Positions 1 through 32,749 of a DNA stretch of 32,749 nt are shown one piece after another. The position numbers and the translations under genes were made by a program. This stretch comes from a virus. How positions within the stretch are numbered: position 1 is the first letter of the stretch; each line of letters starts with the position of its first letter. Below the pieces are notes generated by a model. That model searched no databases and was not told where the DNA came from. It saw nothing but the letters and a program-made list of their open reading frames with translations. The stretch is taken from positions 1-32,749 of the IMG/VR virus record IMGVR_UViG_3300033148_008055; one strand, 5' to 3'.

Positions 1-194
1 TGCTCGAAGGTGAGATAGTATTGGAGCTCCATCTCGTCGACTTCGCCCTTCTTCCCGAGAGCCACAGGTATGTGGTAGTCCCCGGGGAAGAGAACGACGC
101 CTACCGGCCTGTCGCCTTCTGACGTCTTCGGCGGGAACCACCTGTCGCCGAAGCTCCCCCCACCGCCCCGCTTGCGGTGGGTCGTCTTGCTCAT
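1..194 (-). CDS. Hypothetical protein, N-terminal 64 codons only (runs off the left edge)
   Basis: The ATG is at 194 on the minus strand, 26 bases after the primase stop, and the frame stays open to the window edge. The protein begins MSKTTHRKRGGGGSFGD and continues through RWFPPKTSEGDRP and LFPGDYHIPVALG. It therefore has a basic, glycine-rich start, an aromatic/proline stretch and then beta-prone sequence. Some phage single-stranded-DNA-binding proteins begin with a comparable Gly-rich/W-x-P-K region ahead of an OB fold, and the place at the end of a primase-helicase operon would suit that role. This is only a weak resemblance and most of the protein lies outside the window. The ribosome binding site is weak, so translation may be coupled to the gene upstream. 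Confidence 0.6.
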   Translation of the reverse strand, partial: MSKTTHRKRGGGGSFGDRWFPPKTSEGDRPVGVVLFPGDYHIPVALGKKGEVDEMELQYYLTFE

Positions 195-220
195 GCTTCT
201 CGCTACGTTCTTCCTCGCCT

Positions 221-1240
221 TCAGGAAGCGTTTGAAGTCAACCATATCCACCTCTCCGCGCCTTTCGTGGCGCTCGTTATCGCCTTGCAGCTCAGATCGT
301 CTGGCTGCTCTGCCCATGCGTATGGCGGGTACGCCGCCACGCGTGTGTTGAGGTTCGTCTTGATGAGCTCGTCTGCGACGCGCCTCGTGCCTTCGAAGCC
401 GGCCTCGTTGTTGTCGAGGAATAGGATGATGTCGCTGCCGACTTGCTTGATGATGTCACCTTGGTTCTCGCTCATCCGAGCACCCATGAGGGCGACGGTG
501 TTGGGAAATCCGCTTTGGATCATCCACAGGCAGGCCTTGAACCCCTCGACAATGATGAGAGGCATGTTCCCTTCAAGTACGAGGGGCATGGCCTGGTCTG
601 CATTCCAGAGGTAGCGACCCTTTTTGATGTCGTACCTCGGGAACTCCTCGTCGAAGTTGGGTCCGAAGTCTCCGGCCACCCAGTCGCGCCCACGTCGGTA
701 GCCGCGCTTGTATATTTTGTAGCGGGGCGTCTCACCAACGACGGATCGACCCGAGACCCCAACGAGATTGCCGTAGAGGTCTCGAATCGGGAATGTGACG
801 CGGTCTGAGCGGCTGTCGTATCCTACGTCGTAGGCCCGTAGGATGTCGGCCTTGAAGCCGCGGGTCGTCAGGTAGTTGGGGCAGTAGTCGTAGGCCCCAA
901 GGACGTCGTCGGCCAGGATGTGTTCCCCCAGCCCCTCGTCTCTTCTGTACCGAGCCCTCTTTTCGACGGTTTGTGTGTGGTGATGAGCTTCGATGGCCTC
1001 CTTGTATGGAGCCAGGATTCGATCCGCCTCGACACGTGATTTTCCTACGAGGCGAAGGAACTTATTGAGTGTGCCACCGAGACCGCACGCGTAGCAGAGC
1101 CAGAGCCCGGAGTAGATGTGGATGGCGAAGCTCGGCGATGAGTCTTCATGGAACGGACAGATGCCAGTGGCATTGTCGGACCCGCTGCGCTTCAGCCGTC
1201 GAACCCAAGGCTCGACGATCTCCAGGATGGGCTCCGTCAT
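221..1240 (-). CDS. DnaG-type DNA primase (CHC2 zinc finger plus Toprim)
   Basis: 339 residues. It should synthesise RNA primers for lagging-strand replication together with the DnaB-like helicase encoded just upstream, whose stop overlaps this start by ATGA. The N-terminus has the zinc-binding module of DnaG primases: CPFHEDSSPSF with C28 and H31, then LCYACGLGG with C49 and C52. The central part carries the primase-like KGRYLWN element. The Toprim domain follows, with LIIVEGF around residue 232 (metal-binding Glu) and LFLDNNEAG around 276, where DNN replaces the more usual DxD. QPDDL near 312-316 matches the DPD-type end of Toprim primases. It is shorter than bacterial DnaG (about 600 residues) and lacks the C-terminal helicase-interaction domain, as is common in phage primases. 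The function call is firm; the mode of helicase contact is unknown. Confidence 0.93.
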   Translation of the reverse strand: MTEPILEIVEPWVRRLKRSGSDNATGICPFHEDSSPSFAIHIYSGLWLCYACGLGGTLNKFLRLVGKSRVEADRILAPYKEAIEAHHHTQTVEKRARYRRDEGLGEHILADDVLGAYDYCPNYLTTRGFKADILRAYDVGYDSRSDRVTFPIRDLYGNLVGVSGRSVVGETPRYKIYKRGYRRGRDWVAGDFGPNFDEEFPRYDIKKGRYLWNADQAMPLVLEGNMPLIIVEGFKACLWMIQSGFPNTVALMGARMSENQGDIIKQVGSDIILFLDNNEAGFEGTRRVADELIKTNLNTRVAAYPPYAWAEQPDDLSCKAITSATKGAERWIWLTSNAS

Positions 1241-2652
1241 GACTCCAGCTTGGCCTTCTTCCGCTCAATGGCCTTGCGGTTGGCTTCGACTTCCCGCGGT
1301 GTCAGTGATTGCAACTGCTCCGTCTTCACCTTGGTGCGGGTCTTCGATTGTTCTGGGTCCGCCTCAACTGGTGGTTCCAGCCAACGGACAAAGTCGAATC
1401 TCGTGAACGGTCGTACGTTGAGCGCGAAGCCGTAGGCCTCGATCTCTCGTGCCGCTGCAATGATGATCTTTAGCTCCGTCCCCTCAGGAGTCTTGGGGCC
1501 TTTCACGACCCTCATGCCGAGGTCGGCCTCCTGCCCAGTCGCGTCGGTGTACGAGGCGTCCTCCATGCCTTCGGCACCTTCCTTTTTGCTGCTGCTGCGA
1601 TTGGCCTGGGAGATGCCTAGGATGGGAACTTGGAGCTGCTGTGCGAGGTGCTTGAGGTCTTGGGCAATGCCGGCCTGGACTTTCCAGTCGTAGTCGTTGC
1701 GACCCGTGCGATCGTCGCGGAGACGATAGTAGGAGTCAACTACGATGAGATCAGGTTCGAATTCCTCAGCCTTGGCTCGGATGTGTCCGACGCCGCCGAT
1801 GCTGTGGGAGTCATCTTTATCAGATGTGATCAGTAGTGATGGGCGGTGGCCGCCAGTAGCCTCCCGTTTCTCATCCTCCTCGCGTTCTCGCATGACCTTG
1901 AAGAACTCGTCCTCTTGGTAGCGAGGGAGGCTGCCCTGCTTGAATGCTTTGTAGTCGAGTTGGCACATCGAGCAGACGATGCGCTTGATGATCTGCTTCG
2001 GACCCATCTCGGCGCTGTAGAACATGACGCGCCGGTTCCCGTATTGGTAGGCGTGCGTCGCTATGTGACAGCCGACAAAGGTCTTCATCGACTTCAGCCT
2101 GCCGTAGAGGACTATGAACTCCTCAGGCAGCATGCCGTTGGTCTCTTTGTTGAGACTCGACCACGGGTAGGGCACGCCCATGATGCCCTCTGACTCCTTC
2201 ATGAGGAGGTACTCTCGTATCAGCTCCTCTCCGTACTCATGCACGTAGAGGTCCCGAGACGTGGCCGTCATGGATTGAATCTGCAGAATACCGGAGCGAA
2301 CCCGATCCAGAGTCCCATAGGTGTCATCTGCCACCTCTGAGCCCACGTTACGGGTGATGTCGATGAGTCGTCGTGCGATTGCTGCTTGTCTGATCTCTTC
2401 GCAGAGTTCTGGTACGGTCTCCGGTATGTGCCGAAGGTCTTTGTACGACGGCGACCGCTCTTTCATTCGTCGTGATCGTGGTATCTTCCCGGGGTGCTTG
2501 GGGTTGTGGTAGTAAGCCCAGATGTCCTCGAACATGACGCGGGCCGCGGGGACGCTGAATAGCTCCGGCGTTATCTTCCCCTTCAGCACTTCTCGAAAGT
2601 TACCTTCTTGAACGATCTTTGCGATCAGCCGAAGCTCTATATGCTCCGACAT
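1237..2652 (-). CDS. DnaB-like replicative helicase (RecA fold)
   Basis: 471 residues. It is a probable hexameric 5'-3' helicase that unwinds the phage replication fork. The N-terminal part (about 1-130) is helical, like the DnaB N domain. The RecA-like ATPase follows: phosphate-binding loop GRLKSMKT at 184-191, SAEM at 213-216 corresponding to the DnaB S-x-E-M element with the catalytic Glu, Walker B DLIVVDSYY at 301-309, and GISQANR at 347-352 corresponding to the H3/sensor motif. The P-loop is unusual because it has Met where GKT-type loops have Gly before Lys. The C-terminus is Lys/Glu-rich. It lies between the LSm-like gene (TAATG stop/start overlap) and the primase (ATGA overlap), so the three are almost certainly co-translated. 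Confidence 0.92.
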   Translation of the reverse strand: MSEHIELRLIAKIVQEGNFREVLKGKITPELFSVPAARVMFEDIWAYYHNPKHPGKIPRSRRMKERSPSYKDLRHIPETVPELCEEIRQAAIARRLIDITRNVGSEVADDTYGTLDRVRSGILQIQSMTATSRDLYVHEYGEELIREYLLMKESEGIMGVPYPWSSLNKETNGMLPEEFIVLYGRLKSMKTFVGCHIATHAYQYGNRRVMFYSAEMGPKQIIKRIVCSMCQLDYKAFKQGSLPRYQEDEFFKVMREREEDEKREATGGHRPSLLITSDKDDSHSIGGVGHIRAKAEEFEPDLIVVDSYYRLRDDRTGRNDYDWKVQAGIAQDLKHLAQQLQVPILGISQANRSSSKKEGAEGMEDASYTDATGQEADLGMRVVKGPKTPEGTELKIIIAAAREIEAYGFALNVRPFTRFDFVRWLEPPVEADPEQSKTRTKVKTEQLQSLTPREVEANRKAIERKKAKLES

Positions 2653-2984
2653 TAGGAACCCTCCATGGGTTCGATAGTCTCGACGTTTCCCTTCTGGAAT
2701 ACACGTGAGCCCTCTGAGTCATAGTCGTCAGGTTCGATGCCGTAACAGTAGCGATCAACCCACTTCAAGGTGCCACTGCACGTACGTCCGCTGACGGTCG
2801 TGACGAGGACCTTCTTCCCCACCCACTTATTGATCTCATTTATGGAATTATCCTTGATGTTGAGCCGGTCTTTCAGCTCGCGGACGTCGCGTCCGAGGCC
2901 GCCTTGGACCCGCTCAATATCTGAGACGCGCTTCTGCAGGGGTCCGCGCGTGGGGGCACTTCCCCGTCTCGACTCCCTCGCCAT
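2652..2984 (-). CDS. Hfq/LSm-like RNA-binding protein with N-terminal coiled coil
   Basis: 110 residues; ATG at 2984 with GGAGG nine bases upstream. Residues 1-55 are basic and then heptad-like (RVSDIERV, ELKDRLNI), suggesting a short coiled coil. Residues 57-106 read as a complete Sm fold. An Sm1-like stretch (VLVTTVSGRTCSGTLKW, then VDRYCYGIE) has the Gly-x4-Gly-x-Leu spacing and the Asp-x-Tyr of Sm/Hfq proteins, and an Sm2-like VFQKGNVETIEP parallels the YKHAISTVVP strand of Hfq. Proteins of this family form rings that bind U- or A-rich RNA. The role here is inferred: RNA chaperone, regulator of host or phage transcripts, or primer handling, given that it is first in the helicase-primase unit. 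The fold rests on motif reading; sequence identity to Hfq is low. Confidence 0.6.
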   Translation of the reverse strand: MARESRRGSAPTRGPLQKRVSDIERVQGGLGRDVRELKDRLNIKDNSINEINKWVGKKVLVTTVSGRTCSGTLKWVDRYCYGIEPDDYDSEGSRVFQKGNVETIEPMEGS

Positions 2985-3011
2985 GGTGAGCCACCTCCAA
3001 TCCCACCCCTA

Positions 3012-3087
3012 AGGTACCTAGAAGTAGGTCCCACAGTCAACAGCCACATCTAGTGCTTTTGTTCACTCTGGAACACTACATCTAGTG
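3012..3087 (-). promoter_or_regulatory. Promoter and operator-like repeats before the LSm/helicase/primase unit
   Basis: The 106-bp gap 2985-3090 holds no gene. On the minus strand TTGACT (3040-3035) is followed after 18 bases by TACCTT (3016-3011), a TAnnnT-type -10 box, so a promoter firing toward the LSm-like gene is plausible. The same gap contains repeated elements: acatctagtg occurs twice as a direct repeat (3046-3055 and 3078-3087, 32 bases apart, about three helical turns). The right copy is part of the inverted repeat CACTA-catc-TAGTG (3074-3087). A further inverted repeat ACCTA-gaag-TAGGT (3015-3028) overlaps the -10 region. These look like binding sites for a dimeric regulator, but no regulator can be assigned. 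Confidence 0.4.
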
Positions 3088-3090
3088 TAC

Positions 3091-4296
3091 CTAGGCGGCT
3101 CTCCCGATCGCGGTTTCGATGTAATTCCCTCCGAGAAGCTCCAGCTCGTGCTGACGATCTGGGGCGTCGTGGAGAGCGCGTGCGGCGGCGGTGATGGCTT
3201 GGAGAACACCGAAGGCAGTCTCCTCTGGTTCATCCTTGTACGCCTTCACGACGGCGTCTTGGACGATGACGGGTTGACCCTGACGGCCGAGGTAGTTCCG
3301 TATCTCATCCTCGGGGTCGCGTACGGTAATGGAGCGCAGCCGACGGTTCTTGGCGGATACTTCCTCGCGCATGTGGTCGATCTTCCGGAACATGTCGTTG
3401 ATGAGCTCGTCGAGCTTTTCGTCGCCGAGCCCGCGGTGGACACGCTTGAGGATGCGCCCCCCGTTGACGGGGACCATGAGTCCGTTGACGCAGATGAGCC
3501 GCATGATGTAGCCGTCGGCTGTGTAGGAGTAGGTTCCGACCTCGGAGTTGCGGAGTCGCAACCCGTAGTAGCCGACTTCCCCGGAAGGCGAGCCGTGCGC
3601 ACCGCCAGGTGAGAATCCAGAGGGGGGCAGCCCCTCCTTAGCTAGGTTCACGGGCTCCTTGTGGACTAGGCAGTAGTGAGATCCGTTGTCACGAAGGTCG
3701 AACGTAGAGAACGCCATGTCTCGCATCTTCGACCGTCCCTGCGTCGCACTGATGCGGTCCAGGAGCCGAGCATCGCGGAGCTCCGTGTATGACGGCGTCA
3801 CGACGCCGCGGAGCAGGCCGTCACTCTCAGGCCGGTTCTCGAAGTGCTTTCGCGCCACGAGCTTCACGATGGGCTTGTCGTCCTCAGCCCTTGCCTTGAG
3901 ATGGTCCCTGACGGCGCGGTTGATCTTGTCGGGGTCCTGCGCGCCGAAGAACTTGTCCCAGCGCACCCCGATGAGCTTGCCGACCTGACGGCGGGCGTGA
4001 GGCGTCGTCGAGAGTAGGCCGAAGCCAGGGGCTTGCACGGTGCCGGCCGAGGTGAACAGGAGCTTGTCCAGGGCCATGGAGGTATAGCCGGGATCGTCGG
4101 AGGAATCTACGCCGCGGCCTTTGGCGGACACGCGCTCGACTTTGTCTTCGTCGATACGGAGGTCCTCCAGCTTTTGGACCCTGTTCCGTACGGTGTCAAA
4201 GCTGATCAGCTTCAGTTCCGGCATCTCCCAATCCAGTGCCGAAGAGACCCTTCTTGCGGCCTCCCTCTCCTGCATTTGGTTCTGTTGCTGCGTCAT
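3091..4296 (-). CDS. DUF932-like phage/plasmid protein
   Basis: 401 residues from the ATG at 4296, chosen because AAGGGA lies six bases upstream; an in-frame TTG at 4311 is less likely. The centre and C-terminus resemble the DUF932 family of phage and plasmid proteins. GVVTPSYTEL is near residue 165, GYYGLRLRNSEVG around 243-254, and YIMRLICVNGLMVP around 263-276. That family typically shows the same NSEVG and R-L-x-C-x-N-G signatures. The biochemical role of the family is not firmly established; members often sit near replication and recombination genes, as here. The first 100 bases overlap the upstream 114-residue gene in another frame, which is a long overlap for this tightly packed genome. 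Confidence 0.72.
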   Translation of the reverse strand: MTQQQNQMQEREAARRVSSALDWEMPELKLISFDTVRNRVQKLEDLRIDEDKVERVSAKGRGVDSSDDPGYTSMALDKLLFTSAGTVQAPGFGLLSTTPHARRQVGKLIGVRWDKFFGAQDPDKINRAVRDHLKARAEDDKPIVKLVARKHFENRPESDGLLRGVVTPSYTELRDARLLDRISATQGRSKMRDMAFSTFDLRDNGSHYCLVHKEPVNLAKEGLPPSGFSPGGAHGSPSGEVGYYGLRLRNSEVGTYSYTADGYIMRLICVNGLMVPVNGGRILKRVHRGLGDEKLDELINDMFRKIDHMREEVSAKNRRLRSITVRDPEDEIRNYLGRQGQPVIVQDAVVKAYKDEPEETAFGVLQAITAAARALHDAPDRQHELELLGGNYIETAIGRAA

Positions 4297-4540
4297 CTTG
4301 CGTCCCTTCAAAGTGTATCGAGACGAGGTACTTCTCGACGGCTACCGTCAGCTCGTCGATTTTCTTCGTCACTTCGGTAGGCCAGGGCCCCACGAATGAG
4401 GACCGACCGTGAACGTTGCCGTCGGAGTCTTGGAGGGCGTGCTCCGACTCCACCGACATCTCGCCAGTTGTCCCTAGCTTGATCTCCATGCGACCGAGAG
4501 TCAGCGCGGAAATCTTGCTCTTCGAGTCTGTCTTGATCAT
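4196..4540 (-). CDS. Hypothetical small protein (114 residues)
   Basis: The start is the ATG at 4540, which overlaps the upstream gene's TGA as ATGA; the longer open frame above it is only a shadow of that gene. The protein begins MIKTDSKSKISALTLGRM and has a beta-prone middle with ELTVAVEKYLVSIHFEG. Its tail, from about residue 80, is hydrophilic and Gly/Glu-rich. That low-complexity tail is the part encoded in the 101-base overlap with the start of the DUF932-like gene, so one of the two ends may have evolved by overprinting. No family is recognised. It belongs to the translationally coupled run between the uracil-DNA glycosylase and the DUF932-like gene. Confidence 0.6.
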   Translation of the reverse strand: MIKTDSKSKISALTLGRMEIKLGTTGEMSVESEHALQDSDGNVHGRSSFVGPWPTEVTKKIDELTVAVEKYLVSIHFEGTQDDAATEPNAGEGGRKKGLFGTGLGDAGTEADQL

Positions 4541-4875
4541 TTCAATGCTTTGCGGATGAAGTCCTCCATGTAGGGGAGATCCTCCTCCAGCAAGTCGTCT
4601 GCGATTCCTATGGCAGCTCTGGCGGCGGCCATCACGGTGGCTTTGTCCTGATTGCAGGTCAGCTCGATCTCGCACGTCGAGGATATTGCGGCTTCGCCGT
4701 AGGGAATGGCGAGTCGATAGCTTCGCCCACGACGTACCTTTGCGGCACCGTCTCCGTGGAGCTCATCAATCTCGACCCTGAACGACTCGCGCTTTGATGT
4801 CTTACTCTTGCTGCCCTTCTTGCCCGGCTTGCCCACTTGCTCCTCCACGTGGTGTGTGACGTGGGCCGAGATCAT
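4537..4875 (-). CDS. Hypothetical protein (112 residues)
   Basis: The start at ATG 4875 overlaps the previous stop (ATGA) and the stop overlaps the next start (ATGA), so it is embedded in a coupled run. The N-terminus is strongly basic (KPGKKGSKSKTSKRES). The rest has alternating beta-prone stretches (FRVEIDEL, YRLAIPYG, CEIELTCNQ) and a helical, acidic C-terminus (DDLLEEDLPYMEDFIRKALK). The order resembles small phage proteins of unknown role that accompany recombination or repair genes. No catalytic motif or named family can be recognised. Confidence 0.65.
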   Translation of the reverse strand: MISAHVTHHVEEQVGKPGKKGSKSKTSKRESFRVEIDELHGDGAAKVRRGRSYRLAIPYGEAAISSTCEIELTCNQDKATVMAAARAAIGIADDLLEEDLPYMEDFIRKALK

Positions 4876-5312
4876 GGAAGCACGATCTCAGCCGGTACGC
4901 CGCTGACGCGTTGTGTTCTCTCTTCGCTGGTGATGGCCCGCTTGGCCTGTCGCTTGTTGATGACGTTCTCCCGCACGAGGCTCTCGAAGACGGCCTTCTG
5001 CACCGTCTTCTTCACTGTGATGAGGTCATCAGGCACCTCGCCGTCAGGGAAGAGACCCTCGATGTAGTCGACGTCGAAGTGGATCTTCTTCCCAAGGATC
5101 ACAGTGACGGGGCCGATCCCGATGCCAGTCTCTCGGCAGGCTTGCTCGAAGCGCTTGCGATTCGTGTTGACGTTGTCGACGAGGTCGTAGGCCTTTGAGA
5201 AGACGCTCTGGTGCGCCTCCATGTGGGTGTCGAGAGTGGCCCTAGCCTTCTTCCACTTCGTGTGGGCCGCCTTCACCCGCCTCTCGTTGAGCTGCTCTTC
5301 TGTTGCCGACAT
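4872..5312 (-). CDS. Hypothetical protein (146 residues)
   Basis: The ATG at 5312 is chosen because GAGAGGTGATG lies directly upstream; a TTG further out at 5336 would overlap the glycosylase gene. The N-terminal half is charged and helical (EEQLNERRVKAAHTKWKKAR) with likely coiled-coil character. The second half has VTVILGKKIHFDVDYIEGLFP followed by a helical, Lys/Arg-rich segment and ends PAEIVLP. Nothing identifies an enzyme. The gene begins four bases after the uracil-DNA glycosylase stop and ends in an ATGA overlap with the next gene, so it is probably part of the same repair/replication transcript. Confidence 0.65.
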   Translation of the reverse strand: MSATEEQLNERRVKAAHTKWKKARATLDTHMEAHQSVFSKAYDLVDNVNTNRKRFEQACRETGIGIGPVTVILGKKIHFDVDYIEGLFPDGEVPDDLITVKKTVQKAVFESLVRENVINKRQAKRAITSEERTQRVSGVPAEIVLP

Positions 5313-5316
5313 TTCA

Positions 5317-6003
5317 TCACCTCTCTGGTATTTCAATTCCGTAGTATCGTTCCCGAGCTATGTCGTACATCTCCACAGCTAGAACGAAGTCCTTGATGCA
5401 CTCGTCCCATACCGAATCCGGCTTGTTGCGCTCACCAATTCTTCGGCGTAGGAATGAGGGGTGGTACGTTGCGAGGACTGGGTACACGACGTCCTGACCG
5501 CCGGTGACGTCTGGGTTGCCGCTGGGAACTCTGGCCTCGAAGATGCCGCCGCGTGCCTTTCCGATGAGTGTTCGATCCCCCGTCAGTGAGTGGAAGGCAG
5601 TGTTGCCCACTGCCATGATTATGACGGGGTCGATGGCGTAGATGGCCTCGTGAAGCCGTGGTAGGCACGCTGCGATTTCTGGCTTCTTCGGGTGCCGGTC
5701 CTTGCGATTTCCCTCTTCATCCTCGATGAAGGGTCGGCAGGACACGATGTTGTTGAGGAAGACCTCGTCCCGTGACAGGCCCGCGCCGCCGAGTAGGTCC
5801 CAGAGCAGTTGACCGGCCGGGCCGACAAACGGTATGCCTCGGCTGTTCTCTTCTGCCCCAGGGCCCTCCCCAATGACCATGAACTGTGCCTTGGTGTTCC
5901 CGTACCCTATGACGACCTGAGATCGGGTCTCATGGAGTCCGCACCTCGTACACTCGAACCAGGCCTTCTCGCAGTCCAGGTGGACTGGCCCGAGTTTACT
6001 CAC
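5317..6003 (-). CDS. Family-4 (iron-sulfur) uracil-DNA glycosylase
   Basis: 228 residues, starting at GTG 6003 in a GTGA overlap with the preceding gene. It is predicted to excise uracil from DNA. Family-4 signatures are clear: GEGPGAEE at 45-52 (motif 1), [11 protein letters not shown] at 57-67, [11 protein letters not shown] at 81-91 and TYHPSF at 179-184 (motif 2 region). The iron-sulfur cysteines expected in this family are present as CTRC (C18, C21), C89 in VSCRP and C113 in AACLP. The interval between the last two is longer than usual because of a short acidic/basic insert ([15 protein letters not shown]). In a phage it could repair deaminated cytosines in its GC-rich genome or act during replication. 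The enzyme call is firm; the physiological use is inferred. Confidence 0.93.
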
Positions 6004-6416
6004 GGCAGTGCCCCGTCGAGGCGGGAGTGCTGGATTATTGACATCTTCCGGTTGATGAACTCCTCGTAGGCCTCTCGCATGTGTGCTCGGCTGCCCTCGT
6101 CGAGCATGAGGTCGGTGTATATGAGGGACGCGCGCTCGATGCCGACCTCTGCCAGTGCTGTCTCGGAGTAGTCCAGGGTCGCGATGTTGATCTGCTTCAC
6201 CTGGTTGACGGTCCCCTGGATAGCACCTGGTGACACGCCTCGCGTAATGAGGATGGCGCCAACACCCTTCAGCGTGAAGGGGTATTTCAGTGACCCGCTC
6301 TCCATGATGTGGCCATCCTTCTCGGGGTTGATGTGCCCGATGAGACGCACGGCGTCACACTGCACAGCCACGACTACGTCGTCGTCTGTCAACTCCACCC
6401 GTTTCTCCTCTGTCAT
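6000..6416 (-). CDS. Hypothetical protein (138 residues)
   Basis: ATG at 6416 overlaps the SF2 helicase stop (ATGA) and its own stop overlaps the glycosylase GTG start, so all three are translationally coupled. The N-terminal part is acidic then beta-prone (DDDVVVAVQCDAVRLIGHI), followed by LKYPFTLKGVGAILITRG. The C-terminus is helical (DEGSRAHMREAYEEFINRKM). No motif identifies a function. Its place between a helicase and a repair glycosylase suggests a DNA-metabolism accessory role, which is an inference only. Confidence 0.65.
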   Translation of the reverse strand: MTEEKRVELTDDDVVVAVQCDAVRLIGHINPEKDGHIMESGSLKYPFTLKGVGAILITRGVSPGAIQGTVNQVKQINIATLDYSETALAEVGIERASLIYTDLMLDEGSRAHMREAYEEFINRKMSIIQHSRLDGALP

Positions 6417-7765
6417 AGCGCCTCCACCTTGAAGCTGTTGTTCCGGAAATACTTGATCATGGATTGTGCCGACCGCTCCAACTGCTTGATGCGGTGGTGA
6501 CGGACGACGACAACCATCGGGTTCTTCTTACCGTCCATGATCCGTTGGATTCTACCGACGGATTGTTGGAGCATCCCCTCCGACGAAAATTCCGTCAAGA
6601 GGAAGAGAGCGTCCAGAGCCCGATCGTTGAGGGCCTCCTTGGCTAGGTCTGTGGTCCCGAAGCAGATGCGTGTCTCCTTGAGGGCGCGTCGTCTTGTGTC
6701 GGCTCCCTTGACGTCACCAGTGATGAGTCCGGCCCCAGGGAATCGTTCGTATAGTGCGTTGAGCTGATCTTTTGAAAGGCTCAGTGCCAGAATCTTCCGT
6801 CCGGCATCAAGAGCGACACGAAGCTCATGGGTCAGGAAGTCGAGCTCCTCCTTCTGGCACCCAACGTACGCCCTCAGCTTTCGAGCGTGGATGGCGCCGG
6901 TGACATCCTCTATGGCCTCACGAGCCTCCCGACTCTTCACGTCGATTTGGGTTGGTGATCGAATGAATACTACAAGCGGCATGAGGTCCTGGTCCAGGTT
7001 GGAGTGAATCACATCTCCGAGGTGCCACAGGTACGCAATCTCGGAGCCGTCTCCACGAGACACAGTGGCAGTGGCTCCGAAGCGGCGAGCCGGGAATAGA
7101 TCGGATGTCTTGCAGAATAGAGGCGCTGCCAGGTGGTGGACCTCGTCCCATATCACGACACCGAAACGGTTCCGTATCTCTGGGGGGATCTCATCTCTGT
7201 AACGCGCTAACGACCTGATCATTCCTAGCACAATGGGCTGTTCCCATTTCCACTTCTCTGGACCACCTTGAATCCAGCCCACACCACCTTCGAAGGAGAG
7301 AAACTCTTCGATTTCACCACGCCACTGTTCCAGGATTTCTTCCTGGTTCGCGATCACTAGGGTCGGTAAACCCCAGTGGGCGACGGCGTGTAGCATGACG
7401 ACGGTTTTCCCGGCCCCGCAGGCCAGGTTCAAAATTCCTCCCCTAGCTACAGAGAGGTCCTTGAAAGCGTCACGCTGAGTGGTCTTAGACGGATCGAGAT
7501 GATCCAGATTGACTAGGCTACGTATATCGACGTGCTCGAAGTTCGGTGTCAGGTCCACGACTGGACACCGCAACATCTCCGGAGGCACAAGGGCTCGCGG
7601 CACACCGAGATGGTGCGGCGCGTCCCTCCACATCTTGATGACTTCTCTCCCGTCAGTCGGGAGTTCTAGAGAAGCCTTTTGCGATTGGACACTGATGAGA
7701 CTTTTTGGAATCCACAACCAGTCGTTGTAGTAGGCGACGTTGGGATCGAGGATTGGGAACTTCAT
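6413..7765 (-). CDS. Superfamily 2 DNA/RNA helicase (DEVH box)
   Basis: 450 residues. An ATP-dependent nucleic-acid translocase, most like the UvsW/XPB-type helicases used by phages in recombination, fork rescue or R-loop removal. Motif I LACGAGKT lies at 114-121, motif Ia near 136 (TLVIANQEEILEQW), motif II DEVH at 207-210, motif III GATAT at 230-234, and motif VI QQSVGRIQR at 400-408. The TEFSSEGMLQQ stretch before motif VI is the usual motif V-VI approach. The N-terminal 100 residues form an accessory domain with a Q-motif-like TTQRDAF just before motif I. It is encoded three bases after the small zinc/acidic-tail protein and is coupled by ATGA to the next gene. Confidence 0.9.
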   Translation of the reverse strand: MKFPILDPNVAYYNDWLWIPKSLISVQSQKASLELPTDGREVIKMWRDAPHHLGVPRALVPPEMLRCPVVDLTPNFEHVDIRSLVNLDHLDPSKTTQRDAFKDLSVARGGILNLACGAGKTVVMLHAVAHWGLPTLVIANQEEILEQWRGEIEEFLSFEGGVGWIQGGPEKWKWEQPIVLGMIRSLARYRDEIPPEIRNRFGVVIWDEVHHLAAPLFCKTSDLFPARRFGATATVSRGDGSEIAYLWHLGDVIHSNLDQDLMPLVVFIRSPTQIDVKSREAREAIEDVTGAIHARKLRAYVGCQKEELDFLTHELRVALDAGRKILALSLSKDQLNALYERFPGAGLITGDVKGADTRRRALKETRICFGTTDLAKEALNDRALDALFLLTEFSSEGMLQQSVGRIQRIMDGKKNPMVVVVRHHRIKQLERSAQSMIKYFRNNSFKVEAL

Positions 7766-7768
7766 AGA

Positions 7769-8158
7769 CTACTCGTCGTCATCATCGTCATCTGACTCTG
7801 ACGGCGTCAACAACGGCTTCATCCGCTCATCCTCACAGAAGAGGCTGAGCTCGACTCCGCCTCGGGATGCCGCACCGAGACCGAAGTTCTTGAGGAGGCG
7901 ACCCCACCATTTCTCGCCTCTCAATCTCGGGGCCGACTGTACGTCGAGCGACCCTCCCATGATTTGTACGTTCCGCTCCGCGTCTCTTGATGAGGCGCGG
8001 GGTTTGGAGCGTACTAGAACTCTGCGGCCTGGGGACGGAGAGTTGTGGCGTCTCACAACGTCACGACAATCGATCTCCAGGTCACAGTCCTCGCACTCCG
8101 AGTCGCCCGGCGCCCAGTTGTGGCCGTAGCAACGAGGTAGATCCGACGTGTGAGTCAT
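7769..8158 (-). CDS. Small zinc-knuckle protein with poly-Asp tail
   Basis: 129 residues from ATG 8158; GGAGG is five bases upstream, favouring it over the in-frame GTG at 8164. It is the first gene of the leftward replication block. The N-terminus contains CYGHNWAPGDSECEDCDLEIDC, a compact Cys/His cluster that could bind zinc. The middle is Arg-rich (GRRVLVRSKPRASSR). The C-terminus ends SESDDDDDDE, an acidic tail of the kind that single-stranded-DNA-binding proteins use to recruit partners. Adaptor, inhibitor or ssDNA-binding roles are possible; none is proven. No named family is recognised. Confidence 0.7.
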   Translation of the reverse strand: MTHTSDLPRCYGHNWAPGDSECEDCDLEIDCRDVVRRHNSPSPGRRVLVRSKPRASSRDAERNVQIMGGSLDVQSAPRLRGEKWWGRLLKNFGLGAASRGGVELSLFCEDERMKPLLTPSESDDDDDDE

Positions 8159-8205
8159 TGACACCTCCTGGTCGTACGTCTCTTGTACCCTGGTTCCTCT
8201 GGGCT

Positions 8206-8233
8206 TTGCTGGCCAAGTCGCTGGTGGTATGCT
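8206..8233 (+). promoter_or_regulatory. Probable rightward promoter of the virion gene block
   Basis: In the 116-bp divergent gap 8159-8274, TTGCTG (8206-8211) and TATGCT (8228-8233) are 16 bases apart, a reasonable housekeeping-type promoter about 40 bases before the start of the first virion gene. The leftward gene must also be driven from this gap, but I see no equally good minus-strand pair. A GAGAGG ribosome binding site precedes ATG 8275. Confidence 0.4.
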
Positions 8234-8274
8234 TTACGGGATTGGTGTAGAACATAAGAACCACGGAGAGGTCC

Positions 8275-9522
8275 ATGATCAAAACCGCCGGCGTCGTCTT
8301 CGACTTCTATGACGATCAGGGTGCGTTCCTCAAGACGAAGCTCGCTGGAGGCACGGTCCCTGACAGCATCGCTGAGGCCGCCGTGCTGTCACCGGAGGAG
8401 CACAACGCTCTTCCCGACAATGCCTTCGCCGCTGTCATCCGAAACGGCGACGAGGTTCTCCGTAAGTTCGCCTGCGTCGACAAGGGCAACACGCTTGTCA
8501 GCGCGCTGTACTTCCTGGAGAACCGCTCGAAGTTGCCTTCGTCGTCCAACATCAAGATCGCCCACAATCTGGTGGAGGCATGTCGCTTCTTCGACGTCGT
8601 GCCCCCACCAGACCTCGTGAAGGAGGCGGCCGGCAAAGTCCTCATCAAGGGGGATGGCGCTGAGATCTTGGCCCCGAAGCAGGGCGAGAAGCGGGCTGAC
8701 CTCACCGGCACTCGGGTGATGCCCATCACGCCGGTGGCGCCTGGCAAGTCGAAGATGGCGAGCGACCCCGTCATCCATGATCCTTACGTCGACACCACAG
8801 CAGTGGAGTTGCGTGGTGGGCCAGTGCGTCAAGCTCTTCCTGATGAGCTCTACGCTATGGTGAGCCATGACGGCGGCCGTAGCTTCCCGCTTCAGACGTG
8901 GGGGCAGGTCAAGAAGGCCGCAGTCTTCTTCGAAGAGCAGGGCAAGCGTATGCACCCTCGTTCTCGGAAGGACTTCTGTACGAAGCTCGCCTCTCGTGCC
9001 AACGAGCTTGGTGTCGAGGTAAGTGGTGTCATCAGGAAGTATGGCTCCATGAGCTTCGCCACCGATCGAGAGCTCGGTGTTGCTGTCGAGACGCGTCGAC
9101 AGTTGTGGCGGGACCATCACGACGAGGCCATCAGCCTGCTCGACGGCCTGATGGAAAAGCGAGCCAGCATGGAGCCGGCCGTTTTCGCTGAGGGTCTGGC
9201 ACAAATCGATGTGCTTGCCGAGTCGGACCGACACTGGGGTAAGGACATTCCAGACCCGTGGTTGTCCACCTTCGGTATTGAGAAGACGGCGGAGTGGCGG
9301 TGGGTCCACGCCAACGATGTGCTCACGGAGGAGCAGCTCAAGAACTTCGTGACGTCGAGTAGGAAATTCCTTCGGCAGAACTTCAGTGAGGATTTGGCTG
9401 ACGAGTTGAAGAAGAATCCCACGAGTGTCTTCGATTCGCTTCCGCTGCCGCAGCAACGCGTCATCGCTCGGTTGGCGGCTCACCAGGAGGACGGCGGCAG
9501 CGCCGCCGTGATCTCTCTTTAG
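8275..9522 (+). CDS. Probable virion protein of unknown role (415 residues)
   Basis: First gene of the rightward block, with GAGAGG just before the ATG. The N-terminus is beta-prone (GVVFDFYDDQGAFLKTKL). Next is an AVIRNGDEVLRKFACVDKG segment followed by helical sequence (SALYFLENRSKLP, KIAHNLVEACRFFDV), an arrangement I associate with uncharacterised structural proteins of large phages. The C-terminal half is charged and helical. Short Lys-x-Ala motifs recur (IKTAG at the very start, VKEAA, VKKAA, IEKTA). No protease, capsid or tail signature can be named. A minor capsid, internal virion or scaffold-associated role is plausible from position only. Confidence 0.75.
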   Translation: MIKTAGVVFDFYDDQGAFLKTKLAGGTVPDSIAEAAVLSPEEHNALPDNAFAAVIRNGDEVLRKFACVDKGNTLVSALYFLENRSKLPSSSNIKIAHNLVEACRFFDVVPPPDLVKEAAGKVLIKGDGAEILAPKQGEKRADLTGTRVMPITPVAPGKSKMASDPVIHDPYVDTTAVELRGGPVRQALPDELYAMVSHDGGRSFPLQTWGQVKKAAVFFEEQGKRMHPRSRKDFCTKLASRANELGVEVSGVIRKYGSMSFATDRELGVAVETRRQLWRDHHDEAISLLDGLMEKRASMEPAVFAEGLAQIDVLAESDRHWGKDIPDPWLSTFGIEKTAEWRWVHANDVLTEEQLKNFVTSSRKFLRQNFSEDLADELKKNPTSVFDSLPLPQQRVIARLAAHQEDGGSAAVISL

Positions 9523-9570
9523 AAACAGACATGCACATCCCGGTCTGGAGATCGGGGAGGAGAATAGGAC

Positions 9571-10308
9571 ATGGCAAGTAAGACTTTCGGGCCGGAGAGT
9601 GCAAGGCGTCCGCATCTCGTTCAGGATGGGAAGGGTGGCGTAGCCGGTGAGGTCGGAGATCTGCGTGCGGATGTGGAGCGCGCCATCACGAAGCTGGAGG
9701 CCCGCACCGGGCTGCTGGAGATCCAGTGGGTGGACGGCGGCCTCGTGGCCGTCGGTGGCGACCACGTCGTCAAGGGCGTTGGCCTGCTGCAGGCCGGTGT
9801 TGCGGCTGCGCTGACGCTCTTCGCCGGCACCTCAGAGCTCGTCTTCGAGGCCCTCACTCCGGGTGAGGGCGGCAACGCCTTCACCGTCGAGATTCAGGAC
9901 ACCGGGGCGATCTCCGTCACGAAGACAGGTGACGCCTTCGTCATCACCATCAACCTCGGCGTCAGCACTGCCGATGCGATCGCTACGGCTGTCAACGCCG
10001 ACGCCGCGCAGTCCGACGGTTACCTGACCTGCAACGGTGGTGGAGTCGGTGTGGCGCAGGCCGTCACTGCAGCGACCGCCATGACGGGTGGAGTCGGTGA
10101 CGACTGGGCCTGTGAGGTGGCCGGTGAAGCGTGCTTGCCCGCCAACACAACCGGTGCCAACGGAGGCGCTGCCGTCACTGACACCGTGGCCACCGTGACG
10201 GTTCCGGACCTGACAGGTGTCGGCGATCCGCTGGCGGCTGGTGATGTGGCCGTCCTCGCCGTATTGGCGAACGGTGTCCGTGACGCCGTGTCGGGTGTCC
10301 TCGCGTAG
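9571..10308 (+). CDS. Beta-rich structural protein, possible head decoration or tail component
   Basis: 245 residues with a strong GGGGAGGAG ribosome binding site. Residues 1-50 include a predicted short coiled coil (VGDLRADVERAITKLEARTG). Residues 88-150 hold a module often seen in phage structural proteins: LVFEALTPGEGGNAFTVEI, then a strand with ISVTKTGDAFVITINLG, then VSTADAIATAVNAD. The remainder is Gly/Ala/Thr-rich and beta-prone, with two isolated cysteines (C154 and one near 190). The composition fits an abundant exposed virion protein. It could be a decoration, fibre-base or tail component; the sequence does not decide. Confidence 0.75.
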   Translation: MASKTFGPESARRPHLVQDGKGGVAGEVGDLRADVERAITKLEARTGLLEIQWVDGGLVAVGGDHVVKGVGLLQAGVAAALTLFAGTSELVFEALTPGEGGNAFTVEIQDTGAISVTKTGDAFVITINLGVSTADAIATAVNADAAQSDGYLTCNGGGVGVAQAVTAATAMTGGVGDDWACEVAGEACLPANTTGANGGAAVTDTVATVTVPDLTGVGDPLAAGDVAVLAVLANGVRDAVSGVLA

Positions 10309-10313
10309 GCAAT

Positions 10314-11180
10314 ATGCCCACGGCTGAGGAGCAGTTCCTCAGCGTTCTGATGGACGCTGACGGAGAAAACGCCGCCTCTCTTGAGGCAGGAGAGGGGGAG
10401 GAGCCGGTCGAGGGAAAGGCTAAGCCCTACCCACGGCCGGCTTTCTCTGCCTCCTCTGCGTTCCAACACAGGGACACTCACCCATTGGTCCTGAGCGTCC
10501 TTCTCCTATCGAAGTACGGCCCAGAATGGTTGACTTGGGAGCCTGAGACGTTGTGGCAGGAGATCGAGTCGGACTTCCGGGTGACACCAAGTGTCTACGC
10601 TCGTAACAAGATCAATGCTATGAAGACGATGCACGTCGTCGATACACCGTGGACGGAGTGGGAAGTCTTCAATCAAGTCGTCATGGCAATGACCGATGTC
10701 ATTCCAGACTTTCGGGTCCTTCAGAAACCATCACCTGCTCAGGTCATAGCCGGCGTCGACGTGATGAATAAGATCAGGATTGACGCCTCGTACTCCGAAG
10801 AGGTGGCACGTTACATTGCCGCTTGTTTCCTCACGGAGGGCGTCGTCTACCTTCCGAAGCCTGTGGAGTTTGCGCAGCGCTACGCCATGATGCCCCGGTA
10901 CAGGTGTCGTCGGTGCAAGAACGTTGACACCGATACCGACACCGAGGTCTGTGACTCCTGCGGCGCCCCGCAAGAGATGTTGGAAAAGATGGTTCGTCAC
11001 GACCCCGAAGACGTGAAGGAGAAGTACACTAGGGTTGTGGCGGAGCGTGCGAAGTCCGGGGACTGGTCGGTACTTCAGGAGAACGTCGTCGACGTTCAGG
11101 TCGCCAAGCTGCTTCAAGCCAAGCTGCGAAGTCGTGAAATGTCGAGTAGGCTTCGTACCCAGATGGAGGCGATTGAATGA
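10314..11180 (+). CDS. Zinc-ribbon phage protein upstream of the portal
   Basis: 288 residues. The start is ATG 10314, only five bases after the previous stop and with little Shine-Dalgarno sequence, so it is probably translated by coupling. The N-terminal 45 residues are acidic and disordered-looking, followed by helical sequence (LVLSVLLLSKYGPEWL, ETLWQEIESDF). A zinc ribbon is clear: YRCRRCKN with C198 and C201, and VCDSCGAP with C213 and C216. The C-terminal helix is Arg-rich. Similar zinc ribbons occur here in the portal and the large terminase. The role is unknown; a head-assembly or packaging accessory is likely from its place before the portal. Confidence 0.75.
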   Translation: MPTAEEQFLSVLMDADGENAASLEAGEGEEPVEGKAKPYPRPAFSASSAFQHRDTHPLVLSVLLLSKYGPEWLTWEPETLWQEIESDFRVTPSVYARNKINAMKTMHVVDTPWTEWEVFNQVVMAMTDVIPDFRVLQKPSPAQVIAGVDVMNKIRIDASYSEEVARYIAACFLTEGVVYLPKPVEFAQRYAMMPRYRCRRCKNVDTDTDTEVCDSCGAPQEMLEKMVRHDPEDVKEKYTRVVAERAKSGDWSVLQENVVDVQVAKLLQAKLRSREMSSRLRTQMEAIE

Positions 11181-12244
11181 CGGACATCACCACTGTCCTA
11201 GCCATGGCCGACGAGATTGAGCGTGAGATCGGCATAGAGAAAGACGCTGCTGCGCTTCCTCTTCTCGGCAGGGCGCTCGTCGGTGGGGTGTCCAAGGTTG
11301 TGAAGCCTATGGCTGGTGCCGTGGGGCGTGCGGCGGAGAGGACGGGGGGCGAGTTCCTGAAGAAGCCTCAGGGGTGGCTGAGCAAGGCCCCCAGCAACAT
11401 TGAGAAGTGGGTCGGTACGAAGCCGGGTCAAGAAGCCATGTCGAGGTGGACGGGGCGACTCGGAGCATCTGGTGTCGGTGCCGCCGGCGGCGGGGCTCTA
11501 GGAGCAGCGACGGCGGGACCCGACGCCACGCTTCGGGAGCGTGTGAGTCGTGCTGGAAAGGGGGCCCTGTTGGGGGCCGGCGCCGGTCTTGCGGCGGGTC
11601 AAGTCGTAACAAGGGCGGGTCGAGCTCAGGCTGGCCGCGTTGCTGCGAGACAGCGGCACTCCGTCACCGGGTACGTGCCCCGGACGAAGGGTCAGATAGC
11701 CAGGGGCGTATCTAAGGGCGGCAAGGGCATGTCTGATGCTGAGCGTTTGGCCGCTCTCAAACAGATGGGTGTCGACACCGGCAAGATGGACTTGGCTGCG
11801 GCAGAAGCGGCTGGACACACCGGAGTCAATAAGTACCTCAAAGGCGGTGCCGGTGAGGCGGCGAAGCGCGGAATGACCAGCATCCCAGGCTTCGCTCGTG
11901 AGGTCGTCAAGCATCCCGGAGAAGCCGCGGCTATCGGCATGGGAAGTGGTGGTCTACTGGGTGCCGGTGTCATGGGTGCTTTTGGGGCTTCACAGGTGCC
12001 GCATGCTATGCGCAGCACACAGCAGGGTGGAAGTTCTGGGAACCTAGGGCAACTCATCGGTGAGACGGCTGGCTACACGTTGGGAGCTCCCATCCCCATC
12101 CTTGGTAACATCGCTCTTGGATCGTTGGGCGGTAAGGTTGGGAGAGCGATCGGCAAGGGAGTTGGGAAACTCACGGGCAAAGGACAGCCCCTGCCTGCGG
12201 GACAGCTTCCGCCGGCCGCAGGCCGCGTCGTGCCGAGAGGATAG
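11177..12244 (+). CDS. Gly/Ala-rich protein with hydrophobic stretches, possible internal/ejection protein
   Basis: 355 residues. ATGA overlap with the previous gene and GGAGG seven bases upstream within it. After a short charged N-terminus (ADEIEREIGIEKDAAALPLLG), the protein is dominated by Gly, Ala, Arg and Lys with several weakly hydrophobic glycine-zipper stretches: GVGAAGGGALGAATAG near 98, GALLGAGAGLAAGQVV near 128, and AIGMGSGGLLGAGVMGAFG near 252. Such proteins can insert into membranes and are often packaged in virions and ejected with DNA. It sits between the zinc-ribbon protein and the portal. Its composition matches the 128-residue protein just after the RNA polymerase. Function is inferred. 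Confidence 0.7.
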   Translation: MTDITTVLAMADEIEREIGIEKDAAALPLLGRALVGGVSKVVKPMAGAVGRAAERTGGEFLKKPQGWLSKAPSNIEKWVGTKPGQEAMSRWTGRLGASGVGAAGGGALGAATAGPDATLRERVSRAGKGALLGAGAGLAAGQVVTRAGRAQAGRVAARQRHSVTGYVPRTKGQIARGVSKGGKGMSDAERLAALKQMGVDTGKMDLAAAEAAGHTGVNKYLKGGAGEAAKRGMTSIPGFAREVVKHPGEAAAIGMGSGGLLGAGVMGAFGASQVPHAMRSTQQGGSSGNLGQLIGETAGYTLGAPIPILGNIALGSLGGKVGRAIGKGVGKLTGKGQPLPAGQLPPAAGRVVPRG

Positions 12245-12247
12245 GCG

Positions 12248-14239
12248 ATGTTCTCGTACAGCGAAGGCCCGTACCAGAGATTCAGTAGCACCCGTAGTCG
12301 CATCCTCGGGTCAGCGGCACCATACGGCGTTGCCTACCCGTCGCCATTCTTCGACGTCGCGCACACCTACTTGCCAGACACCGTCAAGCGGATGTTCCGC
12401 TGGTGCCGATACTACTACCTGACGAACCCTGTGATCGCGGCCACCATCAACAAGATGGCGGAGTACCCCATCACCGACATCTCAGTAGCCACGGAGAACG
12501 AGGGGCTCCGTGAGCACTGGGAGACGTTCTTTGAGGATACGATCAAGCTCCGTAGCTTCCTCATAAACCTCGGCCTCTACTACATGTGCTACGGAAACGC
12601 GATCGTTTCCATTCACTACCCATTCGTGAAATTCCTGAAGTGCCGTCACTGCAGCGCCAAGCATCCGGCTCGTGACGTCCAGTACCGATTTCACGGCTAT
12701 CGCTTCGTCATGAAGTGCCCGTCATGCGGCAACAGCGGAGAGGCTATAGCGGAGGACGTCCAGATCAAATCCCCGCGGCAGATTCGCCTCATCATCTGGA
12801 ACCCTGAGGACATCACCGTCGTTCACAACGACATTACCGGGGAGGACACCTACTTCTACGAGGTGCCGAAGTCGTTGAAGAACGACATCCAGATCGGCAA
12901 GCCGCACATCGTTCAGAATATTCCGCAGCTAGTCATAGATGCTGTTCGGAAAGAGAAGCTCATCCGGCTCAACCCCGACAACGTCTTCCACTCCAAGAGG
13001 CCTAGCCTCCTCACCGGGGTGAAAGACGCGGGGATGGGCATCCCGATGCTGCTGCCGGTTCTGAAGGACGTCTTCTATCTTCAGATCCTCAAGAAGGCCA
13101 ACGAGGCCATCGCTCTGGAGCGCGTCTATCCACTGAGTGTCATCTTCCCAGCTAGCGCCGCACCAACAGCCGACGTCTTCAACAACGTCAACCTCATGAA
13201 GTGGCGTGACCAAGTTCAGCAGGAGATTGCCAGGTGGCGAGTTGATCGAGCCTACATACCCGTCATGCCTCTGCCCCTTGGGCACCAGGTCATCGGTGGT
13301 GACGGTAGAGCTCTCATGCTCGGCAACGAAATCAAGATGTGGTCGGACCAAATCATCGCCGGCATGGGCGTGCCCAATGAGTTCGTCTACGGTGGTCTCC
13401 AGTACAGTGGCTCCAACGTCTCGCTACGCATGCTGGAGAACCACTTCCTTCGGTACATCTCAGACCTCAGGCGTTTCGTTCGTGGATTTCTCATCAAGAA
13501 CGTGGCGGCCTACCTGGACTGGCCCGTTGTCGAGGCGCGGTTCAAGCCCTTCAAGATGGCAGACGATCTCCAGCGTAAGGCGCTCATGTTCCAGTACAAC
13601 CAGGCTGGGAAGGTCAGCGACGCGACGCTACTCACTGACTCTGACCTCGATCCGACGAAGGAGAATGAGGCCATGGAGCGGGAGACTGACTCTCGTACTC
13701 AGGCCGTGAAGAAGCAGCAGTTGGCTCAGGCTGAGATTCAGGGTGAGGCCCAGGTCGTCATGGCCAAATTCCAGGCCAGGTCGCAGACCGTCATGAATGA
13801 GGAGATGGCTCAGGCTCAGCAGGGCATGCAGGACTCCGGTCCTGGTGAGGCGCGAGAGGGCCTCGGCCCGAGCCCGGCTGGACAAGGCGGTGGGATGCAG
13901 GGCCAAGGTATGCTGCCTCCGGGACCGCAGCAGGCTCAGCAGCAGGCTCAGCAGCAGGGTCAGCAGCAGGCTCAGCAGGGCCAGCTCGGTGGGGCGCCGC
14001 CTCAGTCTCAGCCCGACCCGCAGACGGTACAGGCCATAGCTCAGCAGCTTGCTGCCTTACCGCAGGGATTCCAGGAGATGTCCTTGCAGCAGCTCGCACA
14101 GCAGAACCCTCTGTTGGCGCAGGCCGTGGCTCAGGTTCTGAGGTCTGGTGGTGCCGCCGCCAGTTCCCCGGACTCAGCCGGTAAGCCTCTCCCCGAACAG
14201 TTGCCTCCGCGCCGTGGACCTGAGTCCGCCTCAATATAG
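12248..14239 (+). CDS. Portal protein with inserted zinc ribbon and Gln-rich tail
   Basis: 663 residues. The portal forms the ring at one head vertex through which DNA is packaged and ejected. Portal-like features are YYYLTNPVIAATINKMA near 55-71, YGNAIVSIHYP near 115-125, IIWNPEDITVV near 182-192, and a central region with GVPNEFVYGGLQYSGSNVS, typical of phage portals. Inserted at 132-160 is a zinc ribbon (CRHC with C132 and C135; CPSC with C157 and C160). The last 170 residues are Gln/Ala/Gly/Pro-rich (QQAQQQ-type runs near 560-580) and look flexible. AGAGGA precedes the start. A hairpin follows the stop. The assignment rests on motif and context reading. Confidence 0.8.
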   Translation: MFSYSEGPYQRFSSTRSRILGSAAPYGVAYPSPFFDVAHTYLPDTVKRMFRWCRYYYLTNPVIAATINKMAEYPITDISVATENEGLREHWETFFEDTIKLRSFLINLGLYYMCYGNAIVSIHYPFVKFLKCRHCSAKHPARDVQYRFHGYRFVMKCPSCGNSGEAIAEDVQIKSPRQIRLIIWNPEDITVVHNDITGEDTYFYEVPKSLKNDIQIGKPHIVQNIPQLVIDAVRKEKLIRLNPDNVFHSKRPSLLTGVKDAGMGIPMLLPVLKDVFYLQILKKANEAIALERVYPLSVIFPASAAPTADVFNNVNLMKWRDQVQQEIARWRVDRAYIPVMPLPLGHQVIGGDGRALMLGNEIKMWSDQIIAGMGVPNEFVYGGLQYSGSNVSLRMLENHFLRYISDLRRFVRGFLIKNVAAYLDWPVVEARFKPFKMADDLQRKALMFQYNQAGKVSDATLLTDSDLDPTKENEAMERETDSRTQAVKKQQLAQAEIQGEAQVVMAKFQARSQTVMNEEMAQAQQGMQDSGPGEAREGLGPSPAGQGGGMQGQGMLPPGPQQAQQQAQQQGQQQAQQGQLGGAPPQSQPDPQTVQAIAQQLAALPQGFQEMSLQQLAQQNPLLAQAVAQVLRSGGAAASSPDSAGKPLPEQLPPRRGPESASI

Positions 14240-14250
14240 ATCTAAATGAT

Positions 14251-14279
14251 GGGGGCCGCCCCATGGTAGGACGGCCCCC
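14251..14279. terminator. GC-rich hairpin, bidirectional terminator between portal and leftward small ORFs
   Basis: GGGGGCCG (14251-14258) pairs with CGGCCCCC (14272-14279); CC/GG extend the stem with one bulged A. There is no strong T-run on either side. It lies 11 bases after the portal stop and just after the end of the leftward small ORFs, so it could end transcription in both directions. Confidence 0.6.
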
Positions 14280-14292
14280 GACGCCGAAACCC

Positions 14293-14385
14293 TTACGGGT
14301 AACGACCTCTCCGCCAGGCCTCCAGGCAACAGATCGTGTCCACCACTAGTGTGGCCGCGAATGCCAGGAGGAATATGCGGATCAG
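14293..14385 (-). CDS. Possible 30-residue small membrane protein (non-ATG start)
   Basis: On the minus strand, CTG at 14385 opens a 30-codon frame ending TAA at 14293. The product is one hydrophobic helix with a basic end: LIRIFLLAFAATLVVDTICC, then LEAWRRGRYP. GGAGG lies four bases before the CTG, and CTGA overlaps the stop of the acidic ORF upstream, the same coupling geometry as ATGA elsewhere in the window. No ATG, GTG or TTG is available upstream in this frame before a stop, so initiation is the weak point. If real it could be a holin-like, spanin-like or other single-pass membrane peptide. It would be missed by standard gene callers. Confidence 0.35.
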   Translation of the reverse strand: MIRIFLLAFAATLVVDTICCLEAWRRGRYP

Positions 14386-14522
14386 TCGTCCTCCTCTGTA
14401 GTGGAGGAGTCAGCGATGGAGTCGGACAACGCGTCGTCCAACTCGCTCAGTGGGTCGGAAAACGTCGTCTGGTCCACAACGTCTTCCGGCTCCGGCTTCG
14501 GGGCGGGGTCAATGCTGGCCAA
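14382..14522 (-). CDS. Possible 46-residue acidic small protein (TTG start)
   Basis: The minus-strand frame from TTG 14522, with AAGGAGGG just upstream, encodes a Pro/Glu then Asp/Ser-rich product: LASIDPAPKPEPEDVVDQTT, followed by FSDPLSELDDALSDSIADSS and a TTEEDD end. The composition looks like a real acidic protein rather than chance, and the same frame stays open for about 30 more codons upstream without an ATG or GTG. It lies between the RNA polymerase promoter region and the bidirectional hairpin. Acidic miniproteins in phages can act as DNA mimics or host-factor binders; here that is only a possibility. No matching plus-strand gene is convincing. Confidence 0.4.
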   Translation of the reverse strand: MASIDPAPKPEPEDVVDQTTFSDPLSELDDALSDSIADSSTTEEDD

Positions 14523-14580
14523 GTTCCCTCCTTGCTCCGTAATAGGAGCTGTCTTTGATCCATAGTTCTTGTAACGAGGA

Positions 14581-14609
14581 TTGACGCCGCCGTTGCGTCG
14601 TCGTAAGGT
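14581..14609 (+). promoter_or_regulatory. Promoter of the RNA polymerase gene
   Basis: TTGACG (14581-14586), a 17-base spacer and TAAGGT (14604-14609) form the best housekeeping-type promoter in the window, 26 bases before the polymerase ATG; GAGAGG serves as its ribosome binding site. It implies that the polymerase gene can be read by host RNA polymerase. The rest of the 396-bp gap 14240-14635 holds the hairpin and the two small leftward ORFs. Confidence 0.55.
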
Positions 14610-14635
14610 AGTTTCGATACATCAGAGAGGTCGTC

Positions 14636-17600
14636 ATGCCGCGACTTGATCCGCTAGAGAGTCAAGAGGCTCTCAAAGAACGGGTGAAGGAGGCAGTCAA
14701 GGACAGCTTCCCCTATGAGGGTCAGAAGCATATCCTCCGTCTCCAGAACGTAGAGATCACAAACGAGCCTCACATTGGAGATGTTCGAGCTCAGAAGGAG
14801 GCCAAGCTCAAGGGCCGAACCTTCGGCTCCGACGTCAAGGCCACGTTGGAGCTCGTCGACAAGCAGAGCGGGAAGGTCATCGACACACAACGTCGGAAGA
14901 TAGCGACGCTACCCCAAATGACGAGGCGCTACTCGCACATCGTCGCCGGTTCAGAGTATCAGGTCGATAACCTCTGGACCCTAAAGCCCGGTATCTACAC
15001 CCGCATCAAGCAGAACGGTGAGTTCGAGTCTCAGGTCAACGTCAAGGGTGGCGGCTTCCATGTGAAGTTCGATCCTGATTCGCGTCGGTTCAACGTTCGA
15101 CATGGTGGGGCCAACCCACCGCTGTACCCCATCATGAAGGCCCTCGGCGTCGACGACGACACGCTGGAGCGGCAGTGGGGCGCCGAGATCTTGGAGGCCA
15201 ACAAGAAGGTTCGGAATCAGAGCAAGGTCGTCATGGACTTTGCGAAGCGACTTCAACCCCACACCAACATCGAGTCCACGGGTCAGGCTGCCCAGATCAT
15301 CAGGGAGAACTTCGAGGCAGCAGAGCTCCGACCCGACGTCACGCAGCGCACCCTCGGAAAGCCCATCGACCGTGTGAATTCGGAAGCCCTCCTACTCACA
15401 TCTGGACGACTTCTAGGCGTCAGCCGAGGTGCTGAGCCGCCTGATGACCGTGACGCTCTCATGTTCAAGGAGTTGCGCGGCACCGAGGACTTCGTTGGTG
15501 ACCGCATCAAGGCTCAGGGTAGGACGATCGCTAGGAAGATTCACAACAATCTGGACCGACGCGACAAGATAGGTGACATCGTCAGTCCAGACACGTTCAA
15601 CAGGCCGATCTCCTCCTTCTTCACAAAGTCCAGCCTCAGCAACACCTCGGAGCAGACCAACCCACTGTCCATGCTGACGTCGCACCAGAAGACGACCATC
15701 ATGGGTGATGAGGGCGGCGTGAAGTCGGCCCACCGCATCATAGATGAGGCCAAGCTCGTCAATCCCTCCCACTTCGGATACCTAGACCCGCTTCACACCC
15801 CTGAGGGCGAGAAGACTGGTGTCACTCTCCACACCACCATTGGTCTGCGTAGGGACGGGCGTGATGTCACGATCCCCCTGTACAACATCAAGACGGGGAA
15901 GATCGAACGTGTGAATCCTGCAAAGGCATTTGATAACAACGTTGTGATGCCTGATCAGGTGGAATGGAAAGATGGAAAGCCAGTACCCAAGTCAGCCAAA
16001 GTGAAGGCCAGCATGAAGGGGAACGACGTCGGCGCCATTCCGTTCAAGGATGCGGCCTACGTCATGCCGGCTTCGGGTCAGGTATTCAGCATAGCGATGA
16101 ACCTCGTTCCATTTCTCGGTACCAACTCCCAGAACAGAGCCACGATGTCGGGTCGCCATCAGGAGCAGGCCGTCGCCCTCAAGCATCGGGAGAGGCCGCT
16201 GGTTCGGTCCGTCTCAAAAGGTGGGAAGTCGTACGACGACATCATCGGTCAGTCAGTGGCGCAGCACGCTCCGATCGCAGGAAAGGTCACCAAGGTGACA
16301 AAAGATGCGATCCACATCAAGGATAATGCTGGTACCGTTCACGACGTCCCGATCTACGATAATTACCCACTGAACGAGAAGAAGGGTGTCCTAGATAGTC
16401 TGCCCATCGTGAAGTCTGGCGACGACGTGAAGCGCGGACAGCTTATCTCTGACACCACGTTCACGCTTGATGGCTCCTACGCTCCAGGCGTCAACCTCGA
16501 CGTCGCCTACCTCCCGGCTCGTGGCCACAACGTGGAGGACGGCATCGTCATTTCACAGACGGCCGCCGAGAAGCTGACGTCAGAGCACATGTACAAGAAG
16601 CGGCTGTCGACCAGAGAGGGGCAGCTCCTCGGTCTTCCAAAGTACATGGCCTACAACCCCGATAGTATGACGGTGGAGCAGCGATCAAAACTGGATGACG
16701 ACGGCGTCATCAAGCCGGGTCAAGCCGTCATGCCTGGAGACACCCTTGTTGCCGCCATGGCGCCTCGGGTCGTAACCAGGGACGACGTAGATCTCGGTCT
16801 CATCCACAAGAGCCTTGTCAAGCCGTATAAAGATCGCGCTGTGGTCTGGGAAGAGGAGCACCCTGGTAAGGTTGTGGGTGTTACGAAGCGGGGCAAGGGC
16901 GTTGAGGTTCATGTCCGCACAGAAGAGCCTGCTGTCATCGGCGATAAGATCGTAAGTCGTCACGCCAACAAGGGCATCATTACTCAGATCCTTCCCGACA
17001 AGGAGATGCCGCAGACCAAGAGCGGTAGGGCCATAGGCGTTATACACAACCCCATGGGTGTGCCGGGTCGTATGAACGTAGGTCAGATCTTGGAGACGGC
17101 GGCGTCTAAGATTGCCGAGAAGACAGGAAAACCGTTTGATGTCAGTAACTTTGAGCTAAAGGACGCTCGAACCCACATCGAGCAAGAGCTCAAGAGGCAC
17201 GGTCTTTCAGATACTGAGGACCTCGTAGACCCCAAGACGGGACGCACAATTCCCAGCGTCATGACGGGGAAGCAGTACACGTTGAAGCTGCACCACCAAG
17301 TGGATGACAAGATGAGCGCCCGCAGCAGGGACGCTTACGACCGCAACATGATCCCGAAGGGAGGCCTACCTCATGGTGGACAAGCCGTTGGTGCCCTTGA
17401 GCTCTACGGACTACTCGCCCACGGAGCAACACACAACATCCGAGAGATGTCGACCTACAAGTCCGACAAAGCCCAAGGAGGAGACAATGATGCCTTGTGG
17501 GGAGCGCTGCAAGCTGGTGAGCTCCTCCCACCGCCTCGACCGACGTTCGCCTACAACAAGTTTGTGTCCTATCTGAATGGGCTCGGCGTCAACGTAGATA

Positions 17601-20600
17601 AGGACGGAAACTCCTTGGCTCTCTCGCCGATGACGGACAAGCAGGTGATTGCTATGTCCAGTGGGAAGATCAAAGACGGCGGGAAGATGGTGAAGATGAG
17701 GACGCTCGAACCCGAGAAGGGTGGGCTCTTCGACCCAACAGTTACCGGCGGGGAGGGTGGGAAGAAGTGGTCCCACATCAGGCTCTCCGAGGCTATGCCG
17801 AATCCAATATTCGAGCGTGCCATCATGTCGATCTCTGGCATTCGGAAGCCACAGTTCGAGAGGATCATCAGTGGTAAGGAGGGCGTCACTCCTGACGGGC
17901 GCATCGTTCCGGCTGGTGAGAGTGGCGCGCAGTACGGCCCGAGCGCCGTGTCCCGACTGCTCAGTGGTGTCGACGTCAAGAAGGAGCTCAAAAAGGAGGA
18001 GACCAGGGTCGCGAAACTCAAGGGCCAACAACTCAATGAGACGAACAAGAGGATCAAGTATCTCCGTGCCCTGAACAAGTTGGGGATGACGCCGACGGAC
18101 GCCTACATGACGCAGAACGTGCCTGTGATGCCCCCAATCATGCGGCCCCTCAGTGTCATGGATGACGGCAGTGTCCAGTTCGAGGACATCAACCATCTCT
18201 ACAAGCAGGTGTCGCTGACGTCTCAGAAGCTCGGTACCATCCACAGGTTGACCCCTGACGAAGAGAGGGCCCCTCTCCGCGCCGAGCTCTACGACGAGCT
18301 CAAGGCGCTGGCCGGGACCGGAGGCTCGCTCAATCGTCGTTACCCCGGCATCCTCGACACCATCGCCGGGGTGAGCCCGAAGACTGGTTACTTCCAGGAC
18401 AAGCTCGTGAAGCGGAAGCAGGACATGTCACTCCGCTCTACCATCATCCCGGACCCCTCACTGTCCCTGGATGAGATCGGCATCCCTCGTAAGGCTGCAA
18501 TGGAGTCCTACAAGCCGTTCGTAGTCCGGGAGCTTCGGCAGACCTTCGGCATGACCCCCCTTACGGCGCAGGAGGCGATCCGGGACAACCGGGACATTGC
18601 CAACAAGGCGCTGGACAGAGTAACAGCGGACCGACCCATCATCGTGAAGCGTGATCCCGTACTTCACATGTACGGTATCCAGGCGTTCAAGCCGCGACTG
18701 ACGGAGGGTAAGGCTATCCGTATCCACCCCCTGGTGACGTCTGGCTACAACGCGGACTTCGACGGTGATGCCATGGCGGCCTTCGTTCCGATAACGAAAG
18801 AGGCCGTTGAAGAGGCGCGGCGTATGATGCCGTCCAACCTCCTCTTCAGTCCGTCCTCTGGCAAGGCCGCGTACACCCCGATCAAGGAGATGCAGGTTGG
18901 TCTCTACAGCTTGACTGAGATCGGTAAGAGGACGAGGAAAACCTTCGAGTCACGGAAGGAATTGGAAAGAGCCGTCAATCGCGGCGACGTAGGCGTCACC
19001 GACGTCGTGAAGGTGAGGGGTATTACAGGAGACGACGCAACCCCCACTACAGCGGGTCGCCTCCGCATCTTCAGCGCAATGCCCAAGAAGATGCGCGTCA
19101 AGATGAGCGACAGTGGTCTGCTCCACAACACCAAGTATCGATTTACGAAGAAGGATCAGGCGCAGCTCTTCAACGAGATGGCCCGTGTCGACCCATCGGG
19201 TTACGCAGAGTCCATCGACAAGATGAAGGATCTTGGTAATGAGCAGGCCTTCCTCTCCGGTCTCACCATCAACCTACGTGACCTGAAGGTTCACCGAGAC
19301 ATTCGTACACCAATTCTCAGAGAGGCTGCTGAGGAGACGGCAGGCCTCGACGTACGGAAGCCTGCCGACGCCCAGAAGATGGTGACGGTCTACGAGAAGG
19401 CCCTCATGAGGTTGGAGGACGGCGTGAAGCGGAAGGCCGCCCTTGTCGATACGAACCTAGACCGTTTGGAGATGGCAGCAGGTATCAAAGGAAATGCCTA
19501 TCGGCAGCTCACTGCAGCACCGATCCTGTTCACGGATGCGTCGGGTAGGGTTGTTCCGTCACCAGTTACGAGCTCCTACTCCGAAGGCATGGACGTGGCT
19601 GACTACTGGGCCTCGATGAGCGGTGGTCGGAAGGGCATCATCCAGAAGGTTCAGTCCGTGGCAGAGCCAGGGTATCTGTCCAAGCTCATGATGAACGCCA
19701 CGATGAACCAGCTCGTTCAGGGAGATGACTGTGGCACGACTCGCGGCATCAGTGTGAGTACCGACGAGCCTGATGTCATTGGTCGATACATGCAGCAGGA
19801 CGTCGAGCTTTCAGACGGTAGGAAGCTGAAGCGAGATACCCTCGTCACGCCCGAGGTGCTGTCGGACTTGCGAGGCAACCGTGTGCAGAAGGTGGTCGTC
19901 CGCTCCCCGATGAAGTGCAACCACGCCAAGGGCGTGTGCCCGAAATGCTACGGCATCAACGAGAAGGGCCAGCTTCACGATCAGGGAACCAATATCGGTG
20001 TCATTGCGGCGCAGGCTCTTGGTGAGCGGGGCGTGCAGCTCTCGCTACGCGCCTTCCATTCCGGCGGCGTCCACGACCCGAGGGGAGCAAGCCTTGCTGG
20101 GCAGGGACTGGATCGATCCAAGGAGCTCCTCAACATGCCCCAGACCTTGAAGGGGTCAGCGACGTTGGCCTCTGCTAGTGGTAAGGTAGACGACGTGAAG
20201 AAGGACCCGGCAGGTGGCTGGAACGTGTCAGTTGAGGGAAAGCGGCACTACGTCCCGGCGGATAGGCGGCTCAGTGTTCGCAAGGGGAGCAAGGTGAAGA
20301 AGGGCGCACCCATCTCCACGGGCCCCGTGAACCCGCACGAGATGCTTCCCCTCACTGGTATCGAGCCCGTGCAGAACTACTTGGCTGACGAGCTCCACAA
20401 GCTCTATGCTCCCGAAGGGATTCGTAGAAGGAACACGGAGGTCGTTGTTCGATCTATGTCCAACGTCACCCGTGTCATGGACCCGGGGGATCACCCTGAC
20501 TACGTGAGGGGCGACTTTGCCAACACGTCTCAGGTCCAGTATCTCAACAAGACTCAGCTCCGAGGGAAGGACATGAACCCAATCCGACATGAGCCGATCC

Positions 20601-20794
20601 TGAAGGGAGTCCGACAGATCCCACAGGACGTTATGGAGGACTGGCTGGCGCGTCTCAACCATGAGGAGCTAAAATCAACTGTGATAGAGGGTGCCTCACG
20701 GGGGTGGCAGTCCAATATCCACGGCGAGCACCCAATTCCAGGCGTCGTGTTCGGCGCTGAGTTTGGCCTCGGCGACACGCCTGGGGTGTACTAG
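14636..20794 (+). CDS. Single-chain multisubunit-type RNA polymerase: beta and beta-prime fused
   Basis: 2052 residues in one uninterrupted frame. Beta part, about 1-987: HTPEGE at 387-392, NRATMSGRHQ at 500-509, NVEDGIVIS from 632 and GDKIVSRHANKG at 769-780, ending with the QEM-like REMSTYKSD region and LNGLGVNV. A linker of only about nine residues (988-996) follows. Beta-prime part: RTLEPEKGGLF from 1022, KRKQDMSLRSTIIPD lid/rudder region, the catalytic NADFDGD at 1372-1378 with D1374, D1376 and D1378, and the second zinc site C1699, C1761, C1768, C1771. The trigger-loop region GERGVQLSLRAFH from 1796 keeps R1805 and H1808. The C-terminus extends through the beta-prime end (NEVQ-like ADELHKLY, EVVVRSM). 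The N-terminal beta-prime zinc site is absent. It should be catalytically competent. Its place among virion genes permits packaging in the particle, which is unproven. No alpha, omega or sigma is recognised nearby. Confidence 0.96.
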   Translation: MPRLDPLESQEALKERVKEAVKDSFPYEGQKHILRLQNVEITNEPHIGDVRAQKEAKLKGRTFGSDVKATLELVDKQSGKVIDTQRRKIATLPQMTRRYSHIVAGSEYQVDNLWTLKPGIYTRIKQNGEFESQVNVKGGGFHVKFDPDSRRFNVRHGGANPPLYPIMKALGVDDDTLERQWGAEILEANKKVRNQSKVVMDFAKRLQPHTNIESTGQAAQIIRENFEAAELRPDVTQRTLGKPIDRVNSEALLLTSGRLLGVSRGAEPPDDRDALMFKELRGTEDFVGDRIKAQGRTIARKIHNNLDRRDKIGDIVSPDTFNRPISSFFTKSSLSNTSEQTNPLSMLTSHQKTTIMGDEGGVKSAHRIIDEAKLVNPSHFGYLDPLHTPEGEKTGVTLHTTIGLRRDGRDVTIPLYNIKTGKIERVNPAKAFDNNVVMPDQVEWKDGKPVPKSAKVKASMKGNDVGAIPFKDAAYVMPASGQVFSIAMNLVPFLGTNSQNRATMSGRHQEQAVALKHRERPLVRSVSKGGKSYDDIIGQSVAQHAPIAGKVTKVTKDAIHIKDNAGTVHDVPIYDNYPLNEKKGVLDSLPIVKSGDDVKRGQLISDTTFTLDGSYAPGVNLDVAYLPARGHNVEDGIVISQTAAEKLTSEHMYKKRLSTREGQLLGLPKYMAYNPDSMTVEQRSKLDDDGVIKPGQAVMPGDTLVAAMAPRVVTRDDVDLGLIHKSLVKPYKDRAVVWEEEHPGKVVGVTKRGKGVEVHVRTEEPAVIGDKIVSRHANKGIITQILPDKEMPQTKSGRAIGVIHNPMGVPGRMNVGQILETAASKIAEKTGKPFDVSNFELKDARTHIEQELKRHGLSDTEDLVDPKTGRTIPSVMTGKQYTLKLHHQVDDKMSARSRDAYDRNMIPKGGLPHGGQAVGALELYGLLAHGATHNIREMSTYKSDKAQGGDNDALWGALQAGELLPPPRPTFAYNKFVSYLNGLGVNVDKDGNSLALSPMTDKQVIAMSSGKIKDGGKMVKMRTLEPEKGGLFDPTVTGGEGGKKWSHIRLSEAMPNPIFERAIMSISGIRKPQFERIISGKEGVTPDGRIVPAGESGAQYGPSAVSRLLSGVDVKKELKKEETRVAKLKGQQLNETNKRIKYLRALNKLGMTPTDAYMTQNVPVMPPIMRPLSVMDDGSVQFEDINHLYKQVSLTSQKLGTIHRLTPDEERAPLRAELYDELKALAGTGGSLNRRYPGILDTIAGVSPKTGYFQDKLVKRKQDMSLRSTIIPDPSLSLDEIGIPRKAAMESYKPFVVRELRQTFGMTPLTAQEAIRDNRDIANKALDRVTADRPIIVKRDPVLHMYGIQAFKPRLTEGKAIRIHPLVTSGYNADFDGDAMAAFVPITKEAVEEARRMMPSNLLFSPSSGKAAYTPIKEMQVGLYSLTEIGKRTRKTFESRKELERAVNRGDVGVTDVVKVRGITGDDATPTTAGRLRIFSAMPKKMRVKMSDSGLLHNTKYRFTKKDQAQLFNEMARVDPSGYAESIDKMKDLGNEQAFLSGLTINLRDLKVHRDIRTPILREAAEETAGLDVRKPADAQKMVTVYEKALMRLEDGVKRKAALVDTNLDRLEMAAGIKGNAYRQLTAAPILFTDASGRVVPSPVTSSYSEGMDVADYWASMSGGRKGIIQKVQSVAEPGYLSKLMMNATMNQLVQGDDCGTTRGISVSTDEPDVIGRYMQQDVELSDGRKLKRDTLVTPEVLSDLRGNRVQKVVVRSPMKCNHAKGVCPKCYGINEKGQLHDQGTNIGVIAAQALGERGVQLSLRAFHSGGVHDPRGASLAGQGLDRSKELLNMPQTLKGSATLASASGKVDDVKKDPAGGWNVSVEGKRHYVPADRRLSVRKGSKVKKGAPISTGPVNPHEMLPLTGIEPVQNYLADELHKLYAPEGIRRRNTEVVVRSMSNVTRVMDPGDHPDYVRGDFANTSQVQYLNKTQLRGKDMNPIRHEPILKGVRQIPQDVMEDWLARLNHEELKSTVIEGASRGWQSNIHGEHPIPGVVFGAEFGLGDTPGVY

Positions 20795-20802
20795 GAGATA
20801 TC

Positions 20803-21189
20803 ATGAACGAAGAGTTCACCGAGATCATGTACGGCGCTATGTTCAACGAGCTCAGCAGCATCGAGAAAGAGGGCATGGAGAAGGATGCCATTCTTGGCGC
20901 AGTCGCCAAGGCTGCGAAGCCGATTGGGCAGGGCTTCAAGCAGATTGCCCAGGCCGTGAGAGGCGGCAAGGCTGGCGTTCAGGGTTTGGGCCAGACTCTC
21001 AAGGGGGCCTACACCACAGGCGCGGGTCGAGCCGCGGCACAGGGCGCTGGTACTGCTGGTCAGGTCTGGCGTGGCGTGGCTGGTGCCGCGAAGACGCCGG
21101 TGGGTCGTGCGGGGCTCGCTACGGCCGGTGGTGTTGGTGCACTAGGCGCGGCAGGCATCACTGGTGGTGCCGTGGCTCGTCGACGGTAG
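20803..21189 (+). CDS. Small Gly/Ala-rich protein following the RNA polymerase
   Basis: 128 residues; TAGGAG precedes the ATG, eight bases after the polymerase stop. The acidic N-terminal 28 residues (MNEEFTEIMYGAMFNELSSI) are followed by a Gly/Ala/Lys-rich region with two weakly hydrophobic glycine-zipper stretches, the last being AGLATAGGVGALGAAGITGG, and an RRR end. The build is close to the 355-residue protein before the portal, including an EKDA motif near the start of each. It may be an internal or membrane-penetrating virion protein. Tight linkage to the polymerase could mean joint packaging or ejection; this is inference. Confidence 0.65.
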   Translation: MNEEFTEIMYGAMFNELSSIEKEGMEKDAILGAVAKAAKPIGQGFKQIAQAVRGGKAGVQGLGQTLKGAYTTGAGRAAAQGAGTAGQVWRGVAGAAKTPVGRAGLATAGGVGALGAAGITGGAVARRR

Positions 21190-21192
21190 TCG

Positions 21193-22374
21193 ATGCCCAG
21201 AGCTGCAAGGGATTCGATCGTCGAGCGCGGGGCGAACCGCGTTCGGATCGAAGAAGGACGTATCCTCAACGTCAACATGAGGCGTTGGACGGCTGACGTT
21301 CGCACCCGAGAATCACAGCGGACCTATCTCGACGTACAGTGGTCGAACCCCTACTTTCACTTTGCTGGTGGCGAAGGCATCTTCTTCATGCCTGAGGTCG
21401 GGGCCAAGGTGATGGTGTGTCGGCCTAGTTCATCCGACCCCTTCATCATGGCCTTCACGACCACCTTCGAGCGGGGTGCTCGGCAGCCGGATGACACCGG
21501 TGATACCCCTGCGGTTTCTGAGCATTCAACAGACCCCGCTCCTGATGAGGGTAATGACAGCGTGACGTTCCGAAGCGGGAGGCCTTACCTCCAGCAGGGC
21601 GACATCATGCTGCGTACGCGGGACAAGAATCACATCTGGCTGCGTCGTGGTGGTGTCTTGGAGGTGGCGTCGACGGCTCTTTCCAAGCGTCTCTACATCC
21701 CATTGCTCAACTACATCCGGGACATCTGTGAAAACTACTCGATGTGGACGGCGGGTGGGGCTCTGTCATGGACTGTTGAGCGAAGCGACACTGATCCAGA
21801 TGATGAAGCACGGGCCGTTCTGTCCATAGCTGCTCGTCAGAATGCTCAGGACGAACTTGCGTCGGTGTCGGTGCAGATCGGTCACGTCGATGACACGAAG
21901 CGCATGCGCGTCGTCATAGCTCCGCAAGCCATCAACACCCGGACCTTCGAGGTGACGGGGGAGGCTTCCTACACCCTCGACATCGATGAAGAGGGTACCG
22001 TCGAGTCCTTTGCCAAGAAAGACGACAAGCGCGAGATCCAAGGGGAGTTGGAGTGGCAAATTCGTGGGCAGTCTACGTATCGATACAGTGGTGGCCTCAC
22101 TGAGGAGATCACCGGAGATCACAACGTGTCGGTGAGTGGTAACCACACTATGGAGGCATCGTCTTCTACGGAGCGGTGTTCGGCAGGGAAGGTCATCGAG
22201 GCTGCTTCCGTTGACCTTGGCGCGCAGGGGGGCCGCCAAGTCGTCGTTGCTACTGAGGCATTCATGGCGTTCATGGCTGGGCACACCCACCCCGTATCTG
22301 GATCAGCGACCGGTATACCGGTCCCCTCACTGCCGCCCATAGCGTTCACATCAAAGCGAGTGAAGGCGGTGTGA
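21193..22374 (+). CDS. Baseplate central-spike protein (gp5/VgrG-like)
   Basis: 393 residues. The N-terminal OB-fold region spans about 20-90 (GRILNVNMRRWTADVRT, then EGIFFMPEVGAKVMVCRP), the usual opening of phage baseplate hub and spike proteins. The middle has a surface-like QQGDIMLRTRDKNHIWLRRG. The C-terminal third is repetitive beta (TGDHNVSVSGNHTMEAS), expected of a trimeric beta-helix needle. It ends with HTHPVSG at 364-370 and TGIPVPSLPP, a tip motif common in spike proteins. A spike of this type implies a contractile-tailed phage. The ribosome binding site is weak and the gene begins four bases after the previous stop. Confidence 0.82.
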   Translation: MPRAARDSIVERGANRVRIEEGRILNVNMRRWTADVRTRESQRTYLDVQWSNPYFHFAGGEGIFFMPEVGAKVMVCRPSSSDPFIMAFTTTFERGARQPDDTGDTPAVSEHSTDPAPDEGNDSVTFRSGRPYLQQGDIMLRTRDKNHIWLRRGGVLEVASTALSKRLYIPLLNYIRDICENYSMWTAGGALSWTVERSDTDPDDEARAVLSIAARQNAQDELASVSVQIGHVDDTKRMRVVIAPQAINTRTFEVTGEASYTLDIDEEGTVESFAKKDDKREIQGELEWQIRGQSTYRYSGGLTEEITGDHNVSVSGNHTMEASSSTERCSAGKVIEAASVDLGAQGGRQVVVATEAFMAFMAGHTHPVSGSATGIPVPSLPPIAFTSKRVKAV

Positions 22375-22375
22375 T

Positions 22376-22672
22376 ATGGCTCTAGACGCCGATGTGTTTG
22401 CTGATCTTGCGGAGGCCTACTTCCAGGAAGAGATGGAGGCTGCCTTCCCAAACGTGCTGCGTAATAGGACTGTGGTGTCAGAGGTTCGAGACGACGGTTC
22501 AGAGGAGTTCAGCTTCAACGATGAGTATGGTCCACCCGAGATCGACCGAGAGAAGATGCGCCCTATGTTCAAGGCAGTAGGGCGTGCTATCGTAGAGTTC
22601 CTGAAGGGGAGCGCGGAAGTGAACGACCAAGGAACGGCCGCTGTCCCCAGTGGTAATTGGAGGATCACATGA
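22376..22672 (+). CDS. Small protein following the baseplate spike (98 residues)
   Basis: It starts one base after the spike stop and ends in an ATGA overlap with the next gene. Acidic and helical (ALDADVFADLAEAYFQEEME), with an aromatic/acidic middle (FSFNDEYGPPEIDREKM) and a final helix near KAVGRAIVEFLKG. Short proteins of this type often sit directly after baseplate spikes in myovirus genomes and may be baseplate components. I recognise no family and the role is inferred from position. Confidence 0.65.
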   Translation: MALDADVFADLAEAYFQEEMEAAFPNVLRNRTVVSEVRDDGSEEFSFNDEYGPPEIDREKMRPMFKAVGRAIVEFLKGSAEVNDQGTAAVPSGNWRIT

Positions 22673-24675
22673 CCGAGCCGCTGTTCCTGACGCCCTCGGC
22701 TCCAGTGCCGATCGAGAAGATTGGAATGGAGTCACGGCTCTCCGACAACGCCGACGACTGGCCTCAGGAAGTCATGCAGGAGGCTTTCAAGCAGCACCCA
22801 TATCTGGGTCAGTACGACGTCAGCCCTGTGATGCGGGACGTCGAGGATGAGCGGGGCTACGCCCTGGGGTACCTCGTCATCCGCAACAAGACGGCGCGTC
22901 TCCAGACCCCCGCTGGTCAGCAGCTCTCCGCAGATGCTGGCGTTCGCACCATGAAGGTGCCAGTGATCGTCAAGGAGCAGAAGCTCAAGGAGTTCGACGT
23001 CTTCATCGACGCCCGCGGTCGCATGATGCCACTCAGTGAGGAGCGCGTTCGCCAGGGTCTGTTCCGCCCCGACATCTTCGACTCCTACGGCACTCCGAAC
23101 CAGAACGCTACGATGATCGGCGACCAGATGGTTCCGCCGGATCGCTCCGAGAGGATGGTCAGTGGGCGTGGCAACGTCGAGGAAGGCGTCAAGACGTCGG
23201 CTGCGAAGCCGATGCTCATGGAGGCCATCTCCGGGACGATGCTCCAGTCTGACATCAGTCGGGTCGAGGCGGAGATGAATGCGGACAAGGCTCTGGCCCG
23301 CAGTCTCATCACGAAGGAGGCGACGTCTGCCTTCATTCAGCTCATCGGTAGCGTCGACCCCGTGACGGCTGAAGACGTCGTGAAGACGGCGTCGGATCTC
23401 CAGGTGCCGGACACGGCTCAAGTCTCACGGGTTGGTGACGAGTACCACATCAAGCTGGCGCACAGCCAGTTCTTCGACCCGAAGACCTACGTGTTGGACC
23501 GCATCAAGACAGCAGCCGTGGTGGGGGAGGACGCCGTAGCTACCACGGATCAGGTGGGAGCCACCGTCATCACAACGGATGCCGTCGTGAAGGACGACCT
23601 CACGACTGACGACGAAGTCGGTGAGATCGAGCGATTCGGGGAGTACAAGGTACGTGACGTTGAGGACAATGAGCATCTTGGGTGGGTATTCCCCAAGGTC
23701 CTCGACTTCGGCGGTGCGTCTCTGCCGTTGAAGGTGTTCACGAATGGAAGCGCGCACGCCGTCCAGTCAGACATGGTTGGCAGCTTCGTCGGTAGGGGCA
23801 CCAACATCATCTCCTCCGACAAGCTGGAGGGTGACGGCTTCTTCTACGTCCTCACCAAGGACGGTTCTGCTCTGGCCTTCATACCGGGTGCCGTCAAGTC
23901 GGCCTTCCAGGACAAGAACGGACCCGGGGTAGTCTTCGAGTCCATCATGGGTGGGCGGTTCAAGCTGCGAGTTGTCCCTGACCTCAAGAAGCTCGCCAAG
24001 CTCGGTGACGACGAGTACGGACTTCCGGCCGCGGTGCAGTGGTGTCCGCTTGGTGCCGGCGCGGCCCTCACCCTCGTTGATGATCCTGGCCTCTTCACGA
24101 AGACGGCCAGTGGCATGAATCCCAACGGTTCCCTCTTCATCATCAGTGACGGCAACCTTTGGTCTTTCACTGGCAGGGCCGTCGAGAAGTTGGCTGCTGA
24201 TCAGCGTCAATTCCTGCAGTCTGAGGACGCCCTCTTCCTTGCCGTCGCGGCAGGAGTTCACCCGAAGCTAGCCATGCGCAAGTTGGCCGAGGCTGGGCAG
24301 CGGGGTGAGTCTTTCGTGGCTGGGTGCCGTCCCATCATTCCTCTGCGTGAGTCGCTTCAAGCCGCTGAGGAGATGGCGAAGGAAGCCATCGCCGGCATGC
24401 CGCCGAAGCACTTCCTCTTGAAGGAGGCGTCGGGCCTCGACGACGTCAGCACCGTGGACAAGGTCCTGAGTCTTGGCTTCATAACGCCAGAGAACCTCTC
24501 GACCTTCATCGAGTACGTCCCCGACTTCGAGGAGGCCATCGGCAAGCTGGCGTACCTCCTCGTCGCCGTGCGGTTGGGTCTCCCCGACGTCCCCGAGGTG
24601 TCGGTGAAGAACGCCATGGAGCGCCTGGAGGATACCTGTAGAGCTCTGAAGGAGCTCATCTACCGTAAGGCGTAG
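22669..24675 (+). CDS. Large virion-associated protein of unknown function (668 residues)
   Basis: The ATG at 22669 is preceded by GGAGG and overlaps the previous stop; an upstream in-frame TTG at 22657 is rejected. The protein has no recognised domain. The first 180 residues are mixed alpha/beta (YLGQYDVSPVMRDVEDE, KEFDVFIDARGRMMPLSEER). The middle is beta-rich with Asp/Thr runs (VATTDQVGATVITTDAVV). The C-terminal third is helical (EEAIGKLAYLLVAVRLGLPD). Lys-x-Ala motifs recur at least ten times (RIKTAA, VKTAS, FTKTAS, MAKEA, LLKEA), denser than in most neighbours. A baseplate, tail or internal head protein is plausible from its position after the spike. Confidence 0.75.
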   Translation: MTEPLFLTPSAPVPIEKIGMESRLSDNADDWPQEVMQEAFKQHPYLGQYDVSPVMRDVEDERGYALGYLVIRNKTARLQTPAGQQLSADAGVRTMKVPVIVKEQKLKEFDVFIDARGRMMPLSEERVRQGLFRPDIFDSYGTPNQNATMIGDQMVPPDRSERMVSGRGNVEEGVKTSAAKPMLMEAISGTMLQSDISRVEAEMNADKALARSLITKEATSAFIQLIGSVDPVTAEDVVKTASDLQVPDTAQVSRVGDEYHIKLAHSQFFDPKTYVLDRIKTAAVVGEDAVATTDQVGATVITTDAVVKDDLTTDDEVGEIERFGEYKVRDVEDNEHLGWVFPKVLDFGGASLPLKVFTNGSAHAVQSDMVGSFVGRGTNIISSDKLEGDGFFYVLTKDGSALAFIPGAVKSAFQDKNGPGVVFESIMGGRFKLRVVPDLKKLAKLGDDEYGLPAAVQWCPLGAGAALTLVDDPGLFTKTASGMNPNGSLFIISDGNLWSFTGRAVEKLAADQRQFLQSEDALFLAVAAGVHPKLAMRKLAEAGQRGESFVAGCRPIIPLRESLQAAEEMAKEAIAGMPPKHFLLKEASGLDDVSTVDKVLSLGFITPENLSTFIEYVPDFEEAIGKLAYLLVAVRLGLPDVPEVSVKNAMERLEDTCRALKELIYRKA

Positions 24676-24677
24676 CC

Positions 24678-25193
24678 ATGGCTTCCACGCTTCAGGGAAC
24701 GGTCTTCGAGTCCTGTGCTGATGAGTTCGAGAAGATCGCTAGCTCCAAGTTGAGGGCGCTAGTGAAGGTGGTACCTGGGCGTAGGACAGGGGAGTGGCGC
24801 CTGATGTTGGGCGAGAAACGCATAGGGCGCATGTTGCTGGATAGCGCCGACGATGAGGCTGCGAATAATATTGTCAAGCTCATAAAGATTGATCCAGAGT
24901 TCCGTGGTATGGGCTTGGGGAAGAAATTCCAAGGTGAGGTTGCCAGGCGTCTACCGCGACAGCAGGTACACGTTCAGACACCTGTGTCGGATAGCTACCG
25001 CCGTGTAATAGAGTCAGCGCCGAAGCGCGGTTACGAAGTGTCCTCTGTGCCTTCTGGGGCCATCGCTCCAACGAAGTTCTTAGCCGCGGGGGAGTCAGTG
25101 GTTGGGTCGAGGCTGACTGGTATGGAATCAGCCGCCCCAGGAATCCCCGGTATTATGTACTCGATGAAATTGCCAGGGAAAGCAGCTAAGTGA
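24678..25193 (+). CDS. GNAT-like acetyltransferase domain protein in the virion block
   Basis: 171 residues, two bases after the previous stop. It contains a GNAT acetyl-CoA-binding signature: LIKIDPEFRGMGLGKKFQGE, with R76-G-M-G-L-G81 as the pyrophosphate loop, flanked by a preceding strand (EWRLMLGEKRIGRMLLDS) and a following helix. A C-terminal VQTPVSDSYRRVIESAPKRG fits the last strands. The first 20 residues include FEKIASS, the Lys-x-Ala motif shared with virion proteins. It could acetylate a virion or host protein, or be a structural protein using the fold. The start has only modest ribosome-binding sequence, so coupling is likely. Confidence 0.6.
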   Translation: MASTLQGTVFESCADEFEKIASSKLRALVKVVPGRRTGEWRLMLGEKRIGRMLLDSADDEAANNIVKLIKIDPEFRGMGLGKKFQGEVARRLPRQQVHVQTPVSDSYRRVIESAPKRGYEVSSVPSGAIAPTKFLAAGESVVGSRLTGMESAAPGIPGIMYSMKLPGKAAK

Positions 25194-26080
25194 CGCGTCA
25201 CCCCGCCGAGTTCTGGATCAAGTTTCTGCTGTCCCGGCGGGAGCACGCCTTCGATGAGATCATCCGCATGTGTGAGATGGCCGACCTCGGCACGCCGACG
25301 TTGGAGTACATCGCTGCGCTCGACATCGATATACGTTCTGAGTTGCCGGTGCCCTTCAAGGGTCACGACCGTCGGCACCGTGCCTCCTCACTGTTTCTTC
25401 GACAGCAAGGCGTCTATGAGGCCTGGCACCGCGACAAATGGTTGAAGGCGGCTCTCAATCTTCTTGGGGACACGAACGTGCGCCCCTTGCTCGAAACATT
25501 TCTTCTATCTCCTCTGAAACCTAGTCAGATCGTACGTAAGGTGAACCAGGTCACCGATGCCAGCCTTGACGAACGGACCCTGGATCGATTTCGGCACTAC
25601 TTCTGGAACGTCTCACTTCTCAATTCAGAGGAGTGGGGAGAGTTCATCCAGCGTAGGAATGTAGCTCACGGCGAGTGGCTGCGACTTGCCATCACGAGTC
25701 GTGGTCCGCAGGGCGTTCAGTTCTTGCTGTGGAAGACGGGTACTGGCCCCATCCGTCACGCCGATGCTGGTAAGATCTTCACCAATCTTCGAAACATCGC
25801 CTACATGAAGGCGCTTGAGCTTGAACACCAGCCTGCTAGTAAGGATCACTCCATAGCCTTCTCCAATTACGTGAAGGCCGCCAAGGCATCACAGGAGGAA
25901 GTAACCTCCTCGGCGTCTGCTATGATGGACATCCTCGATTCTTTCAAGGCATTCAAGATGAGGACTTTGGGGGATGAGAAGAGGGAGGCGATCTTGGAGC
26001 TGACGGAGGGTGGCGATACCTTCTCAGAGGCTGAAGACGTAGCGGGTTCTGACGAAAAGATTGGTATGGACGACTACTAG
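25190..26080 (+). CDS. Hypothetical helical protein (296 residues)
   Basis: GTG at 25190 overlaps the previous stop as GTGA. The product is largely helical. Between about 105 and 145 it reads LKPSQIVRKVNQVTDASLDE followed by FRHYFWNVSLL, which resembles the helix-turn-helix plus F-x-N-V segment seen in some large-phage packaging or head proteins. A small-terminase-like DNA recognition role is possible but weakly supported. The C-terminus is acidic (SEAEDVAGSDEKIGMDDY). No catalytic residues are recognised. It is followed after nine bases by the next gene. Confidence 0.65.
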   Translation: MTRHPAEFWIKFLLSRREHAFDEIIRMCEMADLGTPTLEYIAALDIDIRSELPVPFKGHDRRHRASSLFLRQQGVYEAWHRDKWLKAALNLLGDTNVRPLLETFLLSPLKPSQIVRKVNQVTDASLDERTLDRFRHYFWNVSLLNSEEWGEFIQRRNVAHGEWLRLAITSRGPQGVQFLLWKTGTGPIRHADAGKIFTNLRNIAYMKALELEHQPASKDHSIAFSNYVKAAKASQEEVTSSASAMMDILDSFKAFKMRTLGDEKREAILELTEGGDTFSEAEDVAGSDEKIGMDDY

Positions 26081-26089
26081 GAGGACGGC

Positions 26090-26467
26090 ATGGGAGATCT
26101 ACCTGTCCCGCAGGTTCTGCGGAAGACGGAAGACGCCATCGAGAATGGCGGCGGTATGGTTCAAGGCAGCCTCGGCATCCAGCCCCTGAAGTTTCAGGAA
26201 GTGGAGATCGGGAAGCACCAGGTGAAGTACACGTTCCGGAAAGGCGACGCCGTGTTCCAGTTCTTCAGGTCTGATGGCGGCCTCTATCCGGCGTCGTTCC
26301 GCAACAAGCTCTTCGGCGCCTTCTCACAGTGGCCTCCGCCCAACAAGGGACTCGACATTCAGTGGGTGGAGGAGCTCCAGAGCTGGAGCGTCATCGTGAA
26401 GAGTGGTGGAACGACACCCCCTGGCCCTGAGGACATCGACCATATTCTCGTCAACGCGGTTTCGTGA
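26090..26467 (+). CDS. Hypothetical protein (125 residues)
   Basis: AGGAGG lies five bases before ATG 26090, one of the strongest ribosome binding sites here. The protein has a beta-rich core (VEIGKHQVKYTFRKGDAVFQFF) and an amphipathic end (WVEELQSWSVIVKSGG). It has a Pro/Gly-rich TPPGPED and ends NAVS. A single small domain is likely, perhaps a minor virion component given its place at the end of the block. No family is recognised. Confidence 0.65.
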   Translation: MGDLPVPQVLRKTEDAIENGGGMVQGSLGIQPLKFQEVEIGKHQVKYTFRKGDAVFQFFRSDGGLYPASFRNKLFGAFSQWPPPNKGLDIQWVEELQSWSVIVKSGGTTPPGPEDIDHILVNAVS

Positions 26468-26649
26468 TGAAGCACGTTGAGAAGTCGGAGACGGAGAGTC
26501 CCAAGGGAGCCAAGGCCCCAGCTCGTACTCCAGAGGATGGGGCGCAGAACGACCCCGGTGACACCGTCGATGACATCGAGAAGGGTGCCGCCCACGCGAC
26601 TATTATGTTTCAGTCCGCAGCCGACGAGCTACGATCCATTCTTAGCTAA
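26467..26649 (+). CDS. Small acidic hypothetical protein (60 residues)
   Basis: ATG 26467 shares its first base with the previous gene's TGA; GTG 26464 in frame is an alternative. No ribosome binding site is evident, so it relies on coupling. The sequence is hydrophilic (KSETESPKGAKAPARTPEDG) with an acidic middle and a short helix at the end (ATIMFQSAADELRSILS). It is immediately followed by a strong terminator, so it is the last gene of the rightward block. Function unknown. Confidence 0.55.
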   Translation: MKHVEKSETESPKGAKAPARTPEDGAQNDPGDTVDDIEKGAAHATIMFQSAADELRSILS

Positions 26650-26653
26650 AGAG

Positions 26654-26676
26654 AAGGCCCCCGTTCGGGGGGCCTT
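26654..26676. terminator. Strong intrinsic terminator, probably bidirectional
   Basis: AAGGCCCCC (26654-26662) pairs perfectly with GGGGGCCTT (26668-26676) around a GTTCG loop and is followed by GTCTTT. It stands between convergent genes (rightward block ends 26649, leftward gene ends 26681); on the minus strand the stem is followed by CTCTTTAG. Confidence 0.88.
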
Positions 26677-26680
26677 GTCT

Positions 26681-27193
26681 TTACATCTGCTTCAAAGCTA
26701 TCCGAAGATCGAACGTCTTCCCTGAGTGGTCGTGCCGTCTCGCGTGGACGTGCAGGACTTCATGTATGACGCCGTCTCCGGATGCTCCTTCCATGATCAT
26801 GTCATAGACTTGGCTTAGCGACTTTTTGTCGATCACTGCCGAGGGCACTGCCTCGAAATCGTAGGCAACTACTATGGCGTCGCCGTGGTCCGGGCAACAG
26901 TGTTCGATGCTGCGTATCTTCTTCGTTACGCGAGCGTCTATTGCGGCACATGCGCGATTGATGATCTCGTCCAGCCATTGGTAGTCCGCGGCGCTACCAA
27001 TGGATTTGAATCGAGCTTCGAATGCGGAGTTCGGGCACATGTCACACTGCTTTCCGTAGATTTTCCCTAGGCACGATGCACGAGACGTCGTTGGGTCATC
27101 TAAGTGTATCCGTATCTTACCGTCCGACACGCTGGTACGACGGCCCGTTCGCATTGGGCACGGTACGTCTCCCCCTCTGTCACGGGAAGTCAT
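26681..27193 (-). CDS. Hypothetical Cys/His-rich protein (170 residues)
   Basis: ATG 27193 with GAGGT five bases upstream, overlapping the end of the preceding gene by 14 bases. Cysteines and histidines are clustered: C41, C50 and C53 (KQCDMCPNS), then HCCPDHGD at 98-105, and HVHARRHDH near the end. This could bind zinc. Between them is a helical region (WLDEIINRACAAIDARV) and a beta strand DAIVVAYDFEA. The His-rich end resembles metal-binding tails. No known domain can be named. It is co-transcribed with the 210-residue gene upstream. Confidence 0.65.
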   Translation of the reverse strand: MTSRDRGGDVPCPMRTGRRTSVSDGKIRIHLDDPTTSRASCLGKIYGKQCDMCPNSAFEARFKSIGSAADYQWLDEIINRACAAIDARVTKKIRSIEHCCPDHGDAIVVAYDFEAVPSAVIDKKSLSQVYDMIMEGASGDGVIHEVLHVHARRHDHSGKTFDLRIALKQM

Positions 27194-27812
27194 TTATGAC
27201 CTCTTCTGGGTGGACACCGAAAGGCGTCTGCACCAGGAGGTCAGCCACGAATGAATCCGTGATCCTAGATACGTCGACTGGGAACGAGTGAACGTGGAGC
27301 CACGAATCATCATTGCACGACCGTACCATCTTCTCAACGGCCTCGTGGACGACGCGAAGTGGGGAGCCAATGCTGAATGCGAGGACGTTCGCCGTCGTGT
27401 GCCGGTGGCTGTCTCCGGCGCCGACGAACTTCGTCCACATGTCCCCCCGCATCTTGATCGTGAACATAGCTGATTTACGGTTTTCCAAGATGAGGTAGCC
27501 ATTCTTGCCGGGCCCATTTATGACAATGACGCCGCGAACATTGGTGGCTTCTCCGTGCCTCTTGAACGAAACCGTGATGGTTCGGATGCCCTTCATATCG
27601 AGCAGATCGCCGTAGCACTTCGCCTTTACTTGATCAGCGAGTGTGTGCTTCGCGGCGAGTTTTGTGAAGTCGTCGGGCTCCTTACCTCCGAAGATGTCGC
27701 GATTCAGAGCCTCTTCTGATTCGTAGAGGCCGCAGGCCAATGCACTCTCGACCGCGAGACGGTCGAGACTACTCGAAATAGCATCATCACCCTTCTTCCC
27801 TTTCTTGGTCAT
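27180..27812 (-). CDS. Hypothetical protein (210 residues)
   Basis: The start is ATG 27812, with GGAGG four bases upstream; the GTG at 27824 lacks such a site. The N-terminus is basic (MTKKGKKGDD). The middle is beta-rich (GIRTITVSFKRHGEATNVRG, YLILENRKSAMFTIKMRG) and the end is helical then beta. No motif points to a function. A TGCTATAAG extended -10-like element on the minus strand around 27850-27858 may be its promoter in the 83-bp divergent gap shared with the large terminase gene. Confidence 0.65.
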   Translation of the reverse strand: MTKKGKKGDDAISSSLDRLAVESALACGLYESEEALNRDIFGGKEPDDFTKLAAKHTLADQVKAKCYGDLLDMKGIRTITVSFKRHGEATNVRGVIVINGPGKNGYLILENRKSAMFTIKMRGDMWTKFVGAGDSHRHTTANVLAFSIGSPLRVVHEAVEKMVRSCNDDSWLHVHSFPVDVSRITDSFVADLLVQTPFGVHPEEVINDFP

Positions 27813-27895
27813 CAATCCTCCCACACGAAAATGCTAACTCCGTATCATCCTTATAGCAGTGGACTGGATCATTTTTATGTCATAGGGTTGAGTCG

Positions 27896-29728
27896 ATGCA
27901 CGCTGAAGAATTGCCGCGCGATGAGCTCTACGACGTCGCCAAGAATCGAGAAGAAAACGGACTCGGATATAGCTCCAAGGTAGAGGAGGAGATTGAGGCT
28001 CTGCTCTCGACGGAGGATGAAATCTACGAGGAGACGGAGATCGATATCATTCTGGAGGATGAGGAGAGACGCATCGTCCTTCCCGACTCACGGGTAGAGG
28101 TGAGTCCGTCTGAGTTCACGGAGTTCGCCATCCGTATCCCCATTGCTGGTAGCATCGAGCCCTTCAGTTTCGCGGAGCGGCCTTACCTACGGCAGGTCTA
28201 CGACACCTCACACCACCGCGTTCTCATGAAGTGTGCCCGTCAGACCGAGAAGTCGACGGGCCTCGGCAACCTCTCCGTGGCGTACTCCAGTCTCAACGTC
28301 GCCTTCAAGGTGCTGTTTGTGACGGCCACGGCTCAGCAAGCTACGGTCTTCTCTGTTGACCGAATTCGTGAAGTCATCGAGATCAGCCCCGTCATCAACG
28401 GAATGACGACGGCGAAGCTGGCGCAGAACGTCTTCTTCAAGCAGTTCCGAAACCGATCACAGATTCGTATTCGATACGCCTTCCTCTCTGCTGACCGTGT
28501 CCGCGGCATATCCGCCGACCTCATTCTGATCGATGAGGTGCAGGACATCATGACGCAGAATATACCCGTCATTGAACAGTGCGCCTCTCACTCCTTCTGG
28601 AAGCTGTACCGCTACTCCGGCACGCCGAAGAGCCTGGACAACACGATAGAGAAATACTGGGCTGACTTCTCGACTCAGAACGAGTGGCTCGTCCCCTGTG
28701 ACTGCCGCAAGCCTCACCGACATTGGAACAGTCTTGGTGAGGCTAACATCGGTAAGAAGGGTCCGATTTGTAGTCGGTGCGGCAAGGCCATATACCCCCT
28801 CGGTCCTGAGTCTCGCTGGGTTGCAAAGCAGCCCATGACTGTAGACAACAGGGATCGCGTCACCTTCGAGGGATTCCGCATCCCTCAGTTGATGGTGCCT
28901 TGGATCATCAATAATGAGAAGGCGTGGAACGACAACGTCCTCTTTGCTTTGAATCGGTATGAGCGAGCTCAGTTCTACAACGAGGTCCTCGGCCTCAGCT
29001 ACGACAGTGGCACCCGACCGCTGACGCAGGCGCAGCTCCAGGCGTGTTGCATCGACGACATCGACATGACGGAGGCCAGGGAGAACGCCCTGCGGTGTGA
29101 TGGGGGTGTCTTCGTCGGCATCGACTGGGGCACGGCGGAGAACGAGTCCTACACCGTGCTTGTTCTTGGTGGGTACATCAAGGGTGTCTTCACGATCTTC
29201 TTTGCTCACCGCTTCACGGGACGTGAGGTTGAGCCCCCTGTACAGCTTGAGATGATCGCCAAGATGCTGGTCGAGGTGAACTTCTCTGTTGCCGGGACTG
29301 ACTACGGCGTTGGCTACGACAGGAACGATTGGCTAGCTCGTCAGTTCGGTATTGATCGCATCAAGAAGATGCAGCACGTTGGTCGTCAGAAGGTGAAGGT
29401 AAAGTGGGAGCCTGGCCTCTCCCGTTTCACCCTGAACCGAACCGAGGTACTGTCCGATCTCTTCAATGCCATCAAGAGGGGGAAAAACGTCATCCGATTC
29501 CCGAACTGGAATCAGTTCATGGACCCTCATGGCAGTGACTTCCTCAACATCTTCATGGAGTATTCGGAGCAGCTCCGGATGGTCCAATATAAGATCAGCC
29601 CTGGTAAGAGCGACGACACGGCTCACGCCGTGCTCTATTGCTTCTTGGCCTCTATGCTTGTGAGGCCTCGCCCCGACATCCTCATTCCTATGCAAGAGGG
29701 ACAGATCGAAGAGATGATGAGCAGCTAA
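27896..29728 (+). CDS. Terminase large subunit (TerL)
   Basis: 610 residues. The motor ATPase and nuclease that packages DNA into the prohead. After an acidic N-terminal extension of about 80 residues, the ATPase domain has MKCARQTEKSTG at 111-122 (phosphate loop of the R-Q-x-x-K-S/T type), LILIDEVQD at 209-217 (Walker B plus catalytic Glu) and YSGTP near 240 (coupling motif). A zinc ribbon follows at 268-295 (CDC with C268 and C270; CSRC with C292 and C295). The RNase H-like nuclease has FVGIDWGT (D410), GTDYGVGYD (D469) and DDTAHAV near 588. The ribosome binding site is weak. A hairpin directly follows. Confidence 0.93.
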   Translation: MHAEELPRDELYDVAKNREENGLGYSSKVEEEIEALLSTEDEIYEETEIDIILEDEERRIVLPDSRVEVSPSEFTEFAIRIPIAGSIEPFSFAERPYLRQVYDTSHHRVLMKCARQTEKSTGLGNLSVAYSSLNVAFKVLFVTATAQQATVFSVDRIREVIEISPVINGMTTAKLAQNVFFKQFRNRSQIRIRYAFLSADRVRGISADLILIDEVQDIMTQNIPVIEQCASHSFWKLYRYSGTPKSLDNTIEKYWADFSTQNEWLVPCDCRKPHRHWNSLGEANIGKKGPICSRCGKAIYPLGPESRWVAKQPMTVDNRDRVTFEGFRIPQLMVPWIINNEKAWNDNVLFALNRYERAQFYNEVLGLSYDSGTRPLTQAQLQACCIDDIDMTEARENALRCDGGVFVGIDWGTAENESYTVLVLGGYIKGVFTIFFAHRFTGREVEPPVQLEMIAKMLVEVNFSVAGTDYGVGYDRNDWLARQFGIDRIKKMQHVGRQKVKVKWEPGLSRFTLNRTEVLSDLFNAIKRGKNVIRFPNWNQFMDPHGSDFLNIFMEYSEQLRMVQYKISPGKSDDTAHAVLYCFLASMLVRPRPDILIPMQEGQIEEMMSS

Positions 29729-29730
29729 GA

Positions 29731-29761
29731 GGACACGGGCGGGGAGGGCCGCCGCGTGTCC
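29731..29761. terminator. Hairpin terminator after TerL, convergent with the membrane-protein gene
   Basis: GGACACGGGCGG (29731-29742) pairs with CCGCCGCGTGTCC (29749-29761) through 12 base pairs with one bulged G. It begins two bases after the TerL stop and lies between converging genes. Confidence 0.75.
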
Positions 29762-29800
29762 AGAAGGATTATTAGGAATGGCCCAGGACGGGCCAGGCGC

Positions 29801-30250
29801 TCAGGAACCGGTGGCGGCGAGGGTCGGGTCTGCCACCGGAGGCGGACCGGCTGCCGGAGGGGGTGCTGCCGGAGGCGGACCGGCTGCCGGAGGGGGTGCT
29901 GCCACGGTGGGCGGTACTGCCACGGTGGGCGGTACTTGGACCGCCTCCACGACAGTGGGTGGTACTTGGACCGCCGTCGTCACGACGGGAAGTGCCGTAC
30001 CCGTCACGGCCTCTGCCGCGGCTGCCCGAGCGATTTGGGCAATCTCCGCGTCCGATTTCAGTACCATCAGCGACATTCCAGCCGTCGCTGCTACGGCGGC
30101 TGTTCCTCCACCGCCGTAGATCAGGGTCTGCAGATACACCGGAAGACCGACGATGAATGTCCGCGAGCCTACGATAAGCGCCGCGCCTATCGCGATAGCC
30201 GGCGCAACGATAGCCGCGCCGGTGAATACCCTTCTCAATCTGTCGCCCAT
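29801..30250 (-). CDS. Membrane protein with proline-rich repeat tail
   Basis: 149 residues from ATG 30250; GGAGGAG is located nine bases upstream, favouring it over GTG 30277. The N-terminus is basic (MGDRLRRVF), then three hydrophobic stretches: GAAIVAPAIAIGAALIVG at 11-28, FIVGLPVYLQTLIYG at 32-46 and TAAVAATAGMSLMVL at 50-64. The tail from 95 on is repetitive (VQVPPTV repeats, then PPPAAGPPPAAP) and encoded in part by a perfect 33-bp tandem duplication. A holin-type lysis protein or a virion membrane protein is possible, but holins rarely have such tails. The opposite-strand frame here is a shadow. Two stem-loops lie in its leader. Confidence 0.72.
   Translation of the reverse strand: MGDRLRRVFTGAAIVAPAIAIGAALIVGSRTFIVGLPVYLQTLIYGGGGTAAVAATAGMSLMVLKSDAEIAQIARAAAAEAVTGTALPVVTTAVQVPPTVVEAVQVPPTVAVPPTVAAPPPAAGPPPAAPPPAAGPPPVADPTLAATGS
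29836..29901. repeat. Perfect 33-bp tandem duplication inside the membrane-protein gene
   Basis: Copy 1 is 29836-29868 and copy 2 is 29869-29901, identical over all 33 bases (each starts ccggaggcggaccgg). Because 33 is divisible by three, each copy adds 11 codons of Pro/Ala/Gly. Downstream, ggtgggcggtact-like units recur at about 18 bases, giving the VPPTV repeats. This suggests recent slippage. Confidence 0.95.
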
Positions 30251-30271
30251 TTTTCGGTCTCCTCCCTGATT

Positions 30272-30316
30272 CTGCACGGCGAAATGACGTGCAGCAGCCC
30301 GGGGTAAGATTCCCCG
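30272..30316 (-). promoter_or_regulatory. Leader with two stem-loops upstream of the membrane-protein gene
   Basis: CTGCACG (30272-30278) pairs with CGTGCAG (30288-30294) around a nine-base loop, and CGGGG (30300-30304) pairs with CCCCG (30312-30316). Both lie in the 107-bp gap before the start at 30250, upstream of its GGAGG site. A TATAAG -10-like element (minus strand 30332-30327) is just upstream. Attenuation, translational control or RNA processing are possible. Confidence 0.4.
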
Positions 30317-30333
30317 AGTTACAACTCTTATAC

Positions 30334-30361
30334 CTAGATCAGAAGGTTGTTTTCGATCTAG
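30334..30361. terminator. Inverted repeat at the end of the helix-turn-helix gene
   Basis: CTAGATC (30334-30340) and GATCTAG (30355-30361) form a seven-base-pair stem with a 14-base loop that includes the stop codon of the leftward gene. No T-run follows on the minus strand. It could be a weak terminator or a palindromic binding site. Confidence 0.35.
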
Positions 30362-31101
30362 AGCATGCCCTTGTGGCCACCACGGCCTTGGGCCTTGAAC
30401 TGCTTGATGAGGTCGTCGAATTCATCGACGTCCGCTGAGGCGAGACGGGCCAGCATGTTCTGACTCGTGTCTTGAGCTGCGTTGATCTCAATGCTTATAA
30501 CAGCGATTGATCTTAGGTTGTTGCGACCGCGCCACAACAAGTCACGGCATCTCTGCAGGTTGATGTCGATGGTGAACTCGGGATGAGTCGTGACGTATCG
30601 GAGTTGTTTCAGGCACAGCTCGTAGAATGGTCTCCAGGACGTCGGTGTGTTTGCGAGCTCGTTGAGCCTCTCCATCTCATCGTCGCTGATTCGGACGAAG
30701 ACTTCGCAGCAGCTCAGTAGTCTCTCTATCGGCCACTCCGTCGTCTTGAGCTCCTCACAGATGTTGATGAAGAGCATGAGGAGCCTGTCGTCATCCATCG
30801 GCTCCAACTGTGTGGCCGACATCTGATTGACCTGCAGCATGAGGTCGAGAGCCCCCTGTAGACGGGATACCTGGCGCTCCAGTAGGATGATGCGTCGCTG
30901 CGCGTCCTCTGGTGACATCTTGATGCCGCCCTGGATCGATAGGACCTCGTCGATGTCTTCGGAGCGCACATAGATTACGTCTCCGTCGGTGAGCTGTCGG
31001 ACTACTGCTCGCTTGGCTAATTCCCGTACGGCGTCTTCGTCGCAACGCAGCTTTTGGGAGGCCTCCAGGACAGAGATCCAGGCCTTGCGAGTGCTTTGCA
31101 T
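30358..31101 (-). CDS. Helix-turn-helix protein with coiled-coil, possible regulator
   Basis: 247 residues, ATG 31101 preceded by AAGGGA. Residues 8-55 look like an excisionase/MerR-type winged helix: WISVLEASQKLRCDEDAVRE, then VRQLTDGDVIYVRSEDIDEV, where the second helix plus wing would contact DNA. Residues 62-95 are a coiled coil (QRRIILLERQVSRLQGALDL). The rest is helical, with LLSCCEVFVRISDDEMERL and a basic, Gly-containing end (AQGRGGHKG). The repeat cluster in the divergent gap ahead of it is a natural candidate for its operator, making autoregulation and control of the rightward gene plausible. It could instead be a small-terminase-like DNA-binding protein; direct evidence for either is lacking. 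Confidence 0.6.
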   Translation of the reverse strand: MQSTRKAWISVLEASQKLRCDEDAVRELAKRAVVRQLTDGDVIYVRSEDIDEVLSIQGGIKMSPEDAQRRIILLERQVSRLQGALDLMLQVNQMSATQLEPMDDDRLLMLFINICEELKTTEWPIERLLSCCEVFVRISDDEMERLNELANTPTSWRPFYELCLKQLRYVTTHPEFTIDINLQRCRDLLWRGRNNLRSIAVISIEINAAQDTSQNMLARLASADVDEFDDLIKQFKAQGRGGHKGML

Positions 31102-31121
31102 ACGATCCCTTACATGCTACG

Positions 31122-31176
31122 TTGTCGATAGTGTATCACGGGGTGTATCCTCTAAGAGATACATGCCTCATGATAC
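31122..31176. promoter_or_regulatory. Operator-like GTATC/GATAC cluster and rightward promoter
   Basis: In the 97-bp divergent gap 31102-31198, GTATC occurs at 31133-31137 and 31145-31149 and its complement GATAC at 31158-31162 and 31172-31176, spaced 12, 13 and 14 bases start to start. The inner pair forms TGTATC-N8-GATACA. A rightward promoter-like pair, TTGTCG (31122-31127) and TATCCT (31146-31151) with 18-base spacing, is overlapped by the repeats, so binding there would block transcription. Confidence 0.5.
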
Positions 31177-31198
31177 GAACGGAGACAAGGGGAAGTAG

Positions 31199-32053
31199 AT
31201 GCCCCTACGAGGCACAGGGAACTTGGTTGATTCGGACCAGTTGAGGACGCTGGCCAAGCGTGCCAGTGAGTTGCACCTTGGTGGCGACGTTCCGATGACT
31301 GAGGCCGTGGTTCAGTCCGTGAAGGATGAGCAGGGTCTCGGCACAGAGCACATACGCCGGATCGTGGAGTTCGCAAACAACGAGACGTTCCAGCGGATGT
31401 TCAAGGAGGGTTCTGGGGACCATCGTGTCGTCAACTTCGACGGCGGTCCCGCTGATCCCGGTGACGTGTTGAAGGAGCTCAACATGGGAGCCATGTCATC
31501 CCCGATGGCGGTCTCGGAAAAGACCGCTTCCTTCGATTCCTATGTGCCGGGTGAAGACTCGGCCATGGGTGTGTTCGACACCCCCAAGACTGCTGAGGCC
31601 TACCCCATGGCCAATCCCATGGGAGATGCCTGGCGTCTTCGAGAGCAGCTCGAAGGACTGCAGGACCACTTCGCGGCAGAGCATCAGCTCGCCGTTGTTC
31701 GTCACGGAGAGGCTGAGAGCGTCCTCGTGAAAGAGGCGAAGCAGATCGTCCTTGGCGGCGGAACGACTGCAGACATCAGTCGTGCCGTCTCCATGCAGGC
31801 GTCGCACCCCGATCTCGCCAAACTCGCTTTGGTGAAGGTCCAGCGTTACTTCGATGCCAGCGGCATCGAGTCTTCGTCGGGGTGTGTTCTTGCGAAGACG
31901 GCTTCTCAGCCGAATCCCAACAGCCCACTGGCTCAGTCGTACTCCGACTATGAGGCAGCGACGCTTCATCGCTTCAAGATCGCCGCGGCTATCGAGCACG
32001 TCGGTGCCAAGCTCTCCGCTCTCAACAGAGCCATCACTAAGAGGCTTCGATGA
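31199..32053 (+). CDS. Probable virion protein (284 residues)
   Basis: ATG 31199 preceded by GGGGA. It starts MPLRGTGNLVDSDQLRTLAK and is helical at both ends with a Pro/Gly/Asp-rich centre (VNFDGGPADPGDV, YVPGEDSAMGVFDTPKTAEA). Lys-x-Ala motifs are dense: EKTAS, PKTAE, VKEAK, AKTAS, FKIAA. The last third is basic and helical (KIAAAIEHVGAKLSALNRA). It overlaps the next gene by ATGA. No family is recognised; shared motifs and coupling suggest a structural or internal head protein. Confidence 0.7.
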   Translation: MPLRGTGNLVDSDQLRTLAKRASELHLGGDVPMTEAVVQSVKDEQGLGTEHIRRIVEFANNETFQRMFKEGSGDHRVVNFDGGPADPGDVLKELNMGAMSSPMAVSEKTASFDSYVPGEDSAMGVFDTPKTAEAYPMANPMGDAWRLREQLEGLQDHFAAEHQLAVVRHGEAESVLVKEAKQIVLGGGTTADISRAVSMQASHPDLAKLALVKVQRYFDASGIESSSGCVLAKTASQPNPNSPLAQSYSDYEAATLHRFKIAAAIEHVGAKLSALNRAITKRLR

Positions 32054-32733
32054 ATTACGAGGGCCTTCGTCAAGCGGGGGCTCTTGCAGCCCTACGCAGA
32101 GCTGCTGACCGTCACGAGATGGAGAAGGCCGAATGTATGTCGGCCTTCAACACTACGAAGCAAGCCGCCGTCAAGATGAAGCTGAGCCCTGCCGAGATCG
32201 CTCAAGCCCTTATCAGAGGCGAGGGGACCAGCGGCCCGAAGTGGCTAGCTGGGGTGACGTCGAAGAAGTGGCCGGTCCGCCCTCCTGGTGTGGAGGGGAG
32301 AGGGAGGACTCCTAGTCTTCGAGACGTGCTGGAGTCCAAGGGTGTCGACGTTCGACCCATCATCAAGAAGTCCCAAGACCTTCGGGCCATCGGCCGCTTC
32401 GTCGCACTCCAGAAGGAGGCCGCCGCAGTAGAAGCTCTGGGTCACGGTGCTAAGGTTCTCAGCAAGCTCCCGGCCGGGGTCAGAAAAGCCTTCGCCGAGA
32501 TGGGCGAGCAGGTCTCCAAGGGTGTTGCCGTTGACCCATTGAAGCCTGGTGTGGCGGCCAAGGCATTGGGCGGAGCCGTGCGTCATGCCCCAACTGCTGG
32601 CGCCATACTGGGTGCTGGCTACGTCGCCAAGCCGCATGTTGAGCCCTACATGCGGTCGAAGATGATGCAGTTCCACATGCGGCAGGCCGCGACTCGACCT
32701 CACTTTGATCCACGAACTCAGAGGTTCATGTAA
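32050..32733 (+). CDS. Hypothetical virion protein with helical basic build (227 residues)
   Basis: ATGA overlap with the preceding gene. It is basic and Ala-rich, with a helical N-terminus (RQAGALAALRRAADRHEME), a Pro/Gly/Arg-rich segment near 75-95, and LQKEAAAVEALGHGAKVLSK carrying a Lys-x-Ala motif. Near the end a weakly hydrophobic stretch, AVRHAPTAGAILGAGYVA, recalls the Gly/Ala proteins near the polymerase. It ends with a basic, aromatic tail. Internal virion protein is a guess from composition and neighbours. Its stop overlaps the start of a further gene. Confidence 0.68.
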   Translation: MNYEGLRQAGALAALRRAADRHEMEKAECMSAFNTTKQAAVKMKLSPAEIAQALIRGEGTSGPKWLAGVTSKKWPVRPPGVEGRGRTPSLRDVLESKGVDVRPIIKKSQDLRAIGRFVALQKEAAAVEALGHGAKVLSKLPAGVRKAFAEMGEQVSKGVAVDPLKPGVAAKALGGAVRHAPTAGAILGAGYVAKPHVEPYMRSKMMQFHMRQAATRPHFDPRTQRFM

Positions 32734-32749
32734 TGAGCGCAATCGACGA
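32733..32749 (+). CDS. Start of a further gene, cut by the window edge
   Basis: TAATG at 32731-32735 joins the stop of the previous gene to an ATG, the same coupling seen elsewhere here. Only M-S-A-I-D can be read. Whether it is a gene depends on sequence beyond the window. Confidence 0.4.

Follow-up and report, generated by a model that had tools for sequence, protein, structure and literature searches.

A fused beta/beta-prime RNA polymerase gene in the virion gene block of a phage lineage that includes Salmonella phage Arash

The window analysed here is the whole 32,749-nt stretch of the IMG/VR record IMGVR_UViG_3300033148_008055, and residue numbers of its RNA polymerase (RNAP) refer to the 2,052-residue chain (Table 1). 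The gene order portal-RNAP-baseplate-terminase is kept on one strand across the lineage, and both the portal gene upstream of the RNAP and the baseplate candidate downstream of it are conserved in relatives. The placement of the polymerase between portal and baseplate genes, proposed in an earlier sequence-only reading, holds on the portal side (30% identity to the Arash portal) and is less secure on the other, where the baseplate assignment has only weak profile matches. The top phage matches of the window terminase are those of Arash, D181, D148 and D69; it matches PF05876 only, whereas the Arash terminase matches PF05876 and PF03237. No capsid gene was recognised within the window. An RNAP-coupled SNF2 helicase like Arash gp217, abundant in the Arash virion, was rejected as a general trait, being unmatched in D69 and in two other relatives (G006 and G008); the helicase encoded at 6413-7765 of the window showed no homology to gp217 at the threshold used.

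Table 1. Features of the window discussed in the text
Feature	Position	Strand	Evidence
Portal protein	12248..14239	+	PHROG portal 2e-4; 30% identity to Arash gp204, 32% to D69; synteny
Fused beta-beta-prime RNA polymerase gene	14636..20794	+	2,052 aa, ATG start; single ORF with Pfam, PHROG, PDB and NCBIfam matches
Beta part, residues 1-992	14636..17611	+	Alignment to E. coli; top PDB match 9dvs_C
Fusion junction YLNGLGVNVDKDGNSLALS, residues 979-997	17570..17626	+	Equal length in 91/92 relatives
Beta-prime part, residues 993-2052	17612..20791	+	Alignment; top PDB match 9a4w_B
Deletion site of beta-prime N-terminal zinc ribbon	17720..17776	+	Cys absent here in 92/92 relatives
Catalytic NADFDGD, residues 1372-1378	18749..18769	+	Three Asp invariant in 92 relatives
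Second zinc site (Zn2), Cys 1699, 1761, 1768, 1771	19730..19948	+	Alignment
Trigger-loop R1805 to H1808	20048..20059	+	Alignment of 92 relatives
Probable baseplate protein	21193..22374	+	Weak PHROG/Pfam baseplate matches; synteny
Unknown protein, conserved virion gene block	22657..24675	+	Synteny
Promoter-like TGCTATAAG	27850..27858	-	Gap upstream of - strand ORF 27180-27824; equivalent place in relative L005
Terminase large subunit	27896..29728	+	PHROG 1e-53, PF05876

The RNAP frame is free of internal stops and frameshifts and joins a full-length beta to beta-prime. The beta Pfam domains (PF00562, 8e-58; PF04565; PF04560) are followed towards the C-terminus by those of beta-prime (PF04997; PF00623, 1e-26; PF04983; PF04998, 4e-25), and the chain matches PDB beta-prime chains at 3.5e-109 (phmmer), far above chance. 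The profile search suggested by the sequence-only reading returned rpoB/rpoC-type domains in Pfam, PHROG, NCBIfam and PDB, and its central claim, a complete single-chain beta/beta-prime RNAP in a phage virion block, is borne out by one ORF with the Pfam domains in the order beta, then beta-prime. The suggested structure prediction was obtained in two parts and not as one model of the full chain: the part models have pLDDT values of 86.8 and 90.5 and match beta and beta-prime chains of RNAPs, the top PDB matches being the Syn7942 RNAP beta chain (9dvs_C, TM 0.80) and B. subtilis RpoC (9a4w_B, TM 0.82). A weak Peptidase_M23 Pfam match at residues 1839-1895 falls within the beta-prime C-terminal part and was taken as chance. 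The top PHROG matches of the RNAP are PHROG 25354 and 24349, which, as we infer from their Firmicutes RpoC and RpoB lengths, are probably bacterial contigs within phage records.

All motifs that had been read from the sequence were found again, namely HTPEGE, NRATMSG, GDKIVSRHANKG (residues 769-780), NADFDGD, the four-cysteine zinc site and the trigger-loop Arg and His, and the bacterial-type catalytic set is present (Asp triad, beta lysines, trigger-loop His and Zn2). Among 92 relatives, D635, K771 and K779 of beta and H1808 of the trigger loop are invariant, the R1805 position is mostly K, R or N, and the Zn2 cysteines are kept in 85-86 members. The alignment shows the clamp helices, the flap and the C-terminal region of beta to have been retained; the E. 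coli lineage inserts are missing from the beta part, and the residues matching C70/C72/C85/C88 of the E. coli zinc ribbon have been lost from the phage beta-prime. The end of E. coli beta (Ec 1342) aligns near residue 992 and beta-prime homology restarts at 993 (Ec ~20), so that there is essentially no added linker, and the nine or so linker residues counted previously between the halves do not survive this alignment; the segment from beta end to beta-prime measures 19 residues in all but one of the 92 relatives.

The beta/beta-prime fusion characterises a large phage lineage and is no peculiarity of the window phage. Both cores lie in one frame in 170 of the 171 loci that hold beta and beta-prime (133 distinct ORFs), and the frame of the lone unfused locus becomes open if TGA is read as Trp. 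A stop or frameshift between the halves, named beforehand as a possible refutation, is absent from the window, where the frame is open, and the same fusion is present in the 133 distinct relatives. Beta-prime itself is unsplit after DPBB-A in the window and in 147 of 157 loci and is found as separate ORFs in 10 loci; the split forms entered in the trees group as one clade. FastTree supports the nesting of this Arash-type split within fused members, whereas a mixture model leaves it unresolved; whichever tree holds, the beta-to-beta-prime fusion is common to split and unsplit forms.

In bacteria rpoB adjoins rpoC, and fused rpoBC is known in Helicobacter and Wolbachia. Both facts lend some ground to the possibility that the window holds a mis-assembled or contaminating host rpoBC, two genes fused by chance, as does the top NCBIfam profile of its RNAP, NF007172 (about 557 bits), which together with NF011417 we take to represent the fused rpoBC of these two genera. 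The cellular fusions resemble the phage enzyme in having the beta end joined to beta-prime, but they measure ~2,840-2,890 aa, and neither the lineage inserts nor the N-terminal zinc ribbon of beta-prime is present in the phage RNAP. Bacterial equivalog cut-offs are missed by TIGR02386 (508.6 of 963.5 bits) and TIGR02013 (325.6 of 801), and widely so by NF007172 (557.5 of 5,372). Moreover, the closest matches among bacterial genomes show only 27-32% identity to the window RNAP, the phage proteins form a clade of their own apart from bacterial RNAP (in trees without archaeal or eukaryotic rows), and the fusion recurs next to portal and terminase genes in numerous independent contigs and samples. 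Host rpoBC, which the sequence-only reading had itself named as what would refute it, is thus ruled out by identity, by the separate clade and by the 133 distinct relatives, and we see practically no room left for it.

Arash and D69 relatives rank among the top phage matches of the window proteins, at 34-36% identity for the RNAP, 30% for the portal and 27% for the terminase; the portal and terminase of Arash are homologous to those of the window, and beta and beta-prime of the window RNAP are joined at the Arash-lineage junction. The Arash RNAP (gp206 and gp216) is of the same family, portal-adjacent and on the virion-gene strand (PMC10585845). A clade that includes Arash, Vibrio phage D69 and others has its beta-prime broken after DPBB-A, near the beta-prime split of cyanobacterial and phiKZ-type enzymes, whereas the window beta-prime is intact. 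The Arash paper calls gp206 'beta', and its accessible part does not mention a fusion (PMC10585845). Bacterial-like beta/beta-prime in a clade apart from cells is likewise seen in the mReC (multi-subunit-RNAP-encoding Caudovirales; Weinheimer and Aylward, 2020), metagenomic tailed phages with beta and beta-prime subunits for which fusion is unmentioned (PMC7481178). All 8 capsid proteins detected in mReC match PF07068 (PMC7481178), whereas this capsid family was found in none of 21 large relatives of the window phage (T4 control positive). PF03237 was taken as the terminase type of mReC. Sample number 3300017989 is common to the mReC set of 97 published contigs and locus L210, the only overlap noted. 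One study places at the base of mReC a viral gene described as coding for 'RNAP beta and beta prime' (PMC10159854), which may be a fused member. No published description of this phage fusion was found in the literature searched.

The phiKZ/AR9-type RNAPs are, like that of the window, two-barrel phage enzymes without an alpha or omega gene, and one kind is packaged, but they comprise at least 4-5 chains, occur as two sets per phage and have no sigma homologues (PMC7598289), whereas here a single gene encodes a single chain and relatives possess a sigma factor. Kinship of the window phage with phiKZ is ruled out by architecture and gene content. Both barrels are also united in a single chain in crAss-like phi14:2 gp66, P23-45 gp64/gp96 and YonO; these enzymes are highly divergent and reduced, whereas the full-length beta and beta-prime of the window match bacterial profiles directly. 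Phi14:2 gp66 is a virion enzyme. The same is true of P23-45 gp96 (PMC10770324).

Profile searches with positive controls found no alpha domain in 21 large relatives, each of which has one DPBB-A gene per genome; no second RNAP was detected in them, although a very divergent enzyme would escape. A sigma region-3 match identifies gp10-type sigma candidates in 28 of 31 large relatives, and gp10 homologues are encoded at all 20 fetched loci (the G006 and G008 copies being 30% identical). No sigma gene was recognised in the 32.7-kb window, nor any above the cut-off in the contigs of its closest relatives. A phage sigma factor is the probable partner of the fused RNAP, a pairing that is inferred from relatives in the case of the window phage; alpha-independence is similarly an inference, and a need for host alpha, omega or sigma remains possible. 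An opposite-strand, promoter-like TGnTATAAG is common to Arash, D69 and the window. It lies on the - strand in 18 of 18 occurrences in Arash and 24 of 25 in D69; in the remaining relatives it is visible through pooled strand counts (32 on the - strand vs 7 on the + strand over relatives), and k-mer enrichment did not find the Arash motif in the GC-rich G006 and G008.

TGnTATAAG resembles an extended -10, and host RNAP might read it. This similarity would suit a hybrid enzyme whose fused core recruits host alpha, omega or primary sigma and so uses host-like promoters, as would the retained clamp helices, flap and C-terminal beta region and the failure to detect an alpha gene in relatives. The conservation of the gp10-type sigma across the lineage speaks against such recruitment, as do the lost zinc ribbon of beta-prime and the last base of the motif on the - strand, where G outnumbers T, the base of the host -10 consensus (18 vs 2 in Arash, 24 vs 3 in D69), and we regard the hybrid as unlikely but still a live possibility.

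Packaging, raised as a possibility in the sequence-only reading, is supported by the published mass spectrometry of Arash, a cultured relative whose enzyme is the split form; from it and from other relatives packaging can only be inferred for the window phage. In that work both RNAP chains are in the virion with top spectral counts: gp206 (beta plus beta-prime N) was the most detected (3,516 spectra, 128 unique peptides), while 1,210 spectra were counted for gp216 (beta-prime C) and 467 for sigma gp10 (PMC10585845). Spectra per residue, a crude abundance measure that we computed from these counts, are 2.31 for gp206, 2.00 for gp216 and 2.00 for gp10, against 1.51 for the portal and 4.34 for the capsid, so normalised RNAP chains run near 1:1 with the sigma. 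The same preparation also contained replication enzymes (primase, ligase and RNR), each represented by few unique peptides relative to its size; some carry-over is therefore certain, and the authors themselves leave carry-over open (PMC10585845). One could then suppose that infected cells produce the fused RNAP to serve middle/late genes and that its signal in the Arash particle is the carry-over of an abundant protein, a reading compatible with the late-strand position of the gene and with the second, non-virion RNAP owned by phiKZ-like phages (PMC7598289). It has to contend, however, with roughly 1:1:1 amounts of RNAP chains and sigma exceeding the portal, with a mere 2 unique peptides each for Arash primase, ligase and helicase gp197 (PMC10585845), with the lineage-wide position of the gene between portal and terminase genes, and with the absence of any detected second RNAP gene to act early. 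We consider it improbable.

The best explanation overall, and one that we think reasonably likely, is that phage transcription is started by a single-chain RNAP core which travels in the virion and depends on a sigma factor. The one chain encoded by the gene holds the entire catalytic core of a bacterial-type DNA-dependent RNA polymerase and, since the end of beta runs straight into beta-prime, the crab claw could assemble in cis, with no need for the alpha dimer on which the cellular enzyme is built. Being a product of the virion gene block, the fused RNAP would be synthesised late; it would be packaged along with a small sigma of the Arash gp10 type encoded by the phage, and would enter the cell along with phage DNA. 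Opposite-strand (early/middle) genes would be transcribed first, from TGnTATAAG promoters, and the late genes would probably follow from promoters of another class. The particle of a relative contains an RNAP together with a promoter-finding factor, and such phages therefore probably carry a transcription machine of their own into the host. While the fusion itself is directly evident in the window phage, its packaging, injection and promoter assignment are inferred.

Virion RNAPs and the mReC/Arash RNAPs are already known, and the fused single-chain form is a variant of these. Known phage RNAPs of cellular descent either consist of numerous chains and lack sigma (phiKZ, AR9) or are highly divergent single chains (crAss-like, P23-45, YonO). 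That a widespread tailed-phage lineage of varied base composition packages a complete sigma-dependent machine, with an alpha-less single-chain core, its own sigma and lineage-specific TGnTATAAG promoters, is in our view an evenly balanced proposition. If true, this would be the first case, as far as could be found, of virions delivering an RNAP holoenzyme with cellular architecture, and its core would be a natural single chain that no longer needs alpha as a scaffold. The combination of a near-complete bacterial-type one-chain core, a co-conserved sigma and a shared promoter-like motif would make alpha-free assembly and initiation testable on a single expressible polypeptide, and the fused RNAPs add a large family of markers for tracing where viral RNAP came from.

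The linear 32,749-bp record carries a single-polypeptide beta/beta-prime RNA polymerase (RNAP), as the sequence-only reading had proposed: one frame of 2,052 codons holds both subunits. The profile search suggested as a check bears this out, with Pfam beta domains at residues 338-946 followed by beta-prime domains at 1112-1839, and matches to solved RNAP chains with E as low as 3.5e-109. In a multiple alignment that includes sequences of E. coli and further bacteria, almost all of both subunits is seen to be present. The beta part lacks the E. coli inserts and retains the flap and the DPBB-B lysines, while the beta-prime part starts at about E. coli residue 20 and reaches the C-terminus, with clamp helices, switch region, NADFDGD, bridge helix, trigger loop and second zinc site in this order. 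Beta-prime has lost its first zinc ribbon, and cysteines at that place are found in none of the 92 relatives. The end of beta meets the start of beta-prime without an added linker, and the postulated spacer of about nine residues was thus not found; the junction segment measures 19 residues in 91 of 92 relatives. At E. coli rifampicin resistance positions 513, 514, 516, 526, 529 and 531, the aligned residues are N, T, E, S, K and T, from which resistance of this RNAP is inferred to be likely.

The enzyme was modelled from 57-row family alignments as two overlapping halves, residues 1-1010 (pLDDT 86.8) and 880-2052 (pLDDT 90.5). Their best PDB matches are a cyanobacterial beta (TM 0.80) and B. 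subtilis beta-prime (TM 0.82), respectively; among predicted viral proteins, the top match of the second half has TM 0.72. The proposed structure prediction supports each half as RNAP beta or beta-prime, but no model of the whole chain was made.

Features located in the window
Feature	Position	Strand	Remarks
Uracil-DNA glycosylase gene	5317-6003	-	PF03167, 1.6e-30
Strong G+C-rich hairpin (GGGGGCCG...CGGCCCCC)	14240-14300		directly after portal gene
Fused RNAP gene	14636-20794	+	stop-free
TGnTATAAG copy	27858	-	in gap upstream of ORF 27180-27824

Where the contigs of relatives extend far enough, the genes for portal, RNAP, probable baseplate protein, an unknown virion-block protein and terminase follow one another on one strand in this conserved order. 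The opposite strand of the window encodes a primase, DnaB helicase, uracil-DNA glycosylase and superfamily 2 helicase. Among known phages, the portal and terminase are nearest to those of Salmonella phage Arash and Vibrio phages D69, D148 and D181, so that RNAP, portal and terminase agree. The gap of nearly 400 bp between the portal gene and the RNAP is, hairpin aside, apparently gene-free.

IMG/VR scans found relatives in very many contigs, and removal of near-copies left 92 nearly full-length members, the window included. The beta core occurs in 171 loci and the beta-prime N core in 173, both on one ORF in 170 loci (133 distinct ORFs). The sole exception, L239:4980-11039 of IMGVR_UViG_3300000172_000001, is broken only by TGA codons; reading all 5 as Trp gives a single frame of 2,019 aa, an indication that TGA may be recoded in the host or the phage. 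Beta-prime is split after DPBB-A in 10 loci and in isolates Arash and D69, and the Vibrio phage D181 gene is interrupted by a further insertion with a homing endonuclease gene. Most of the largest contigs measure 177-198 kb, much the same size as Arash (181 kb) or D69 (187 kb). Mis-assembled host rpoBC, which would have undone the sequence-only reading, fails as an explanation, since no match above 32% identity was found in the bacterial genomes searched, and one fully supported branch separates all phage members from bacteria in trees that included no archaeal or eukaryotic sequences. A stop or frameshift between the halves is likewise ruled out for the window by its uninterrupted frame. A very divergent fused RNAP (L248:4740-11471; 2,244-aa frame, 26% identity to the window's) falls outside the main family in a FastTree tree.

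The RNAP ORFs of eight relatives (L068, L069, L078, L080, L088, L215, L224, L244) contain in-frame inserts of ~340-500 aa, probably inteins. They lie at conserved motifs, after HTPE (W390, window numbering), inside NADFDG|D (W1377) and in the trigger loop (W1804), and also near GDK..NKG (W773-783) and at W942; Pfam detected LAGLIDADG_3 in 3/3 proteins tested and Intein_splicing in one.

Neither an alpha domain (control genomes were positive) nor a second RNAP was detected in the 21 large relatives searched. A sigma region-3 match occurs in 28/31 large relatives, and each of the 20 loci fetched codes for a homologue of the Arash sigma factor gp10. Among these are the loci of two large relatives, G006 and G008, with RNAPs that share 55-57% identity with that of the window. 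Across the genomes compared, these sigma genes and the RNAP share a strand, and in Arash and D69 the sigma genes belong to the block after terminase; the window stops ~3 kb past terminase, short of the matching place. Beta and beta-prime genes are separate in other phages, Cobetia phage Carin-5 (L312), with a sigma factor gene directly upstream, and Yersinia phage GN1 (L313).

Unbiased k-mer counts yielded TGGTATAAG upstream of - strand genes in Arash gaps and TGTTATAAG in D69. Genome-wide, TGnTATAAG lies on the - strand in 18/18 (Arash) and 24/25 (D69) cases, mostly intergenic in D69; no other hexamer permutation comes near in Arash (next, 6), and the next in D69 reaches 15. Counts in both genomes revealed no enrichment of the host-like variant with a final T. 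In 1.79 Mb of sequence from relatives, TGnTATAAG occurs 32 times on the - strand versus 16.7 expected, and 7 times on the + strand versus 19.1. The window has two copies, both on the - strand, versus 0.43 expected, and the closest relative, L005, has one at the same place as the tabulated copy. A second motif, TAAAATA(TA), favours the + strand in D69 (12/14) and, more weakly, Arash (11/15), where one copy lies 34 nt upstream of gp216. Seen on the late (+) strand of D69 (L302-L311) and Arash (L260-L263), this second motif recalls T4 late promoters. Judged from sequence, both motifs are promoter-like; a polymerase reading either has not been shown. In G008 (L284-L292), a repeat, GCTGGGAGGTTTAGTGATCCCAGAC, that contains a CTGGGA/TCCCAG dyad occurs ~25 times, chiefly on the + strand and at times in short arrays.

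In Arash particles, the RNAP chain gp206 is reported to be the most detected protein (3,516 spectra, 128 unique peptides), with 1,210 spectra for gp216 and 467 for gp10 (PMC10585845). Divided by length, these published counts give 2.31, 2.00 and 2.00 spectra per residue, respectively; portal has 1.51 and the capsid protein 4.34. By this crude measure, the values would be those expected of a 1:1:1 complex in the particle. Replication enzymes are also present, with few unique peptides, and the authors leave undecided whether the enzymes are packaged or carried over (PMC10585845). The SNF2/RapA-like helicase gp217 (L263:1261-2679), whose gene adjoins that of the beta-prime C-terminal part, equals RNAP in per-residue abundance in the Arash virion; no homologue was matched in D69, G006 or G008.

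Single-chain RNAPs of crAss-like phages, YonO and P23-45 were already known, as were the split phiKZ/AR9 enzymes and the RNAPs of Arash and of multi-subunit-RNAP-encoding Caudovirales (mReC); the mReC set may well include such fused genes without mention. A literature search that left out most subscription journals and preprints turned up no account of phages in which full-length bacterial-type beta and beta-prime are fused. The fused RNAP is a trait of a lineage, not an oddity of one phage.
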